A stretch of 64,000 bases of DNA from Mameliella sp. MMSF_3455 (GTDB lineage: Bacteria > Pseudomonadota > Alphaproteobacteria > Rhodobacterales > Rhodobacteraceae). Within the stretch, counting starts at the first letter, position 1; each line of letters begins with the position of its first letter. Position numbers and translations under genes: made by a program. Below are positions 1 to 64,000 of this stretch, piece by piece. The notes under the pieces were generated by a model that had not been told where the DNA came from, searched no databases, and was given only the letters and a program-made list of their open reading frames with translations. The stretch is from contig NZ_JASHJL010000010.1 of assembly GCF_030733205.1 (NCBI RefSeq), forward strand, positions 1 through 64,000. Reading direction: 5' to 3'.

Positions 1-35
1 GAGGAACGGGTGATCGGCAAGGAAGGAAAAGACGG

Positions 36-953
36 ATGAGCGCAACAATCATTGACGGCAAGGCTTTTGCGGCCACGGTCCGCGAGAAGGTGGCGGCGCA
101 TGTGGCGCGGCTGAAGGATGAAAACGGCATCACGCCCGGCCTGGCGGTGGTGCTGGTGGGAGAGGACCCGGCCAGCCAGGTCTACGTCCGCTCGAAGGGC
201 AAGCAGACCGTCGAGACCGGCATGAACTCCTACGAGCACAAGCTGGAGGCCGACACCTCCGAGGCGGACCTTCTGGCGCTGATCGATAAGCTGAACAAGG
301 ACCCGGCGGTGCATGGCATCCTGGTGCAGCTGCCCTTGCCGAAACACCTCGACGAGGACCTGGTGATCAACGCGATCGACCCGGCCAAGGACGTGGACGG
401 CTTTCACATTTCCAACGTCGGCCTGCTGGGCACGGGGCAGAAATCCATGGTGCCCTGCACGCCGCTGGGCTGCCTGATGATGCTGCGCGATCACCACGGC
501 TCGCTGAGTGGCCTGGACGCGGTTGTGATCGGCCGGTCGAACATCGTCGGCAAGCCGATGGCGCAACTGCTGCTGGGCGACAGCTGCACGGTGACGATTG
601 CCCACAGCCGCACCAAGGACCTGCCCGAGGTCGTGCGCCGCGCCGATATCGTCGTCGCCGCCGTGGGCCGCCCCGAGATGGTGCCCGGCGACTGGATCAA
701 GCCGGGGGCCACGGTGATCGACGTGGGCATCAACCGTATCGACGCGCCGGAAAAGGGCACCAGGGAAGATGGCAGCGTCAAGACCCGCCTGGTCGGCGAC
801 GCGCACTACGAGAGCTGTGCCGCGGTGGCAGGGGCGATCACGCCGGTCCCCGGCGGCGTCGGCCCGATGACCATCGCCTGCCTGCTGGCCAACACGCTGA
901 CCGCCTGCTGCCGGGCCAACGGACTGGAAGAGCCGGAGGGGCTGACGGCATGA
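36..953 (+). CDS. folD: Bifunctional methylenetetrahydrofolate dehydrogenase / methenyltetrahydrofolate cyclohydrolase FolD
   Basis: The 305-residue product interconverts 5,10-methylene-, methenyl- and 10-formyl-THF in cytosolic one-carbon metabolism. The family signatures are all visible: the region around YVRSKGK, which carries the catalytic Lys; the QLPLPKH segment; DVDGFH; the NADP-binding GRSNIVGKP loop; and the C-terminal PGGVGPMT motif. Length is slightly above the usual 285-300 residues. The ATG is preceded by an AAGGAAGG-like ribosome binding site. It ends before a strong hairpin, so it is probably the last gene of its transcript. What lies upstream is outside the window. Confidence 0.97.
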
Positions 954-980
954 TGTCGTCGGTCTGAAGCTGGATCGGCA

Positions 981-1001
981 GGGGCGCGTGTTTCGCGCCC
1001 C
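981..1001 (+). terminator. Hairpin terminator after folD
   Basis: GGGGCGCG and CGCGCCCC form a perfect 8-bp stem around a 5-base loop, about 30 bases after the folD stop. Only a weak T-rich stretch follows, so the termination role is inferred from position and stem strength. Confidence 0.6.
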
Positions 1002-1223
1002 CGGCGGCTTATTTGTCCCGCCAGATATCGGCTTCAATGGAATTGGTTTTTTTCTGATGTTCCGGTATTACACGAATATTGCGCTGATCATCTCAATTTT
1101 TCGCGTATTTCAATGTATCTGTCAGATGCTCTGGCCAAGAGGTCTTATTTCTTTCTGTGCGCAATCTCTTATTGCTACGCCGAAGTGTTATTTGAATTTG
1201 ATCAAGTGTGCCAATTCCGAAAG
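1002..1223. other. AT-rich intergenic stretch
   Basis: This is noticeably richer in A and T than the flanking genes. An open frame crosses it on the + strand (988-1287) but has no ribosome binding site, rare codons, and runs through both flanking hairpins. I see no gene here. Confidence 0.5.
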
Positions 1224-1253
1224 GTTGTGCCCCGGGTCTATTCGGGGCACAAC
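1224..1253 (-). terminator. Hairpin terminator for the GGDLL-repeat gene
   Basis: GTTGTGCCCCG and CGGGGCACAAC form a perfect 11-bp stem with an 8-base loop, 30 bases downstream of the minus-strand repeat gene. Convergent folD already has its own hairpin at 981-1001, so this one most likely serves the repeat protein. Confidence 0.6.
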
Positions 1254-1283
1254 GAAAAGGAATGAGTGCTTTCCTGATGTCTC

Positions 1284-2315
1284 TTAGAGCGTGTCGAACA
1301 GATCGACAGTCACGTCAAGACCGGTGCCGTTTTCGAGAGTCAGGTTGACCTGTGCGTCCAGGCCCAGTGTCTCGTCGATGTCGCTCAGCGTTTCGTAGAG
1401 ATCGCCAAGCGGCAGGTCGAGACCGGGCAGAAGCGAAACGCCAACCAGGCCGTCGATATCGCCAGCATCGGAATCGGAGTTCACGAAGATCAAGGCGTCC
1501 GCAGTTCCCAGAGCATCGATCGCGGGCAGCAGCACGGTGCCGTCGCCCAGCAGGTCGGCCGCGAGGCTTTCCAGGTCAGCCAGTTGACCGTCGGTCAGAC
1601 CGGAGAGACCGCCCAGTGCCGGATCGATCACGAAGGCCAGCGCTTCGACCGCGCCGTCAACAAGATCGGCGACGATGTTGCCGGCTTCATCGGTCAGCGG
1701 TCCAGCGAAGTTCACAACCGAAACAACCCCTTGGACGACCTCGCCCAAGATTGCGGTCACGGCGCTCAGGGCGGTTTCGACGCCGTTGTCACCCAGATCT
1801 CCGAGCACTTCGGTCACCGCACCGAGGAGGCCGGTCACATCGCCGAGAGCGCCGTCTACGAGATCGCTACCCGGCAGGCCGCCCAGTAGATCGCCGCCCA
1901 GCAGGCCGCCCAGAAGATCGCCGCCCAGCAGGCCGCCCAGAAGATCGCCGCCCAGGACGTCGCCGAGCAGATCGCCACCCAGCAGGTCGCCAAGGAGATC
2001 GCCGCCCAGCAGATCGCCGATCAGGTCACCTTCCAGCACGTCGCCGAGCAGGTCGCCGCCCAGCACGCCACTTAGAAGATCGCCGCCGAGAACGCCGCCA
2101 AGCAGGTCACCACCAAGAAGATCGCCCCCCAGCAGGTTGCCGATCAGGTTGCCGCCCAGCACGCCTTGCACGGTGCCAGATACGTGGCCAATCAGATCGC
2201 CGCTCAATGCGTCTCCCAGAAGATCGTCGCTGCCAAGTACGGCGCTGCTGATTTCGATCTCATCCAGAAGTCCGCCAATCAGACCACCATCACCAATTAA
2301 ACTATCCAGAGCCAT
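1284..2315 (-). CDS. Gly/Leu/Asp-rich protein with tandem GGDLL repeats
   Basis: The 343-residue protein has no recognised family. From about residue 50 to 150 it is built from near-identical 10-residue units of the form GGDLLGGLLG. A hydrophobic, acidic, Cys-free C-terminal part follows, ending in DVTVDLFDTL. No classical signal peptide is evident (it starts MALDSLIGDGG). Lack of cysteine, high acidity and Gly/Asp repeats would fit a secreted or surface-associated type I substrate, but that is inference. The start was placed at 2315 because AGAGGA lies 7 bases upstream; a longer frame to 2369 has no ribosome binding site. It is an isolated gene with its own terminator. Confidence 0.7.
   Translation of the reverse strand: MALDSLIGDGGLIGGLLDEIEISSAVLGSDDLLGDALSGDLIGHVSGTVQGVLGGNLIGNLLGGDLLGGDLLGGVLGGDLLSGVLGGDLLGDVLEGDLIGDLLGGDLLGDLLGGDLLGDVLGGDLLGGLLGGDLLGGLLGGDLLGGLPGSDLVDGALGDVTGLLGAVTEVLGDLGDNGVETALSAVTAILGEVVQGVVSVVNFAGPLTDEAGNIVADLVDGAVEALAFVIDPALGGLSGLTDGQLADLESLAADLLGDGTVLLPAIDALGTADALIFVNSDSDAGDIDGLVGVSLLPGLDLPLGDLYETLSDIDETLGLDAQVNLTLENGTGLDVTVDLFDTL
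1860..2160 (-). repeat. In-gene tandem repeat encoding GGDLLG(G/D)LL units
   Basis: Degenerate 30-bp direct repeats, recognisable on the + strand as successive cgccgcccagcag / agatcgcc blocks, encode about ten copies of a 10-residue unit. Copies differ mainly at third codon positions and at one or two residues (L/V, G/D/S/E), which points to repeat expansion followed by selection on the protein. Confidence 0.85.
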
Positions 2316-2559
2316 CGTTAATCCTCTACTTAAGGGGGAATCACGCACCCCCTGAGGTTGTGTAGCCAAGAAAGGTTAGTCTGTCATTAGCTTTTTGGTA
2401 ACTTTTTATTAAAGCAGGGCATTGCATGGGGTGAGGTCCCGTATTTGTCCATGGAGAGCCTGTGTATTGCGCATCCGTTCAATTGGACGGTCTGGGGCCG
2501 TGGTGCTACCTTGCACTGACAGTTCCACAGGGGACGGAAAATCAGGAGGAGCAGGCATC

Positions 2560-3447
2560 ATGCGGATCTTATTCACGGGCGGGGCGGGCAAGGCCGGACG
2601 CCACGTCGTTGCCTACCTGCTGGAACAGGGGCACCGGGTCCTGAACGTCGACCGGGTGCCACTGGCTCTTGAAGGCGTCGACAACCGCATCGCCGATATC
2701 ACCGACGCGGGCCAGGTCTATGACGTCATGAGCAGTCTTGCCGGTCTCGACGAATTGGAGCCCGGGACCGGGGTGCCAAAATTCGACGCGGTGGTGCATT
2801 TCGCGGCCATCCCGCGCATCCTCGTGACTTCGGACAACGAATGCTATCGGGTCAACACGCTGGGCACCTACAACATCATCGACGCCGCGGTGAAATTCGG
2901 CATCCGCAAGATCGTCTTTGCCTCGTCCGAGACCACCTATGGCGTCTGTTTCGCCGATGGCGAGCGCAAGCCCGATTACCTGCCCATCGACGAGGATCAC
3001 CCGACCGTGCCCGAGGACAGCTATGCCATGTCCAAGGTCTGCAACGAGGTCACCGCCCGCAGCTTTCAGGCACGCAGCGGTTTCGACATCTACGGCCTGC
3101 GGATCAACAACGTGATCGAGCCGCATGAATACGCCGAGAGTTTTCCGGCCTACATGGAGAAGCCGGAGGTGCGGCGGCGCAACATCTTTGCCTATATCGA
3201 CACGCGCGATCTGGGGCAGATGGTCGACAGGTGCCTTGCGACCGACGGGTTGGGCTACGAGGTCTTCAACGTATCCAATGATGATCATTCCGTCGCGCTG
3301 ACAACGCCGGAACTGATCGAGATGTTCTACGAGGGTGTGCCGGTCAAGGGTGCGTTGGGCGAGACCGAGACGTTGTACAGTAACCGCAAGGCCAAGGAGT
3401 TGCTGGGCTACCAGCCGCGCCACAGCTGGCGTGACGTGCTGGGATAA
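2560..3447 (+). CDS. NAD-dependent epimerase/dehydratase family protein
   Basis: This 295-residue extended short-chain dehydrogenase has an N-terminal Rossmann motif, TGGAGKAGRHV, for NAD(P). An SSETTYG segment supplies the catalytic Ser/Thr, and YAMSK is the YxxxK catalytic pair. The substrate cannot be read from sequence; nucleoside-diphosphate sugars are typical. The start at 2560 follows AGGAGGA at a good distance; the frame is open to 2422 but that part has no homologous look. It is monocistronic, convergent with the thioesterase gene 3 bases downstream. Confidence 0.85.
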   Translation: MRILFTGGAGKAGRHVVAYLLEQGHRVLNVDRVPLALEGVDNRIADITDAGQVYDVMSSLAGLDELEPGTGVPKFDAVVHFAAIPRILVTSDNECYRVNTLGTYNIIDAAVKFGIRKIVFASSETTYGVCFADGERKPDYLPIDEDHPTVPEDSYAMSKVCNEVTARSFQARSGFDIYGLRINNVIEPHEYAESFPAYMEKPEVRRRNIFAYIDTRDLGQMVDRCLATDGLGYEVFNVSNDDHSVALTTPELIEMFYEGVPVKGALGETETLYSNRKAKELLGYQPRHSWRDVLG

Positions 3448-3450
3448 GGC

Positions 3451-3873
3451 TCACTCCTGTCGCAGCGGGACACGGACCATCGTCCCGGTCAGTCGGGCGA
3501 TGTGCCGTTCCTCGGTACCGGTGACGGCAAAGACATCGGCCTGCGTGACCAGCATCCGTTTTCCGGGTTTTAACACGCTGCCACGCGCGACAAGTCGATC
3601 CCCGAAGCCGGGAGCAAGGTAGTGGATCGCCATCTCTGACGTGACCACGTCACTGTCTTCGTCCAGCAGGGTGACGGCGGCATAGCCGGCCGCGCTGTCG
3701 CCGATGGCAAAGGGCAGGGCGCCGTGCGCATATCCCTGTTGCTGTGACACCTCGGGCCGGATCGGCACCTCGATCTCGATTTCGCCGGGGGCGATGCGGG
3801 TCAAAGAGGCGCCGAGGGTGACAAGCATCCCCTGGCGATTGAAACTGGTGCGGATGCGGGTGTCTAGGGTCAT
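3451..3873 (-). CDS. PaaI-family hotdog thioesterase
   Basis: The 140-residue protein has the single hotdog domain size. It carries the GYAHGALPFAIGDSAAGYA segment, the equivalent of the HGG/HG-A helix motif that binds and hydrolyses acyl-CoA in PaaI-type thioesterases. The C-terminal strand pattern (VLKPGKRMLVTQADVF) also fits. Start chosen at MTLDTR; the frame continues upstream but without a fitting domain. It lies downstream of pdeM on the same strand, 41 bases apart. The substrate is unknown. Confidence 0.8.
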   Translation of the reverse strand: MTLDTRIRTSFNRQGMLVTLGASLTRIAPGEIEIEVPIRPEVSQQQGYAHGALPFAIGDSAAGYAAVTLLDEDSDVVTSEMAIHYLAPGFGDRLVARGSVLKPGKRMLVTQADVFAVTGTEERHIARLTGTMVRVPLRQE

Positions 3874-3914
3874 GTCACGACTTGGCCATGCCGCGCAGGT
3901 GAGGGCAAGAGGGG

Positions 3915-4592
3915 TCAGCCGGCTCTGGCGCGCCGGGGCATCGGAATGGCCACAGGCCGGGGGCCGGTCAGGATGGCCTGTGCCGCCGGCCCCATCAGGT
4001 CGGACAGGACGGGTGCGTCGCAGTGCAGCCCGCCGGTGTAAGCCCCGTAGGCGGGCAGGATCAGGCGCGTGTCGTCGATCAGGAAACAGGGGCGGGTCAC
4101 GCTGCGCCCCCTGAGGGACAGTCGCGCCTTGGGATGATAATGGCCCGAGACCTCTGCCCGCCCGTCCGCCGTGGCAATATGGCGAAAGGTCAGCGCGCCC
4201 TCGGTGTGTTCGGCCCGGTGCGCGCCCTTCAGTGTCACAGGGGCCGGATCGTGGTTGCCTGCGATCCAGATCCACTCTCGCCCGGCTTGCAGGCGTGTGA
4301 TCCACAGAAGGTCCTCTTGCGGCAGCGCGGCCTCTATGCCCGGGGCATCAAAACTGTCACCCAGGCAGATGACCCTTTGGGCCTTGGTGGCGGAAAGATC
4401 ATCACCCAGACGTTGCAGGGTTTCCCGCGTCTCGTAGGGCGGCAGCTGCGCGCCACCCACGGCGGACAGCCGGGCGGACTTGCCCAGATGCAGGTCGGAA
4501 ACCACCAGTATCGCGGCCTCGGGCCAGTGCAGTGCCCCGGACGGCAGGGCCTGCAGGACGGCGTCATGAAAGGTGAAACCGTACGTGTTCAT
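3915..4592 (-). CDS. pdeM: Ligase-associated DNA-damage-response endonuclease PdeM (metallophosphoesterase)
   Basis: The 225-residue calcineurin-like phosphoesterase shows the full metal-ligand set: SDLHLGK near residue 32, GDSFD, GNHDP and GHYHPK. The size and the N-terminal strand preceding SDLHLG match the PdeM family. That family is found with an Lhr-type helicase, an exonuclease and an ATP-dependent ligase as a DNA end-processing module. Here the helicase gene lies 233 bases upstream on the same strand, which supports the assignment. The ligase and exonuclease are not in this window. Start placed at MNTYGF. Confidence 0.88.
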   Translation of the reverse strand: MNTYGFTFHDAVLQALPSGALHWPEAAILVVSDLHLGKSARLSAVGGAQLPPYETRETLQRLGDDLSATKAQRVICLGDSFDAPGIEAALPQEDLLWITRLQAGREWIWIAGNHDPAPVTLKGAHRAEHTEGALTFRHIATADGRAEVSGHYHPKARLSLRGRSVTRPCFLIDDTRLILPAYGAYTGGLHCDAPVLSDLMGPAAQAILTGPRPVAIPMPRRARAG

Positions 4593-4825
4593 GGCTTGTT
4601 CTTGGCACGCCAAGGCGATGTCCGCAAGCGGGTGCACGGCTCGGGGGGCCATGCATGCGTCCAGGCACTGTGCAGGTCAGCCGGTCAGGACATTCCGGGC
4701 AACCCCCACCAGACAAGATCTTTCGTCAGATCGGCCAGCGCCGGAAACTTGCCCTGATCGATTTATCAAACGCTCGACCTTCATGGATGCAAAGCGCGGG
4801 TATCGGACCGCCTTGCTTGTAGCGC

Positions 4826-7264
4826 CTACCAGGGCACCCGCCAGGCCGGTTTCGTCTCGACCTGCGCAAGGCCGCTTTCGTTCAGCAGGCGGGTGACCTC
4901 TTCTTCCATCAATCGTTCGTCCGCCAGCCCGTTGACCGGGACTCGCCCGGGTTCAAGGAAAAGCGGCGCGGCCAGCGGCGTGATGCGGGAAAGGCGCAGA
5001 TGATCGATGCGGTCGCCGACGCGCTCGGACATCTCGCGGATGCGGGCGAAATCGACCAGACCGCGCATGGCCTCTTCTCGGGTGATCTGCATCAGCAGGT
5101 GGTCGGGGTCGTATTTCAGCAGCGTGTCATAAAGGATGTCCGAGGACATGGTAGCCTGCCGCCCGGTCTTGCGCTGGCCGCCCACCTGCCGTTCGATCAG
5201 CCCGGCGATGGTGGCACTGGCGCGAAAGGTGCGTTTCATCACCGCGTTGCCCGCCAACCAGGTGTCCAGCCCGTTTTCCAGCGCCTCCAGATCAAACAGC
5301 GGCGCGGGGTCCGTCACCGCGTCCAACCCCCAGATCAGCGTCGCGTAATCGGTGCTGACGAACCCCATCGGGGCCAATCCCATCTCCTCCATCCGCTTGG
5401 TCAGCAACAGGCCCAGCGTCTGCTGCGCGTTGCGGCCCGCAAATCCATAGACCACCAGTTGCTGCCGCCCGTCATGAGGAAAGCTCTCGACCAGCAGGCG
5501 GCCGGGTTCGGGCAGGTGCGACACCTCGCGTTGCAGGTGCAGCCAATCGCGGGTGTGGGGCGGCAGATCGGGCCAGTCGTCGGCACGGAACATGCGCAGG
5601 ATCCGGTCACTGAGCTGCGTGGAGGTCGAGAATTTCGTACCCATGAAAGTGGCGATCTTGGGCTTGCGCCCGGGATCGCGCGTCACCTCGACCACCAGTT
5701 CGCGCAGCCCCTCGTAGCGGACGATCTGGCCGCCGATCAGGAAGGTGTCGCCCTTTGTCAGCGAGGCGGCAAAGCCTTCTTCGACCTCGCCCAGAGGTGC
5801 GCCGCCGCGACCGCGCCATTTCACCTTGAGCGTGTCGGTGTCCTGTATCGTGCCGATATTCTGGCGGATGCGGGTGGCAGAACGCGGGTCGCGCAACTGC
5901 CAGAGCCCGTCGGGCCGCTGTTGCAGGCGCTGCCACTGGTCATAGGCGCGCAGCGCGTAGCCGCCGGTGGCGCAGAAATCCAGACAAGCGTCGAATTGCG
6001 TGCGGGTCAGACCAGCATAGGCCCCGGCGCCGCGCATTTCCTCATACAGCGCGTCCGCGTCGAAGGGGCCAGAGGCAGCAGCGATCAGGATATGCTGGCA
6101 GAGCACATCGCGCGGACCCGGTCCGCGCGGATCTCCGTCCAGATCGTGTTCCTTGACCGCCTCCAGCGCGGCAAGGCATTCGACCACCTCGAAACGGTTG
6201 GCGGGGACAAGGATCGCCTTGGACGGCGCGTTGTAGCGGTGATTGGCCCGCCCGATCCTCTGTACAAGTCGTTTGACGTTCTTCGGTGCGCCGACCTGGA
6301 TCACGAGATCCACGTCGCCCCAGTCGATGCCAAGGTCCAGCGACCCTGTGCAGACGATGGCGCGCAGGTCGCCGCGCACCATGGCAGCCTCGACCTTCTC
6401 GCGCTGACCGCGGTCGAGCGAGCCGTGGTGGATGCCGATGGGCAGGGCGTCCTCGTTGGCGAGCCAGAGGTTGTGGAAATAGATCTCTGCCTGGGCGCGG
6501 GTGTTGTGAAAGATCAGCGTGGTGTTGTGGCGTTTGACCTGTTCCAGAACGGCGGGGATGGAGTAGGCCGCACCGCCTCCGGCCCAGGGCGGGGCCTGAT
6601 CGGTGACCAGCATGGAAATATCCGGGTCCGGCCCGGGATCGGCCTGCAGGATCTCGCAGGGCTGATCGCCGTGCGCCATGAGCCGCGCAATGGCCTCTGG
6701 GTCCTCGACCGTGGCCGAGAGGCCGACGCGGCGCAGGCCGGGGCAGAGCGCCTGAAGCCGTGCCAGCGCCAGCATCAACTGGTCGCCGCGTTTGGATTCC
6801 GCAAGCGCGTGGATTTCATCGACCACCACCCGTTGCAGCCCGGCGAACATGCGCGGCGCGTCCTCGTAAGAGGTGAGCAGGGCAAGGCTTTCGGGCGTGG
6901 TCAGCAGGATATGGGGCGGGTCGGCGCGCTGGCGTTTCTTGCGGCTGGCGGGCGTGTCGCCGGTACGGTCCTCGACCCGGATGGGCAGGCCCGCCTCTTC
7001 GATGGGGATCAGCAGGTTGCGCCGGATGTCGGCGGCCAGCGCCTTGAGCGGCGAGATATAGAGCGTGTGCAACCCGTTTCGCGAGGCATCGGCAAGTTCG
7101 GAAAGCGTGGGCAGGAACCCGGCCAGCGTCTTGCCGCCGCCGGTGGGGGCAATCAGCAGCAGCGCCGGGTCAGCGGCACGTTCCAACATGGCGCGCTGGT
7201 GCGGATGGATCTGCCATCCGCGCGCGTCGAACCAGCTTTTCAGACTGTCGGGTAGCCGTGTCAT
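4826..7264 (-). CDS. Lhr-type ligase-associated DEXH-box DNA helicase
   Basis: The 812-residue superfamily 2 helicase has Walker A APTGGGKTLAG near residue 45, the DEIH box (VVDEIHALAESKRG), motif III SATV, and C-terminal RecA-domain motifs TGSLDLGIDWGDVD and QRIGRANH. A long DUF4145/Lhr-type C-terminal region follows. The length matches the short Lhr form found beside PdeM in proteobacteria. It is a 3'-to-5' translocase presumed to act in DNA repair. The start was set at MTRLPDSL, because upstream codons look unrelated. It is divergent from the CoA-transferase gene, sharing a 110-base spacer. Confidence 0.92.
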   Translation of the reverse strand: MTRLPDSLKSWFDARGWQIHPHQRAMLERAADPALLLIAPTGGGKTLAGFLPTLSELADASRNGLHTLYISPLKALAADIRRNLLIPIEEAGLPIRVEDRTGDTPASRKKRQRADPPHILLTTPESLALLTSYEDAPRMFAGLQRVVVDEIHALAESKRGDQLMLALARLQALCPGLRRVGLSATVEDPEAIARLMAHGDQPCEILQADPGPDPDISMLVTDQAPPWAGGGAAYSIPAVLEQVKRHNTTLIFHNTRAQAEIYFHNLWLANEDALPIGIHHGSLDRGQREKVEAAMVRGDLRAIVCTGSLDLGIDWGDVDLVIQVGAPKNVKRLVQRIGRANHRYNAPSKAILVPANRFEVVECLAALEAVKEHDLDGDPRGPGPRDVLCQHILIAAASGPFDADALYEEMRGAGAYAGLTRTQFDACLDFCATGGYALRAYDQWQRLQQRPDGLWQLRDPRSATRIRQNIGTIQDTDTLKVKWRGRGGAPLGEVEEGFAASLTKGDTFLIGGQIVRYEGLRELVVEVTRDPGRKPKIATFMGTKFSTSTQLSDRILRMFRADDWPDLPPHTRDWLHLQREVSHLPEPGRLLVESFPHDGRQQLVVYGFAGRNAQQTLGLLLTKRMEEMGLAPMGFVSTDYATLIWGLDAVTDPAPLFDLEALENGLDTWLAGNAVMKRTFRASATIAGLIERQVGGQRKTGRQATMSSDILYDTLLKYDPDHLLMQITREEAMRGLVDFARIREMSERVGDRIDHLRLSRITPLAAPLFLEPGRVPVNGLADERLMEEEVTRLLNESGLAQVETKPAWRVPW

Positions 7265-7374
7265 GGTCGAGAGATAACCCGCTCCATCGGAAAGCAACAG
7301 CGCTCGCACAGACCGTCGCACGCCTCTTTCCTTTCCCCTCGCGCTCGGTTTCACTGCGTGCGGGGAGGATCACC

Positions 7375-8451
7375 ATGCTGAACGGCATTCGCATCATCGA
7401 GTTCGAGGCGCTGGGGCCGGGGCCCTTCTCCGCCATGCACCTGGCGGACCTTGGTGCGGAGGTGATCGTAGTACAGCGCAAGGCCGGGGGCGCAAACCCG
7501 GCCAAGGGTGCCAGCCGCCTGCTGGACAGGGGCAAGCGGTCCATCGCGCTGGATCTCAAGGAGGCGGGTGATCTGGGCATTGCGCACGCGCTGATCCGAT
7601 CCGCGGACGGGCTGATCGAAGGTTTGCGCCCGGGCGTGATGGAGCGGTTGGGGTTGGGGCCCGAAGAGGCGCAAGCGCGCAATCCACGACTGGTCTACGG
7701 GCGCATGACGGGCTGGGGACAGGACGGGCCGCGCGCGGCGCTTGCCGGGCACGACCTGAATTACCTCGGCCTGTCCGGGGCCCTTTTCTACGCCGGCTTG
7801 CCGGGACAGGTGCCCGGCGTGCCGCCGACGATGCTGGGCGATATTGGTGCCGGTGCATTGTACCTGACCGTTGGGATGCTGGCCGGGCTGTTGCAGGCGC
7901 GGGAAACGGGGCGCGGAACGGTTGTCGATGCCGCCATCGTCGACGGGGCGCAGCATATGATGGCGCTGTTGCGGTCGATGGGGTCGGGGTTCGACACGGG
8001 CGTACGGGGGCGATCCTTGCTGGACGGGCCGCATTGGTCGCGATGCTATGCCTGTTCCTGCGGCGGGCATGTGGCCCTGCAATGCCTGGAGCCGAAATTC
8101 CATGCCCTGTTCCTGGAACGGATGGGCCTGGCAGAGGATCCCGATTTCGCGGAGCAGTTCGACCCTGACCTTTGGCCGGTGCAGGGCGCCCGGCTGGAAC
8201 GGATCTTTGCCACGCAGCCGCGTGACCACTGGGCAGCGTTGTTCAAGGACAGCGATGCCTGTCTTGCGCCAGTCCTGTCCCCGGACGAGGCGGCCCGTGA
8301 TCCGCACATGACGGCGCGCGGGCATGGGCCGGGCAGCGCTCTGCCGGCGCCGCGTTTCGATGGTGGGGTCCGGGCGACAGGTCCTGCGCCGGAACCGGGG
8401 CAGGACGGGGCGGCGATCCTCGATGAGTTGCGGGAAAGGGGCCTGTTGTGA
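7375..8451 (+). CDS. CaiB/BaiF family CoA-transferase (alpha-methylacyl-CoA racemase-like)
   Basis: The 358-residue protein opens with LNGIRIIEFEALGPGPF, the typical class III CoA-transferase N-terminus, and has GADLIVVQRK- and RNPRLVYGRMTGWGQDGP-like segments characteristic of the AMACR branch. The His-Asp pair of AMACR is plausible around GHDLNYLGLSG. It would act on branched 2-methylacyl-CoA esters or transfer CoA between acids; sequence alone does not settle which. Start at 7375 lies after GGGGAGGA. The stop overlaps the GTG start of the nitroreductase gene, so the two are translationally coupled. Confidence 0.87.
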   Translation: MLNGIRIIEFEALGPGPFSAMHLADLGAEVIVVQRKAGGANPAKGASRLLDRGKRSIALDLKEAGDLGIAHALIRSADGLIEGLRPGVMERLGLGPEEAQARNPRLVYGRMTGWGQDGPRAALAGHDLNYLGLSGALFYAGLPGQVPGVPPTMLGDIGAGALYLTVGMLAGLLQARETGRGTVVDAAIVDGAQHMMALLRSMGSGFDTGVRGRSLLDGPHWSRCYACSCGGHVALQCLEPKFHALFLERMGLAEDPDFAEQFDPDLWPVQGARLERIFATQPRDHWAALFKDSDACLAPVLSPDEAARDPHMTARGHGPGSALPAPRFDGGVRATGPAPEPGQDGAAILDELRERGLL

Positions 8452-9116
8452 ACGAAGCCGAGACATTCGCGGCCCTGTTGAAGGCGCGCTATTCCTGCCG
8501 GGCTTATCGGCCCGACCCGGTCCCGCGTGAGGTGATCGAAAGCGCTTTGCGCGACGCACAGCAGGTGCCCAGCTGGAACAACGTGCAGCCCTGGCAGGTG
8601 ATCGCCCTGAAGGCGCCGGAAACCGCTGCATTCGCCGAGGCCTTCTATGCCCATGTGGAAACCGGACAGCGGCAAAGCGACATCCCCTTTCCGTTGCGGT
8701 ACGAAGGCATCTACCAGGAGCGGCGGCGGAGTTGCGGTTGGCAGCTGTATGGCGCGTTGGGAATCCAGAAGGGCGACCGAGAGGCCTCGGGCAGGCAGAT
8801 GCGCGAGAATTTCCGCCTCTTCGGGGCGCCCCATTGCCTGCTGATCACCGCGCCCAAGGACCTTGGCACCTATGGCGTGCTTGATTGCGGGGCCTATGTC
8901 ACGGCGGTCATGCTGGCATTGCAGGCCCGCGGGCTGGCCAGTATCGCGATGGCGGCGGTGGCCAGCTTTTCGCCATTCGTGCGCGACCGCTACGAAATCG
9001 CCGAGGATCGCGACCTGGTCTGCGCGATTGCCTTTGGCCATGCCGATCCGGATCATCCGGCCAATTCCTATCGCACCGAACGGGCCGACCTGTCAGAGGT
9101 CGTGGATTGGCGTTGA
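8448..9116 (+). CDS. Nitroreductase family protein
   Basis: The 222-residue FMN-dependent oxidoreductase has the diagnostic [12 protein letters not shown] start (FMN-binding RxSxRxF/Y), the [11 protein letters not shown] segment, and a C-terminal glycine-poor strand before [15 protein letters not shown]. It probably reduces nitro- or enone-type substrates with NAD(P)H. It starts with GTG overlapping the preceding stop by 4 bases and is followed 22 bases later by the proline-racemase-family gene, so the three probably form one operon. Confidence 0.88.
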
Positions 9117-9138
9117 AAGCGAAAGCAGGGGGCAGACC

Positions 9139-10167
9139 ATGCGCAGCAGCAAGACGATACACGTCATCTCGGCCCATGCCGAGGGCGAGGTGGGCGACGT
9201 GATCGTTGGCGGTGTCGCGCCGCCGCCGGGAGAGACGCTCTGGGAGCAAAGCCGGTGGATCGCGCGGGACGGCGCCTTGCGGGATTTCGTTCTGAACGAG
9301 CCGCGCGGGGGCGTCTTTCGGCACGTCAACCTGCTGGTGCCGCCGAAACACCCGGATGCGGATGCGGCTTTCATCATCATGGAGCCGGAGGACACGCCAC
9401 CGATGTCCGGCTCCAATTCGATCTGTGTGTCGACCGTCCTGCTGGACGGTGGCATCCTGCCGATGCAGGAACCGGTGACCGAATTCACTCTGGAGGCACC
9501 GGGCGGCCTCGTTCGGGTGCGGGCAGAGTGTCGCGACGGAAAGGCGCAGCGGATCCATGTCCGCAACCTGCCCAGTTTCGCGCAGAAACTGGCGGCCGCG
9601 CTGGAGGTCGAAGGGCTGGGCAGGCTGACCGTGGACACGGCATTCGGCGGTGACAGTTTCGTCATCGTGGATGCGCAGGCGCTGGGACTGGAACTGGTGC
9701 CCGACGAGGCGCACGAGATCGCCCGGACAGGCGCGCGGATCGCCCGGGCGGCCACGGAACAGCTGGGCTTTCACCATCCGACGAACCCGGACTGGCGGCA
9801 TATCTCCTTCTGCCTCTTTGCCGGTCCGCTGGAACGCGGACCCGAAGGTTTGCGCGCAAGGGCGGCGGTGGCGATCCAGCCGGGCAAGGTCGATCGTTCG
9901 CCCACGGGCACGGCGCTGTCCGCGCGCATGGCAGTCCTGCATGCGCGCGGCGACATGGCCGAAGGAGAGACATTGACCGCGACCTCGCTGATCGGCTCGA
10001 CCTTCTCGGGACGCATTGCCGGGACGGGTTCGGTGGGCGATTTGCCCGCCATTTGGCCCGAGATCAGCGGGCGCGGCTGGATCACCGGCATTCATCAGCA
10101 CATGCTGGACCCGGATGATCCCTGGCCGCGCGGCTATCGTCTGAGCGATACCTGGGGCGCGCGCTAA
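9139..10167 (+). CDS. Proline racemase superfamily protein lacking both catalytic cysteines
   Basis: The 342-residue protein has the whole family fold signature, but the first active-site motif reads MSGSNSIC, where racemases have MCGH, and the second reads [11 protein letters not shown], where racemases have DRSPCGT. Both catalytic Cys are thus replaced, by Ser and Thr. Known family members include proline racemase and 4-hydroxyproline epimerase (Cys/Cys) and trans-3-hydroxyproline dehydratase (Cys/Thr). A Ser/Thr form would be expected to favour dehydration or another chemistry; this is inference. It is the last gene of the CoA-transferase/nitroreductase run and overlaps convergently by 4 bases with the aldo/keto reductase. 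Confidence 0.85.
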
Positions 10168-11096
10168 GTGGCTTCTTCCAGCCGGTCCGTCGCTGGCGGC
10201 GGCGTTGGGCTGAGGGCCGAAATGCGGGCATAAAGCGCTTCATCCATCTGGTAGGTCATGCCTGCCAGCGAGGACTGCAACTGGGCCGCGTTGCGCGCAG
10301 ACAGGATCGGCGTCGGTCCGGACGGATGGGCGGCCACCCAGGCCACGGCCAGCGTGGCCGCCTCGGTGCCCAGTTCAGCAGCAATCTCGGCCAGGGCCAC
10401 GGCCGCCTGGTGCATCTCGGGGCGGGCATAGCGGTTGGCGTAGCGGTCGTCCTCGGACAGGCGGCCACCGCCACCACGGGCATACTTGCCGGTCAGCAAG
10501 CCACCGCCCAGCGGCGAATAGGGCACTGGCCTGATGTCCTCTGCGGCGCACATGGGCAGGATTTCCACCTCGGCCTGGCGTTTCACGAGGTTGTACATGG
10601 GTTGCAGCACGTCGATCCGGGTGTCGAAACGCGCGGCCACTGCCTGGGCCTTCATCACCTGCCAGGCGGCATAGTTGGACACGCCGATATGGCGGATGGT
10701 TCCGGCCTGCTGCAGTTCTGCGAGCGTCTCGAAACTCTCTTCGAGCGGGGTGTCGTCGTCCCAGCGATGCAGGTAGAAAAGGTCGATCACCTCCATGTTC
10801 AGGCGCTTGCGGCTTTCGTCCAGAGAGGTCCGGATGTTGTCACGGCCGGCGCCGCCGGGGAAATTCGCCTTGGTGGCGATGAACAGATCCTCGCGCGCGT
10901 CGGCGGCGAACTGGCCCAGCAGGCGCTCCGAGGCGCCGTCGGTATAGACATAGGCGGTGTCGAAATGGGCGATGCCCGCTGCGCGGCAGGCGTCGAACAT
11001 GGCGCGGCTGTCGGCCTCGGAGGCACGGCCCCCGAACTGCATGCAGCCAAAGGCAAAGCGGGCGGGCGTAGCGCCCGAAAGGGTGGTCAGTGTCAT
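10164..11096 (-). CDS. Aldo/keto reductase
   Basis: This 310-residue (beta/alpha)8 NADPH-dependent oxidoreductase has the catalytic tetrad visible: D and Y in [12 protein letters not shown] in IATKANF, and H in [19 protein letters not shown] and [14 protein letters not shown] are standard AKR landmarks. Substrate is not predictable. Start at MTLTTLSG; the longer frame to 11165 adds residues unlike the family. Confidence 0.92.
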
Positions 11097-11257
11097 GCCG
11101 GCAACCTGCCACGCGGCATCCCAAAGGCAAAGCGGTTTCAGGGGGTATTGGCGGCAAGCGTCCATCCGCCAGCGATCCTCAGCAACGGTCGCGGGGGGAT
11201 GCCGGCTCGACAGACTCGCGGGGGCCTGCCATGCTGTCCGTAAAAGGAGCCATGCCT

Positions 11258-11983
11258 ATGCGCCTGCTGCCCCGACTGGCCGGCGCGGCCTGTCTGGCCG
11301 CTGCAACCTCTGCGCCATTGGCGACGGGCGCCGGCGAAAGTTGCACCGAAGATGCGATGATCGTCTTCGACGGCTCCGGCAGCATGGCAGAAATCGGCTA
11401 CAATGCCATCGGCGTGCCGCGCATCTCCGAGGCACGGATGGCGATGCGCCGGGTGATCCCCTCTGTCGCGGCGGCGCGTCGGCTGGGGCTGGTGATCTAC
11501 GGCCCGGCCGGGGACCGCACCTGCGCCAACACGGATCTGCGGTTTCCGCCGCAATGGCAGGCAGGTCCGCGGATCCTGGCGGATGTCGATGCGCTGCGGC
11601 CCGCCGGGGGCACCTCGCTTACCGAAAGCGTCCGGCGTGCGGCAGAGGCGCTGGATTATCTCAATCGGCCCGGGACCGTGGTGCTGGTGACGGACGGCAA
11701 GGAAACCTGCGGCGGGGCGCCGTGTAGCCTCGCCGCCGAGATCGCTGCAATGGCGCCGGAGCTGACCGTGCATGTGATCGGGTTCAAGGTGCGGAGCGAT
11801 CATTTCGACTGGTCCAACACGAACGATCAGGTGGCCACCACCATCGCGCGCTGCCTCGCTGACCGGACCGGCGGGCGCTATGTCCGCGCCGAGAACGTGG
11901 ACGAACTGATCGGGGCGCTGCGGGTGACGCTGGGCTGCAACGTGCTGGGCGCGCGTTCGTTCGGGCCCCGAAGCGTCAACTAG
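11258..11983 (+). CDS. Secreted von Willebrand factor A domain protein
   Basis: The 241-residue product starts with a Sec signal peptide (MRLLPRLAGAACLAAA...) and carries one VWA domain with a complete MIDAS: DGSGSM, then Thr in GGTSL, then Asp in VTDGKE. Several cysteines (ESC, DRTC, ETCGGAPC, TIARC, TLGC) suggest periplasmic disulfides. The start is chosen by the ribosome binding site: AAAGGAG at 11244-11249 is only 2 bases from the ATG at 11252 but 8 bases from the ATG at 11258. It likely binds a divalent metal and a protein partner; the partner is unknown. Confidence 0.85.
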   Translation: MRLLPRLAGAACLAAATSAPLATGAGESCTEDAMIVFDGSGSMAEIGYNAIGVPRISEARMAMRRVIPSVAAARRLGLVIYGPAGDRTCANTDLRFPPQWQAGPRILADVDALRPAGGTSLTESVRRAAEALDYLNRPGTVVLVTDGKETCGGAPCSLAAEIAAMAPELTVHVIGFKVRSDHFDWSNTNDQVATTIARCLADRTGGRYVRAENVDELIGALRVTLGCNVLGARSFGPRSVN

Positions 11984-12110
11984 GCGTTTCGTGCGGCTTG
12001 CTCCCCCCGGCGTGGTCGCAACACAACATGTTCAATTAGTTCGGATTTCGCCCTTTCTCCGAAGGTCTTGCCGTTCCTAGGGTGCAGGAACGACATGAGG
12101 GAGACTGGAT

Positions 12111-13262
12111 TTGTTGAAGACTCTTGGGCGTTCGGCTCTGGCGCTTTGCATTGCGGCAGGGCCGGTTTTTGCAGGTGAGATTAGTGAAGTCGGTGATTTT
12201 GACAGTGAATGCACTTACAAGTTCACCGGACAGGTGGAACCGGGTGATGCGGCAAAGGTCAAGGCGTTGAACACCTTTGGCGCTGGTGGTGCATCGTTGT
12301 GCCTGGACAGCCCCGGCGGGTCGTTGTCCGAGGGCATCGCCATGTTCGACGTGATCTGGAACAAGCAGATGCATACCCGTGTGATCGCCGGCGATCGCTG
12401 CGAGTCCGCCTGCGCGCTGGCCTGGCTGGGCGGCGGAGTGTCTGAAGGGACGCTGGCGATCAATTTCCCCTCGCGCAGTATTCAACCGGGCGCGGTATTG
12501 GGGTTTCACGCGCCCAGCCTGAACCTGCCGCCGGACAACAATTATCCAGCCGGCCAGGTCGAGGATGCATTTGGCATTGCATTGAAAGCGGCCGAAGGGC
12601 TCTTCGACATCAAGCTGACCACGCAGGACGACGCGGATGCGTTGAACGACTATCTCTATGCGCGCACCCTGGAAACGCCGGGGTACGACATGTACCATAT
12701 TGATACGGTGGGCGACGCGTTGTTGGCCAATGTGCAGGTGTCTGCGGCGCGCGCGCCCGAAACGCTGACGCGGGCGAATATCCTGGCGCTGTGCGAAAAT
12801 GCGTTCCTGATGGAGCAGGGGGTGCTGATCGACCCGTGGGACGCCGAGGAGGAAATGACGGATGCCGCCAGCCACCTGCGGTATCTGCGCGGGCGTACCG
12901 TGGAAGGGGAGCGTGTCGGCTATATCAATGAAGAGGTCTGGGCGGTGCGGATGTATTACTTTCGCCGGTCTGGCCACACCTGCCTCATCAGCGACAAAAC
13001 CTTCGGGAGCTACATTTCAGAGGCAAAAAAGTACAACCAACGGAACGATCTCTATCCCAATGGGCGGGTTTATCAGCCGGAAATCTGGGTCCGGATCGAG
13101 ACATTCGACTTTCTCATGATGGAAGATGCCGAAGAAACCTGGGAGGCGCTGGAGCAGAAGTTGGCGAGCGAACATTCCGAGGGCACGACCCGAAGCATCA
13201 AGGTGCCGTTCTACGCGCTCTACGACGCCGAGACCCCGTTGCGGGACTTGCAGGCGAAGTGA
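12111..13262 (+). CDS. Exported COG3904-like protein with a ClpP/SppA-like fold
   Basis: The 383-residue protein has a signal peptide (cleavage near GPVFA/GE). It has CLDSPGGSLSEG and GDRCESACALAWLGGG, the two glycine/serine motifs typical of periplasmic ClpP-crotonase-fold proteins grouped as COG3904. The serine in CESAC is the candidate nucleophile. The remaining ~200 residues contain no recognised domain. The initiation codon appears to be TTG (12111), with AGGGAG 10-13 bases upstream; TTG at 12114 is equally possible. It is monocistronic with a strong terminator. Proteolytic activity is inferred, not established. Confidence 0.72.
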   Translation: MLKTLGRSALALCIAAGPVFAGEISEVGDFDSECTYKFTGQVEPGDAAKVKALNTFGAGGASLCLDSPGGSLSEGIAMFDVIWNKQMHTRVIAGDRCESACALAWLGGGVSEGTLAINFPSRSIQPGAVLGFHAPSLNLPPDNNYPAGQVEDAFGIALKAAEGLFDIKLTTQDDADALNDYLYARTLETPGYDMYHIDTVGDALLANVQVSAARAPETLTRANILALCENAFLMEQGVLIDPWDAEEEMTDAASHLRYLRGRTVEGERVGYINEEVWAVRMYYFRRSGHTCLISDKTFGSYISEAKKYNQRNDLYPNGRVYQPEIWVRIETFDFLMMEDAEETWEALEQKLASEHSEGTTRSIKVPFYALYDAETPLRDLQAK

Positions 13263-13286
13263 GCCCGGAGGCTGATAGAAATGGAA

Positions 13287-13320
13287 AAGGCCCCGACGGT
13301 TCGGGGCCTTTCTTTTTTTT
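13287..13320 (+). terminator. Rho-independent terminator (partly bidirectional)
   Basis: AAGGCCCCGA and TCGGGGCCTT form a 10-bp stem with a CGGT loop, followed by a T-rich run to 13320. The A-rich left flank may let it also serve the convergent BMP gene on the minus strand. Confidence 0.92.
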
Positions 13321-13339
13321 GGGGTAGGACACTTGCCGC

Positions 13340-14416
13340 TTACTGCGGGATCTCGGCGTCGATGCCTTCGACGTAAAAATCCATGCCCAGCAGGGTGCCG
13401 TCATCGGCCACTTCGCCCTCGGCCAGCCAGGGCGTGCCGTCGGCCTTGTTCAGCGGGCCGGTGAAGGGGTGGTAGTCGCCCGCGGCGATCGCGTCCTTCA
13501 GGGCCAGCGCCTCGGCCTTGACCTCTGCCGGGACAGCGTCGGTGATCTCGCCGATGCCGACCATGCCCGGGCCGATGCCGTCCCATGTCTCGGTGCTGGT
13601 CCATGTCCCGTCCATGACCGCCTGAACGCGATCGATGTAGTAGGGGGCCCAGTCGTCGATGATCGACGAAACACGCGGGAAGGGGGCGTAGTCCGCCATG
13701 TCCGAGGCCTGACCGAAGGTGACCACATCGCCCGCCTCGGCCGCCGCCGCATGCGGCGCGGTGGAGTCGGTGTGCTGCAGGATCACGTCGGCGCCGTTCT
13801 CGATCAGGGCGCGGGCGGCGTCCGCCTCTTTCGCCGGGTCGAACCAGGTGTAGGCCCAGATGATCGAGAACTCGACATCCGGGTTCACCTTCTTCGCGTG
13901 GATATAGGCCGAGTTGATGCCGCGGATGACCTCGGGGATCGGGTAGGATGCGATGTAGCCGATCTTGTTGGTCTTGGTCATCGAGCCGGCGATATGGCCC
14001 TGGATGGCGCGACCTTCGTAGAAGCGGGCCGAGTAGACGCTGACGTTGTCTGCGGTCTTGTAGCCGGTGGCGTGCTCGAACTTCACGTTCGGGAATTTCT
14101 CGGCCACGGCGATGGTCGGGTCCATGTAGCCGAAGGAGGTGGTGAAGATGATGTCGGCGCCGCTGAGAGCCATCTGGGTGATCGCGCGTTCGGCATCGGC
14201 GCCTTCGGGCACGCTTTCCTGGTAGATGGTCTTCACCTTGTCGCCAAAGTGCTCTTCGACCTTCTGCCGGGCCTGATCGTGTTCGTAGGTCCAGCCACCG
14301 TCGCCCACCGGACCGACGTAGATGAAGCCGGCGGTCACGTCCTGCGCAGCGGCGGCAGAGCCGAAGCCGAGCGTCAGCGCAACCGCTGCGGTGGAAAGAA
14401 GGGTTCTTCTGTTCAT
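13340..14416 (-). CDS. BMP-family ABC transporter substrate-binding protein (purine nucleoside type)
   Basis: The 358-residue periplasmic binding protein has an N-terminal signal peptide (MNRRTLLSTAAVALTLGFGSAAAAQ). It has the BMP/PnrA fold segments VGPVGDGGWTYEHDQAR, TTSFGYMDP and HATGYKTADNVSVY. It is the last gene of the cluster xdhA-xdhB-xdhC-ATPase-permease-permease-BMP on this strand. That context strongly suggests uptake of purine nucleosides or bases for oxidation by xanthine dehydrogenase. The spacing to the upstream permease gene is 30 bases. Confidence 0.92.
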   Translation of the reverse strand: MNRRTLLSTAAVALTLGFGSAAAAQDVTAGFIYVGPVGDGGWTYEHDQARQKVEEHFGDKVKTIYQESVPEGADAERAITQMALSGADIIFTTSFGYMDPTIAVAEKFPNVKFEHATGYKTADNVSVYSARFYEGRAIQGHIAGSMTKTNKIGYIASYPIPEVIRGINSAYIHAKKVNPDVEFSIIWAYTWFDPAKEADAARALIENGADVILQHTDSTAPHAAAAEAGDVVTFGQASDMADYAPFPRVSSIIDDWAPYYIDRVQAVMDGTWTSTETWDGIGPGMVGIGEITDAVPAEVKAEALALKDAIAAGDYHPFTGPLNKADGTPWLAEGEVADDGTLLGMDFYVEGIDAEIPQ

Positions 14417-14446
14417 GTGTGTCCCCTGTTGGTTGATGTCTTTGCC

Positions 14447-15370
14447 TCAGCTCGAGGCGTGGAAAGGCCGGCCCAGCGAGGCGGGCGCGGCATGCGCGCC
14501 GCGGGCCGAGATGATCACGAGCACGAGGATCGTGACAAGATAGGGCGAGGCCGACAAGAGCGCGACCGGCACGGCGGCGCCCGCCGCCTGCAGGTTCAGT
14601 TGCAGCACCGTGACCCCGCCAAACAGATAAGCCCCGATGGCCACGCGCCCCGGTCGCCAACTGGCGAAGACGACGATGGCCAGAGCGATCCAGCCGGCGC
14701 CGGCGGTCATGCCCTCGGTCCATTGCGGGACGCGCACCAGGCTAAGGTAGGCGCCGCCAAGGCCCGCGCAGGCACCGCCAAAGAGGATCGCCATGAGGCG
14801 GATGATGACCACCTTGTAGCCAAGCGCATGGGCGCTGTCGTGGCTTTCACCGACCGCGCGCAGGATCAGCCCGGCGCGGGTGTATTTCAGGAAGCCCCAG
14901 ACCGCGACCACCAGAGCGAGGCTGAAATAGACCATCATGTCATGGCTGAAGAGCATCCTCCCCAGAACCGGGATGTCCGATAGCAGGGGAATGTCGAGCT
15001 TTGGCAGGGTTGGGCTCTTGATGCCCTCGTAGGGTTTGCCGATCAGGCTGGACAGGCCAAGACCCACCAGCGTCAGGCCAAGCCCGGTGGCAACCTGGTT
15101 CGACAGCAGGAACTGCGTCAGCAGGCCGAACGAGAGCGCAAGCAGCGCCGAGGCCAGTGCAGCGGCAACAAACCCCAGCGCAGGCGAAGTGGAATTGACC
15201 GCCACGGCAAATCCCACCACGGCGCCGGTGATCATCATTCCCTCGACGCCCAGGTTCAGCACGCCGGATTTCTCGACCACCATCTCACCGATGGCAGCCA
15301 GCAGGATGGGCGTGGCCGAAACCATGATGGAGGCCACGAGGAGGATGGGATTGATGCTGCTCAGGTCCAT
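14447..15370 (-). CDS. ABC transporter permease, BMP/nucleoside type, subunit 2
   Basis: The 307-residue integral membrane protein has 8-9 hydrophobic segments. EKSGVLNLGVEGMMITGA is the hallmark of the second permease of BMP-linked transporters, and the coupling-helix region is near ALGYKVVIIRLMAI. It pairs with the permease at 16146-17231. The two are separated by an opposite-strand gene, which is unusual because they are normally adjacent. Confidence 0.92.
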   Translation of the reverse strand: MDLSSINPILLVASIMVSATPILLAAIGEMVVEKSGVLNLGVEGMMITGAVVGFAVAVNSTSPALGFVAAALASALLALSFGLLTQFLLSNQVATGLGLTLVGLGLSSLIGKPYEGIKSPTLPKLDIPLLSDIPVLGRMLFSHDMMVYFSLALVVAVWGFLKYTRAGLILRAVGESHDSAHALGYKVVIIRLMAILFGGACAGLGGAYLSLVRVPQWTEGMTAGAGWIALAIVVFASWRPGRVAIGAYLFGGVTVLQLNLQAAGAAVPVALLSASPYLVTILVLVIISARGAHAAPASLGRPFHASS

Positions 15371-15507
15371 GCAATCTCCTGTTCCGGAAAATTCTTACTC
15401 TCATCTTGTTTCAGGCGCCGCGCTAGGTTTGTTATAAAGACGTGCGCAATACTGAAGGCCAGATGCCGCACGGTTGCAATGAATCGTACCGAATTGGGAT
15501 TGCCTAT

Positions 15508-16119
15508 ATGAAATTCGCTGCCTTTACTCTCTTGGCTTCGGTCGTCCTTGCCCAGCCGGCTCTTGCCGATCCGGGTGGATGCGTTTCGATCGAAAACGAC
15601 CTCGATCGGCTTTCCTGCTATGACAAGGCCCTCGGTCGAGATGCAACCGTTCAGGATCTGCCGAAAGAAAACGGCAAATGGCAGGTTCAGACGGAGAAGT
15701 CGGATTTCAAGGATACGACCGACGTCTATATGACGGTCCGTTCCGAAGAACCATTGACCTGCAATCGGTTTGGGCCGTCGCGCCCTGCAACGCTGATGGT
15801 TCGCTGTCTTGAGAATACCACTAGCCTCATCATTCATACCGATTGCCATTTGGCATCCGGCTTTCAGGGCTACGGCAAGGTCGAATACCGGGTGGATGAC
15901 CGTCCGGCAAAGTCCAGGAATTTCGACGCGAGCACTGACAATAGCGCGCTGGGCCTCTGGAGTGGCGGTCGTTCCATTCCCTTGGTCAAAGAGTTCTTTG
16001 GCGGCCATTCGTTGCTTGTCCGGTTTACTCCGTTCAGTCAAAGCCCAGTAACCGCCAAGTTCGATATCACGGGGTTGGAGGATTCGATTGACGAATTGAG
16101 GAGCTCTTGTAGCTGGTAG
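15508..16119 (+). CDS. Secreted VasI/TagO-like protein
   Basis: The 203-residue protein has a signal peptide (MKFAAFTLLASVVLAQPALA). It matches the VasI (type VI secretion associated) pattern: an N-terminal ENDLDRLSCYDKALG motif, a central Cys pair, and a C-terminal ITGLEDSIDELRSSCSW, which closely follows the family ending. No other type VI genes are in the window, so a role in secretion cannot be claimed. It sits on the + strand between two minus-strand permease genes of one transporter. It looks less GC-rich than its neighbours, which suggests late insertion. Start at 15508; the open frame upstream has no signal-like residues. Confidence 0.75.
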   Translation: MKFAAFTLLASVVLAQPALADPGGCVSIENDLDRLSCYDKALGRDATVQDLPKENGKWQVQTEKSDFKDTTDVYMTVRSEEPLTCNRFGPSRPATLMVRCLENTTSLIIHTDCHLASGFQGYGKVEYRVDDRPAKSRNFDASTDNSALGLWSGGRSIPLVKEFFGGHSLLVRFTPFSQSPVTAKFDITGLEDSIDELRSSCSW

Positions 16120-16145
16120 GTTCATTTTGACTTGGGCGAGACCTG

Positions 16146-17231
16146 TCATGCCACCTCCCTCTTGGCCCAGCGCAGGCGGAAGTTGGTGAAGACGTCCATG
16201 GCCAGCAGGAAGAACAGCAGCATCCCCTGGAACAGCTGGATCGAGGCACCGGGCAGGCCCAGCATCAGTTGCGCCAGCTCGCCGCCGATATAGGTCAGCG
16301 CCATGAGAAGCCCCGCCAACAGGATACCGATAGGGTGTAGCCGGCCGAGAAAGGCCACGATGATCGCGGTGAACCCGTAGCCCGAGCCGAAATCGATGCT
16401 GATCTGGCCCGCGGGGCCGGTGACCTCGAACAGCCCTGCCATGCCGGCCAGCGCGCCCGACATGCCGAGGCAGATCAGGATGATGCGCGCCGGGTTGACG
16501 CCGGAAAAGCGGGCCGCGCGCGGCGCCTCGCCGGTCAGGCGGATGTTGAAGCCCAGCATGTGCCGGGTCAGCAGGACATAAGCGCCGATCACCGCGATGA
16601 AGGCAAAGACGACGCCCCAATGCATGCCGGTGTTGGCGATCAGGTCGCTGTTATGCGCCGCGTCCCATTGCTTGAAATTGCGCGATCCGGGAAAGCCGCG
16701 CCCCTCGGGATTGCGCAACAGGCCGGTGGAAACGGAGCCGAGGATGGTTTCGGCCACATAGACCAGCATCAGGGAGACAAGGATCTCGTTGGTGCCGAAC
16801 TTCGTTTTCAGGATGGCCGGGATCATCGCCCAGGCCCAGCCGCCAAGCGCGCCCGCGACGATCATGATCGGGAAGATCAGGACACTTTCAGCGGGGTAGA
16901 AGGCAAGCCCGGCAGCGGCGCCGCAGATGGCGCCCATGATGTATTGACCTTCGGCGCCGATGTTCCAAATCCCGGCGCGAAAGCCGATGCTGAGGCCGAT
17001 GGCGATCAGGATCAGCGGCCCCGCCTTGACCAGCAGCTGTGGCCGCGTGAACCCGGCGAATTGCGCGTTGAACAGAGGATCCCAGAAAATCGTGCGGATC
17101 GCCTCGACCGGGTTGGCGCCGAGGAAGGCAAAGAGCACGCCGCCGACGAGCATTGTCAGCAGCACCGCCAGCACCGGGGTCAGGTAGGTCCAGAGCTTCG
17201 AAGGTTGGGGGCGTTTTTCAAGCCGGATCAT
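16146..17231 (-). CDS. ABC transporter permease, BMP/nucleoside type, subunit 1
   Basis: The 361-residue membrane protein with about nine hydrophobic segments carries the family motif GIWNIGAEGQYIMGA and the FNIRLTGEAPRAARFSG cytoplasmic segment, which contacts the ATPase. It lies 27 bases downstream of the ATPase gene in the purine operon. The following 26 bases separate it from the convergent VasI-like gene. Confidence 0.93.
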   Translation of the reverse strand: MIRLEKRPQPSKLWTYLTPVLAVLLTMLVGGVLFAFLGANPVEAIRTIFWDPLFNAQFAGFTRPQLLVKAGPLILIAIGLSIGFRAGIWNIGAEGQYIMGAICGAAAGLAFYPAESVLIFPIMIVAGALGGWAWAMIPAILKTKFGTNEILVSLMLVYVAETILGSVSTGLLRNPEGRGFPGSRNFKQWDAAHNSDLIANTGMHWGVVFAFIAVIGAYVLLTRHMLGFNIRLTGEAPRAARFSGVNPARIILICLGMSGALAGMAGLFEVTGPAGQISIDFGSGYGFTAIIVAFLGRLHPIGILLAGLLMALTYIGGELAQLMLGLPGASIQLFQGMLLFFLLAMDVFTNFRLRWAKREVA

Positions 17232-17258
17232 GGGCGTGTCCCCCCTTGGCCGGCGGCC

Positions 17259-18782
17259 TCACTCGTCCACATGGGCCACCTCCATGTCATGCGCGCCGCC
17301 CATCATCAGGCCGATCTGTTCGATATCCAGGCTGGCGACCGGACGTGTGGGGGACAGTCTCCCTTCGTTCAGGGCGCCGAACCGGTCCGAGACCTCCATC
17401 AGCTCGTCAAGATCCTGGCTGATGACCACGACGGCGCCGCCCTTGGCGGCCAGGTCCAGGATCGACTGCCGGATAAAGGCCGCCGCCGCCGCGTCCACGC
17501 CCCATGTGGGCTGGTTCAACACCAGCACGCGCGGGCCTTGCAGGATCTCGCGGCCGACGACGAATTTCTGCAGGTTGCCCCCCGAAAGCGCCCGCGCCGC
17601 CGTGCCCGACCCCGGCGTGCGCACGTCGAAATGACCGATCACCTCCTCGGCGAACTGTCGGGCCTTGCCCCAGGAGATGAAACCGTTCTTCAGCATTCTC
17701 TCGCGCCGCGCCGCCGTCAGCACACCGTTTTCGACCAGGCTCATGTCCGGGGCCGCCGCGTGGCCCAACCGTTCCTCCGGCCCTGACAGCACGCCAAGAT
17801 CGCGGCGCGCGACAGGGCCGGCCCGGCTGATGTCCTTGCCTTCCAGAATGATGGACCCGGCTGGGGCCATGCGTTCGCCGGACAGTGTTGCCAGCAGTTC
17901 GTCCTGCCCGTTGCCCGCGACCCCGCCGATGCCCAGCACTTCGCCCGCGCGCACCTCGAAACTGACCTCGCGCAGCGGCGTGCCAAAGGCACCGGGCGCA
18001 GGCAGGGACAACTCGTTCACCGCAAGCAGCACCTCGCCGGTCTTGCCGCCCCTGGCTTCGGGCGTCGCGAAACTGGCGCCTACCATCATCTCGGCCAGGT
18101 TCCGGGCCGAGGTCTCTGCCGGCGTGCAGGTGGCCACCTTCTTGCCCAGCCGCAGGATCGTGGCCGTGTCGCAAAGCGCGCGGATTTCTTCCAGCTTGTG
18201 CGAGATATAGAGGATCGAGGTGCCCTCGGCCTTGAGCTTGCGCAGGGTCTCGAACAGGATCTCGACCTCCTGCGGGGTCAGGACGCTGGTCGGTTCGTCC
18301 ATGATGAGCAGCCGGGGATTCTGCAGCAGGCAGCGGATGATCTCCACCCGCTGCCGTTCACCCGCCGACAGCGTGCCGACGGTGCGCGTGGGGTCCAGCG
18401 GCAGCCCGTAGGTCTCGGACACCTCGCGGATCTGGCGGGCAAGGTCGGACATGGGCGGCGGCGTTTCCATCCCCAGCGCCACGTTTTCGGCAACGTCCAG
18501 TGCATCAAAGAGCGAGAAGTGCTGGAACACCATCGCGATACCGGCCTGCCGCGCCTCCGAGGGTTTCGACGGCTTGTAAGGCGTGCCGTCCAGCAGCATC
18601 TGCCCCTTGTCCGGCGCGTTCAGCCCGTAGATCATCTTGACCAGCGTCGATTTGCCGGCGCCGTTCTCACCCAACAGCGCGTGGATCTCGCCCCGCCCGA
18701 TGTCGAAGGTCACGTCGTCGTTGGCGATCACGCCCGGGTAGATCTTGGTCAGGCCCTGGAGACTGAGGAGTGTGTCGGCCAC
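17259..18782 (-). CDS. ABC transporter ATP-binding protein with two ABC domains (BMP/nucleoside type)
   Basis: The 507-residue protein has two tandem nucleotide-binding domains. The first has Walker A LLGENGAGKSTLVK, signature LSAGERQRVEI and Walker B LLIMDEPTSVL. The second is degenerate, as usual in this family, with IGGVAGNGQDEL in place of a normal Walker A, signature LSGGNLQKFVVG and LVLNQPTWGVD instead of a typical Walker B. GTG at 18782 is chosen as start: AGAGGG lies 7 bases upstream and it overlaps the xdhC 3' end by 34 bases. This overlap links transport and xanthine dehydrogenase genes in one transcript. Confidence 0.9.
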   Translation of the reverse strand: MADTLLSLQGLTKIYPGVIANDDVTFDIGRGEIHALLGENGAGKSTLVKMIYGLNAPDKGQMLLDGTPYKPSKPSEARQAGIAMVFQHFSLFDALDVAENVALGMETPPPMSDLARQIREVSETYGLPLDPTRTVGTLSAGERQRVEIIRCLLQNPRLLIMDEPTSVLTPQEVEILFETLRKLKAEGTSILYISHKLEEIRALCDTATILRLGKKVATCTPAETSARNLAEMMVGASFATPEARGGKTGEVLLAVNELSLPAPGAFGTPLREVSFEVRAGEVLGIGGVAGNGQDELLATLSGERMAPAGSIILEGKDISRAGPVARRDLGVLSGPEERLGHAAAPDMSLVENGVLTAARRERMLKNGFISWGKARQFAEEVIGHFDVRTPGSGTAARALSGGNLQKFVVGREILQGPRVLVLNQPTWGVDAAAAAFIRQSILDLAAKGGAVVVISQDLDELMEVSDRFGALNEGRLSPTRPVASLDIEQIGLMMGGAHDMEVAHVDE

Positions 18783-19687
18783 GCGTGGTCCCTCTCTTGC
18801 TGCCAGTTGAGTAGCTGCGTCACCGTGCCTATGGCAATGGCCTGCGGATGTTTGCCAAGCGCTTTGTGCCCGATTGGACAGCAGATGGCGTCGATTTGGG
18901 CGGGTTTGTGGCCAAGCGCCTGCAATCGCTTGCGGAAACGGGCCCATTTCGTGTCCGATCCGATCAGTCCGCAAAAGGCGAATCCATGCGACAGCGCCGC
19001 GTGGCAAAGGGCCAGGTCGATCTCGTGGCTGTAGGTCAGGATCAGGTGGGCGGCGTCTTGGGGCACGCGTGGCATGGCCCGTTCCGGCGCCGGGGCGGGC
19101 AGGGCGGTGACGCCCTCGGAAATGGTATCGGGAAACCGCTCCGGCCCGGTGTCGACCCAGGTCACCGCCACGTCCGGCAGCGGCGCAAGGACCGAGACCA
19201 GCGCGCGGCCGACGTGGCCCGCGCCCCAGATCCAGACCGGCAAGGCCGGGCGGCGGACCGGTTCCACCATCCAGCCTTGCAGGAACTGTGGTCTGGGCGC
19301 CTCGCCCCTTGCCCTGGCCCGGTCGATCACCCGGCGCACCGCCAGCGGCATATCCCCGGCCCCGCGCGCGATCACGTCGCGCCCCTCGAGACCGGTCAGG
19401 GCCTGCGCATCATAGTGCTCGGTCAGCAGGGTCACAGCCCCGCCGCAGCATTGACCCAGCTCCGGCCCCAGCGGATGCCGCGTCAGTCCTGCGTGGTTCA
19501 GCGCAGATCGGGCGGCCATCAGTTCCAGCGCCCCGCCGCCGATGGTGCCGTCTTGCCCGCCGCTCCAAACCAGCATGGCGGCGCCAACCTCGCGCGGGGC
19601 AGAGCCCGCAACCTCGGCGACAACGACCCGGGCGACACGCCCGTGTCGCTCGACCGCGCGGCGAAGGGGGGCGAGGTCGAAACTCAT
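18749..19687 (-). CDS. xdhC: Xanthine dehydrogenase accessory protein XdhC
   Basis: The 312-residue XdhC/CoxI-family protein binds and helps sulfurate the molybdenum cofactor before insertion into XDH. Seen: the N-terminal VVVAEVAGSAPREVGAAMLV segment, a GGGALE motif, the Rossmann-like WIWGAGHVGRALV, and the C-terminal GLIGSDTKWARFRKRL block. It overlaps the xdhB stop by 4 bases, so it is translationally coupled to it. Confidence 0.95.
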   Translation of the reverse strand: MSFDLAPLRRAVERHGRVARVVVAEVAGSAPREVGAAMLVWSGGQDGTIGGGALELMAARSALNHAGLTRHPLGPELGQCCGGAVTLLTEHYDAQALTGLEGRDVIARGAGDMPLAVRRVIDRARARGEAPRPQFLQGWMVEPVRRPALPVWIWGAGHVGRALVSVLAPLPDVAVTWVDTGPERFPDTISEGVTALPAPAPERAMPRVPQDAAHLILTYSHEIDLALCHAALSHGFAFCGLIGSDTKWARFRKRLQALGHKPAQIDAICCPIGHKALGKHPQAIAIGTVTQLLNWQQERDHAWPTHSSVSRA

Positions 19688-22026
19688 CCCTGCACCCGTG
19701 CAATCGCTGCCAGCACCCGTTCCGGCGTTGCAGGGGCGTCCAGCGCCGGATAGCCCGGCCCACAGGCCGCCACGGCGTCCGATAGTGCCATCAGTGCCGA
19801 AATCCCCAGCATGAAAGGCGGCTCGCCCACCGCCTTGGAGCGATAGACCGTCTCCTCGCGGTTCTCACCATCCCAGAGCGCGACGTTGAACACCTCTGGC
19901 GCATCTGAACAGGCCGGGATCTTGTAGGTCGAGGGGGCATGGGTGCGCAGCCGTCCCTCTGCGTCCCAGACAAGTTCTTCGGTCGTCAGCCAGCCCGCGC
20001 CCTGTACGAAACCGCCCTCGACCTGGCCGATGTCGATGGCCGGGTTCAAAGAGGCGCCCGCGTCATGCAGGATGTCGGTGCGCAGCATCCGGTTTTCGCC
20101 GGTCAGCGTGTCGATGACCACCTCGGTGCAGGCGGCGCCGTGGGCAAAGTAGAAGAACGGCCGCCCTTCGCCCTTCATTCGGTCCCAGGAAAGTTTCGGC
20201 GTCTTGTAGAACCCTGTGGCCGACAGGCTGACCCGGCCCGCGTAGCAAAAGGCCGCGGCCTCGGCAAAGCTCATCTCCTGTGCGCCAGCCTGCACCCGAC
20301 CATCCCGGAACAGGACCTCGTCAGGTCGGCACTGGTGCAGTTGCGCCAGGTGCTCCGCCATGCGGGCGCGTATCGTCTCGCAGGCAACCTTGACCGCCGC
20401 CCCGTTCAGGTCCGACCCCGATGAGGCAGCAGTGGCCGAGGTATTGGGCACCTTCGCGGTATCCGTCGCGGTGATGCGCACCCGCTCTTGCGGCACGCCA
20501 AAGGTCGAAGCCGCCACCTGCGCCACCTTCTGGAACAGCCCCTGTCCCATTTCGGTTCCGCCGTGGTTCATGGCGATGGAGCCGTCCTGGTAGACATGCA
20601 CCAGTGCGCCCGCCTGGTTGAGATGCGTGAGCGTAAAGGAGATGCCGAATTTTACCGGCGTAAGGGCAAGACCCTTCTTCAGGATCGGGTTGGCGGCGTT
20701 CCACTCTGCCACGGCGGCCCGCCGCGCCGCGTAGTCGCAAGAGGCCTCCAGCGCCTCGGTCATCTCGTGCAGGATGAAATCCTCGACCGTCTGGCCGTAA
20801 GGCGTGACATTCCTGGGCTTCTTCTCTGCAGAAATACTCCGGGGGGGGCTTGCCTCCGGCAAGCGGGGGGCAGCGCCCCCCACCATCGGGTCGTAGTAAT
20901 TCGCCTTCCGCACCGCCAGCGGATCGCGACCAAGCGCATGCGCGACGTGATCCATGACGCGTTCGATCCCCACCATGCCCTGCGGGCCGCCAAAGCCGCG
21001 ATAGGCGGTGGCGCTGCACATGTTCGTGCGCAGGCGGTGGCTCTCGATCCGCACGGAGGGCAGGAAATAGGCGTTGTCCGCGTGCAGCATGGCGCGATCC
21101 GCCACCGGCAGGGACAGGTCCTGCGACCACCCGCAGCGGGTGTATTGCTGGAACGCGATCCCTTGCACCACGCCCTGTGCATCGACGCCCACGCGGTAGT
21201 CGATGCGGAAATCATGCCGCTTGCCGGTGATCACCATGTCATCGTCGCGGTCATAGCGCATCTTGGCGGGGTGTCCGGTGGCCGCGGCCACCACCGCGCA
21301 GGCCACGGCCAGTGCGTTGCCCTGGCTTTCCTTGCCGCCGAAGCCGCCGCCCATGCGCCGCGTCTCGACGCGGACGTTGTGCATCTGCAGGCCCAGGGCA
21401 TCGGCCACCTTGTGCTGGATCTCGGTCGGGTGCTGGGTCGAGGAATGCACCAGCATGTCGCCGTCTTCCTGCGGAAAGACCAAGGCGGCCTGACCTTCGA
21501 GGTAGAAATGCTCCTGCCCGCCCATCTCGATCCGGCCTTCGATGACATGCGGCGCGCTGTCGATGGCGGCCTCCACGTCGCCGCGCGCCCAGATGCGCGG
21601 GCCTTCCTCGAACCGGCTGTCGGCAGCCAGGGCCTCTTCGATGGTCAGGATCGGGCGGGTGGCCTCGGTCTCGATCCGCGCCTTTGCGACGGCGCGGCGC
21701 GCCGCGAGGTGGCTTTCCGCAGCGACGAGGAAGACCGGCTGACCCTGGTAGTGCAGGCTGCCGTCCGACAGCAGCGGTTCGTCATGCAGCGAGGGCGAGC
21801 AGTCGCATTCCGACGGCAGGTCGTCGTAGGTCCAGACGCCCAAGACACCTGGCGCGGCGCGCACCGCGTCGAGGTCGAGCGCGGTCAACCGCCCGGCAGC
21901 GATGGGCGAAAGGCCAAAGGCGAGGTGCAGGCAGTTGGCGGGCGTCGGGATGTCGTCGACATAGCGCGCCTCGCCGGTCACATGCAGCGGCGCGGCGTCA
22001 TGGGGGAGGGGTTTCGCGACGCTCAT
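19684..22026 (-). CDS. xdhB: Xanthine dehydrogenase molybdenum-binding subunit XdhB
   Basis: The 780-residue molybdopterin-binding large subunit of bacterial XDH oxidises hypoxanthine to xanthine to urate. Landmarks are [36 protein letters not shown] and [12 protein letters not shown], plus the catalytic Glu region GEPPFMLG near the C-terminus. An insertion of about 22 residues around [17 protein letters not shown] interrupts the segment before [11 protein letters not shown]; it is encoded by a REP-like hairpin sequence (listed separately). It overlaps both xdhA and xdhC by 4 bases. Confidence 0.95.
20817..20886 (-). repeat. REP-like GC hairpin element inside xdhB
   Basis: On the minus strand the DNA reads GGGGGGCGCTGCCCCCC, then GCTTGCCGGAGGCAAGC, then a C run and GGAGTATTT followed by AGAAGAAG. 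The first two are perfect hairpins. From memory this combination resembles an intergenic hairpin element common in Rhodobacteraceae genomes, where it usually sits between genes. Here it is translated in frame as a Pro/Ser/Lys-rich loop in XdhB. Confidence 0.7.
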
Positions 22027-23405
22027 GGCTGTACTTCCAGCACGTTCGTGGCCCGACCCATGCCCTCTGCCCAGTAGCGGCGGAGCATGTTGCGCGCGGC
22101 GGTCAGGCGATAGTCGGCGCTGGCGCGCATGTCGCTCATGGGGGCAAAGTCCTTGGCCCAGGCGGCGGCGGTGGCATCAATCGTGGCTTCCGTCCAGGGC
22201 TGTCCGATCAGCGCGGCCTCTACATGGGGTGCGCGCTTGGGGATGCCGGCCATGCCGCCAAAGGCGATGCGGGCGCCGGTCACGATGCCGTCCTCCACGG
22301 CCAGGTTGAAGGCGCCGCAGACCGCCGAGATGTCCTGGTCAAAGCGCTTGGACAGTTTGTAGACGCGCAAGGAGGTCAGGGCCTTTGGAACGGTCACTGC
22401 CTCGACGAACTCGCCGGGGGCACGGTCTAGCCTGCCGTAGTCCAGAAAGAAATCCTCCAGCGGCAACGCACGCCGGGCATCGCCGCGGCGCAGATGCAGT
22501 GTCGCGCCCGCGGCGATCAGCGCGGGCGGGTTGTCCCCGATGGGCGAGCCGTTGGCGATGTTGCCGCCGATGGTGGCGGCGTTGCGCACCTGGGTCGATC
22601 CATAGCGGCGGATCATCTCGGCATAGCTGGGGCACAGAGGTGTCATCAGCGCGTGCACCCGGTCCATCGTGACCCCGGCACCGATGCGATAGCCGCTCTC
22701 GGTCTCTTCGATCTCTTGCAGGTCGGCGCAGCGGTTCAGGAAAATCACCGTATCGAGGTCGCGCAGCTGTTTCGTCACCCAAAGGCCGACGTCCGTCGCC
22801 CCGGCGACCAGGGTTGCCTGGGGATGCTCTGCGTAGAGCCGCGCGAGCTCATCGGTGGTCCGGGGGGCGTGGCAGGTAGGCGAGGGGCTGTCCGCCAGTT
22901 CCGGGCCGCGGAACGCCTGATCGGCGCTAAGCCAGTCGGGCACTGGTTGTCCTTCCGCTGCACGGGCGGCGCGCAGGATCGGCGCATAGCCTGTACACCG
23001 GCACAGATTGCCGGCCAGGGCATCCTTGTGCCCGGTGTCGCCGTTCAGATGCGCCGTCGCCATCGAAACCGCGAAACCGGGGGTGCAGAAACCACACTGG
23101 CTGCCGTGACAATCCACCAGCGCCTGTTGCACCGGATGCAGAGTTCCATCCGGGCCGGAGAGTCCTTCGACCGTGCGCACGGCCTTGCCGTGCAGTTGCG
23201 GCAGGAAAAGGATGCAGGCGTTCAGGGCACGGGCGCCGCGCTCGTCCGTCACCATGACGGTGCAGGCGCCGCAGTCGCCCTCGTTGCAGCCTTCCTTGGT
23301 GCCGGTCATGCCGCGCCTCTCGCGCAGCCAGTCAAGCAGCGTTTCGGTGGGTGACACCTCAGCCAGCTCGACGCTCTCTCCATTGAGAAGAAAGGCGATG
23401 TTCAT
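22023..23405 (-). CDS. xdhA: Xanthine dehydrogenase small subunit XdhA (2Fe-2S and FAD domains)
   Basis: The 460-residue subunit has an N-terminal plant-type 2Fe-2S domain ([11 protein letters not shown], then Cys about 20 residues later). A second helical 2Fe-2S domain follows (CGFCTPG, CRCTGY), then the FAD-binding domain with [10 protein letters not shown] and [14 protein letters not shown]. It passes electrons from the Mo site in XdhB to NAD+. It is the first gene of the minus-strand purine operon. About 200 bases without a gene separate it from the AHSA1 gene upstream. Confidence 0.96.
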
Positions 23406-23606
23406 CAGGTTGTGACCCGCCGCCTTACCGAATCCCCTGCGGTATTCCGCAGGGTGCGCGCCCTCGATGCGGCGTAGAAAGCGCGCCCTTGTCCCAGTTA
23501 TCGGCCGTCAGGCTAGGCGGGCAGGACGCGGCAAGGCAAGGAAAAAACGCCTGCGGATTGATCGTCGCCGCCTGTTTCGGCGTCAAAACGGGCGGCCGCC
23601 TTGCGC

Positions 23607-24086
23607 TCAGAGGGTCTGTGCCAGTTCCAGCATCTGGTCGGCGGCGGTGTTCCAGCCCTCGGTGAAGCCCATTTCCTCGTGCTTGTCGCGTGCTGCAGTG
23701 TCATTGTGCAGGGCCGTGGCGGTGTAGAAGGTGCCGCCGTCCCGGGGTTCGAACGTCACGATGGCGGTCATGAACGGCTTTGCCGCCGGCCGCCAGCCGG
23801 CCTGCAGGGCGTCGGTAAAGACCAGCCTGCTTTCGGGTTCGACGGCAAGGAAGCACCCTTCGTTCGGCATGTCGGCCTGGCTGCCGTCGGGCAGCGGCCC
23901 CGCCATGCGGGTAAAGAAGCGGCCACCGGGGCGCAGATCCACCACCGCCTCCGTCACCTGCCAGGGTTTGGGGCAGAACCACTGTTTCAGCAGGTCGGGT
24001 TCCGTCCAGCAGCGCCAGAGCGTGGCAGGCTGGACATCCATCATGCGTTCCAGTCGCAGGTCGAGCGCGGGATCGAGGTCGAACAT
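23607..24086 (-). CDS. AHSA1/SRPBCC domain protein
   Basis: The 159-residue START-like domain protein has the pattern of the AHSA1 family: ATLWRCWTEPDLLKQWFCP near the N-terminus, LRPGGRFF, and GFTEGWNTAADQMLELAQ at the end. It is translated with the ArsR gene 3 bases upstream. ArsR-SRPBCC pairs are common in proteobacteria; the ligand is unknown. Confidence 0.9.
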   Translation of the reverse strand: MFDLDPALDLRLERMMDVQPATLWRCWTEPDLLKQWFCPKPWQVTEAVVDLRPGGRFFTRMAGPLPDGSQADMPNEGCFLAVEPESRLVFTDALQAGWRPAAKPFMTAIVTFEPRDGGTFYTATALHNDTAARDKHEEMGFTEGWNTAADQMLELAQTL

Positions 24087-24089
24087 CGG

Positions 24090-24431
24090 TCAGTCCTTTC
24101 GCGGGGGGTGCTCTGCTTCGAGTGACTTGGCCAGGCTCTCCAGCCGGTCGGTCCGACCTTCCCAGAGCCGCCTTTGCCGGGCCAGCCAGTGTTCCGCCTG
24201 TGCCAGGGGGGCGGCTTCGATATGGACCATGCGGACGCGCCCGCGCTTTTCCGAACGGACGAGGCCGGCCGCCTCAAGCTTGCCGAGATGCTTGAGGAAA
24301 GAGGGCAGGGCCATGTCATGCGGGGCATGCAGTTCGGAGACCGGGGCAGGGCCGCCAACCAGTCGTTCGATCACCGCGCGGCGGGTGGGGTCGGCCATGG
24401 CACCGAAGAAACTGTCGAGTTGGTTAGCCAT
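24090..24431 (-). CDS. ArsR-family winged-helix transcriptional regulator
   Basis: The 113-residue protein is a compact winged helix (ADPTRRAVIERLVGGPAPVSEL..., recognition helix SFLKHLGKLEAAGLV, wing RSEKRGRVRMVHIE). No metal-binding Cys motif is present, so it is of the non-metal ArsR class usually paired with SRPBCC proteins. Two identical-pattern palindromes, one over its own start codon, suggest autorepression. Confidence 0.92.
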   Translation of the reverse strand: MANQLDSFFGAMADPTRRAVIERLVGGPAPVSELHAPHDMALPSFLKHLGKLEAAGLVRSEKRGRVRMVHIEAAPLAQAEHWLARQRRLWEGRTDRLESLAKSLEAEHPPRKD

Positions 24432-24488
24432 GTGGCTATCTTTCTGGTCGGTCCTTCCCGAGTCAAGAAAAACCTAGCCGCATGGCTA
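24425..24488 (-). promoter_or_regulatory. Twin palindromic operators of the ArsR-AHSA1 operon
   Basis: TAGCCATGTGGCTA (24425-24438) spans the ArsR start codon and TAGCCGCATGGCTA (24475-24488) lies 50 bp upstream, centre to centre, overlapping the end of the MarR gene. Both have the same 5-bp arms TAGCC/GGCTA around a CATG-like core. A 50-bp spacing (close to five helical turns) suits cooperative binding by a dimeric ArsR protein. Confidence 0.7.
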
Positions 24489-25085
24489 GGTGTTTTCGCC
24501 TTGCGAGAGGCCGTCACGCAGCTTGGCGATCTCCTCGGCCACCGGACCCGAAGGGCAGGCCGCCCGTTCCGACCAGGCCGAAAAGCGTTCAAGCAGCGGG
24601 AGGAAGGTCTGGATCTCTTCCATGGTCCAGTCCTTGAGGTAGGACCCAAGCACGAGGAACTTGTAGCTGCGCACCGCCTCGACCGCCCGTTTGCCTGTTT
24701 CGGTCAGTTCAAGCACGGCGCGGCGCGCGTCCTGCTGGCTGACCGCGCGCCGCAAGAGCCCGCGTTTGATCAGCTGGCTGGTCAGGCGGCTGGCGCGCGA
24801 CGGGTCGATGGCCAGACGTGTCGCCACGGTCGAGACCATCGTTTCCTCGCCAGAGGCCTCGCCGAATTCGTTGACCGGTGCAGAGACCGCCATCAGCACA
24901 TCCAGCTCGGCAAGCTCCAACCGCAGGCCAAGGTCCTCGAGCGCACGCAGGCCCAGCTCTCGTTTGACCACCTTGCGGCGCCAGCTTTGCAGCACGGCGT
25001 CGATGTCAAAGGCGGCCTCGGCCACCTCTCCCCCGATCCCGGCGCGGTCCAGCCGGGCCTTCAATCTGTCATCCCGCGCGGTCAT
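24486..25085 (-). CDS. MarR-family transcriptional regulator
   Basis: The 199-residue protein is longer than typical MarR (about 150). The winged-helix core is clear: TVATRLAIDPSRASRLTSQLIKR is the helix-turn-helix and QQDARRAVLELTETGKR the wing. The extra ~50 residues form an N-terminal helical extension. It is divergent from an MFS efflux gene with palindromes between them, the classical arrangement for a local repressor of drug efflux. Start at MTARDD (25085) is preferred over the longer frame. Confidence 0.88.
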   Translation of the reverse strand: MTARDDRLKARLDRAGIGGEVAEAAFDIDAVLQSWRRKVVKRELGLRALEDLGLRLELAELDVLMAVSAPVNEFGEASGEETMVSTVATRLAIDPSRASRLTSQLIKRGLLRRAVSQQDARRAVLELTETGKRAVEAVRSYKFLVLGSYLKDWTMEEIQTFLPLLERFSAWSERAACPSGPVAEEIAKLRDGLSQGENT

Positions 25086-25120
25086 GCAGCCCCCAATGTG
25101 CAAAAATGCGTGCGCACAGC

Positions 25121-25163
25121 AAATGCATGACGTTGACATGCTTTTGTGTTTGGCACATATCTA
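25121..25163 (+). promoter_or_regulatory. Promoter and probable MarR operator of the MFS gene
   Basis: TTGACA at 25133-25138 is followed after 17-19 bases by a TATCTA/CATATC -10 region. The -35 lies within an imperfect palindrome (AAATGCATG, 7 bases, CATGCTTTT, 25121-25145). A second inverted repeat TGTGC/GCACA flanks it at 25098-25118. This would let the MarR protein block the MFS promoter. Confidence 0.55.
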
Positions 25164-25249
25164 GGCGCAGATCCCGAGCGATGCAATCCTGTCGCCTGCG
25201 CCGAATCCGCCCGGTGCGGGCCCGATGTCCCCGTTTCAAGGAAGTCTTC

Positions 25250-26758
25250 ATGTCCCTGGCCGAAACCCCTGTTGCCCTTGCCGACGACCGACCTGACCCG
25301 GCGACGCTGCGCCTGGCATTGATCGCGATCGCGGCGACCTTGCTCTTTGCCTCTCTTGGTCAGACCATAGTGTCCACCGCAATGCCGATCATGGTCGCGG
25401 ACCTGGGCGGTATGGATCATATCACATGGGTGATCACTGCCTACCTCATGGCGTCGACCATCGGCGCGCCTGTGGCCGGAAAGCTTTCCGATCTCTACGG
25501 ACGCAAGATCGTCCTGCAGGGCGGCATCCTGGTCTTCGTGATGGGCGCGGTGATCTGCGGGACTGCCGGCTCGATGGAGATGGTGATCGCAGGGCGCGTG
25601 GTGCAGGGGCTGGGTGGCGGCGGGTTGATCGTCACCTGCATGACAGCCGTGGGCGACCTGATGCCGCCGCGTGAGCGGGGCAAGGCGCAGGGTTTCCTCG
25701 GTGCGGCCTTCGGGGTGTCGACGGTCATCGGCCCGCTTCTGGGCGGGGCGATCGTGCAAAGCATCGGCTGGCACTGGATCTTTTTCGTCAACCTGCCGGT
25801 GGGCGTGGTGGCCTTTGTCGTTCTGAATCGCGCGCTGCCCTCGCCGTTGGAGCGGTCGGGCAAGCCCGTCGATTACCTGGGTGCGGCGCTGCTGGCGGCG
25901 ATCCTCGGGTGCATCGTTCTCCTGCCCAGCATCGCGGGCAGTCATGGCTGGTCCAGCCAGCCGGTGACATGGCTGTTCGTCGGCCTTGGCTCGGCCCTGG
26001 CCGGCTTCATCCGGACAGAGCGGCGCGCCGCTGAGCCGATCCTGCCGTTGCCGCTGTTTTCCAACAACACCTTCCTGGTGACCAATGCAGTCGGTTTCCT
26101 GGTGGGCATGGGCATGTTCGGCACCATCACCTTTCTGCCGCTGTTCCTGCAGATGGTGAAGGACGTCAGCCCGACCGCCTCGGGCCTGTTCCTGGTCCCG
26201 ATGATGGGCGGGTTGATCCTGTCGTCCACCCTGGCGGGCAGGATCATGTCCGCGACCGGGCACTACAAGCTGATGCCCGTGCTGTCGACGGGGCTGCTGG
26301 CCCTGGCGCTGCTGGGCATGTCGCGGCTGGATGCCTCCAGCGCACTGTGGTCAATCGGCGCTGTCATGGTGCTGGTGGGCTTGGGGTTGGGGCCGGTCTT
26401 TGCCGTAGGTGTGGCTGCGGTCCAGAACGCTGTGCCGCGGTCAATGATGGGGGTGGGCACGGCCTCGACCAACATGTTCCGGCTGATCGGCGGCTCTGTT
26501 GGCACTGCGGTCTTTGGCGCGATGTTCAGTGCCGGGTTGATGCGCAACATCGCCGGAGACCTCCCGGAGGGCGTCTCGGGCGGCATCGGTGCGCTGGGCG
26601 CCAACGTGGTGCAGGCTCTGCCGAAAGAGGCCCAGGCGCGCGTGCTCGACGGATTCTCGGACGCTCTGCACCCGATCTTCTGGGCCGCGGCGGCAGCGGC
26701 TTTGCTGGCCTGCCTTGCCTCGATGCTGCTGCGCGAGGAACCGCTGGGCGAAACCTGA
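25250..26758 (+). CDS. DHA2-type MFS multidrug efflux transporter
   Basis: The 502-residue protein has about 14 hydrophobic segments. It has the DHA2 start LGQTIVSTAMPIMVADLGG, motif A GKLSDLYGRKIVL and a GAAFGVSTVIGPLLGG motif C. It would export lipophilic compounds with protons. The start is set at MSLAETP (25250), just after AAGGAAG. It is divergent from the MarR gene and followed directly by the convergent hydrolase gene. Confidence 0.93.
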   Translation: MSLAETPVALADDRPDPATLRLALIAIAATLLFASLGQTIVSTAMPIMVADLGGMDHITWVITAYLMASTIGAPVAGKLSDLYGRKIVLQGGILVFVMGAVICGTAGSMEMVIAGRVVQGLGGGGLIVTCMTAVGDLMPPRERGKAQGFLGAAFGVSTVIGPLLGGAIVQSIGWHWIFFVNLPVGVVAFVVLNRALPSPLERSGKPVDYLGAALLAAILGCIVLLPSIAGSHGWSSQPVTWLFVGLGSALAGFIRTERRAAEPILPLPLFSNNTFLVTNAVGFLVGMGMFGTITFLPLFLQMVKDVSPTASGLFLVPMMGGLILSSTLAGRIMSATGHYKLMPVLSTGLLALALLGMSRLDASSALWSIGAVMVLVGLGLGPVFAVGVAAVQNAVPRSMMGVGTASTNMFRLIGGSVGTAVFGAMFSAGLMRNIAGDLPEGVSGGIGALGANVVQALPKEAQARVLDGFSDALHPIFWAAAAAALLACLASMLLREEPLGET

Positions 26759-27688
26759 TCAGGATTTCTCCGTCACCATGAATTCGGCGATGCGATTGAT
26801 CGCGGAGGTGACGTTCAGGATGCCGTTGTGCCCGCCGTGGTCGAATTCTTCCATTTTTGCGCCGGGCCAGACGGCGGCAAGGGGGCGGGCCTTTTCTATC
26901 GGCGCGGCGTAATCGTTGCGCGACTGGACGATCAACAGGTCCTCTTCCCGCGTTGCTGCCACCGGTTGCCATGGCTTGTAGATCGTGCAGGGGGCGCCGA
27001 GCGCGCTCACCCGGTCGACGAACTGGGCTAGGCAGTGGCCTGACAACCCGTATTGCCGCCCGCCGAGACGGATCAGTCCGGGCAGGTCCAATGGCACCGA
27101 GATCAGAGTTATTCGAGGTGCCGAGACGCCCCGTTCAAGCGCATGGAACATGGCGTTGGCAGCGACGCAATGGGCGACGATCCCGGCGTAGGGGCCTTCG
27201 GACTGCGCCGCCCGGCAGATCGTATCCACGATGTCGCCGAGGCTGCAGATCCGGCGTGCAGCGTGGCCGTGGCCGGGATAGATCAGCATATCGACCGTTG
27301 CGCCGCGTTTCTGAAGGGCGCGGACAACGCGGGTGAACTGGCGGATATGCCCGTCGTGACCGGGGGCGATCAGCACGCGGGGCGCGTCGGCCGCGTTCTT
27401 GCGAAAGCGCGAACGCAAGACAAAGCAGTCCTGCCCCAGATCGATGATCTCGAACCCATGTGACCGGCCCGCAAGGGCATCCAGCACGGCCTGGTCCGAA
27501 GTCAGGTAGCGTCGCGCTAGTTTGTTGGCAGCCAGACGCGGCGCAAGCACGGTCGCGGACAGCAGCACGGCACGGCGCAGCCTTGCACGCAGGCTTTTGC
27601 TTGGTGACACGATTGGCGCGGAACTGGTGGGGGCGTCCGCTTCGGTAGTCGGATTGGCACCCGGAAAACTATCTGCATGGGTCTGCAT
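26759..27688 (-). CDS. Alpha/beta hydrolase-fold protein with Cys at the nucleophile elbow
   Basis: The 309-residue protein has an N-terminal hydrophobic stretch (residues ~35-50) and an alpha/beta hydrolase core. Segments seen are IAPGHDGHIRQF, IYPGHGHAARR, the elbow IVAHCVAANAM, the acid region LIVQSRNDYAAPIE and the His region EFDHGGHNGI. The usual G-x-S-x-G is replaced by A-H-C-V-A, so the nucleophile would be Cys, or catalysis is lost. It is likely membrane-anchored or exported. Start is uncertain (27688, 27745 or 27790); none has a strong ribosome binding site. Confidence 0.7.
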   Translation of the reverse strand: MQTHADSFPGANPTTEADAPTSSAPIVSPSKSLRARLRRAVLLSATVLAPRLAANKLARRYLTSDQAVLDALAGRSHGFEIIDLGQDCFVLRSRFRKNAADAPRVLIAPGHDGHIRQFTRVVRALQKRGATVDMLIYPGHGHAARRICSLGDIVDTICRAAQSEGPYAGIVAHCVAANAMFHALERGVSAPRITLISVPLDLPGLIRLGGRQYGLSGHCLAQFVDRVSALGAPCTIYKPWQPVAATREEDLLIVQSRNDYAAPIEKARPLAAVWPGAKMEEFDHGGHNGILNVTSAINRIAEFMVTEKS

Positions 27689-27871
27689 GACTGGTACTGA
27701 AATCCCGTCGACGGCATGTAACTGGCGTGGGCACGAGCCTATCATAAAATGCAAACAGGGCACGACTTTGGCGGGAATGTGCTTTGCCAAGGGCCGTCCG
27801 GTTCAAAGCCGCTCCGTCAGGTCATGGATCACGGATTGGGGCTTTTGCGGAAGCAAACCACAGCATAGGGT

Positions 27872-30800
27872 ATGCGGATGGCTGATCCCCGATTCATTCA
27901 CCTGCGTGTCCACACCGAATATTCCCTGCTCGAAGGCGCCGTGCGGCTGAAAAAGCTGCCCGGACTCTGCGCCGACATGGGGATGCCTGCGGTGGCCGTG
28001 ACCGACACCAACAACCTCTTTGCTGCGTTGGAGTTTTCCGTGGGTGCCAGCGGCGCCGGGGTGCAGCCTATCATCGGTTGCCAGGTCGATCTGCGCTATA
28101 TCGATCCGCAGCCGGGGGAGCGCCCGAAACCGCCCGCGCCGCTGGTCCTGCTGGCCCAGACCGAGACCGGGTATGAGCATCTGATGAAGCTCAATTCGTG
28201 CCTCTACCTGCGCAAGGACACAGAGCTGGCGCATGTGACACTGGATGAGCTGGCGGCGCATTCCGAGGACGTGATCTGCCTGTCCGGCGGGCCGGACGGG
28301 CCGGTGGGTCGCCACCTGAGACAGGGCCATCGCGGGGCGGCGCAGGCCCTGATGACGCGGCTGGCCGAGATTTTCGGCGACAGGCTGTATGTCGAATTGC
28401 AGCGCCACCCGGGCGAGGACGGCACGCCGCCCGAGGCCGAGCGGCTGACAGAGCGCGGCTTCGTCGAAATGGCCTATGAGATGAACCTGCCTCTGGTCGC
28501 GACCAACGACGTCTATTTCCCCAAGGAAAACATGTACGAGGCGCATGACGCGATGATCTGCATCGCAGACGGTGCCTATGTCGACCAGCAGGAACCCCGC
28601 CGTCGCCTGACGCCACAGCATTATTTCAAGAGCCCGCAGGAAATGGCCGTGCTGTTCGCCGACTTGCCGGAGGCATTGGACAACACCGTCGAGATCGCCA
28701 GGCGCTGCGCCTTCATGGCCTACAAGCGCCCGCCGATCCTGCCGAAATTCGCTGACGACGAGGTTGCCGAACTGCGCCGCATGGCCAACGAAGGCTTGCA
28801 GGCCCGGCTTGCGGTGATCCCCCATGCGGTCAGCGTCGAGGAATACCAGGAGCGCTTGGACTTCGAGCTGGGCATCATCGAGGGGATGGGCTTTCCGGGC
28901 TACTTCCTGATCGTTGCGGATTTTATCCAATGGGCCAAGGACAACACGATCCCGGTCGGACCGGGGCGGGGGTCGGGCGCCGGTTCGCTGGTGGCTTACG
29001 CCCTGACCATCACCGACCTTGACCCGCTGCGCTACTCGCTGCTGTTCGAACGCTTCCTGAACCCGGAACGGGTCTCGATGCCGGACTTCGACATCGACTT
29101 CTGCATGGATCGGCGCGAAGAGGTGATCCGGTACGTTCAGGACAAGTACGGCCACGACAAGGTGGCGCAGATCATCACCTTTGGTGCGCTTCTGTCCAAG
29201 GCGGCGGTGCGCGACATGGGGCGCGTGCTGCAGATGCCCTACGGGCAGGTGGACCGGCTGTCCAAGATGATCCCGGTCGAAGGGGTCAAGCCGGTTTCGA
29301 TCGAAAAGGCCCTGCAGGACGAGCCGCGCCTGGCCGAAGAGGCGCGCAACGAGGAGGTCGTTGACCGGTTGCTGAAATACGGCATGCAGGTCGAGGGGCT
29401 GTTGCGCTCTGCCGGTACCCACGCGGCGGGGGTCGTCATCGCCGACCGTCCCACGGATGAACTGGTGCCGCTCTACCGCGATCCGCGCTCGGACATGCCG
29501 GCGACGCAGTTCAACATGAAATGGGTCGAACAGGCCGGCCTCGTGAAATTCGACTTTCTGGGCCTGAAGACGCTGACCGTGATCCAGAACGCGATGGACC
29601 TGATCTTCAAGTCCGGGCGCCCCCTGCACGTCGCGGCGGATGGCACCGAACTGTACGAGCCGGCGGAAGGGGCGGAAAACCACATCAACGCCATCCCGCT
29701 GGACGATGAGGCGACCTACAAGCTCTATGCTTCGGCCAAGACGGTGGCGGTGTTCCAGGTTGAAAGCTCGGGCATGATGGATGCGCTCAAGCGCATGAAG
29801 CCCACCTGTATCGAGGACATCGTCGCGCTGGTGGCGCTGTATCGTCCGGGGCCCATGGAGAACATCCCGGTCTACTGCGAGGTCAAGAACGGCCTGCGCG
29901 AGATCACCTCTGTGCATCCGCTGATCGACCACATCCTCGAAGAGACGCAGGGCATCATCGTCTACCAGGAACAGGTGATGCAGATCGCCCAGGTCATGGC
30001 GAAATACACGCTGGGTGGCGCCGACCTGTTGCGCCGCGCGATGGGCAAGAAGATCAAGGAGGCGATGGACGCCGAACGCCCCAAGTTCATCAAGGGTGCG
30101 GCGGAAAACGGCGTCGAGGCCAAGAAGGCCTCTGAGGTCTTCGACCTGCTGGAGAAATTCGCAAACTACGGTTTCAACAAGTCGCACGCGGCGGCCTACG
30201 CGGTGGTCAGCTATCAGACCGCCTGGTTGAAGGCGAACCACGCGGTCGAGTTCATGGCCGGGGTCATGAACTGCGATATCCACCTGACCGACAAGCTGGC
30301 CGTTTATTTCGAAGAGGTCCGCAAGGGGCTGAAACTGCCCTGGGTGCCGCCCTGCGTGAACCGCAGCCAAGCGACATTCGACGTGGTGAACGGCGAACTG
30401 GTCTATGCGCTGGGCGCGCTCAAGAACGTCGGGCTGGAGGTCATGCGGCTGGTCGTCGAAGGGCGTGGTGAGACGGCTTTCGTCAACATCTATGACTTTG
30501 CGCGCCGGGTCGACCTGAAGAAGATCGGCAAGCGTCCGCTGGAGATGATGGCACGGGCGGGTTGTTTCGACGTGCTGGATTCCAACCGTCGGCGGATCTT
30601 CGACTCGCTGGATGCTCTGGTGGCTTATTCGGCGGCGATCCACGAACAGAAGGCCAGTGCACAGGTGTCCCTGTTCGGCGAAGCGGGCGAGGACCTGCCG
30701 GAACCGCGCCTGTCGCCGGTGTCCGACTGGTTGCCCGCGGAACGGTTGGCCGAGGAATTCAAGGCGGTCGGTTTCTACCTTTCGGGCCACCCGCTGGACG

Positions 30801-31393
30801 ACTACATGGCGCAGCTGCGCCGGGTCGAACGCAACGGCAATTTCGTGACCTTGGATGAGCTGACCCACAAGGTGCAGTCCAATGGACCGATGCTGGCCAA
30901 GCTCGCGGGCGTCGTCGCCGGGCGGCAGGAACGCAAATCGGCGCGCGGCAACCGTTTTGCCTTTGCCCAGCTGTCGGATCCGACCGGCGCCTACGAGGTG
31001 ACGCTCTTCTCGGAAGCGCTGGAGAAGTCGCGCGAGTACCTGGAAAGCGGCTCCAAGGTGTTGGTCACGGTCGAGGCGACGATGGAATCGGATCAGCTCA
31101 AATTGCTGGGGCGGTCGGTCGCGCCGGTCGAAATGGTGGTGGCCGGGGCCGGGGGCAGCGGCTTGCGCATCTATGTCGAATCCGCGGGCGCGCTGCCGCA
31201 GGTCGCCTCTGTCCTGGGACGCGCGGCGGAACAGATGCCCAAGGCGGCGCGCGGGCCGATCCAGCTGTGCCTCAGCGACCCCAGTCTGCCGGGTGAGGTC
31301 GAACTGGACGCCGGACTCGAATTCCCCGTCAGCCCCGAGATCAAGGGCGCGGTGAAATCGCTCGACGGGGTGCTGGCGGTCGAGGAAATCTGA
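27872..31393 (+). CDS. dnaE: DNA polymerase III alpha subunit
   Basis: The 1173-residue replicative polymerase is close to the 1160 of the E. coli enzyme. The PHP domain starts at LRVHTEYSLLEGAV. The catalytic aspartates lie in PDFDIDFC (about 405-409) and KFDFLGLKT (about 561). The helix-hairpin-helix, beta-clamp binding and OB-fold regions follow; the OB fold is around LAGVVAGRQERKSARGNRF. Start is ATG at 27872 or 27878. The gene stands alone, 184 bases after the divergent hydrolase. Its DNA gives very long open frames on the opposite strand, which are artefacts. Confidence 0.98.
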   Translation: MRMADPRFIHLRVHTEYSLLEGAVRLKKLPGLCADMGMPAVAVTDTNNLFAALEFSVGASGAGVQPIIGCQVDLRYIDPQPGERPKPPAPLVLLAQTETGYEHLMKLNSCLYLRKDTELAHVTLDELAAHSEDVICLSGGPDGPVGRHLRQGHRGAAQALMTRLAEIFGDRLYVELQRHPGEDGTPPEAERLTERGFVEMAYEMNLPLVATNDVYFPKENMYEAHDAMICIADGAYVDQQEPRRRLTPQHYFKSPQEMAVLFADLPEALDNTVEIARRCAFMAYKRPPILPKFADDEVAELRRMANEGLQARLAVIPHAVSVEEYQERLDFELGIIEGMGFPGYFLIVADFIQWAKDNTIPVGPGRGSGAGSLVAYALTITDLDPLRYSLLFERFLNPERVSMPDFDIDFCMDRREEVIRYVQDKYGHDKVAQIITFGALLSKAAVRDMGRVLQMPYGQVDRLSKMIPVEGVKPVSIEKALQDEPRLAEEARNEEVVDRLLKYGMQVEGLLRSAGTHAAGVVIADRPTDELVPLYRDPRSDMPATQFNMKWVEQAGLVKFDFLGLKTLTVIQNAMDLIFKSGRPLHVAADGTELYEPAEGAENHINAIPLDDEATYKLYASAKTVAVFQVESSGMMDALKRMKPTCIEDIVALVALYRPGPMENIPVYCEVKNGLREITSVHPLIDHILEETQGIIVYQEQVMQIAQVMAKYTLGGADLLRRAMGKKIKEAMDAERPKFIKGAAENGVEAKKASEVFDLLEKFANYGFNKSHAAAYAVVSYQTAWLKANHAVEFMAGVMNCDIHLTDKLAVYFEEVRKGLKLPWVPPCVNRSQATFDVVNGELVYALGALKNVGLEVMRLVVEGRGETAFVNIYDFARRVDLKKIGKRPLEMMARAGCFDVLDSNRRRIFDSLDALVAYSAAIHEQKASAQVSLFGEAGEDLPEPRLSPVSDWLPAERLAEEFKAVGFYLSGHPLDDYMAQLRRVERNGNFVTLDELTHKVQSNGPMLAKLAGVVAGRQERKSARGNRFAFAQLSDPTGAYEVTLFSEALEKSREYLESGSKVLVTVEATMESDQLKLLGRSVAPVEMVVAGAGGSGLRIYVESAGALPQVASVLGRAAEQMPKAARGPIQLCLSDPSLPGEVELDAGLEFPVSPEIKGAVKSLDGVLAVEEI

Positions 31394-31490
31394 ACCGGAT
31401 CGTCGATGGTTGGCACAATCTGTCGACGGCTGTGGTGGACGTGACACCCGGGACCGCGCTACAACCTCAGAGGTTTTCGGGGAGAACGAC

Positions 31491-32309
31491 ATGGGCGTTC
31501 GCGTGTTCAAGGGGGGATTTGTCCTCTGCGTGGGACTTTTTCTGGCTGGATGTGGTGATCCGCTGTCCGGCGTTCCCAAATACCAGGACGTGCCATTGGC
31601 CGATGATGCAGGGCAGGCCGATGTGATCGCGCCGGAAACCCCGCGCAGGCCCGTGACCGAAGAGCCGCCCCGCCGCGGTCTCTTGGGCCTATTTGGCGCC
31701 CGCGCCGCCGCGGCCAAGCGTGAGGACGCTCCCGAACTGGCCGCAGCGGCGGGCGGGGCCCTGGACGAAGATGCCGACAGGCCGAAGGCTCGTGCCCGGG
31801 CGCCGCGTCCGGGGGCGCCGGATGCGCTTGAGGTGCCCTTTGGCACGCGCCTGCCTTATGGCCAGATTGCCCGTGTCTGCGATGCGCCCCGGCGCAAGCT
31901 GGGCAAGAAGATCGAAGGCTACCCCGAGCGTCGCAGCACCTATGATCTCTACGACAGTGCACCGGACATGAGCAGTGCGCGGACCTTCTATCTGACAGGG
32001 TTCGACGATGGCTGTGCCCGCCAATTCACCGCGGCGCTGGTGATCTTCGGCTCACCCGAAAGCTACGAGCAGATCCATTATGGCCCTTCCGGAGAGGCTC
32101 AGCCGATCTCGGAGACGGACAAGGCCTATGAGAAGATCAAGCGGCGTGTCTGCCGTGCCCGCAAGGGCGAACCTTGCGGGTCAAGGATGCGCCGGTTGGA
32201 GCGCGACACGGTTTTTGTCAGCGTCTATGAGCGGTTCGGCAGCAACCCCCGCTGGAAGGACATCCTGTTGCATGACGGAGAAGTCGTCGCGATGGACATG
32301 AAGGACTGA
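31491..32309 (+). CDS. Predicted lipoprotein of unknown function
   Basis: The 272-residue product has a signal peptide ending in the lipobox LAGC, so it is anchored to a membrane at Cys about 21. A low-complexity Ala/Arg/Pro-rich linker (about 45-115) leads to a C-terminal globular domain with conserved-looking segments PYGQIARVCDAPRRKLGKK and FYLTGFDDGCARQF. This combination recurs in roseobacters next to unrelated genes; the function is unknown. Start at 31491 follows GGGGAGA. Confidence 0.75.
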   Translation: MGVRVFKGGFVLCVGLFLAGCGDPLSGVPKYQDVPLADDAGQADVIAPETPRRPVTEEPPRRGLLGLFGARAAAAKREDAPELAAAAGGALDEDADRPKARARAPRPGAPDALEVPFGTRLPYGQIARVCDAPRRKLGKKIEGYPERRSTYDLYDSAPDMSSARTFYLTGFDDGCARQFTAALVIFGSPESYEQIHYGPSGEAQPISETDKAYEKIKRRVCRARKGEPCGSRMRRLERDTVFVSVYERFGSNPRWKDILLHDGEVVAMDMKD

Positions 32310-32391
32310 CGCGGCCGTCGGACGGCGCTCCTGCGCCCTTTCAGGCCACAGATCGCCCCGCCCGCCGTCCCGTCAGGATGGCGACGGTGAC

Positions 32392-32598
32392 CTAGTAATG
32401 CGGTGGTTTCTCGTCTCCGAAGATGACCCCTCCGGACCCTTCCGCCTCTCGCGAGGCTTCGCGTTGCAACAGCATCTCGACCCGCGCGGTGAGGCGGGCG
32501 ATCTCCCGGTCCTGCCGGGCGACGGTTTCAGAGAGATCGTCGAGCGCCCGCAAAGCGTGGGCAAGACCCTCTTCCAGTTGATCGGTTCTGTCGGTCAT
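32392..32598 (-). CDS. slyX: SlyX-family protein
   Basis: The 68-residue protein is an N-terminal coiled coil (LEEGLAHALRALDDLSETVARQ...) with the diagnostic C-terminal PPHY tail. Length fits SlyX (about 70). The molecular role of the family is unknown. It is convergent with the lipoprotein gene and divergent from hisS. Confidence 0.9.
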   Translation of the reverse strand: MTDRTDQLEEGLAHALRALDDLSETVARQDREIARLTARVEMLLQREASREAEGSGGVIFGDEKPPHY

Positions 32599-32726
32599 GG
32601 GCTGCGCTCCGTGGTTTGGTCCGGGGTGGATATTTCTACAGGGAAGAAGCCGCAAGGCGCTCTGCTTGCCCCGCCCCGGTCGAAGGGATAGAGGAAGCGC
32701 GACATATCCGACAACCGGGATGACTC

Positions 32727-34199
32727 ATGGCCAAGCAGAAGAAAGCCCCGCGTCCAAAGGCGCAGACACCCAAGGGGTTCCGCGATTATTTCGGTCCCGA
32801 AGTGACCGAGCGCGCCGAGATGCTGAACACCATCGCCGGGGTTTACCATCAATACGGATTCGATGCGCTGGAAAGTTCGGGCGTCGAGACGGTTGAGGCG
32901 CTGGGCAAGTTCCTGCCCGATGTGGACCGGCCGAACGAGGGCGTCTTTGCCTGGCAGGACGAGGACGACAGCTGGATGGCGCTGCGCTATGACCTGACGG
33001 CGCCGTTGGCACGGGTCTACGCCCAGCACCGCAACGATCTGCCGCTGCCCTACCGGCGCTACGCGATGGGGCCGGTCTGGCGGAACGAAAAGCCGGGGCC
33101 GGGGCGCTATCGGCAGTTCTACCAGTGCGACGCGGATACCGTGGGGGCGGGCAGTGTGGCCGCAGATGCCGAGATCTGCGCGATGCTGGCGGATACCTTG
33201 GAAAAGGTCGGCATTCCGCGTGGCGACTACCTGATCCGGGTCAACAACCGGAAGGTTCTGAACGGCGTGCTGGAATGCATGGGACTGGACGATGATAGCC
33301 AACGCGACGCGGTGCTGCGGACCATCGACAAGTTCGACAAGGTCGGCGAGGCCGGGGTGCGCGAGCTGCTGGGCAAGGGCCGGCTGGATGCCTCGGGCGC
33401 TTATATCGACGGAGTGGGGCTGAGCGATGAACAGGCCGAACCGGTCGTCGCATTCCTGACCTCTGGCAGACTGGAAGCGGCGGAGACGCTGGCCAACCTG
33501 CGCGCCGCGATCGGTGCGTCCAAGGTGGGTGAAGAGGGTGTTTCCGAACTGGAACAGATCGCCAAGCTGCTGGCCGCGCAGGGCTACGGCCCCGACCGCA
33601 TTATCATCGACCCGTCCGTTGTCCGTGGCCTGGGGTACTACACCGGCCCGGTCTTCGAGGCCGAACTGACCTTCGAGATCCTCGACGAGAAGGGCCGCAA
33701 GCGGCAGTTCGGATCGGTTGCTGGTGGCGGACGTTATGACGATCTGGTCAAGCGGTTCACCGGGCAGGCGGTGCCTGCAACCGGCGTCAGCATCGGGGTC
33801 GACCGGCTGCTGGCCGCGCTGCGCGAAAAGGGGCGGATCGGCGGCAGCGTAGAGGGGCCGGTGGTCGTGACCGTGATGGACCGCGACCGCATGGGCGACT
33901 ACCAGGCGATGGTGGCCGAGCTGCGCCAGGCCGGGCTGCGGGCCGAGGTCTACTTGGGCAATCCCAAGAACTTTGGCAACCAGCTGAAATACGCGGACAA
34001 GCGCCAGAGCCCCGTCGCCGTGATCGAAGGCGGCGACGAGAAGGACAGGGGCGTGGTGCAGATCAAGGACCTGATCCTGGGCGCCAAGCTGGCCGAGGAT
34101 GCCAGCCTGGAGGAATGGAAGGACCATCCAAGCCAGTACGAGGTGCCGCGCGACCAGCTGGTGGCCAAGGTCCAAGAGATCCTGGACCTGCACAAATGA
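32727..34199 (+). CDS. hisS: Histidyl-tRNA synthetase
   Basis: The 490-residue class II aminoacyl-tRNA synthetase has motif 2 in [19 protein letters not shown] and YQCDADTVG, the histidine-specific [11 protein letters not shown] motif, and motif 3 [12 protein letters not shown]. The C-terminal anticodon-binding domain follows. It is the first of three genes overlapping by 4 bases each (hisS-hisZ-hisG), so charging of tRNA-His and the first step of histidine synthesis are co-expressed. Confidence 0.97.
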
Positions 34200-35278
34200 G
34201 TCTTGCCGCGATCAAGGAAAAGGCGGCCGCGCTCAAGGCGGGGTTCGTCGATAGCGGTGCGCAGCCGGTGGATTGCCCCGTGCTGCTGCCTGCGGACACG
34301 TTGCTGGATCTCTACGGTGAGGACATCCGTACCCGAGCCTTCCTGACCCATGACCCGGTGCGGGGCGAGGTCATCCTGCGCCCGGACTTCACCGTGCCCG
34401 TGGTGCAGAAACACATGGCCGAAGGGGCGGAGCCCGCCCGCTATACCTATGCCGGAGAAATCTTTCGGCGGCAGGAAGAGCATCCGGAACGCCCCTCCGA
34501 GTATCACCAGGTCGGCTACGAGGTCTTTGACCGGGCTGACCCGGCGGGCGCCGATGCCGAGGTCTTTGCCCGCTTTTCGGAGGTTCTCGCACCTTACGGG
34601 CTGCGGGCCGTGGTGGGCGATATCGGCATCCTGATTGCCGCCGTCGCGGGGCTGGAGGCCAGCGAGGCGCGCAAAGCCGCCTTGATGCGGCACATCTGGC
34701 GGCCGCGCCGGTTCCGGGCGCTGTTGGATCGTTACGCGGGCCGGGCGGCGGTGCCGTCCAGCCGGGCCGCGCTGCTGGCCTCACCGGACCCGCTGTCGCT
34801 GGCCGGGCCGATGATCGGGCTAAGAGGCGCGGCAGAGATCGCGGCGCGCGTCGATGCCTTGCGGGCAGACGCGCAGGACCCGCCGCTGCCGGGCGACCAG
34901 GTGGAGCTTCTGGAGGCGCTGGTGAGGGTTTCCGAGACCTGCGGCAACGCGCTGGAACAGCTGCGGGATATCGCGGTGGACATGCCGGCGATCGCCGGCG
35001 CGGTCGACCGCATGGCCGCGCGGTGCGAGGCGCTGGCGGCTCGAGGGATCGACGTGTCCTCGCTGATGTTCGATGCGAATTTTGGCCGGACGTCGATGGA
35101 ATATTACGACGGGTTCGTCTTCGGATTCACGGCGCGCGGGCGGCCCGACTGGCCTCTGGTGGCCTCCGGAGGGCGCTACGACGCGCTGACCCGGCAGCTG
35201 GGGCAGGGGCGAGAGATCCCGGCAGTGGGCGGTGTGATCCGGCCCGGCCTGCTGGTCGACCTGGAGGAGGCGGCATGA
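34196..35278 (+). CDS. hisZ: ATP phosphoribosyltransferase regulatory subunit HisZ
   Basis: This 360-residue paralogue of histidyl-tRNA synthetase has class II-like motifs ([25 protein letters not shown]) but lacks the tRNA-binding domain. HisZ forms a hetero-octamer with short HisG and confers histidine feedback inhibition. The gene starts ATGA-overlapped with hisS and its stop overlaps the hisG start. Confidence 0.95.
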
Positions 35279-35967
35279 GCGTCAAGCTTGGGGTGCCCTC
35301 CAAGGGGCGGCTGATGGACAAGACCTTTGACTGGTTCGGCGCGCGCGGTATCGGGTTGGCGCGCAGCGGGTCAGAGCGCGAGTATTCGGGCGAGGTGACG
35401 GGCGTCGACGGCGTCGAACTGGTGCTGCTTAGCGCCGGGGAAATCCCGCGTGAACTGGCGGCGGGGCGCATTCACCTGGGCGTCACGGGCACCGACCTGG
35501 TGCAGGAAAAGCTGGTCCAGTGGGATCAGAAGGTGGCGCCGCTGGCGGAGCTGGGCTTTGGCCATGCCGATCTGATCGTGGCGGTGCCCTCTTGCTGGGT
35601 TGACGTGAACACCTTGGACGATCTGGATGCGGCGGCTGCGGCCTTTCGTGCGCGGCACGGGTTCCGGATGCGGATCGCGACCAAGTATCACCGGCTGGTG
35701 CGCGCCTACCTGCACGAGGGCGGTGTTTCGGATTACCAGCTTGTCGACAGCCAGGGCGCGACCGAAGGGACGGTCAAGAACCTGACGGCAGAAGCCATCG
35801 CCGACATTACGTCGTCGGGGGAAACCCTGCGCGCAAACCATCTCAAGATTTTGGCCGAAGAGCCGGTCCTGCGCAGCCAGGCAACGCTGTTCAAGTCGCG
35901 CATTGCGCCGCTGGAAGCGGGGGAGCGCGAGACGATGCGGCTCTTGCAGGACCGCCTGGGGCTGTAG
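35275..35967 (+). CDS. hisG: ATP phosphoribosyltransferase catalytic subunit, short form HisG
   Basis: The 230-residue enzyme joins ATP and PRPP in the first committed step of histidine synthesis. It starts VKLGVPSKGRL and has the GVTGTDLV segment and a PRPP-binding stretch around DSQGATEGTVKN. It lacks the C-terminal regulatory ACT-like domain, hence the need for HisZ. It is the last gene of the operon, followed by a hairpin. Confidence 0.96.
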   Translation: MSVKLGVPSKGRLMDKTFDWFGARGIGLARSGSEREYSGEVTGVDGVELVLLSAGEIPRELAAGRIHLGVTGTDLVQEKLVQWDQKVAPLAELGFGHADLIVAVPSCWVDVNTLDDLDAAAAAFRARHGFRMRIATKYHRLVRAYLHEGGVSDYQLVDSQGATEGTVKNLTAEAIADITSSGETLRANHLKILAEEPVLRSQATLFKSRIAPLEAGERETMRLLQDRLGL

Positions 35968-35987
35968 AGCCACGCGCAACGGAATGT

Positions 35988-36014
35988 CCCCGGGTCCGCG
36001 CCGCGGACCCGGGG
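35988..36014 (+). terminator. Hairpin terminator of hisS-hisZ-hisG
   Basis: CCCCGGGTCCGCG and CGCGGACCCGGGG form a near-perfect GC-rich stem in the 53 bases between the convergent hisG and yghU genes, followed by TCTTGTTA. It may act in both directions. Confidence 0.75.
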
Positions 36015-36020
36015 GTCTTG

Positions 36021-36866
36021 TTACTCTGCCTTGGCGAGCAGCCCGGTTTCGAAGTCGCTGGCGGCGTGACGTTCGGGCAGCATGCCTTCGTCGGTCCGGT
36101 TCACGAGGCGACCGCGTTGTACCGCCGGACGTTCCAGGATCTCGTCGGCCCAACGCAGCACGTTTGTATAGCTTTTCACGTTCAGGAACTCGCCCGCGTT
36201 GTAGGATTCGCCGTGCACGGTGCGCCCGTACCAGGGCCAGATGGCCATGTCGGCGATCGTGTAATCCTCGCCCACCATGTAGCGGTTCTCGGCCAGGTGC
36301 CTGTCGAGGACATCCAGCTGGCGCTTGGTTTCCATCGCGAAGCGGTTGATCGGATATTCCATCGGGTAGGGCGCATAGGCATAGAAATGACCGAAACCGC
36401 CGCCCAGGTAGGGCGCGCTGCCCATCTGCCAGAACAACCAGCTGAGCATTTCCGCTCGTTTGGCGCGGGGGCCCTGGAAGGCGTCGAATTTTTCGGCCAG
36501 GTGCATCAGGATGGCACCGGATTCGAAGACGCGAACCGGCTCCGGCCCGGACCGATCCATCAGGGCCGGGATCTTGGAGTTCGGGTTGACCTCGACAAAT
36601 CCGGACCCGAACTGATCGCCCTTGCCGATACGGATCAGCCAGGCGTCGTATTCGGCGTCATGACCGGCGGCCAGCAGCTCTTCCAGCATGATCGTGACCT
36701 TGACCCCGTTCGGCGTGCCCTGCGAATATAGCTGGAACGGGTGGTCCCCGACGGGCAGTTCCTTGTCATGGGTGGCGCCGGCGATGGGGCGGTTCAGCGA
36801 CCCCCATGTGCCGCCGTTTTCCTTTTCCCAGGTCCAGACCTTGGGGGGTGTATACTGTTCACTCAT
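36021..36866 (-). CDS. yghU: YghU-type glutathione S-transferase family disulfide-bond oxidoreductase
   Basis: The 281-residue protein matches YghU/Nu-class GSTs: the N-terminal extension YTPPKVWTWEKENGG, the thioredoxin-like domain from FQLYSQGTPNGVKVTIMLEEL, the FVEVNPNSKIPAL loop, and the C-terminal helical domain with YTIADMAIWPWYG. These enzymes use two glutathiones and have disulfide reductase activity. Start set at MSEQYT (36866). Confidence 0.92.
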   Translation of the reverse strand: MSEQYTPPKVWTWEKENGGTWGSLNRPIAGATHDKELPVGDHPFQLYSQGTPNGVKVTIMLEELLAAGHDAEYDAWLIRIGKGDQFGSGFVEVNPNSKIPALMDRSGPEPVRVFESGAILMHLAEKFDAFQGPRAKRAEMLSWLFWQMGSAPYLGGGFGHFYAYAPYPMEYPINRFAMETKRQLDVLDRHLAENRYMVGEDYTIADMAIWPWYGRTVHGESYNAGEFLNVKSYTNVLRWADEILERPAVQRGRLVNRTDEGMLPERHAASDFETGLLAKAE

Positions 36867-36918
36867 GGCGCATTTCCTTCTCATGTCTCGTCGCAGAACC
36901 TATAGGTCCTGAAGCGGA

Positions 36919-37437
36919 ATGCCAGAGGGGGCAGAGGTGCACACAGCATGTGCGAAGACACAAGGGGTGGCTCTGGTGCTGGGCGCGGCAGTGCGCCCGG
37001 ATGGCAGTCCGTCGCCCGCGTTGACGCGTCGGGTCAGGCATGCGGTCTCGCTGTGGCAGGCGGGCAGGGTAGGCCTGCTGGTATTGTCCGGCGGCGTCCG
37101 CACCCATCCGCGCACAGAGGCCGAGGTCATGGCCCGAATCTGCCGTGAGGCGGGCGTGCCGGACGAGGCCCTGCTGATGGAAACGCGCGCGTTGACCACC
37201 GAGGACAACATGCGGCTTGCGCTCCCCTTGCTAGACGATCTGGGCTGTCGCGACGTGGTGATCGTGACCGACCGGTATCACGCTGCGCGGGCGCGGCTGG
37301 TTGCGCGGCGGGCAGGGTTGCGGGCTACGGCCAGTTGCCCACGACTGACCGGCGCCCCCTGGTGGCGGGTGGTGCGCGCCTGGGCGCGCGAGGCGGTGGC
37401 GCTGGCCTGGTACTGGCTGCGCGGGGCCGGGCGATGA
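36919..37437 (+). CDS. YdcF/SanA-like DUF218 family protein
   Basis: The 172-residue DUF218 domain has ALVLGAAVRPDGSPSPALTRRV at the N-terminus, LLVLSGGV in the middle, and TEDNMRLALPLL, VIVTDRYHAARARLVARRAG, a typical order for this family. No signal peptide or clear transmembrane helix is visible, apart from a hydrophobic C-terminal stretch (VALAWYWLRG). The role is unknown; relatives affect envelope processes. The ATG at 36919 is assumed. Confidence 0.8.
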   Translation: MPEGAEVHTACAKTQGVALVLGAAVRPDGSPSPALTRRVRHAVSLWQAGRVGLLVLSGGVRTHPRTEAEVMARICREAGVPDEALLMETRALTTEDNMRLALPLLDDLGCRDVVIVTDRYHAARARLVARRAGLRATASCPRLTGAPWWRVVRAWAREAVALAWYWLRGAGR

Positions 37438-37452
37438 TACGGTCCCGGCATG

Positions 37453-37647
37453 TCATCCGGGCAGAAGGACCTCGATGTATCGCATGTCGCCGTTGTTGGC
37501 CGTCTGTTCCGGCCGGGCGCCCTTGGTGTCGTACAGATCCCGCGGCCCGATGAAGGCGGGGGTGGATCTAACAACCTGCTCTGCCGGCATGCAGGCGGGC
37601 AAAAGCGGGGCGAAGGCGAGACCGGAAAGAAGGAGGCGGCGCTTCAT
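37453..37647 (-). CDS. Small predicted lipoprotein
   Basis: The 64-residue product MKRRLLLSGLAFAPLLPAC... has a Sec signal and a lipobox-like LPAC, leaving a mature part of about 45 residues. A perfect AGGAGG lies 6 bases before the ATG, which argues that it is a real gene despite its size. It lies downstream of the DUF1489 gene on the same strand. Function is unknown. Confidence 0.7.
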   Translation of the reverse strand: MKRRLLLSGLAFAPLLPACMPAEQVVRSTPAFIGPRDLYDTKGARPEQTANNGDMRYIEVLLPG

Positions 37648-37730
37648 GTCGGCCTCCTATCATCTGTTGGCGATGATGGACGCCTGGCCCCGGTGGCTTC
37701 ACCGCTTCTTGGTGCAGACCAGTCGCGGGG

Positions 37731-38162
37731 TCAGAGTACGCCGATCTCCGCCAGCGCCCCGGCAAGTTCGGGTGGGAGGGGGTCTTCCTCGGCCCGGTTT
37801 CCCGGCAGGTCGGGCGGGGCATCGGCGGCGGCAAGGTAGCGCCAACCCTGAAAGGCGCGCTTGGGTGCTGCCGCGGTGCGGGTGATTTTCGGGTCCAGCA
37901 CAAGGGCGCAACGATTGATCCCATCCGCACCGGTGACCGGGTCGAGCCGCAGGATACGCTGGCGACATTGGATCAGCCCCTTGATGACCCAGTAGATCGA
38001 GCCACCGTTCAGCACCTCTTGCCCGCGCCGGGGCCACATGCGGGTGACATGGCGGGGCAGACCGTCTTCGGTCTGGGCGCGTCGCATGCCCTGCCAGTCC
38101 ATCAGGCTGTCGACGCTCTCCGTGCCCGCGCTCAGTTTGATCAGGTGAGTTGTCTTGCCCAT
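37731..38162 (-). CDS. DUF1489 family protein
   Basis: The 143-residue alphaproteobacterial conserved protein has the family segments THLIKLSAGTES at the start, GGSIYWVIKGLIQCRQR in the middle and FQGWRYLAAADAPPDLP near the end. Function is unknown. Start set at MGKTTHL (38162). It is the last core-type gene before the accessory region. Confidence 0.88.
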   Translation of the reverse strand: MGKTTHLIKLSAGTESVDSLMDWQGMRRAQTEDGLPRHVTRMWPRRGQEVLNGGSIYWVIKGLIQCRQRILRLDPVTGADGINRCALVLDPKITRTAAAPKRAFQGWRYLAAADAPPDLPGNRAEEDPLPPELAGALAEIGVL

Positions 38163-38424
38163 GTCGTCCCCCTGGCTGCCGGGGATCATAGCGGTGCCCG
38201 CCTCGGGTTCAAGCAAGGGGGATATGGTCCCTGTCTGTATCCTGGTCCAGATTGGTGATCACCTGTCGGCGCAACCAATAAACGTCCACTCGCAGCAACC
38301 AACCTATTAATTTTTCTTGCTTCGCTTCCTGGCTGCGCGATGGAGATGTCTATTCCGCGAGCGATACCTGTCCATTTTTCGAAATCGAAAGGCAATGATA
38401 AATTGCCCCCTCGAAATGCAAGAA
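38163..38424. other. Intergenic boundary of the accessory region
   Basis: Composition drops towards A+T after about 38250. Open frames here are short and lack ribosome binding sites. No tRNA or integrase-type attachment repeat could be recognised. It marks the transition from core genes to the toxin-antitoxin/IS21/BREX region. Confidence 0.5.
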
Positions 38425-38450
38425 AGCCCCGCCGAAGAGTCGGCAGGGCT
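38425..38450 (-). terminator. Terminator of the AbrB-Doc operon
   Basis: AGCCCCGCCGA and TCGGCAGGGCT form an 11-bp stem with one mismatch around AGAG, 26 bases beyond the doc stop. On the minus strand it is followed by a T-rich TTTCTTGCATTTC. Confidence 0.75.
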
Positions 38451-38475
38451 ACTTGATTTTCGGGTTCTGAAGAAT

Positions 38476-38865
38476 TCATTCAAGCGGTGACATGCCGACG
38501 GAAAGCCACTTGGCAAATTCAGCTTCGCTCACATCGCCCGATGCCAGGCCTTCCATCATTCTAACACCCTCGATCGCGTCCGGCCCGAAGGTGAAGCCGT
38601 TGAGCCTGAGGAATGTAACAGCCGTGACGAAGGCTGTCCGCTTGTTGCCATCGACGAATGCATGGGCTTTTCCGATGCCAAATGCGTAGGCGGCGGCGAC
38701 CTCAACAAGACTGGCGTCTGCGTAGGCAGAAAGGTTCATCGCCCGCGCGCAGCCCATTTCCAGTAGTGCCCGGTCGCGCAGGCCTGACGCGCCACCGTGA
38801 CGCGCAATCTGCCGATCATGGATGACTGTGACCGCGGCAACCGGCACCCACACGAAGTGCGTCAT
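38476..38865 (-). CDS. Doc-type (Fic fold) toxin
   Basis: The 129-residue Doc/death-on-curing family protein carries the Fic motif as HAFVDGNKRTA. In phage P1 Doc, a kinase that phosphorylates EF-Tu, the corresponding sequence is HxFxNANKRT. The N-terminal HDRQIARHGGASGLRD matches Doc proteins. Its start overlaps the antitoxin stop by 4 bases. Confidence 0.93.
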   Translation of the reverse strand: MTHFVWVPVAAVTVIHDRQIARHGGASGLRDRALLEMGCARAMNLSAYADASLVEVAAAYAFGIGKAHAFVDGNKRTAFVTAVTFLRLNGFTFGPDAIEGVRMMEGLASGDVSEAEFAKWLSVGMSPLE

Positions 38866-39086
38866 GCGAGAGCTTGCAGCATATCCCGGTTCTCATCCAT
38901 GACGATTTCGGCCGCTGCGAGTGCTTCTGCTACCGATGGGTCGTGCGCCATGAGTTTGAGACTGCCATCATCACCACGCACGACGAAGAGCGTATCCCCT
39001 TCCTTGGCATCCAGGATCGTCAGCATCTCAGTCGTCAAGGTCATCACGGCAGAATTGCCGACCTTGCGGATTCTTGTTTCAATCAT
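38862..39086 (-). CDS. AbrB/MazE-type antitoxin
   Basis: The 74-residue protein has an N-terminal swapped-hairpin DNA-binding domain (RIRKVGNSAVMTLTTEML, then KEGDTLFVV). A C-terminal tail ends MDENRDMLQALA, presumably the toxin-neutralising part. AbrB-type antitoxins, not Phd, commonly accompany Doc in alphaproteobacteria. Start at MIETRI (39086). Confidence 0.9.
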   Translation of the reverse strand: MIETRIRKVGNSAVMTLTTEMLTILDAKEGDTLFVVRGDDGSLKLMAHDPSVAEALAAAEIVMDENRDMLQALA

Positions 39087-39109
39087 TGCCACGCCTCCGT
39101 ATTCACGAA

Positions 39110-39140
39110 AGTATATACAGTATGCGGCAGCAAAAGGCAA
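39110..39140 (-). promoter_or_regulatory. Promoter/operator of the AbrB-Doc operon
   Basis: On the minus strand, TTGCCT (39140-39135) and TATACT (39115-39110) lie 19 bases apart, 24 bases before the antitoxin start. The palindrome GTATATAC (39111-39118) overlaps the -10 box and is a candidate antitoxin operator. Confidence 0.5.
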
Positions 39141-39172
39141 GGTTCAGCCCGGGGCCGACAAGGCCCATTATG

Positions 39173-39628
39173 TTAAGCGAACAGATCTGCCTTCAGATCG
39201 CGGATCCGGTAGAAGTCTTCACCGACTTCAGCTTTCGTCAGCGCAGGTCGGACTCCTCGCTGTTTCAACCGACTAACCGCCTTGCCGACTTGAAGGCCAT
39301 GCTGCTCGGCAAGCCGTGCAGAATGGATAAACCGTGCTTTGAAGTCGGACACGACTACCGGGTCGAACCGCGGGATCCGATGATCTTCTTCCGGGCAGAC
39401 GATCCAATTGACGGCAAGGCTCACCTCTTCAGCGCTCCGGTCCACCAATCGCCAAAGGATATCCTTGGAGATCTTCAAGGACGCGAACGCTTCCATGACA
39501 GACAACCCCTTCGCGCAGGTCGCCCGATGCCGCTTGACCTCCTCAGGGTCCACGCGGAGCCCGGCGATCCCGTCGTAACCAGCGAGGCAAAAGACGCGCT
39601 CGAGGAAGCCGCCGAGGATAATGTGCAG
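39173..39628 (-). pseudogene. 5'-truncated DNA-binding/recombination protein remnant, cut by the IS21 element
   Basis: The last ~151 codons of a gene survive, beginning at LHIILGGFLERVF exactly at the IS left end. Blocks such as GLRVDPEEVKRHRA, SAEEVSLAVNWIV and RIPRFDPVVVSDFKARFI look like C-terminal TniQ-type or MerR-like helix-turn-helix modules, which is a low-confidence match. The open frame continues 75 bases into the IS, but those codons belong to the IS end. The missing 5' part is not found on the other side of the element. Confidence 0.55.
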
Positions 39629-39633
39629 TGAGA

Positions 39634-39702
39634 GCGGCGGTGAGAAAGTCGTCCATGGTAGCGGCGGGATGAGCCTGCTGCGGGCGGCGTAAAAGTCGTC
39701 CA
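39634..39702 (+). repeat. Left multiple terminal repeats of IS21 element
   Basis: L1 GCGGCGGTGAGAAAGTCGTC (39634-39653, followed by CA) and L2 GGCGGCGTAAAAGTCGTCCA (39683-39702) share the core AAAGTCGTCCA, 49 bases apart. Matching copies occur inverted at the right end. Confidence 0.8.
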
Positions 39703-39750
39703 CCTTTGCCTTTCCTTATTTGACGGAGGGAGGGCGGGAGGATCTTCACC

Positions 39751-41265
39751 GTGGATTTGTATCGCAAGGTGCGTCTGGCCTGTGCCGAGGGCATGAGTCA
39801 GCGAGAAGCGGCCCGGCATTTCGGGATATCTCGTGACAGCGTTCGGAAGATTTTGGCGTTTTCGGTCCCACCGGGCTATCGGCGGTCTGCACCGATCCGG
39901 CGGCCAAAGCTGGATGGGTTCACCGGGATCATCGACCAGTGGCTGTCGGAGGATCGGGAGCGACCGCGCAAGCAGCGGCATACCGCCAAGCGGATCTTCG
40001 AGCGGCTTCGCGACGAGCATGGTTTCGAGGGCGGCTACACCATCATCAAAGACTATGTTCGGGAGCACGGTCGGCGGCATCGGGAGATGTTCGTTCCGCT
40101 TGATCATGCACCGGGCCATGCCCAGGCCGATTTCGGCGAAGCGGTCGTGGTGATCGGCGGTGTCGAGCAGAAGGCCCACTTCCTCGCCCTGGATCTGCCG
40201 CACAGCGACGCTTGCTACGTGCGGGCATATCCGGCGGCGACGGCGGAGGCATGGATGGACGGGCATGTTCATGCCTTCGCGTTCTTCGGTGCCGTGCCGC
40301 TGTCGATCCTCTATGATAACGACCGGTGCCTTGTTGCGAAGATTGAGCCTGACGGGACACGCAGGCGCGCGAAGCTCTTCAGCGAGATGCTGTCCCACTA
40401 CGTGATCCGGGATCGATATGGGCGACCCGGCAAGGGGAACGATAAGGGGAGCGTAGAAGGGCTTGTCGGGTATTCCCGGCGCAACTTCATGGTGCCGATC
40501 CCGAACTTCCCGACCTGGGATGCCTTCAACGACTGGCTTGAGGAGCAGTGCCGGAAGCGACAATCAGACAAGCTGCGGGGGCACAACGAGACGATTGGCG
40601 AACGTTTCCAGCGCGATCTGGAGGCGATGGCGACGCTTCCTGCAACTTCCTTTGAAGCCTGTGACCAGACATCGGGCCGTGTCAGCTCGCTCGCGCTGGT
40701 GCGCTACAAGACCAACGACTATTCCGTGCCGGTCGCCTATGGCCACCGGGATGTCTGGATCCGCGCCATCATGCCAGAGGCATGTCTCCGACATGACGTC
40801 GACCGGGTGGTCATCGGCTGTGGCGGCGAGGTCATCGCACGGCATGTTCGCAGCTACGAGCGCGAGGACATGGTCTTCGACCCGGTCCACTACCAGCCGC
40901 TGATCGAGAAGAAGATAAACGCCTTCGAGCAGGCGGCACCACTGACCGGATGGGACCTTCCCAAGGCATTCACCACCCTTCAGAAGCTGATGGAGGCACG
41001 CATGATGAAAGCCGGACGGCGCGAGTACGTTCAAGTTCTGAGGCTGCAGGAAACCTTCGAGATGGAGGAGGTCCATGCTGCCGTGAAGACGGCCCTCCAG
41101 ATGGGGACCATCAGCTTCGACGCGGTGAAGAACCTGGTGCTGTGTCGGATCGAACAGCGGCCACCGAGGCTCGATCTGGATGTCTACCCGTTCCTGCCAC
41201 GGGCCAAGGTGGCGACGACATCTGCGGCCAGCTACATGTGCCTGACAACCGGTGGCGCGACATGA
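39751..41265 (+). CDS. istA: IS21 transposase IstA
   Basis: The 504-residue DDE transposase has an N-terminal helix-turn-helix (EGMSQREAARHFGISRDSVRK). The RNase H-like core has catalytic acidic residues around HAQADFGEA (first Asp), SILYDNDR (second) and GNDKGSVEG (Glu). A C-terminal beta-barrel region follows (YKTNDYSVPVAYGHRDVWI). GTG start with GGGAGG upstream. The length is normal for the family, and no frameshift is seen. Confidence 0.95.
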   Translation: MDLYRKVRLACAEGMSQREAARHFGISRDSVRKILAFSVPPGYRRSAPIRRPKLDGFTGIIDQWLSEDRERPRKQRHTAKRIFERLRDEHGFEGGYTIIKDYVREHGRRHREMFVPLDHAPGHAQADFGEAVVVIGGVEQKAHFLALDLPHSDACYVRAYPAATAEAWMDGHVHAFAFFGAVPLSILYDNDRCLVAKIEPDGTRRRAKLFSEMLSHYVIRDRYGRPGKGNDKGSVEGLVGYSRRNFMVPIPNFPTWDAFNDWLEEQCRKRQSDKLRGHNETIGERFQRDLEAMATLPATSFEACDQTSGRVSSLALVRYKTNDYSVPVAYGHRDVWIRAIMPEACLRHDVDRVVIGCGGEVIARHVRSYEREDMVFDPVHYQPLIEKKINAFEQAAPLTGWDLPKAFTTLQKLMEARMMKAGRREYVQVLRLQETFEMEEVHAAVKTALQMGTISFDAVKNLVLCRIEQRPPRLDLDVYPFLPRAKVATTSAASYMCLTTGGAT

Positions 41266-42017
41266 CGGAAGCGCCCCAGATCCTGCTGAACCATCAGCTC
41301 AAGAAGTTGAAGCTGCCGACTATCCTGAGGGAATACGACAAGCAGGCCAAGCTTTGCGCCGCCGAGGGCCGCGACCACGTCCAGTTCCTGGCCCGTCTGA
41401 TCGAACTGGAACTCATCGACCGGGAAAGGCGCATGATCGAACGGCGGATCAAGGCGGCGAAATTCCCAGCAAGCAAGAGCCTCGACAGCTTCGACTTCGC
41501 CGCAATCCCGTCGCTCAACAAGATGCAGGTGTTGGAACTGGCACGCTGTGAATGGATAGACCGCTGCGAGAACGTTATCGCTCTCGGCCCCAGCGGCACC
41601 GGCAAGACCCACGTGGCCCTCGGCCTCGGTCTGGCCGCTTGCCAGAAAGGGATGGCCGTTCGGTTTACATCCGCCGCCGCCATCGTTCACGAGCTGATGG
41701 AAGCGCGAGACGAGCGCCAGCTCCTGCGGCTTCAGAAGCAGATGGTGAAGCAGAAACTGCTGATCATCGACGAACTCGGCTTCTTGCCCCTCAGCAAGAC
41801 CGGTGCCGAGTTGTTGTTCGAACTGATCTCCCAGCGATACGAACGCGGCTCCATCCTGATAACTTCGAACCTGCCCTTCGACGAATGGACGGAGACCTTC
41901 GGAACAGAGCGCCTGACAGGCGCCTTGCTCGACCGCCTGACACACCATGTCAGCATTCTGGAGATGAATGGCGACAGCTATCGCCTCGCCCAGAGCAAGG
42001 CCCGGCAGAACTCCTGA
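41262..42017 (+). CDS. istB: IS21 helper ATPase IstB
   Basis: This 251-residue DnaC-like AAA+ ATPase selects and remodels target DNA for IstA. Walker A GPSGTGKTHVA, Walker B LLIIDELGFLP, sensor-type ITSNLPFDEW and the C-terminal RLTGALLDRLTHH are visible. It overlaps the istA stop by 4 bases. Confidence 0.96.
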   Translation: MTEAPQILLNHQLKKLKLPTILREYDKQAKLCAAEGRDHVQFLARLIELELIDRERRMIERRIKAAKFPASKSLDSFDFAAIPSLNKMQVLELARCEWIDRCENVIALGPSGTGKTHVALGLGLAACQKGMAVRFTSAAAIVHELMEARDERQLLRLQKQMVKQKLLIIDELGFLPLSKTGAELLFELISQRYERGSILITSNLPFDEWTETFGTERLTGALLDRLTHHVSILEMNGDSYRLAQSKARQNS

Positions 42018-42030
42018 ACCAAGACCGGAT

Positions 42031-42098
42031 TTGGTCCTTGCGGACCAAGGCGCCTTGGCAACCGCCAGCTATATGTGGAGCGCGTTTGCCAAGGCGCC
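42031..42098 (+). terminator. Two tandem hairpins after istB
   Basis: TTGGTCC-TTGC-GGACCAA (42031-42048) is immediately followed by a 13-bp perfect inverted repeat GGCGCCTTGGCAA / TTGCCAAGGCGCC (42049-42061 and 42086-42098). Neither has a T run. They may stop transcription out of the element or shield it from read-through. Confidence 0.5.
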
Positions 42099-42112
42099 GG
42101 TCACGCCCAGAC

Positions 42113-42156
42113 TGGCCGACTTTTGCTCCGCCCCGTGGCCGGATTTTGCGCCGCCG
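42113..42156 (-). repeat. Right multiple terminal repeats of IS21 element
   Basis: Read on the minus strand, CGGCGGCGCAAAATCCGGCC (42156-42137, then A at 42136) and an inner copy at 42134-42113 starting GGGGCGGAGCAAAAG and ending TCGGCCA match the left repeats in size and core. The pairs are 22 bases apart. Confidence 0.75.
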
Positions 42157-42162
42157 TTGACA

Positions 42163-42667
42163 TGTCCTGATCCCCAACTCGATCAACCGGATGCGGATCA
42201 AAGGCGCCGGAAGCCGCTTTGTCCACGGCGGAGCCACGTTGCAAGAAGCCGTCATCCCTGTTCTGCGGGTGGGCAAACGGCGTGAGGCGGATGTCGGCAA
42301 GGTCGAAGTCCAGATCATCGCGCCGAGCCGCAACCTGATTTCTTCGGGGCAGACATCTGTCGCTCTCTACCAAGCGCAACCCGTGTCCGAGAAACAGCAG
42401 CAGCGTGATCTCCTGGCCGGAATCTATGCCCAGGACGGCACCCTGATTTCCGACGAACACCAACTGGCCTTCGACTTCACATCGCAGAACCCTCGGGAAC
42501 GGGAACTGCCAATCACCTTCCTGCTCTCGCGCGAGGCGGACCGCTTCAACAATCAGGATGTCTTCCTGAAGCTGCGCGAGCGTGTCGGCAAGACCAGCCA
42601 TTTCGAGGATTACACGAGCCATCGCTTCCAGCTGCGCCGTGGGATCTCGACCGATTTCGATTTTTAA
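42163..42667 (+). pseudogene. pglZ: C-terminal remnant of BREX phosphatase-like protein PglZ
   Basis: The reading frame is open from the IS right end (VLIPNSINRMRIKGAGSRF...) to the TAA at 42667, about 167 codons. The FVHGGATLQEAVIPVL motif is the conserved C-terminal signature of PglZ, normally an 800-900 residue protein. The N-terminal alkaline-phosphatase-like domain and all upstream BREX genes are missing. An ATG at 42191 could in principle restart translation. The stop is 10 bases before brxL, as in intact BREX operons. Confidence 0.85.
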
Positions 42668-42677
42668 GGAGCGGGAC

Positions 42678-44750
42678 ATGAGCTCTCTCGATGACAAGAT
42701 CAACGAACACTTCGCCGGCTATGTCGTCCGCAAGGACCTGGTGAAAGCGGTCAAAGGCAATGCGATCGTCCCGACCTACGTTCTGGAATACCTTCTGGGC
42801 CAATATTGTGCGACCGACGACGAGGCCTCGATCCAGAGCGGCATCGAGACGGTGAAGGAGATCCTGCGCAAGCACTATGTCCATCGCAACGAAGCCGGCC
42901 TAATCCAGTCCACGATCAAGGAAAAGGGCCGATACAAGGTCATCGACCAGGTCAGTGTCACGCTGAACGAGAAGACAGACGGCTACGAGGCCATTTTCGA
43001 CAACCTCGGCATCAAGAAGGTGGCCGTCGACAGCGTGACGGTGAAAGCACACCCGAAGCTCCTGGTTACGGGTGTCTGGTGCATCGCCGACGTCCAATAT
43101 GAATTCTCCGAAGATGCGCGCACGTCCCCTTGGCGGCTGGAAACTATCAAGCCGATCCAGATCGCGAAGGTCGACTACGAAGGTTACAAGGAGGCTCGCG
43201 GGCAGTTCACGAAGGACGAATGGATCGACTTGCTCATGCAGTCGATCGGTTTCAATCCCGAAGCCTTCGGACGGCGCAGCAAGCTGCTGCAGCTAATGCG
43301 CCTGATCCCCTTCGTGGAGCGCAACTACAACATCATCGAGCTGGGCCCCAAAGGCACCGGCAAGTCGCACATCTATTCCGAGTTCTCGCCACACGGACAG
43401 CTGATCTCCGGTGGCGAAGTAACGATCCCGAAGCTCTTCGTGAACAACTCGAACGGGCGGATCGGTCTTGTCGGGTATTGGGACGTGGTGGCCTTCGACG
43501 AATTCGCCGGGCGCGAAAAAACGGCCAACAAGGCGCTCGTCGACATCATGAAAAACTACATGGCGAACAAGACGTTTTCGCGCGGGGTGAATCCCATGGG
43601 AGCCGAGGCGAGCTTTGCCTTCGTTGGCAATACCGACCACAATGTCCCCTTCATGCTCAAGAACAGCGACCTGTTCGAGGCTCTACCCCCGCAGTTCCAC
43701 GACTCCGCCTTCATCGACCGCCTGCACGCCTACCTGTCGGGCTGGGAGGTGGACGTGATCCGAGGCGAAATGTTCACGCGCGGCTATGGCTTCATCGTCG
43801 ACTACCTGGCCGAGATCCTGCGACACCTGCGGCAGGAGGACTTTTCCAACCGCCCTGATAAGCACTTCAGCATCAGCGAGAAGATTTCGACCCGGGACCG
43901 CGATGCCGTCTACAAGACGATGTCGGGCCTGCTGAAGGTTCTCTTTCCCGCCGGTGGTGAAAGCGCGGGCGATGTCGAGGAACTGCTGCAACTCGCGCTC
44001 GAAAGCCGGAAGCGGGTCAAGGATCAGCTGTTCCGGATCGACGCGACCTACCCCGAAGTCGACTTCTTCTACACCGGAGCCGATGGCCAGAAGCTGCGGG
44101 TCCAAACCGTCGAGGAACAGGAATTTCCCCAGTTCTATCACCGCAAGCCAGTCCGGGATCCCAAAGCGCAGTCTACAGATGGCCACGACACCGATGGGGA
44201 TGTGATCGAAGCCGACGCGGAAACGCAGGCACCTTCATCTGAAAGAGTGGCGGCCCAACCCAAGCTCGAGGAAGGCCATTTTACCTTCGCCGAGAACCGG
44301 AAGGGCATCAGCTTCGAGAAGCTCTTCGGGCCATACATGGATGGCGTCGCCCGGATCATTGTGACTGATCCTTACATTCGCAAGCCTTACCAAATCCGAA
44401 CCATGATGGAGTTCGTGGAAATGATCATCCGGCGCAAACCGCCCGAGGATCAGGTCTCAATTCATCTCGTGACCGGCCCCCACGACGGGGACATGCAAAA
44501 GCAAAGAGAGCTGCTCGACAGCATTACCGAAGCCTGCACCGGTTCGGGGGTCGATTTTACATGGGCCTTCGATACCTCTGGAACGGCACACGCACGAGAC
44601 ATCGTGACAGATACCGGCTGGAAAATCGTGCTGGATCGCGGTCTGGACATTTTCCAAGCTCCGATGCGTCGCGAAGGCTTCAACCTCGGCGATCGCCTAC
44701 AGGAACACCGCATGGTGAAGGCGTTCTATGTAACCTATGTCCGGCAATAG
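42678..44750 (+). CDS. brxL: BREX Lon-like protein BrxL
   Basis: The 690-residue AAA+ protein has an N-terminal domain (SSLDDKINEHFAGYVVRKDLV), then Walker A ELGPKGTGKSHIYSE near residue 224, and Walker B VVAFDEFAG. The Lon-like segment RGVNPMGAEASFAFVGNTDHN follows. After residue ~560 a C-terminal domain (SFEKLFGPYMDG...IRTMMEFVEMIIRRKP) resembles the MIT_C/phospholipase-like module found in one BrxL class. In BREX, BrxL assembles on DNA. It appears intact but orphaned from brxA, B, C and pglX. An AAGGAG ribosome binding site precedes the ATG. Confidence 0.92.
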   Translation: MSSLDDKINEHFAGYVVRKDLVKAVKGNAIVPTYVLEYLLGQYCATDDEASIQSGIETVKEILRKHYVHRNEAGLIQSTIKEKGRYKVIDQVSVTLNEKTDGYEAIFDNLGIKKVAVDSVTVKAHPKLLVTGVWCIADVQYEFSEDARTSPWRLETIKPIQIAKVDYEGYKEARGQFTKDEWIDLLMQSIGFNPEAFGRRSKLLQLMRLIPFVERNYNIIELGPKGTGKSHIYSEFSPHGQLISGGEVTIPKLFVNNSNGRIGLVGYWDVVAFDEFAGREKTANKALVDIMKNYMANKTFSRGVNPMGAEASFAFVGNTDHNVPFMLKNSDLFEALPPQFHDSAFIDRLHAYLSGWEVDVIRGEMFTRGYGFIVDYLAEILRHLRQEDFSNRPDKHFSISEKISTRDRDAVYKTMSGLLKVLFPAGGESAGDVEELLQLALESRKRVKDQLFRIDATYPEVDFFYTGADGQKLRVQTVEEQEFPQFYHRKPVRDPKAQSTDGHDTDGDVIEADAETQAPSSERVAAQPKLEEGHFTFAENRKGISFEKLFGPYMDGVARIIVTDPYIRKPYQIRTMMEFVEMIIRRKPPEDQVSIHLVTGPHDGDMQKQRELLDSITEACTGSGVDFTWAFDTSGTAHARDIVTDTGWKIVLDRGLDIFQAPMRREGFNLGDRLQEHRMVKAFYVTYVRQ

Positions 44751-45128
44751 CCCAGGGTTCGTATCGACTGCAGTCGCCGCAAGGCCTTACCTCGATCGGT
44801 CGTCGAGCCGATCGCATTGGTCCGGCAGTCAAGGGCGGAAAGCCGACTTTCGCTGCGCCCCGGACGAACGGCAGCGATGCGCAGTAAAGCGGAATCTGCC
44901 TTGTGAAGTTCATTTCGCGCAAGCTCCCGCAAGCGTAGCGATTGCGATCACCAAGCCCAGCTGGATCGATGCTGCCTTGCGGCCCAAAGACAGGTTGTCA
45001 GGAAGCTGTCATGAACGTATCAATCGAAAAACAAGGTTTTGACTGGGATTATTCATCTCCGCTGGACTTCTTCCGCATCATGTAATCCTCGTGCATGACG
45101 AATAATTCCGTTTAGACTGGAGCAAGGC
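44751..45128. other. Non-coding stretch between brxL and the Septu-like locus
   Basis: No gene is convincing; a + strand frame (44737-45042) starts inside brxL and has no ribosome binding site. It probably holds the 3' end of brxL transcription and scars of earlier rearrangements. Confidence 0.45.
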
Positions 45129-45212
45129 GTGCCCACGATATATCTCGACACAAACGTTTTTATAGATGCTCAATCATCACGTTGTTGGCACTCTCCACTA
45201 TGCCTACTCTAA
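45129..45212 (+). pseudogene. N-terminal stump of a PIN-domain (VapC-like) protein
   Basis: GTG at 45129 opens a 27-codon frame reading PTIYLDTNVFIDA, the classical PIN-domain first strand with its catalytic Asp. After that, the sequence loses similarity and stops at 45212. A GGAG lies about 15 bases upstream of the GTG. It is best read as the start of a PIN gene cut by the insertion or deletion that brought in the adjacent locus. Confidence 0.6.
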
Positions 45213-45245
45213 ATTGAATCCGGTCCTTGAATTCTGGAACTACAG

Positions 45246-47459
45246 ATGCGTTTTGTCGAGAGAAGCAGTACCTCCACACCGAATGCCCTCGTCTCAGAAG
45301 ACGTGCGTCAGGCAGTTCGCGACGTCCATCGGTACCTGAACAGACCACAGGACGAACGTGGGCAGCGGCGCAGTCCATTTGAGGAAAGTCTCGTGTTCAA
45401 CGACGCTGTTCGAAAGGCGTTGGGAGGCCTATTCTTTGAAAAATGCGCCTACTGTGAGACTAAGGTTTCCCTCAGTGAGGCGGGGATCGATCACTTTCGC
45501 CCGATACGCGTTTCAGAAGAGAGACAGACCGATTATGGTCACTACGCCTGGCTGACATATGACTGGGAAAACCTCTACCTCGTGTGTCCGGCCTGCAACT
45601 CGCAAAAGGGTGCTCGTTTCCCCGTAGACGGCCAACGCGGCAGCCCCTTCGCGACGGTCAACGAGATGAGATTGTCCGAAAGGCCGGCGCTTCTCGACCC
45701 CTGCTACGACAACCCGCGCCTGCATATCCAACTCAGGCCGGACGGGTCCTACGTGCCGCGATCCGGGCGCGGACGTGCCACCATAGACTTATTCGACTTG
45801 AACCGTGATGATCTCGTCAGGGACCGTCATGAAGAAATCGAGCATCTGAACCGTGTGTTTCGAAACGGCGTAGACCGCTTAGAGTTGGAAGCGGCGATCT
45901 CGCAAGACGCACCATATTCCGGTGCGAAGGTTCAGTATGTAGCGTTGATCATCGAGGTCGTCACGGGACGCCGACCGAACTGGAGCAGGCATGGACCGGT
46001 GTTCGGTGGTGTCTTGGCCTCTATGCAGAACGTTGAGGCAATCACTCTCAACACAGCGATTGAACGGCTACTCAATAAAGAAGACAGCGCCGAGACGGCT
46101 TTCGTGCCACAGAGGTTCTCCGATCAACCCACGGAGCGGAGAGCCTTACGCGATGCTGATTTTACCGCAGAACCTGCGCGCCAAACCTTGATACGAGAAA
46201 TCAAAATTTCCAATTTCAAGGGCATCGACGCGTTAACGCTAAAGGTGCCCGCTCTGAGACCTGGGAAGGGTTCGTCCGGGGCGCTCATGTTGCTCGGTGA
46301 GAACGCTGTCGGGAAGACGACGGTCCTCGAAGCGATCGCCCTGTCGCTGCTGGGAGAATTGGACGCCGACGGTATGGTCCGGCCCGAGGATCTCTTGCGA
46401 CGGAAGGGGCGCGACCGTCAGGAGTTAATTGAGCCGGACATCGCAACCGTCGAGCTCAGTTTCTACGATCGGTCCAGCCCGGCAGTCTTGAGCATCGACC
46501 CTTTGCGTCGGCAGTTCGAAGGGGATCGGTCCGCGGGGGCCGTCGTCATCGCTTACGGTCCGAGACGATTTTCAGATGTCAGAACTAAATGGCATCACAA
46601 TCGATCCGCTCGTGTCGAGAGCTTGTTCCGGCCGGCCGTACCCTTGGCTGATCCTACTTCGTGGCTAAGAGACATCGCAAGAGACGACGAATTTCGGTTT
46701 AAGGCGGTCACGCGTGGTTTGCGTGAAATTCTGGCGTTGCGGGATGGTGACGAATTGGTTCTCGACGAGGCCATGGGGATTTGTGTCTCGGTGCGGGGCC
46801 ATCTCGAGCCGGTCAGTCGGCTGAGCGAAGGTTACCGATCACTTTTCGCCATGGCTGTCGACATAATGCGAGAACTCCTGCGCACGCAACCGGATCTGGA
46901 GGATGCGCGTGGCGTCGTCCTCATAGACGAAATTGAGACCCACCTTCACCCCCGCTGGAAGATGCGCGTCACAAGGGCGCTCCGCAAGGCCATGCCGAAG
47001 GTGACGTTCATAGCGACTACCCACGACCCGCTCTGCCTACGTGGCATGGAGCAAGGCGAGGTCGTCGTACTGGCCAAAGACAGAAACCAACAAATCTATC
47101 AACTGACGGACCTGCCCGACATCAGCGGCATGAGGGTCGAGCAGATTCTCACGTCCGACTACTTTGGGTTAAACAGCACGGCCGATCCGGAGACAGAAGC
47201 ACAGCTCACGGCCTATGTCGCTACGCTCTCACGTGCTCAGGCAGGTGACCAAGACGCCGAAGAACGCGCCACACGTCTGGGCGCGACACTTCGCGAAACG
47301 TTGGTACTCGGAGAGACTGCGGCGGACCAACTCGCCCAAGAGGCCCTCGATCGCTTCTTGGCAGAACGGCACGATCTTTCGTCCGTCGAACGGAGCGATG
47401 CTCGGCTGGAAGTGGTCGATGCCATGCTACGCGCTTTGCGACAGCCGTTGGAGGAGTAG
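45246..47459 (+). CDS. HNH nuclease-ABC/AAA ATPase fusion, Septu-like defence protein A
   Basis: The 737-residue protein has two parts. Residues 1-130 form an HNH nuclease domain of the PtuB type: KCAYCE, then IDHFRP, WENLYLVCPACNSQKG, giving paired CxxC zinc ligands and the catalytic DH. From ~315 an SMC/RecF-like ATPase follows: IREIKISNFKGI start, Walker A LGENAVGKTT (351-359), signature LSEGYRS (~527), Walker B VLIDEIETHLHP (~555), and H-loop TTHDP. A helical tail of about 110 residues ends it. PtuA and PtuB are normally separate; here they are fused, and a second HNH gene follows with its ATG touching the TAG of this one. Function in phage defence is inferred from the Septu family. Confidence 0.8.
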   Translation: MRFVERSSTSTPNALVSEDVRQAVRDVHRYLNRPQDERGQRRSPFEESLVFNDAVRKALGGLFFEKCAYCETKVSLSEAGIDHFRPIRVSEERQTDYGHYAWLTYDWENLYLVCPACNSQKGARFPVDGQRGSPFATVNEMRLSERPALLDPCYDNPRLHIQLRPDGSYVPRSGRGRATIDLFDLNRDDLVRDRHEEIEHLNRVFRNGVDRLELEAAISQDAPYSGAKVQYVALIIEVVTGRRPNWSRHGPVFGGVLASMQNVEAITLNTAIERLLNKEDSAETAFVPQRFSDQPTERRALRDADFTAEPARQTLIREIKISNFKGIDALTLKVPALRPGKGSSGALMLLGENAVGKTTVLEAIALSLLGELDADGMVRPEDLLRRKGRDRQELIEPDIATVELSFYDRSSPAVLSIDPLRRQFEGDRSAGAVVIAYGPRRFSDVRTKWHHNRSARVESLFRPAVPLADPTSWLRDIARDDEFRFKAVTRGLREILALRDGDELVLDEAMGICVSVRGHLEPVSRLSEGYRSLFAMAVDIMRELLRTQPDLEDARGVVLIDEIETHLHPRWKMRVTRALRKAMPKVTFIATTHDPLCLRGMEQGEVVVLAKDRNQQIYQLTDLPDISGMRVEQILTSDYFGLNSTADPETEAQLTAYVATLSRAQAGDQDAEERATRLGATLRETLVLGETAADQLAQEALDRFLAERHDLSSVERSDARLEVVDAMLRALRQPLEE

Positions 47460-48368
47460 ATGCGCTACGTGGACAGATCTCTGGTCGATGAGCCAGCAAG
47501 TCTGGCTGACGAAGACTCCGACGGCGCGCGCGAGAGCGGTCGAGCGGCAGCACACTATGCACAGGTTCCGGAACCCGAGAAGTCTTACAGCTTCAAAGCC
47601 TATAAGAATGACGACGTGAAAGACGCCTTGCGAGCCCTTTTTCACGGCAAATGCGCTTATTGCGAAATCCGATATGAGGGCAGTCAGCCCGTCGACGTTG
47701 AGCACTATCGTCCCAAAGGAGGGATCGAGGAATTTCCAGGACATCGTGGCTATTGGTGGCTGGCTGCGTCTTGGACGAACCTTTTGCCTTCTTGCACGGA
47801 TTGCAATCGTCGACGACGCCAAGTGTCTGCTGAGTACGGCATGTCTCTTGACGAACTGGAAGTGGCACACGCCAATCTTGACAATGCTGAGCCCGGTGGG
47901 AAACAGAATGCGTTCCCAACGTTTGATGACGTATGGGCCGAACCTAACGAGGATCCGGAACAACTCGAAAAACCGCTTCTTATCGACCCTACGAGAACGG
48001 ATCCAAGTCAGTTTTTTGTCTGGCCGAAAGCAGAAATCTCAGTCGTGCTGGCATCGCAGCAAGGTATGCAATCAGACTATCCTTGTGCAGAGACGTCGAT
48101 TGACATTTATGCTCTAAACAGGATTGGGCTTGTCCAGAGTCGCCTTGAGATGAGGCAGGACTTGGACCTTCACTTGCAACTTCTTCGGATGACTGCCGAA
48201 GACGCAATGGTCGCAGATGGCGAACAACGCGCGCAATTGATCACCCGTTTGACAGAACACATCCTCGCGCTGCGCAAACGGTATGAAGACCCAAAGCATG
48301 CGTTCTCGACTATGCTCAGCGCGCATCTCGACGAATTCGAAAATGAACTGACGCAACTCTTGTATTAG
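47460..48368 (+). CDS. HNH nuclease, PtuB-like, Septu-like defence protein B
   Basis: The 302-residue protein starts MRYVDRS, nearly the same as MRFVERS of the upstream fusion. It has the same nuclease pattern: GKCAYCE (~64), VEHYRPKGG (~80), WTNLLPSCTDCNRRR (~105-120). A C-terminal domain of ~150 residues follows, partly helical (LDLHLQLLRMTAEDA). Its ribosome binding site GGAGGAG lies inside the last codons of the upstream gene, so translation is coupled. It is related to the retron/Septu HNH family, often 200-300 residues. Confidence 0.82.
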   Translation: MRYVDRSLVDEPASLADEDSDGARESGRAAAHYAQVPEPEKSYSFKAYKNDDVKDALRALFHGKCAYCEIRYEGSQPVDVEHYRPKGGIEEFPGHRGYWWLAASWTNLLPSCTDCNRRRRQVSAEYGMSLDELEVAHANLDNAEPGGKQNAFPTFDDVWAEPNEDPEQLEKPLLIDPTRTDPSQFFVWPKAEISVVLASQQGMQSDYPCAETSIDIYALNRIGLVQSRLEMRQDLDLHLQLLRMTAEDAMVADGEQRAQLITRLTEHILALRKRYEDPKHAFSTMLSAHLDEFENELTQLLY

Positions 48369-48574
48369 ATGTAGGCGCCGCTTTGACCCTAATTTCTGAA
48401 CAGTTGCTTGAACTTCAAGTCCGTTTCGAAGTGTAGCCTTTATCCAAAGGCTGACGGTTAAGCTGCCTGAATGCCGCACATTGCATGAATGTCCGCAATG
48501 CGGATTGCGACCGCAGCACTCAGAGACCGTGCTCAAGGTCTGCTTAGGGCCGTCCGTGACGACGGCCCGGGTCT

Positions 48575-49207
48575 TCAGATTTCTACCGCCTCGGCGATCG
48601 CCAAAGCGTCTTCCAACTCGACGCCGAGGTATCGGACAGTGCTGTCCATCTTGGTGTGGCCGAGCAAGAGTTGAACGGCGCGCAGGTTGCCGGTTTTCCG
48701 GTAGATCTGCGCAACCTTCGTCCGTCGCATGGAATGGGTCCCATACGCGCTGGGTTCCAGCCCGATCGATTTAACCCAGTCTCGGACAAGGCGCGCGTAT
48801 TGCCGTGTCGATATATGAAGCCGTTCGTGAAATCGCCCCGGCCAAAGGAATTCGGAACCGATCATCAGCGGCTCGTCCATCCACCTCAGCAGCGATTTCC
48901 GTGTACCCTCAGTAATCTCAAATCGGACAGGTTTCTTAGTCTTGCTTTGAATGATCGACGCCCGCTCCTTTACCTGACCAGCGGCGAAGACATCAGCCAC
49001 CATCAGTTTGACCAGATCGCATCCCCGCAGCTTGCTATCGATGGCGAGGTTGAACAGAGCAAGGTCTCGGTGATTTTCCGCGATTTCCAGTCGAACGCGG
49101 ATTGCCCAAACATGTTTTGGCAACAGCGGGCGTTTCTGCCCCACTATGCGGCCTTTGTTCCAGGCAGGGCGGCGTGCGCAAATGGTGGGCAAATTTGGTG
49201 TTTGCAT
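48575..49207 (-). CDS. Short tyrosine recombinase
   Basis: The 210-residue protein is a tyrosine recombinase catalytic domain. Seen are Arg in SKLRGCDLVKL, a Lys in IQSKTKKPVRFEIT, THSMRRTK (His-x-x-Arg), LLGHTKMDSTVRYLG with the His and the nucleophilic Tyr. The usual N-terminal core-binding domain is missing; only WNKGRIVGQKRPLL precedes the catalytic part. This compact form recurs widely in proteobacterial mobile regions. It lies downstream of the Septu-like locus, on the opposite strand, and may have mobilised it. Confidence 0.88.
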   Translation of the reverse strand: MQTPNLPTICARRPAWNKGRIVGQKRPLLPKHVWAIRVRLEIAENHRDLALFNLAIDSKLRGCDLVKLMVADVFAAGQVKERASIIQSKTKKPVRFEITEGTRKSLLRWMDEPLMIGSEFLWPGRFHERLHISTRQYARLVRDWVKSIGLEPSAYGTHSMRRTKVAQIYRKTGNLRAVQLLLGHTKMDSTVRYLGVELEDALAIAEAVEI

Positions 49208-49522
49208 GACGGTTACTCCGATCCACCACGCCTCACCTCAGCGCCAACCCGACGTTGGCTTGACCACCTTATCAAAAGACGCTGCAACCGCTCCGATGAC
49301 CGCAGTGTGCCTAACCTTGCCAACCTCGCCCGACGCATATTGTTGATCAAAGGGCCGCGTCGAAGCGTGAGTTTTTAGGTGGTCGACGCACGCCATCAAG
49401 GCAGAATAAACCTTGGCGAGCCGACGGAGGACGGTTTTTTTTCAAGCATGGAAAGGACTGGTCGTTGGGTAACGGGGACAGGCGACGCCGATCCCCGTGC
49501 GCGACTGTCGCAGGATCGGATC
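49208..49522. other. Intergenic region upstream of the recombinase
   Basis: It should hold the recombinase promoter (minus strand) and the end of the serine hydrolase gene. A run of eight T residues at about 49435-49442 lacks a clear hairpin. Short open frames are not convincing. An attachment site may lie here, but I found no repeat to show it. Confidence 0.4.
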
Positions 49523-50716
49523 CTACGCAGCCTGAGTTTTCTGCAGGGCCTCATAGACGGCCGTTTCAAAGGCCATGTAGCCGGTGAAGGACACTGCGTC
49601 GGCGAAGGGCAGGATCTGCGTGGCCCAGTATCCGCCGAAACCACCCGCGCGGTCGATCCAGTAGAAGCAGTTGGCGAGGCCGGCCCATCCGATTGCGCCG
49701 GACGGGCGCCCGGTTGGTGCCTCTGCGGAATTGACCATGAAGGTGTAGGACCAATCCTTGGCGAGGCCCGGGAAGAATTCGGCGTCATTGGACAGCGTCG
49801 GGATGACGCCCGGCAACATCGTCACCTTTTGCGGTGGTACAAGTGCGCCCTTCACAGCCCATTCGACCGTCTCGGGTTTCAGGACGCGCCCGTTCGGCCC
49901 GGCTCCGTCGTTCAGCCACATCCGGATGAACTTCATGTACTCGGGCACCGTCCCGTAAAGCCCGTGCCCGCCCATGTGAACCTCGGGGTCATCGGGAAGC
50001 GCAAAATCGTCCATCGGGGTCAGCGAACCGTCCTCGCCACGGGCGTGGATCGTGGCCGTTCTGGCCTTCATCGCGTCGGTTCGGGTGAAGGCGATATCCT
50101 GCATGCCCAGCGGATCGAAGACCCTCTCGCGCATCACCTCGCCCAACCGCTTGCCGCGGATGCCCTCGACCACCTGGCCGACCCAGTCGATATTGGTGCC
50201 GTATTCCCAGCGCTCACCCGGATCAAACAGAAGCGGCGTCTCGATACAGGCGCGGGAGCCGGTCACCACCGACGGCTGCCCGTGATCGGTTGCCATACGG
50301 GCATAGGTTTCATTGAAGAAATCATAACCGAAGCCGGCCGTGTGCAGCAGGAGCTGCCGGGTCGTGATGTCGCTTTTCGGTGCCCGCAGCCGGGATTGCC
50401 CGGCTTCGTCGAAGCCATCGATCACCTGCAGCGCGCCAATCGCGGGCGCGTAGGTTTTCGCGGGCGCGTCGAGGTCAAGAAGTCCCTCTTCAACGCATTG
50501 AAGAGCTGTCGTCCCGGCGATCGCCTTGGTGGTCGAAAAGATGGCCATGACCGTGTCCTCGGTCATCGCATCGCCGCCAAGGCGCCGCTCCCCGGCGGCG
50601 CCAGAATAGATGTTGCCGTCACGGTCGGTCACCATCGCCACCACACCCGGCACCCTTGGGTCACTTGAAACCACACCGTTCAGAATGGCGTCACAGCTGG
50701 ATTTGAGATCTGTCAT
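49523..50716 (-). CDS. Serine hydrolase of the class C beta-lactamase / family VIII esterase fold
   Basis: The 397-residue protein has the S-x-x-K nucleophile motif in [11 protein letters not shown] and a Tyr motif in [12 protein letters not shown], as in EstB-type family VIII esterases rather than the YSN of beta-lactamases. A C-terminal [16 protein letters not shown] replaces the KTG box. No signal peptide is seen, so it is probably a cytosolic esterase. The start at 50716 follows GGGAGGAG. The AraC gene 96 bases upstream on the same strand is a likely regulator. Confidence 0.88.
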
Positions 50717-50812
50717 CGTCTCCTCCCTTGATGAACTGTCAGGGACGATAGGACGCGAGTTTTCGACGGTCTGTCCGCGACCGGCAGACACTGTCCGAGA
50801 TCGGAAGCAAAG

Positions 50813-51835
50813 TCAGTTCAGGCTTTGTTTTCGCTGTGACCGGGCCAATGTGTGCGACGGCAACTCGCCAAATCGGTCGCGATAGCGCCCGGCCAGAGCG
50901 CCAAAATTGACGAACCCCCAGTCCGCAGCGATTTCGCCGACGGTCCTGTCGCCCGAGGCTGCCAGCAAGTCCGCACGCAGCCCGTCAAGCCGGCGCGCGG
51001 AGAGAAACGCCCTCGGCGACACCCCGCGGAAGCGCGTGAAGCCGCCAGACAGGGTCCTTGCCGAAACACCGACGCGTCGCGCCACGTCCCCGACGCTGGG
51101 GGCCTGCCGTGCCTCGGTCTCGAAAATCTCTTCGGCCTGCCGCACATATCGCGGCGCCGCCGCACGCGCACCGTCATCAAGTCGCACACCAGCCTCAGCC
51201 GCCCATTGACGCAGAAGCTCAAGGCAAATGATTTCCTCCAGATGTCGTCCCAGCGGACCGTCAGCAGCAAGGGACCCGGGTTCACTCACGCTCTGTGCTG
51301 CATAGCCCAGCAGCTTCAGCCAAGCCGAATTCGCCCCCCCGAACTTGATCCGGCGGGTCCAGAGCCGGTCATCGGGGACGAAACCGAACCAACGTTCAGC
51401 GGTCTCCTCCATCACTTGATGCGCGATGGTGAGGTTGAGCTGCATGTGGTCGGGATCGCCTTCCAGCCAGTAGTCGGTTCGGGAACAATCGACGACGAAA
51501 CTGTCGCCCGCCCCGGTTTGAACCGGCGCGCCTAGGCTTTGGTGATTCAGGGCGCCGCGTAGGGTGTTGAGCACGAGGATGTTGCCGGCCTCGGGATCAA
51601 ACTGGTCGAGGTAAATACCGGTGCCATAGGAAAATCGCGTCATCGTCACGCGTCCGGCTCTGGCGGATATCATCGTGGCGTCCGGCCTCGATAACCGCTC
51701 AAGCGGTTGCACGCGATAGGGCATATAGACCGACCGGCAGAACTCCTGAACCTCGTCCCAGTCCGCGGACCGCGTTGGGCCTGCATGCTGGATCTGTGCG
51801 CCATGCACATCCCTGATCAAAGCTTCTTCCAACAT
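50813..51835 (-). CDS. AraC-family transcriptional regulator
   Basis: The 340-residue protein has an N-terminal AraC-ligand-type domain (FSYGTGIYLDQFDPEAGN, then GAGDSFVVDCSRTDYW) and a C-terminal double helix-turn-helix. The first helix-turn-helix is VGDVARRVGVSARTLSGGFTRF and the second is TVGEIAADWGFVNFGALAGRYRDRFGELP. Start 51835 is chosen over 51862 because AGGGAGG sits 8 bases before it. Probably controls the adjacent serine hydrolase. Confidence 0.88.
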   Translation of the reverse strand: MLEEALIRDVHGAQIQHAGPTRSADWDEVQEFCRSVYMPYRVQPLERLSRPDATMISARAGRVTMTRFSYGTGIYLDQFDPEAGNILVLNTLRGALNHQSLGAPVQTGAGDSFVVDCSRTDYWLEGDPDHMQLNLTIAHQVMEETAERWFGFVPDDRLWTRRIKFGGANSAWLKLLGYAAQSVSEPGSLAADGPLGRHLEEIICLELLRQWAAEAGVRLDDGARAAAPRYVRQAEEIFETEARQAPSVGDVARRVGVSARTLSGGFTRFRGVSPRAFLSARRLDGLRADLLAASGDRTVGEIAADWGFVNFGALAGRYRDRFGELPSHTLARSQRKQSLN

Positions 51836-53133
51836 CTGCAACGCCTCCCTACGATGCATCAATCGGATCAGTATATCACAAAGCCCCCGGTTGGTCGGGA
51901 TCTGGACGCATGGACTTTGGTCGCAAACACCGACTTCGTTCGGGGCGGAGCCGCAGCGCGGCGACCAGGCGGCTTGTCATTGACTTGTCCGACCTGTGGC
52001 TTCTCAGGCGTGATCCCTTTCTGTCTCACTTGCGACCCAGCCCACCACACCAGTAGGCCGGTTCGTCCAAACGTTTCTCATTTGGCGGCAGCGAATGACA
52101 GCAAGCTCCGCGCAGTGTGAATTCGACAGCCGCCCGATTTAGCCGGCGCAGCGAATGTCCGGACCCCCAGGCCACAACGCAGCGGAGGAGACCGGTGGTG
52201 AACGGCAACTTTGGGCCGGGCGCGTTCCTGAGTTGGTCCCGAGATAACACACGGAGGCAAACCGCCCGCCGGGGGGGGGCGGTGGGAGTCCGTAGGCAAG
52301 CGCCTATCGCGGCACTGTGTGCGCCGCCGATCCCGGGTCGTCACGCCCCGGGGGCGCCATCCGGCGTGGTCCTCTTGTTGGAATTTCCGTCTCCCTCTAT
52401 CAGCGTCGGTGCGTTTCCTCTGCTCATGAAAACGAGCGCCACCGCGCTCGTGGTCGTCTCCCGTCGGTGGCCGGGACTTCGAAGACCGCCAGGGACGGAC
52501 TTCTTTGACAGACGGAATGGGACTTCGTCTCGGATGCACGTCGTCGCTTCCGCTCACGCGGATGCCATCACCTTCGGGGAGTGATCAGATCCCCGCAGCG
52601 CGCTGCGTTTTCGGTGATGCACAACGGTTTCTTGCGAGCGTCCAGTCGGACTGGATCTTGTGCGGCCTCCTTTCTCTTCGCTCGACCGTGCAGTCCTCGG
52701 CGGCATCCTCATGCCCGTCCGTCATAAGGAAGAAATGGAACGACAGGATCCGGACCAAAACACTTCCGTGGTGGGAAATCGAAAAAGTTGGATCTTGGAT
52801 CCCTCTCGCGGCTCGCTCGGTTTCAGCCTGCACCCAGCGAGCCGTCCGACGGGGACGAGGACGGCGTCTTTAGATGGGGCGCGCCGCGGTTCTCTGCCAG
52901 AGTAGTCGATCGGCGTCACGGGGCCGATCAACCGCTCTGACCCGAGGAAATCGCCCGCGGTGTAGAAAAGGGCGGAAGTTTTTTCTTCGTGCTGCGGGCG
53001 GTTGGCCAATCTTCCAATCAAGAGACGGGAACAATGGTCAATCGACCCGCAGGAGCAACGAGAGGAATCCCAGGAAACGGACAGGCTTGATGCTGCCAGG
53101 ACCGGCAGACGCGCAACAAACAGGAGGACCACC
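51836..53133. other. 1.3-kb stretch without a convincing gene
   Basis: Several overlapping short frames exist on both strands, but none has a ribosome binding site with a recognisable protein. It contains runs such as a block of nine or more G at about 52269 and mixed GC-rich inverted motifs. It could be decayed coding sequence or hold regulatory RNA; neither can be shown here. Confidence 0.4.
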
Positions 53134-53547
53134 ATGCTGCGCAAGCTACCTTCGACGACCCAGTCCGCAGACCCGACTCTCGACGCCGTTCGCGCGCATT
53201 TCGACGAGCACGGAGCCGCGCTGTGTACAGCGGCCGGGCTGATCGACGGGGAGGCCGGAACGGCTCGCGTCCTTCGCCTCATGTCCGGGCTGCGCGAGGC
53301 CTCGCGTCTCGACCGGGTGGCGCGGCGCAGGCTTGTGGACCTGCACCGCCTGCTGTCACTCGATCCCGTCATCGACGAGTTCGAACCGGATCTGTCGTCC
53401 TGGATCCTCCTCGACCCCGACAGCCCCGAGGTGGGAGAGCTCTGCCTGCTCACCGACCGGCTCTACGACCTCCTGGTCGAGATCGGAGAACTGGACGATG
53501 AGCGGGATGCGCTGGCGCTTGCCCTCCCGGCGCAGGACGCGGCCTGA
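53134..53547 (+). CDS. Small orphan protein, paralogue 1 (HGAxLC family)
   Basis: The 137-residue acidic helical protein shows no recognised family. Near the N-terminus it reads TLDAVRAHFDEHGAALCTA; the second small gene at 53861 has a similar block, LEAxx...HLRSHGASLCDLL, suggesting duplication. No signal peptide is seen. The ribosome binding site CAGGAGGA sits 7 bases before the ATG, which supports a real gene. Its ~310-base downstream spacer and orphan neighbours suggest an accessory module. Confidence 0.6.
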   Translation: MLRKLPSTTQSADPTLDAVRAHFDEHGAALCTAAGLIDGEAGTARVLRLMSGLREASRLDRVARRRLVDLHRLLSLDPVIDEFEPDLSSWILLDPDSPEVGELCLLTDRLYDLLVEIGELDDERDALALALPAQDAA

Positions 53548-53860
53548 ACTGCGGCGCCGACCATGCGCAGTTTGCACGGTCGGCGTCATGCTCTGGGAGG
53601 AGCGCAAAGCGCAGCCTTCCGACAGGGCACCATCGGCGGCGGTACGGCCCAAGAACAGAAAAAATGATGCACGCAGGGCAGATTTCTTCTTCGTCATTCC
53701 GATGAACGACCAATGTTCTTGTCACCAGCACCCAAGACCAGCCACCGACACCAACCGAAAGGACCCTGCTAACGCCCAAGCATCTCCCTGCGACGGAACA
53801 TGACGCCGATGAATCAGGCACACCAGCACCGTTTTCGCACCGCATGAAAGGGAGATCATC
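53548..53860. other. Spacer between two small orphan genes
   Basis: No open frame with a ribosome binding site is present other than the shadows of neighbouring frames. The last 15 bases hold GGGAGA, the ribosome binding site of the next gene. Confidence 0.45.
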
Positions 53861-54211
53861 ATGCTCAACACCACCACCCTCGACACCGCCGAGGCGCGTC
53901 TTGGCGCTGCCTACACGGTCGAGCAGCACCTCCGCAGCCATGGTGCGAGCCTCTGCGACCTGCTCGACGCGCTCGATGATCCGAGTGGGTTCGCGGCGCT
54001 CTGCGATCTGCATGGTGCCTTCGGGCAGCCTATCCCGGATGCCGATGCCGTCGAGGCCGCGCTGCGCGATATCCGTCGTATCCTGGCCGACCAGGCGCCG
54101 ACGTCGCTCGACAGGATCGGGCATGAGAGGGGCCTGCCAGATTCCGACATGACCCGGTGGCATGGCGCGCGCGTCAGCGAGCTTCTCCGGCGATACCGTC
54201 ATGCCGACTGA
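53861..54211 (+). CDS. Small orphan protein, paralogue 2 (HGAxLC family)
   Basis: The 116-residue predicted helical protein of unknown function has an EQHLRSHGASLCDLLDAL block resembling the upstream paralogue at 53134. Start is supported by GGGAGA 7 bases upstream. Its end overlaps the next gene by 11 bases, so these two are one transcript. Confidence 0.6.
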   Translation: MLNTTTLDTAEARLGAAYTVEQHLRSHGASLCDLLDALDDPSGFAALCDLHGAFGQPIPDADAVEAALRDIRRILADQAPTSLDRIGHERGLPDSDMTRWHGARVSELLRRYRHAD

Positions 54212-54599
54212 GACCGGGGCACGCTGTGTCCTTCAACTGGCGCGCCGGCGCCGCCTGAGCGTCCATCTCGATCAGTTCGGGATGGAGCAGGACATCTGCG
54301 ACGTGACGCTGTGGCTCTTCGAGAAGCACAGCCTATCTCGTGTCCACGTCTGGGTGGACCGGCACTACACGCAGATCGGACAGGAGATCGCCGGCGTGAC
54401 TGTCATCACTTCGCCGCGCCATCCCGCGCGACTGACCGAGGCGGCGCACGAGGCGTTTCTCGCGCTCGGCTACACGATCGAAGACACCCGCGCAGACACC
54501 TACGGCCATCAGTTTTGCGACGGGCATCATTCGAAGCACGAGGTCATCCAAGCCTATACGCGCATCGAAGACGCGCTGAAGCTCTGGCGATCACAATAA
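54201..54599 (+). CDS. Small orphan protein of unknown function
   Basis: The 132-residue protein overlaps the preceding gene by 11 bases and is followed by a perfect terminator, so it is a real member of the small operon. Segments are HVWVDRHYTQIGQEIAGVTV, GHQFCDGHHSKHEV. The His/Cys-rich C-terminal part (GHQFCDGHHSKH) could bind a metal, which is inference. No family recognised. Confidence 0.6.
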   Translation: MPTETGARCVLQLARRRRLSVHLDQFGMEQDICDVTLWLFEKHSLSRVHVWVDRHYTQIGQEIAGVTVITSPRHPARLTEAAHEAFLALGYTIEDTRADTYGHQFCDGHHSKHEVIQAYTRIEDALKLWRSQ

Positions 54600-54623
54600 C
54601 AAATACTCGGACATCTCGGACAA

Positions 54624-54646
54624 GGGCGGCGAAAGCCGCCCTTTTT
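54624..54646 (+). terminator. Rho-independent terminator of the small-gene operon
   Basis: GGGCGGC and GCCGCCC form a perfect 7-bp stem with a GAAA tetraloop, followed by TTTTT; it lies 25 bases after the stop of the last small gene. Confidence 0.93.
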
Positions 54647-54678
54647 GCATGCCTTGCGCTCGTTGGTGCAAGGCATGC
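54647..54678. repeat. 11-bp perfect inverted repeat after the terminator
   Basis: GCATGCCTTGC (54647-54657) and GCAAGGCATGC (54668-54678) are perfectly complementary around a 10-base loop, directly behind a rho-independent terminator. No T tract follows, so a protein-binding or recombination site is as likely as an RNA hairpin. Confidence 0.65.
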
Positions 54679-54917
54679 CGACATTGTAAATCAACTTCAC
54701 GGCCAGACTTCGAAACGGTCGCTGTTGTGCTCGTTCTGGAGAAGTGGCCCGCGATAACTGGCGGCGGAAACTACGCCGCCAACCCAAGAACGCCACGGCC
54801 ACGATCAAGCCCGAGAAAGTTTACGAAAACCGTTTCTGCCGCCTGCTTCTGATGCCTATATCCCTCAGGACAGAGTCGAACCCTCGTTCCCGCGAGAAAA
54901 GGCCGAAAAAACGGAAA

Positions 54918-54937
54918 ATCGGGCGCCTACGCCCGAT
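54918..54937 (-). terminator. Terminator of nrdJ
   Basis: ATCGGGCG and CGCCCGAT pair around CCTA. On the minus strand the hairpin is followed by TTTTCCGTTTTTT, 90 bases after the nrdJ stop. Confidence 0.8.
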
Positions 54938-55026
54938 TGACCCTATTCGCTTGCGAAATGGACCTCCGAAACCCGCCGGTGGCCACTAATTGGTAGTGGC
55001 AATATCACCGTCGAAAGGTCGATAGC

Positions 55027-57528
55027 CTAGCCACACTTCGAATGCCCACAAGAGGCACAGGTCATGCAGCCCTCTACCATGCGCATGTCGTATTGCCCAC
55101 AATTGGGGCAAGCCGGACCGCGGGGTTGGTCCAGGTTTACCACTTGGGCGGTCGGGTCGCTTTTCAGGCCCATGCCTTCGCCTTCGAGGAAGCCTGTCGC
55201 GATCATGTGGCGCTCGATGACGCCGCCGATCGCTGCGAGGATCGAAGGGATGTACTTGCCCTGAACCCAGGCGCCGCCGCGCGGGTCGAAGACGGCCTTC
55301 AGTTCCTCGACGACAAAGCTTACGTCGCCACCGCGGCGGAAGACAGCAGAGATCATTCGCGTCAGCGCCACGGTCCAGGCGAAATGCTCCATGTTCTTCG
55401 AGTTGATGAAGACCTCGAAGGGCCGCCGGCGGCCGCCGACGATGATATCGTTGATCGTCAGGTAGATGGCATGCTCACTGTCGGGCCATTTCAGCTTGTA
55501 GGTCGCGCCCTCAAGCGTCTGGGGCCGGTCCAGAGGTTCGGACATGTAAACGACATCGCCGTGGGGTTGCAGAGGTTCGGCATCGGAGGTTGCGGCAACT
55601 TCGGGCGATGTTTCATTGGTCAAGAGAGCGGTAATATCGACATTAAGTGCATTGGCGATCTTTGTCGCGTTTACCAGCGAAGGTTTTTTGTTGTTCTTTA
55701 GCATCTGCTGGACAAAATTCCGCCCGAGACCGGCTTCCTCTGATAGCTTTGCTAGGCTCATGCCTTTGGCTTCCGCTAGCGAGCGAATGCGAGAAGAAAA
55801 CTCCTCCCAAGACACCTCATCAGGTTTCACTTCTGCCACGCTCAGAACACTTCCCGTCACCGCGTTCGGACGATAAGTGGTGCAGCCCTTGCAGCCTGTC
55901 TCGTAGGCTTGCAGGTAGACATCCTTGAAGTCCTCGAAGGAAATGTCCTCGGGGCAGTTGATGGTCTTGGAGATCGACGAGTCGACCCATTTCTGCGCCG
56001 CCGCCTGCATGCGGACATGGTCCAGTGGCGCCAGCGTCTGAGCATTCACGAAATATTCGGGCAGGGCGGCATCAGTGCCGAAGGTCTCACGGTACATCTG
56101 TACCGCGTAGTCGACCACCTCTTCCTCGGTCCGGGTCCCGTCCTTTTGCAGGACCTTGCGGGTGTAGGCATAGGCAAAGACCGGCTCGATCCCCGACGAG
56201 ACGTTCCCGGCATAGAGCGAGATCGTCCCCGTGGGTGCAATCGAGGTGACCAGGGCGTTGCGGATGCCGTGTTCGCGAATGGCGCTGCGCACGTCCTCGT
56301 CCATGCCCAGCATCGTGCCGCTGTCCAGGTAAGCCTCGGCGTCAAAGAGCGGAAAGGCGCCTTTTTCCTTCGCCAATTGCACCGAAGCCAGGTAGGCGGC
56401 GCGGGCGATCCGGTGCAACCAGCACTCGGTCTGACGCGCCGCTTCCTCGGATCCGTAACGCAGCCGTACCATCAGCAGGGCATCGGCAAGGCCGGTCACG
56501 CCCAGCCCGATACGGCGCTTGTTCAGGGCCTCCTGGCGCTGTTCTTCCAGCGGAAAGCGCGAGGCATCGACCACGTTGTCCATCATCCTGACGGCGGTGG
56601 CGACCAGCTCGTCCAGCGCTTCTTCGTCGAGGTGTGCATCGCCGGTGAAGGGGGCGTTCACAAGCCGGGCCAGGTTGACCGAGCCCAGCAGGCAGGCGCC
56701 GTAGGGGGGCAGGGGCTGTTCGCCGCACGGGTTCGTGGCGGCAATCGTTTCGCAGTAGCTGAGGTTGTTGGCCTGGTTGATCCGGTCGATGAAGATCACG
56801 CCGGGCTCGGCGTAATCATACGTGGCGCGCATGATCCGGTTCCACAGGTCGCGCGCAGGCAGCGTGTGATAGACCACCCCGTCAAAGACCAGGTCCCAGG
56901 GGCCGTCCGCCTTGACCGCCTCCATGAAGGCATCCGTGACCAGGACCGAGAGGTTGAACATGCGCAGGCGCGCGCTGTCGGCCTTCGCGCCGATGAAATC
57001 CTCGATGTCCGGGTGATCGCAGCGCATGGTTGCCATCATCGCCCCGCGGCGCGAACCTGCGGACATGATCGTTCGGCACATGGCGTCCCAGACGTCCATG
57101 AACGACAGCGGCCCGGAGGCGTCCGCCGCCACGCCTGCCACGGGCGCGCCCTTGGGCCGGATGGTCGAGAAATCGTAACCGATCCCGCCGCCCTGCTGCA
57201 TGGTCAGCGCCGCTTCGCGCAGCTGGTCGAAAATGCCGCCCATGTTGTCGGGGATGGTGCCCATGACGAAACAGTTGAACAGGGTCACGCTGCGGTCGGT
57301 GCCGGCGCCTGCGGTGATCCGGCCCGCGGGCAGGTACTTGAAGTCCTCAAGCGCTTCGTAGAACCGCTCTTCCCAGTGGGCCGGGTCCTTTTCGACCGTG
57401 GCAAGGGCCCTGGCGATGCGGCGCCAGCTGTCCTCGACGCTGAGGTCAAGCGGCGTGCCGTCCGCCTGTTTCAGGCGGTATTTCATGTCCCAGATCTGTT
57501 CGGCGATGGGGGCGGCAAAGCGGGTCAT
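55027..57528 (-). CDS. nrdJ: B12-dependent class II ribonucleotide reductase NrdJ with an internal XRE domain
   Basis: The 833-residue adenosylcobalamin-dependent enzyme reduces ribonucleotides. Seen are the N-terminal Cys in TLFNCFVMGTIPD, catalytic NPCGEQPLPPYGACLLGS (Cys and Glu), APTGTISLYAGNVSSG, and a C-terminal zinc-ribbon-like CPNCGQ ... CASCGHSKC. Between core and C-terminal region (about residues 570-640, DNA 55613-55812) is an in-frame helix-turn-helix: LAKLSEEAGLGRNFVQQML followed by KIANALNVDI, a Cro/C1-type XRE domain. It looks less GC-rich than the rest. Such an insertion is not part of the usual NrdJ architecture I know. Start is MTRFAAP, after GAGGGA. Confidence 0.93.
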   Translation of the reverse strand: MTRFAAPIAEQIWDMKYRLKQADGTPLDLSVEDSWRRIARALATVEKDPAHWEERFYEALEDFKYLPAGRITAGAGTDRSVTLFNCFVMGTIPDNMGGIFDQLREAALTMQQGGGIGYDFSTIRPKGAPVAGVAADASGPLSFMDVWDAMCRTIMSAGSRRGAMMATMRCDHPDIEDFIGAKADSARLRMFNLSVLVTDAFMEAVKADGPWDLVFDGVVYHTLPARDLWNRIMRATYDYAEPGVIFIDRINQANNLSYCETIAATNPCGEQPLPPYGACLLGSVNLARLVNAPFTGDAHLDEEALDELVATAVRMMDNVVDASRFPLEEQRQEALNKRRIGLGVTGLADALLMVRLRYGSEEAARQTECWLHRIARAAYLASVQLAKEKGAFPLFDAEAYLDSGTMLGMDEDVRSAIREHGIRNALVTSIAPTGTISLYAGNVSSGIEPVFAYAYTRKVLQKDGTRTEEEVVDYAVQMYRETFGTDAALPEYFVNAQTLAPLDHVRMQAAAQKWVDSSISKTINCPEDISFEDFKDVYLQAYETGCKGCTTYRPNAVTGSVLSVAEVKPDEVSWEEFSSRIRSLAEAKGMSLAKLSEEAGLGRNFVQQMLKNNKKPSLVNATKIANALNVDITALLTNETSPEVAATSDAEPLQPHGDVVYMSEPLDRPQTLEGATYKLKWPDSEHAIYLTINDIIVGGRRRPFEVFINSKNMEHFAWTVALTRMISAVFRRGGDVSFVVEELKAVFDPRGGAWVQGKYIPSILAAIGGVIERHMIATGFLEGEGMGLKSDPTAQVVNLDQPRGPACPNCGQYDMRMVEGCMTCASCGHSKCG

Positions 57529-57664
57529 GGCGATTCCCTCAGGTGGCAGGCTGAACAATGTAGCTGCAACCCGAGTTTTCCACAACAGATTGACAGCCTT
57601 GCCGGCATGTCCCCCAGATCATGCGCCGAATGCAAGTGGTTTGCTCCGGCACATTGCCACTTGT

Positions 57665-57934
57665 TCAGAAAAAGAACTCGTCTCCGGGCACGTAATCGTC
57701 GATGTCCTGCGGATCCGGTTGGTCCTGCGGCGCTTCGGCGAATTTGCGGCTTGCGGCGGTTTGAACGGCCTCGCTGGCGGCGCCAAGGTGGTCGAACGCG
57801 GCTTCCTGGACGATGCGATCGGCCAGTTGGTCGAATGTCTGCAGCACGGCGCGGTCATTTGAGATGAAGGGGCCGTTGTCCTCGCTGAAAAAACGAAAGC
57901 CGATGTCGTCGATGATGATACAGTCTTCGGGCAT
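57665..57934 (-). CDS. Small acidic conserved protein upstream of nrdJ
   Basis: The 89-residue protein reads PEDCIIIDDIGFRFFSEDNGPFISNDRAV at the start and QDIDDYVPGDEFFF at the end. It is strongly acidic and hydrophilic apart from the C-terminal aromatic tail. No domain recognised. It lies upstream of nrdJ on the same strand with 136 bases between. Start set at MPEDC (57934); the longer frame is less likely. Confidence 0.6.
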   Translation of the reverse strand: MPEDCIIIDDIGFRFFSEDNGPFISNDRAVLQTFDQLADRIVQEAAFDHLGAASEAVQTAASRKFAEAPQDQPDPQDIDDYVPGDEFFF

Positions 57935-58064
57935 GGGTCTGGTCTCCTGGATGGGCGCCCCGAACCGAGGGGCGGGACTACTGGTCAAGGAAGTTTCAGG
58001 CCTGCACCGGTGTCAGCGGTGTGCCTGCCAATATCCCGCATCCGTCGCATTGCGGACAGTCAGG

Positions 58065-58949
58065 TTAACCTTGCCATTGCCCCGGCAGGTCTCTGCCGAA
58101 CCGTGCGCGGCAGAACGCGTATTGCGGCGCCAGGGCCGCGGCCAGGGCATCATGCGCGTCACGGGGCAGGGCGGTCTCGACCGTGGTGGCGTTCCGGCGC
58201 AGTCCGGGGCCCGGCGCCTGCCAACTGGTGCCAAGAAAGTGACATAGCCGGGGCAGGGCATCGCCCTCCGCCAGATCCTCGTAGAAGAGGTACAAGAGAT
58301 CCTCGGGCGCGAAACAGTCGTCCAGCGCCGTGACCGTCGCCCGATAGTCGCCCCGTGCCATAATCGCGGGCGCGCCCAGGGCGTCGCTCCAGGCCTGTGT
58401 GGCGTCTTCGGTCAGGCCCTGCTGCTGCATGTGCCGCAATTGCGACCACAGCCGCGCGACAGGGTCGCGCATGACAAACAACAGTTTCAGCCGGATGTCC
58501 TGCGTAGCGCAAAAGGCCCGCATCCGGGCAAAACCGGCCGTCCCCAGCACCGAATAGGCAGGGGTGACATCGCAAATCACCCGTGTCCGAGGCGTGCTTA
58601 TCCGGGCCATGTGACCGAAATAGGCGTTGTCGTCGTAGATCATCTGTACCCGATCCAGCGCAGCCTGGATCATCGGCGAAATGGCCAGATGCTCTGCCGG
58701 GTGGCCCTCTTGCGACAGGAACAGCGTCAGGCGACGAACTGCCAGAAGGTCGATGTCACTCAGGGCATGTTCCGGGAAACCTCGGTTGAAGAAATGCAGC
58801 TCTTTGAGCGGCGAAGGCGTGACGCCCTCCAATTCGCCCATGTAGGCGTGCAGCCAGCTTGTGGCGCATTTCATGGCGCCGACGCAGACCAGCAGTGTCT
58901 TGCCGTCCAGCTCGAGGTAGTGCCGGATATGCGCAAGCCCCTCCGCCAT
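58065..58949 (-). CDS. Sulfotransferase family protein
   Basis: The 294-residue PAPS-dependent transferase has VGAMKCATSWLH as its 5'-phosphosulfate loop (PKSGTT-like, with Cys instead of Gly), LKELHFFNR, and the 3'-phosphate motif LLFVMRDPVARLWSQ. These match bacterial sulfotransferases that modify polysaccharides or small molecules. The acceptor is unknown. A strong AGGAGG stands before the ATG. It may also be a membrane-associated sulfotransferase, but no transmembrane segment was seen. Confidence 0.85.
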   Translation of the reverse strand: MAEGLAHIRHYLELDGKTLLVCVGAMKCATSWLHAYMGELEGVTPSPLKELHFFNRGFPEHALSDIDLLAVRRLTLFLSQEGHPAEHLAISPMIQAALDRVQMIYDDNAYFGHMARISTPRTRVICDVTPAYSVLGTAGFARMRAFCATQDIRLKLLFVMRDPVARLWSQLRHMQQQGLTEDATQAWSDALGAPAIMARGDYRATVTALDDCFAPEDLLYLFYEDLAEGDALPRLCHFLGTSWQAPGPGLRRNATTVETALPRDAHDALAAALAPQYAFCRARFGRDLPGQWQG

Positions 58950-59104
58950 GCGCGCCTCCTGCCATTTCGCAACAGGAGGTCAGGCTGACACGGCACCGGA
59001 CAGCGCTCAAGCCCGCAGACGCCTTGCACAGGGCAAACCCGCGGCGGCGGAAATGCTGAAAAAACGGGCAAACTTGTTCGCGTGGATGGCTTCTGACCTC
59101 TTAG

Positions 59105-59149
59105 TTGCGAGTAATTCTCAATTTCATTGACTCTTGCGAATTAGTCGCA
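59105..59149 (+). promoter_or_regulatory. Two Mur/Fur-type operator boxes upstream of sitA
   Basis: TTGCGAGTAATTCTCAA at 59105-59121 and the perfect palindrome TGCGAATTAGTCGCA at 59135-59149 resemble Fur-superfamily boxes. In Rhodobacteraceae and Rhizobiales the manganese-responsive Fur homologue Mur usually controls sit operons. The sites lie 68-112 bases before the sitA start, suited to blocking its promoter. Confidence 0.65.
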
Positions 59150-59216
59150 CTATATCTCGCAGGTGAAAACGCCTCGGCGAGTGCATCGCCGGGGTGTCGT
59201 CTTGAGGAGGTGCACA

Positions 59217-60176
59217 GTGACTTTGACCAAGCGAGAGCTTCTTGCCGGACTGGCGACCCTGCCGTTGGCACTGTCGGCCAAAGGCCTGGCGGCGCAGGGC
59301 GTGACAACCGTGGTCGCGACCACGGGCATGATCGCAGACGCGGCGCGGCAGGTCGGAGGCGATCTAGTCGAGGTCCGTGGCCTGATGGGGCCCGGTGTCG
59401 ACCCGCACAGCTATCGCCAGACCCGCAGCGACATCGTGGCGATGGCCCGCGCGGATGTGGTGCTCTGGCATGGGCTCTTTCTCGAGGCGCAGATGGAGGA
59501 GTTTCTTCAGGACCTTGGCGACCGTGGCACCGTTACCGCAGTGGCCGAGAGTATGCCGCGCGACCTGCTGATGGCCCATGACGACTACGACGACAAGTTC
59601 GACCCGCACGTCTGGATGGTGCCCGATCTCTGGAAGCATGTCGTGGAAAACGTGCGCGATGCATTGAGCGCGGCCCGGCCCGACAGTGCCGAGGTCTTTG
59701 CTGCCAATGCCGCCGCGCACCTGGCAGAACTGGACGAACTGGCCACCTATGCCGCCGGTATCCTTGCCAGCGTGCCCGAGGAAAGCCGCGTGCTGGTCAC
59801 GGCGCATGATGCCTTCAACTACTTCGGGCAGGCCTACGGGTTCGAGGTCATGGGCATCCAGGGCATCTCGACCGAGTCCGAGGCCGGGCTGCGCCGGATC
59901 GCGGATCTTGTGGATGTGCTGGTGGATCGCCGGATCGGCGCGGTCTTTGTCGAAAGCTCGGTCTCCGACCGCAACATCCGCGCGCTGATCGAAGGGGCCG
60001 CCGCCAAGGGGCACGAGGTTGTCATCGGTGGCGAGCTGTTCTCGGACGCGATGGGCGAGCCGGGCACCTATGTCGGCACCTATATCGGCATGATCGACCA
60101 CAACGCGACCACCATTGCCGGGGCCCTGGGCGGCGACGTGCCCCCTGACGGCATGAAAGGATTGTTGAACGGATGA
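59217..60176 (+). CDS. sitA: Mn/Fe ABC transporter substrate-binding protein SitA
   Basis: The 319-residue cluster A-I metal-binding protein has a signal peptide with the twin-Arg-free start TLTKRELLAGLATLPLALSA. The metal-site residues are seen as His in GVDPHSYRQ, His in FDPHVWMV, Glu/His around VFVESSVSDRN and Asp near GELFSDAMG. It starts with GTG after GAGGAGG. It is the first gene of an operon of four overlapping genes (sitABCD). Mn(II) as the main substrate is inferred from family and operator type. Confidence 0.93.
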   Translation: MTLTKRELLAGLATLPLALSAKGLAAQGVTTVVATTGMIADAARQVGGDLVEVRGLMGPGVDPHSYRQTRSDIVAMARADVVLWHGLFLEAQMEEFLQDLGDRGTVTAVAESMPRDLLMAHDDYDDKFDPHVWMVPDLWKHVVENVRDALSAARPDSAEVFAANAAAHLAELDELATYAAGILASVPEESRVLVTAHDAFNYFGQAYGFEVMGIQGISTESEAGLRRIADLVDVLVDRRIGAVFVESSVSDRNIRALIEGAAAKGHEVVIGGELFSDAMGEPGTYVGTYIGMIDHNATTIAGALGGDVPPDGMKGLLNG

Positions 60177-60988
60177 CCGATCCTTCCGTGACCCTGGCCG
60201 CATCCGGCGGACAGGCGGCGGCGCAGGTACGCCCGGATGCCGCCCTGAGCCTGCGCGGGCTGACGGTGTCCTACGGTGAGAAGCCCGCTGTATTTTCCGT
60301 CGACGCGGCGTTTCCGGCGGGCGAGATGACCGCCATCATTGGGCCGAATGGCGCCGGCAAGTCGACCTTGCTCAAGGCGGCACTGGGCGTGATCCCGCGG
60401 CTTTCGGGTGAGGTCAGCGTCTTTGGGCAGCCGATCGAGACGGTTCGCGGGCGCATCGCCTATGTCCCTCAGCGCGCCAGCGTCGACTGGGATTTCCCGA
60501 CCACGGTGATCGACGTGGTGATGATGGGGCTTTACCGGCAAGTCGGCCTGCTGGGGCGGCTGACCGGCGCGCTAAAGGCGCGGGCGCTGTCCTGCCTCGA
60601 CCGGGTCGGCATGGCCAGTTTTGCCGACCGTCAGATCGGCCAGCTCTCCGGTGGTCAGCAACAACGGGTCTTTCTGGCCCGGGCACTGGCGCAGGACGCG
60701 GATCTCTACCTGCTGGACGAACCTTTTGCCGGGGTGGACGCCGCGACCGAACGGGCGATCATCGACGTGCTGAAATCGCTCAAGTCCGAAGGCAAGGCGG
60801 TGGTCTGCGTCCACCATGACCTGGCCACGGTGCGCGACTATTTCGACAATGTCTTCATGATCAACGTGCGCCGCATCGCCGAAGGGCCCGTTGCGACCAC
60901 CTTCAACGGAGAAACGCTGAATGCCACCTATGGCGGGCGCCTGGCCGCGACGCACATCGACCAGTTGAATCTGGTGGAGGGCGCGTGA
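60173..60988 (+). CDS. sitB: Mn/Fe ABC transporter ATP-binding protein SitB
   Basis: The 271-residue ABC ATPase has Walker A GPNGAGKSTLLKA, Q-loop AYVPQRASVDW, signature LSGGQQQRVFLARAL and Walker B LYLLDEPFAGVD, the metal-cluster pattern. The gene overlaps sitA and sitC by 4 bases each. Confidence 0.96.
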   Translation: MTDPSVTLAASGGQAAAQVRPDAALSLRGLTVSYGEKPAVFSVDAAFPAGEMTAIIGPNGAGKSTLLKAALGVIPRLSGEVSVFGQPIETVRGRIAYVPQRASVDWDFPTTVIDVVMMGLYRQVGLLGRLTGALKARALSCLDRVGMASFADRQIGQLSGGQQQRVFLARALAQDADLYLLDEPFAGVDAATERAIIDVLKSLKSEGKAVVCVHHDLATVRDYFDNVFMINVRRIAEGPVATTFNGETLNATYGGRLAATHIDQLNLVEGA

Positions 60989-62202
60989 CACCGCTGATCG
61001 AGGCGCTGTTGCTGCAGGCGGGCTACAACGCGGCGTTGGTCGCGGTGGGCGCCGCGCTGCTGGGCTTTGCTGCGGGCGCCGCCGGGACTTTTCTTTTCCT
61101 GCGCAAGCGCGCGCTGGTCTCCGACGCCGTCGCCCATGCCACGCTGCCGGGCGTCGGGCTTGCCTTCATCGCGATGGTCTGGCTGGGCGGCGACGGGCGC
61201 AACCTGCTGGGATTGTTGACCGGGTCTGCCGTGACCGCCGGGATCGGCCTCTTGGCGGTGGAATGGATGACCCGGCGCACCCGGCTGAGCGAGGACGCGG
61301 CCATCGGCGCGGTGCTCTCGGTTTTTTTCGGGCTGGGGATCGTCATCCTGACCGTGATCCAGACCATGAGTTCCGGCCGCCAGGCGGGGCTCGAGAGCTT
61401 TCTGCTGGGCTCGACCGCCGGGATGTTGTTCCAGGATGCCATCGTGATCGCCGTGGGGGGCTCATTGGCGGTTCTGGCGACCTGGGTGATGCGGCGGCCG
61501 ATGACGCTGGTGGCCTTTGACGCGGAATACGCGGCGGCGAGCGGCGTCAACGTGCCGGGGATCGACCGGCTGATGATGGCGCTGGTCATGGCGGTCACTG
61601 TGATCGGGCTCAAGATCGTCGGGCTGATCCTGATCGTGGCGATGCTGATCATCCCGCCGGTCACCGCCCGGTTCTGGACAGAGCGCAGCCAGTCTCTGAT
61701 CTGGTACGCCGGGGGCATCGGCGGTGTGTCCGGCTACCTGGGCGCGGCGTTTTCGGCCTCGGCCCCCGATCTGCCCACCGGGCCGATCATCGTGCTGGTC
61801 GCCGCGCTGTTGTTCCTGCTGTCGTTGTTCCTGGCGCCCGCACGCGGCGTGGCCGCGGCGGTGTTCCGGCATCGGCGCTTTCAGCGCAAGGTGCACCGGC
61901 GGCAAGGGCTGCTGGCGCTGGCACGACGGGAGCCGATCCATGACGAGTTGACCCTGCGTGTCCTGCGGGGTGAGGGGTTGATCCGTGCAGATGGCGTGGC
62001 CACCGAAACGGGACGGGCCCAGGCGGCGAAGATCGCCCGCGACGAACGCCGTTGGGACGTTGCGCGCGAAATCCATCAGGATACCGGGCTGGCCGGGCGC
62101 TATGACGGGCTGACACCGATCGAGGAGGTCTTTGCCCCTGACGAGATTGCCGAGTTCGACCGTCGCATCGGCGGTCCGCGCGCCAAACGAGAGGGGCCGT
62201 GA
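60985..62202 (+). CDS. sitC: Mn/Fe ABC permease SitC with soluble C-terminal extension
   Basis: The 405-residue protein has a membrane part (~290 residues, about 8-9 helices) typical of ABC-3 permeases. FLFLRKRALVSDAVAHATLPG and LIIPPVTARFWTER are family landmarks. An extension of about 115 residues follows, starting near VHRRQGLLALARREP and containing RGEGLIRADGVATETGRAQAAKIARDERRW. It has a winged-helix or DtxR-like feel. It starts with GTG overlapping sitB. Confidence 0.92.
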   Translation: MTPLIEALLLQAGYNAALVAVGAALLGFAAGAAGTFLFLRKRALVSDAVAHATLPGVGLAFIAMVWLGGDGRNLLGLLTGSAVTAGIGLLAVEWMTRRTRLSEDAAIGAVLSVFFGLGIVILTVIQTMSSGRQAGLESFLLGSTAGMLFQDAIVIAVGGSLAVLATWVMRRPMTLVAFDAEYAAASGVNVPGIDRLMMALVMAVTVIGLKIVGLILIVAMLIIPPVTARFWTERSQSLIWYAGGIGGVSGYLGAAFSASAPDLPTGPIIVLVAALLFLLSLFLAPARGVAAAVFRHRRFQRKVHRRQGLLALARREPIHDELTLRVLRGEGLIRADGVATETGRAQAAKIARDERRWDVAREIHQDTGLAGRYDGLTPIEEVFAPDEIAEFDRRIGGPRAKREGP

Positions 62203-63128
62203 TGGGCAGCGAATTCGTCATGTTCTCTCTGACGCCGATGCTGATCGGCGTGCTGGCCTCTGTCGCCTGCGCCCTGCCGGGAAATTTCCTGATCCTGCGG
62301 CGGCAGGCGTTGATCGGCGATGCCATCAGCCATGTTGTCCTGCCCGGGATCGTGGTGGCTTTTCTGCTAACAGGCGTCGTGGCTGCGATCCCTATGTTGT
62401 TGGGGGCCGCCGGGGCCGCCGTGGTGGCGGTTGTTCTGATCGAGGCGATCAAGCGCCTTGGCCGGATCGAGCCGGGCGCGGCGATGGGCGTGACCTTTAC
62501 CACGCTCTTTGCCGGCGGCGTCTTGCTGCTTGAACAAAGCGATACGTCCAGCGTCCACCTGGACGTGGAGCACGCGCTGATGGGCAATCTTGAATCGCTG
62601 GTCTGGCTGCGCGCGACGGACTGGTCCTCGCTGATCGATCCCTGGGCGCTGGCCGGCGTGCCCGAAGAATTGCCGCGCATTGCCGTGGTCTGCGCGGGCG
62701 TGATCCTGCTGACGCTGGTCTTCTGGCGCTGGCTGAAGATTTCCACATTTGACGAGGGCTTTGCCCAGGCTTTGGGCCTGCCGGTGGGTGCGATCGGCAT
62801 GGGGCTGGTCATCACGGCTGCGGTGGCTGCGGTGGCCGCCTTCGACGCGGTGGGGTCGATCATCGTGATCGCCATGTTCATCTGCCCGCCTGCGGCGGCG
62901 AGGATGATGACCAACGGGCTGGAGCGGCAGGTCTGGTGGTCGGTGCTGTTCGCCGTGATATCTGCGGTGCTTGGGTATGTCCTGGCGGGCTACGGGCCGC
63001 TCTGGTTGGGCGGCGAAAATGCCGTCAGCGCTGCGGGCATGATTGCCACCGTCTCGGGGATCATCCTGGCGCTGGCCTGCGCCTTTGGCCCGCATCGCGC
63101 ACGCGTGGGCGCGCGCGCAGAGGTCTGA
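62199..63128 (+). CDS. sitD: Mn/Fe ABC permease SitD
   Basis: The 309-residue ABC-3 family permease has FLILRRQALIGDAISHVVLPGIV at the N-terminus, TLFAGGVLLLEQ, and FICPPAAARMMTNGLERQ near the end. GTG at 62199 and ATG at 62202 are both possible starts; either overlaps the sitC stop. The last gene of the operon, followed by a hairpin. Confidence 0.93.
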   Translation: MMGSEFVMFSLTPMLIGVLASVACALPGNFLILRRQALIGDAISHVVLPGIVVAFLLTGVVAAIPMLLGAAGAAVVAVVLIEAIKRLGRIEPGAAMGVTFTTLFAGGVLLLEQSDTSSVHLDVEHALMGNLESLVWLRATDWSSLIDPWALAGVPEELPRIAVVCAGVILLTLVFWRWLKISTFDEGFAQALGLPVGAIGMGLVITAAVAAVAAFDAVGSIIVIAMFICPPAAARMMTNGLERQVWWSVLFAVISAVLGYVLAGYGPLWLGGENAVSAAGMIATVSGIILALACAFGPHRARVGARAEV

Positions 63129-63138
63129 AACGAAAAAA

Positions 63139-63159
63139 CGGCCCGCATCAGGCGGGCCG
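63139..63159 (-). terminator. Bidirectional terminator between sitD and ecfG
   Basis: CGGCCCGC and GCGGGCCG pair around ATCAG. On the minus strand a TTTTTT run follows directly, so it terminates ecfG well; it also lies just after the sitD stop. Confidence 0.85.
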
Positions 63160-63183
63160 AGTTGTGTGAGGCGGCGAAACGGA

Positions 63184-63729
63184 TCAGGCGGCCGGGCGAG
63201 ACCCCACGACGCCCTGCGTGACGGAGTCCGTGATCTCGAGGCTTTCTTCCTCGGACAGTTCCATCAATTCAGCAAGGCGGGTGCGGGCGCGGCCCACGCG
63301 GCTCTTGATCGTGCCCACAGCGACGCCGCAGACCTCTGCCGCCTCTTCGTAGGCGAGGCCCTGAGCGCCGATCAGCACCAGCGCCTCGCGCTGGGTATCG
63401 GGCAGCTGGTCAAAGGCCACCTTGAAATCGCGGAGGTTCAGACGGCCATCGTGATCCGGTTTGGTCGCAAGACTTTCACCCATCGTGCCGTCGGCATCCT
63501 CGACCTCGCGCTTGCGCTTGCGCCGCAGCGAATAGAACGTGTTGCGCAGGATCGTGAACAGCCAAGCCCGCATGTTGGTGCCCTGCTGAAAGCTGTCGAT
63601 GTTCGTCCATGCCTTGACCAGCGTCTCCTGCACCAAGTCATCCGCCGTCGCGGCGTTCCGGGTCAGCGACAGCGCAAAGGCGCGCAACGAGCCGATATGA
63701 TCGGTCAGTTCCTCGCGGGGGTCACGCAT
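63184..63729 (-). CDS. ecfG: General stress ECF sigma factor EcfG (ECF15)
   Basis: The 181-residue sigma factor has region 2 as DDLVQETLVKAWTNIDSF, and MRAWLFTILRNTFYSLRRKRKREVED as the conserved EcfG start of region 2-4 linker. Region 4 is YEEAAEVCGVAVGTIKSRVGRARTRL. It drives the general stress response of alphaproteobacteria, held by NepR until PhyR-P releases it. Its start overlaps the nepR stop by 8 bases. Confidence 0.93.
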   Translation of the reverse strand: MRDPREELTDHIGSLRAFALSLTRNAATADDLVQETLVKAWTNIDSFQQGTNMRAWLFTILRNTFYSLRRKRKREVEDADGTMGESLATKPDHDGRLNLRDFKVAFDQLPDTQREALVLIGAQGLAYEEAAEVCGVAVGTIKSRVGRARTRLAELMELSEEESLEITDSVTQGVVGSRPAA

Positions 63730-63904
63730 CTTGCTGGCCCCCGCTGCTTTTCTTTTCTTCGGCAGCCTTCAATTGTGCCAGCAGATCGGTGAACCGATCA
63801 GGCACGGGCTGTTGGGCCATATCATCGAAGGCCTGCCTCAAGTTCCGGTCGATTTCATCGACGACTCTTGAATTGAGTTGTTTTCGCGTCATGTGTCTTG
63901 TCAT
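63722..63904 (-). CDS. nepR: Anti-sigma factor NepR
   Basis: The 60-residue protein has the NepR core: a helix around LNSRVVDEIDRNLRQAFDDM, then VPDRFTDLLAQLKAAE. It sequesters EcfG and is itself bound by phosphorylated PhyR. ATG at 63904 is preferred; TTG 63919 and ATG 63892 are alternatives. It forms an operon with ecfG. Confidence 0.9.
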   Translation of the reverse strand: MTRHMTRKQLNSRVVDEIDRNLRQAFDDMAQQPVPDRFTDLLAQLKAAEEKKSSGGQQDA

Positions 63905-63930
63905 CTTTGGATCTCGCAACGCCTCATTAC

Positions 63931-63956
63931 GGAACCAAAACGTTGCAGCCTGCGTT
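63931..63956 (+). promoter_or_regulatory. Divergent EcfG-type promoter
   Basis: GGAAC at 63931-63935, a 17-base spacer and CGTT at 63953-63956 form a second consensus match on the + strand, overlapping the nepR promoter. It points to a gene starting beyond the window, in line with the common phyR / nepR-ecfG divergent arrangement. Confidence 0.75.
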
Positions 63957-63963
63957 CGGTTCC
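63939..63963 (-). promoter_or_regulatory. EcfG-type promoter of nepR-ecfG
   Basis: On the minus strand GGAAC (63963-63959), a 16-base spacer and CGTT (63942-63939) match the EcfG consensus GGAAC-N16/17-CGTT. It lies about 35 bases before the nepR start, so the stress sigma factor would activate its own operon. Confidence 0.85.
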
Positions 63964-64000
63964 ATAGGTAGCACTAATATTTGGAGCAACAAGCATGACG

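Follow-up and report, generated by a model that had tools for sequence, protein, structure and literature searches.

A recurrent Septu variant with two HNH domains, one of which appears to have lost its catalytic histidine repeatedly

A two-gene unit in the genome of Mameliella sp. MMSF_3455 is, as judged from its sequence and those of its relatives, a real and recurrent Septu variant with a duplicated HNH domain, one copy of which is repeatedly without the catalytic histidine. In the product of the first gene, a PtuB-like HNH domain and a PtuA-like ABC ATPase are joined in one chain; the second gene encodes a separate PtuB-like HNH protein. The unit is probably an anti-phage defence. We consider it rather probable that the separate HNH protein cuts, and that the fused HNH now acts, or is on its way to acting, as a scaffold or regulator. 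The window, by which we mean the whole stretch of 64,000 nucleotides that was analysed (contig NZ_JASHJL010000010.1, positions 1 to 64,000), contains the following features.

45246-47459, + strand: HNH-ATPase fusion (PtuB-like HNH domain plus PtuA-like ABC ATPase, 737 aa), by ORF, PADLOC, Pfam and Foldseek
45246-45875, + strand: fused PtuB-like HNH domain, residues 1-210, by PDLC00339 and a profile match to 9vh1_F
45489-45494, + strand: D82-H83 of the fused HNH
45597-45599, + strand: N118 of the fused HNH
46191-47312, + strand: ABC ATPase domain, about residues 316-689 (AAA_21 at 348-596; motif residues invariant)
47460-48368, + strand: separate PtuB-like HNH protein (putative nuclease), 302 aa, by ORF, PDLC00328 and the letters E-H-N-N
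47700-47705, + strand: E81-H82 of the separate HNH
47805-47807, + strand: N116 of the separate HNH
45221-48488, + strand: two-gene unit common to the window and Pseudophaeobacter leonis (blastn, 87.8% DNA identity)
42582-44750, upstream of the cassette: brxL, near end-to-end profile match
48575-49207, - strand: tyrosine recombinase piece, 210 aa

Open reading frames were found at 45246-47459 and 47460-48368 (both +), where a preliminary description of this DNA had placed the two genes. The stop codon of the fusion (TAG, 47457-47459) abuts the ATG of the separate HNH gene at 47460, which that description had also recorded. KCAYCE, DHFRP and CPACNSQK are read in the N-terminal part of the fusion, and further on it carries GENAVGKT, LSEG, VLIDE and a histidine, which we take to be the Walker A, signature, Walker B and H-loop motifs, respectively. 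Residues G351, G356, K357, S527, G529, D561, E562 and H593 are invariant in all 35 aligned fusion proteins. These motifs and the PADLOC profiles agree with the earlier reading of a PtuB-type HNH joined to a PtuA-type ATPase. The separate protein was said to share both the opening and the signature of the fusion. The opening is indeed alike (MRFVERS in the fusion, MRYVDRS in the separate protein), but the signature letters differ, the separate protein reading KCAYCE, EHYRP and CTDCNRRR.

In PADLOC profile searches, PDLC00288 (PtuA1) matched residues 1-734 of the fusion (E 1.9e-241), PDLC00339 (PtuB1) matched its residues 4-210 (E 2.3e-40), and PDLC00328 (PtuB1) matched 1-299 of the 302 residues of the separate HNH protein (E 2e-91), so that a chance match is excluded for the HNH-ATPase and HNH pair. 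Pfam HNH and AAA_21 (348-596) both exceeded their cut-offs on the fusion, and the separate HNH protein scored below the HNH cut-off (15.1 vs 21.4 bits). Positions 44-232 of the family profile matched 9vh1_F, the solved retron Ec78 HNH protein, with E 1.6e-10. A structural model of the fusion (mean pLDDT 66) gave E. coli Septu PtuA and retron PtuA chains as the best Foldseek matches, and a poor model of the separate HNH (pLDDT 55) gave no PDB match at E <= 0.001 in fold comparison. Promoter and terminator scans performed no better on the sequence than on shuffles.

The matches to the PtuA1 and PtuB1 profiles uphold the description of the locus as Septu-like. Septu type I (PtuA plus PtuB; E. coli Septu complex, PDB 8eea) has, like the window, an operon in which an HNH protein comes after an ABC-type ATPase, and its PtuA matches the fusion by Foldseek and by sequence. 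The fusion provides the ABC-type ATPase with Walker A, Walker B, signature and H-loop. A PtuB with intact catalytic residues (E81, H82, N107 and N116) lies in the same operon, and both proteins fall within the PADLOC PtuA1 and PtuB1 profiles. What sets the locus apart is the N-terminal part of its ATPase. Septu, in the portions of the literature that were covered, has been described with a single HNH protein, PtuB, whereas the window ATPase adds a PtuB-like N-terminal domain. The PtuA of experimentally studied Septu, in the portions covered, carries no HNH domain of its own, but residues 1-210 of the fusion are PtuB-like.

The locus had been put forward as a new subtype of defence system. It is not wholly new, because both proteins already have full-length profiles in PADLOC under Septu type I: PDLC00288, PDLC00291 and PDLC00292 (PtuA1, 726-773 positions) match the fusion nearly end to end, and 24 of the 24 fusion proteins scanned match all three. 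What survives of the claimed novelty is the architecture. The PtuA1 entries, as shown, are labelled only 'AAA ATPase domain' and mention neither the HNH domain nor its decay. In the portions of the open-licence PMC literature that were searched, we found among the matches listed no description of an HNH-ATPase fusion with a second HNH, although one may exist outside it, and no report there of activity for any protein of this subfamily. Septu type II (retron) is defined in the PADLOC paper (PMC8565338), in which the portion covered makes no mention of an HNH-ATPase fusion. Thus, the architecture is known to detection profiles and undescribed in the part of the open-licence PMC literature examined, and the profiles used to find defence systems place this distinct two-HNH design under an ordinary name.

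Retrons of type I-A (Ec78/Eco7 and Ec83) use PtuA and PtuB as effectors, and the family profile matches both Ec78 chains. They add a reverse transcriptase and msDNA, whereas the window's genome has no RVT_1 match; the combination of reverse transcriptase and ncRNA with ptuAB that marks retron type I-A (Septu type II) is lacking. No match to RVT_1 was found in the whole genome and none to Rfam within the window at gathering scores. The NCBIfam models for Ec78 PtuA and PtuB scored far under their cut-offs (111 vs 500 and 48.6 vs 150 bits, respectively).

The co-occurrence of fusion and second HNH, on which the preliminary description had made novelty depend, was borne out by a neighbourhood survey, in which the separate HNH gene lay directly downstream of the fusion in 41 of 41 gathered loci. 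These comprise the window, three loci from a phylum draw of 398 genomes, ten from named genomes, one viral contig, 20 plasmid loci and six from further genome draws, and the queries were the fusion or a fusion alignment, not the second HNH. The plasmid loci were taken from 30 records, ten of which were left aside as apparent near-copies or the same type (H4, H5, H15, H16, H20-H23, H26 and H30). Intergenic spacing ranged from -14 to +4 bp in the 31 loci measured, with start codons partly chosen by hand. The fusion gene is interrupted or truncated in five loci (L006, L014, L032, L033 and L037), and in L014 the separate HNH gene is also interrupted.

The fusion is rare. Counting the window's or centre's own genome each time, it was found in 4 of 398 genomes of the phylum, 6 of 198 of the family, 1 of 6 of the genus, and 2 of 297 and 1 of 369 in two further genome draws. 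The five other genomes of the genus gave no fusion match. A search of a 385-genome class draw with PDLC00288 recovered nothing beyond the window itself and a single locus of canonical PtuB type, L018. Annotated phage genomes contained no relative of the fusion in a protein search at E <= 1e-20, and IMG/VR contained one, on a viral contig.

We then compared the active-site letters of the fused and the separate HNH domains, which were aligned jointly. Before the fused domains were counted, L032 (whose reading frame lacks the N-terminal domain), L006 (interrupted within the HNH) and L015 (a near-copy of L008) were dropped, and L014, L033 and L037 were included through their N-terminal reading frames alone. 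In the 38 fused domains, the zinc cysteines Cys67, Cys70, Cys114 and Cys117, Pro86 and Asn109 are all invariant (38/38), and Arg85 is present in 37. His83 is retained in only 11 of the 38, being replaced by Arg in 14, Gln in 8, Leu in 3, Pro in 1 and Asn in 1, and Asn118 is likewise found in 11. The separate HNH proteins carry Glu, His, Asn and Asn in 38 of 38, a count made without L006, L014 and L015; the separate HNH of L006, outside this count, has all four letters as well. When the set was thinned to 29 loci below 70% ATPase identity, His83 remained in 9 fused domains and the corresponding His in all 29 separate ones. Control PtuB-type proteins (TIGR02646) had the His in 27 of 27 ORFs, 23 by pattern and 4 by eye, in a scan that ranked ORFs partly by a [DE]H match and so leans towards finding it; the ORFs came from 30 loci, three of which yielded none and were dropped. 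On these letters, the active site of the separate HNH is conserved, whereas that of the fused one appears repeatedly lost.

As a marker Asn118 carries little weight, because the match to the solved Ec78 PtuB goes no further than the first Cys of the second pair, and the CxxCN stretch is absent from several canonical control PtuBs. Some fused domains may have partial function, because Asn109 is universal among them, and the residue that may correspond to it in another PtuB, N91, is indispensable in that system.

The preliminary description had suggested that the HNH domains are unequal, one being a nuclease and the other a specificity or regulatory partner. Across the family the inequality stands, with catalytic letters in 38 of 38 separate proteins vs His in 11 of 38 fused domains. 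The division of labour cannot be asserted for the window copy, because its fused HNH keeps D82, H83, N109 and N118. It is one of only three fused domains (window, L008 and L016) among the 38 with D/E82, H83 and N118 together, so its fused site may still cut. These letters are what would be expected if both HNH domains cut in the window copy, the fused one delivered by the ATPase and the second acting in trans, and the fused sites of L008 and L016, two loci close to each other, are intact too. We nevertheless regard a dual nuclease as unlikely, since all these letters are confined to 3 of the 38 fused domains. L007, the nearest readable relative, has Asp at 118, and the closest relative, L006, has its fusion gene broken by a frameshift at codon 83, which may be an error because the assembly is a draft. 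In addition, the window's fused domain has I87 instead of the lysine of RPK, which is present in 38 of 38 separate HNH proteins and is kept by L008 and L016.

The history of His83 was examined on a tree of the ATPase part alone, with 35 rows and without L014, L032, L033 and L037. In this tree 7 of 32 inner branches have support below 80, and three of the rows that have lost the His are long-branched. The state of His83 changed at least five times (mean with shuffled labels, 9.7), so it is clustered by descent yet changed more than once. The separate HNH and canonical PtuB suggest that His is ancestral; if it is, five losses are enough. These would fall on a seven-row group with L023 and L041, which contains the three long branches L026, L031 and L036; on L020; on L010; on four Lysobacter rows, which show four different replacements (P, N, Q and R); and on an eleven-row group with L005 and L046. 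In the window copy itself the decay is not seen.

A second tree, from a quick search with no bootstrap, was built from the HNH domains (38 fused, 38 separate and 11 canonical rows, the last being 10 of the 27 control proteins plus L018). The fused and separate rows group apart from the canonical ones with moderate support (SH-aLRT 86), and the separate rows form one side of one branch (support 89). The free search splits the fused rows 4 vs 34, but holding them as one clade gave a slightly higher likelihood and was not rejected (p-AU 0.64). This fits, short of proof, a single duplication that gave rise to the fused and separate lineages. Pairwise distances of the ATPase, the fused HNH and the separate HNH are correlated over 29 loci (r 0.73, 0.63 and 0.51), and in each case 0 of 2000 permutations was as high. 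The probable course of events would be that a PtuB gene duplicated once, one copy joining the front of the ATPase and the other staying separate downstream, and that both copies have since been inherited together.

One could suppose that the locus is an ordinary Septu type I in which the fused domain is a functionless leftover of the gene fusion. PADLOC files both proteins under Septu type I (24 of 24 fusion proteins scanned), and the five interrupted or truncated fusion genes among the 41 loci would agree with this. We think it very improbable, in view of the four cysteines, Pro86 and Asn109 that are invariant in 38 of 38 fused domains, one of them from a Bacillota plasmid. Moreover, in five pairs of relatives and between the window and the pieces of L006, the fused domain and the ATPase have similar pN/pS values and the linker a higher one than the fused domain, although pN/pS is a rough guide only, because synonymous rates are saturated in most pairs. 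A passive leftover would drift, whereas the fused domain seems to be kept and to be under continued constraint. In the L009/L012 pair, even the separate HNH is loose, at 0.70.

The conserved remainder of the fused domain could also point to a fold that mainly recognizes, binding a target nucleic acid or phage product and handing it over to the separate nuclease. A nuclease fold that only binds could look like this, with the zinc cysteines, Arg85 (37/38), Pro86 and Asn109 persisting and the His giving way to other residues, of which Arg is the commonest (14/38). By a rough count, the fused domain has a median net charge of about -1, which is not raised relative to the separate protein (+1), and we consider such a recognition module distinctly improbable.

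The conserved fold and missing histidine suggest instead that the fused HNH is a retired nuclease kept as a working part, as a scaffold or regulator would be. The separate HNH would then be the nuclease whose activity is required, with the ATPase controlling it and the fused fold docking or restraining it. We infer these roles because relatives need the Walker residues of PtuA and the His and Asn of PtuB. In the portions of the reports that were covered, one E. coli Septu requires the Walker residues of PtuA and H75 and N91 of PtuB for defence (PMC13096335), and a change of the His of PtuB (H53) abolishes defence in a Providencia Septu (PMC12935923). By analogy with PtuA, the ATPase module probably oligomerises and senses infection. 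PtuA and PtuB are listed at 6:2 for Septu in the part covered of a review table (PMC12948488), and PDB titles of retron complexes give 2:1 and 4:2. The fused HNH would retain its zinc fold, and its main role would be that of a docking, scaffold or restraining unit, built into the ATPase, that acts on the active HNH, the substrate or both. Its catalysis would be dispensable and would have been lost several times. The fused and separate HNH would touch directly, with release or activation upon infection.

The substrate of the separate HNH would be DNA or tRNA, both of which have been reported for Septu and retron PtuAB. As far as the sources were covered, tRNA-Tyr is the target of Eco7 and EcB88 (PMC11555353, PMC13096335), and DNA that of another Septu (cited in PMC11555353). 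Taken one step further, the family would be a Septu lineage in which the fused duplicate has become a pseudo-nuclease and holds or gates the active enzyme encoded next door, the window copy representing an early stage with the active-site letters still in place; we see this as evenly balanced between true and false. If it is true, the family may show stages of a change from nuclease to regulator. The natural mutants of the fused His, with the fold under constraint, separate a structural role of the HNH domain from a cutting one.

The surroundings of the unit had been described as a BREX remnant on one side and a recombinase on the other. The BREX part of this comes down to brxL, which is near end to end against its profile and is the sole BREX match among the ORFs scanned against PADLOC; other BREX core genes were not matched among them. 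The recombinase is a piece of a tyrosine recombinase, 210 aa long. An IS21-type transposase and an IstB gene lie upstream of the cassette, next to brxL. With no PglZ or RVT_1 match in the window's whole genome and no Rfam match within the window at gathering scores, the locus is by these tests neither a complete BREX nor a retron. OLD-ABC ATPases with HNH nucleases have been reported near BREX, in the part covered of the report, as ATPase-HNH dyads that are possible backup effectors beside it (Nucleic Acids Res 2026, PMC12839542). Those systems, as described there, are dyads, whereas the window has an HNH-ATPase fusion plus a second HNH.

We considered brxL and the recombinase as parts of the system and rejected them. 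Around the cassette, blastn homology to the nearest relative, Pseudophaeobacter leonis, spans 45221-48488, and the bases directly outside are unaligned; because this homology covers the two genes only, brxL and the recombinase count as neighbours of the system. A ribonucleotide reductase gene that lies some kilobases beyond the unit in both also aligns, in two pieces within 55030-57528, as does a short stretch at 37963-38126, this one in opposite orientation. From these alignments, the unit seems to lie in the same chromosomal neighbourhood in the window and in Pseudophaeobacter leonis.

In the clade whose fused HNH domain carries Arg or Leu in place of the catalytic His83, a lipase-type gene often adjoins the pair, that is, the fusion of a PtuB-like HNH domain with a PtuA-like ABC ATPase and the separate HNH gene downstream of it. 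Patatin-like genes (two of the four checked with Pfam) lie 12-33 bp downstream of the pair in the plasmid loci L033, L034, L035 and L038. Upstream of the pair in L043, a patatin match scored under the cut-off, and a Tle1-like gene neighbours the pair on the opposite strand in L024. Is the lipase-type gene a third component of the system?

Other genes flank the pair in four further loci:

L042 3814-5262, upstream of the fusion, N-terminus MKQAIVI(L/M)HGMGEQ
L014 4585-5808, upstream of the fusion, same N-terminus
L025 (Rhizobium WSM1325 plasmid) 7319-8190, opposite strand, downstream of the pair, annotated reverse transcriptase
L031 (Priestia megaterium plasmid) 5847-6860, opposite strand, downstream of the pair, annotated reverse transcriptase

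The L042 and L014 genes resemble each other, and neither gave a match in Pfam.

The surroundings of the pair in the window were as follows:

39751-44750, IS21-type transposase and IstB genes, then brxL
45129-45212, + strand, 27-codon frame, then a stop, reading VPTIYLDTNVFIDAQ..., just upstream of the fusion
49523-50791, - strand, beta-lactamase-family (PF00144) gene
50813-51862, - strand, adjoining AraC-type regulator

The brxL gene matched its profile nearly end to end, and its C-terminal domain is phospholipase-D-like. Since no PglZ was found in the whole genome of Mameliella sp. MMSF_3455, this brxL is an orphan. The short frame seems to resemble the beginning of a gene for a PIN-domain toxin, and is perhaps a remnant.
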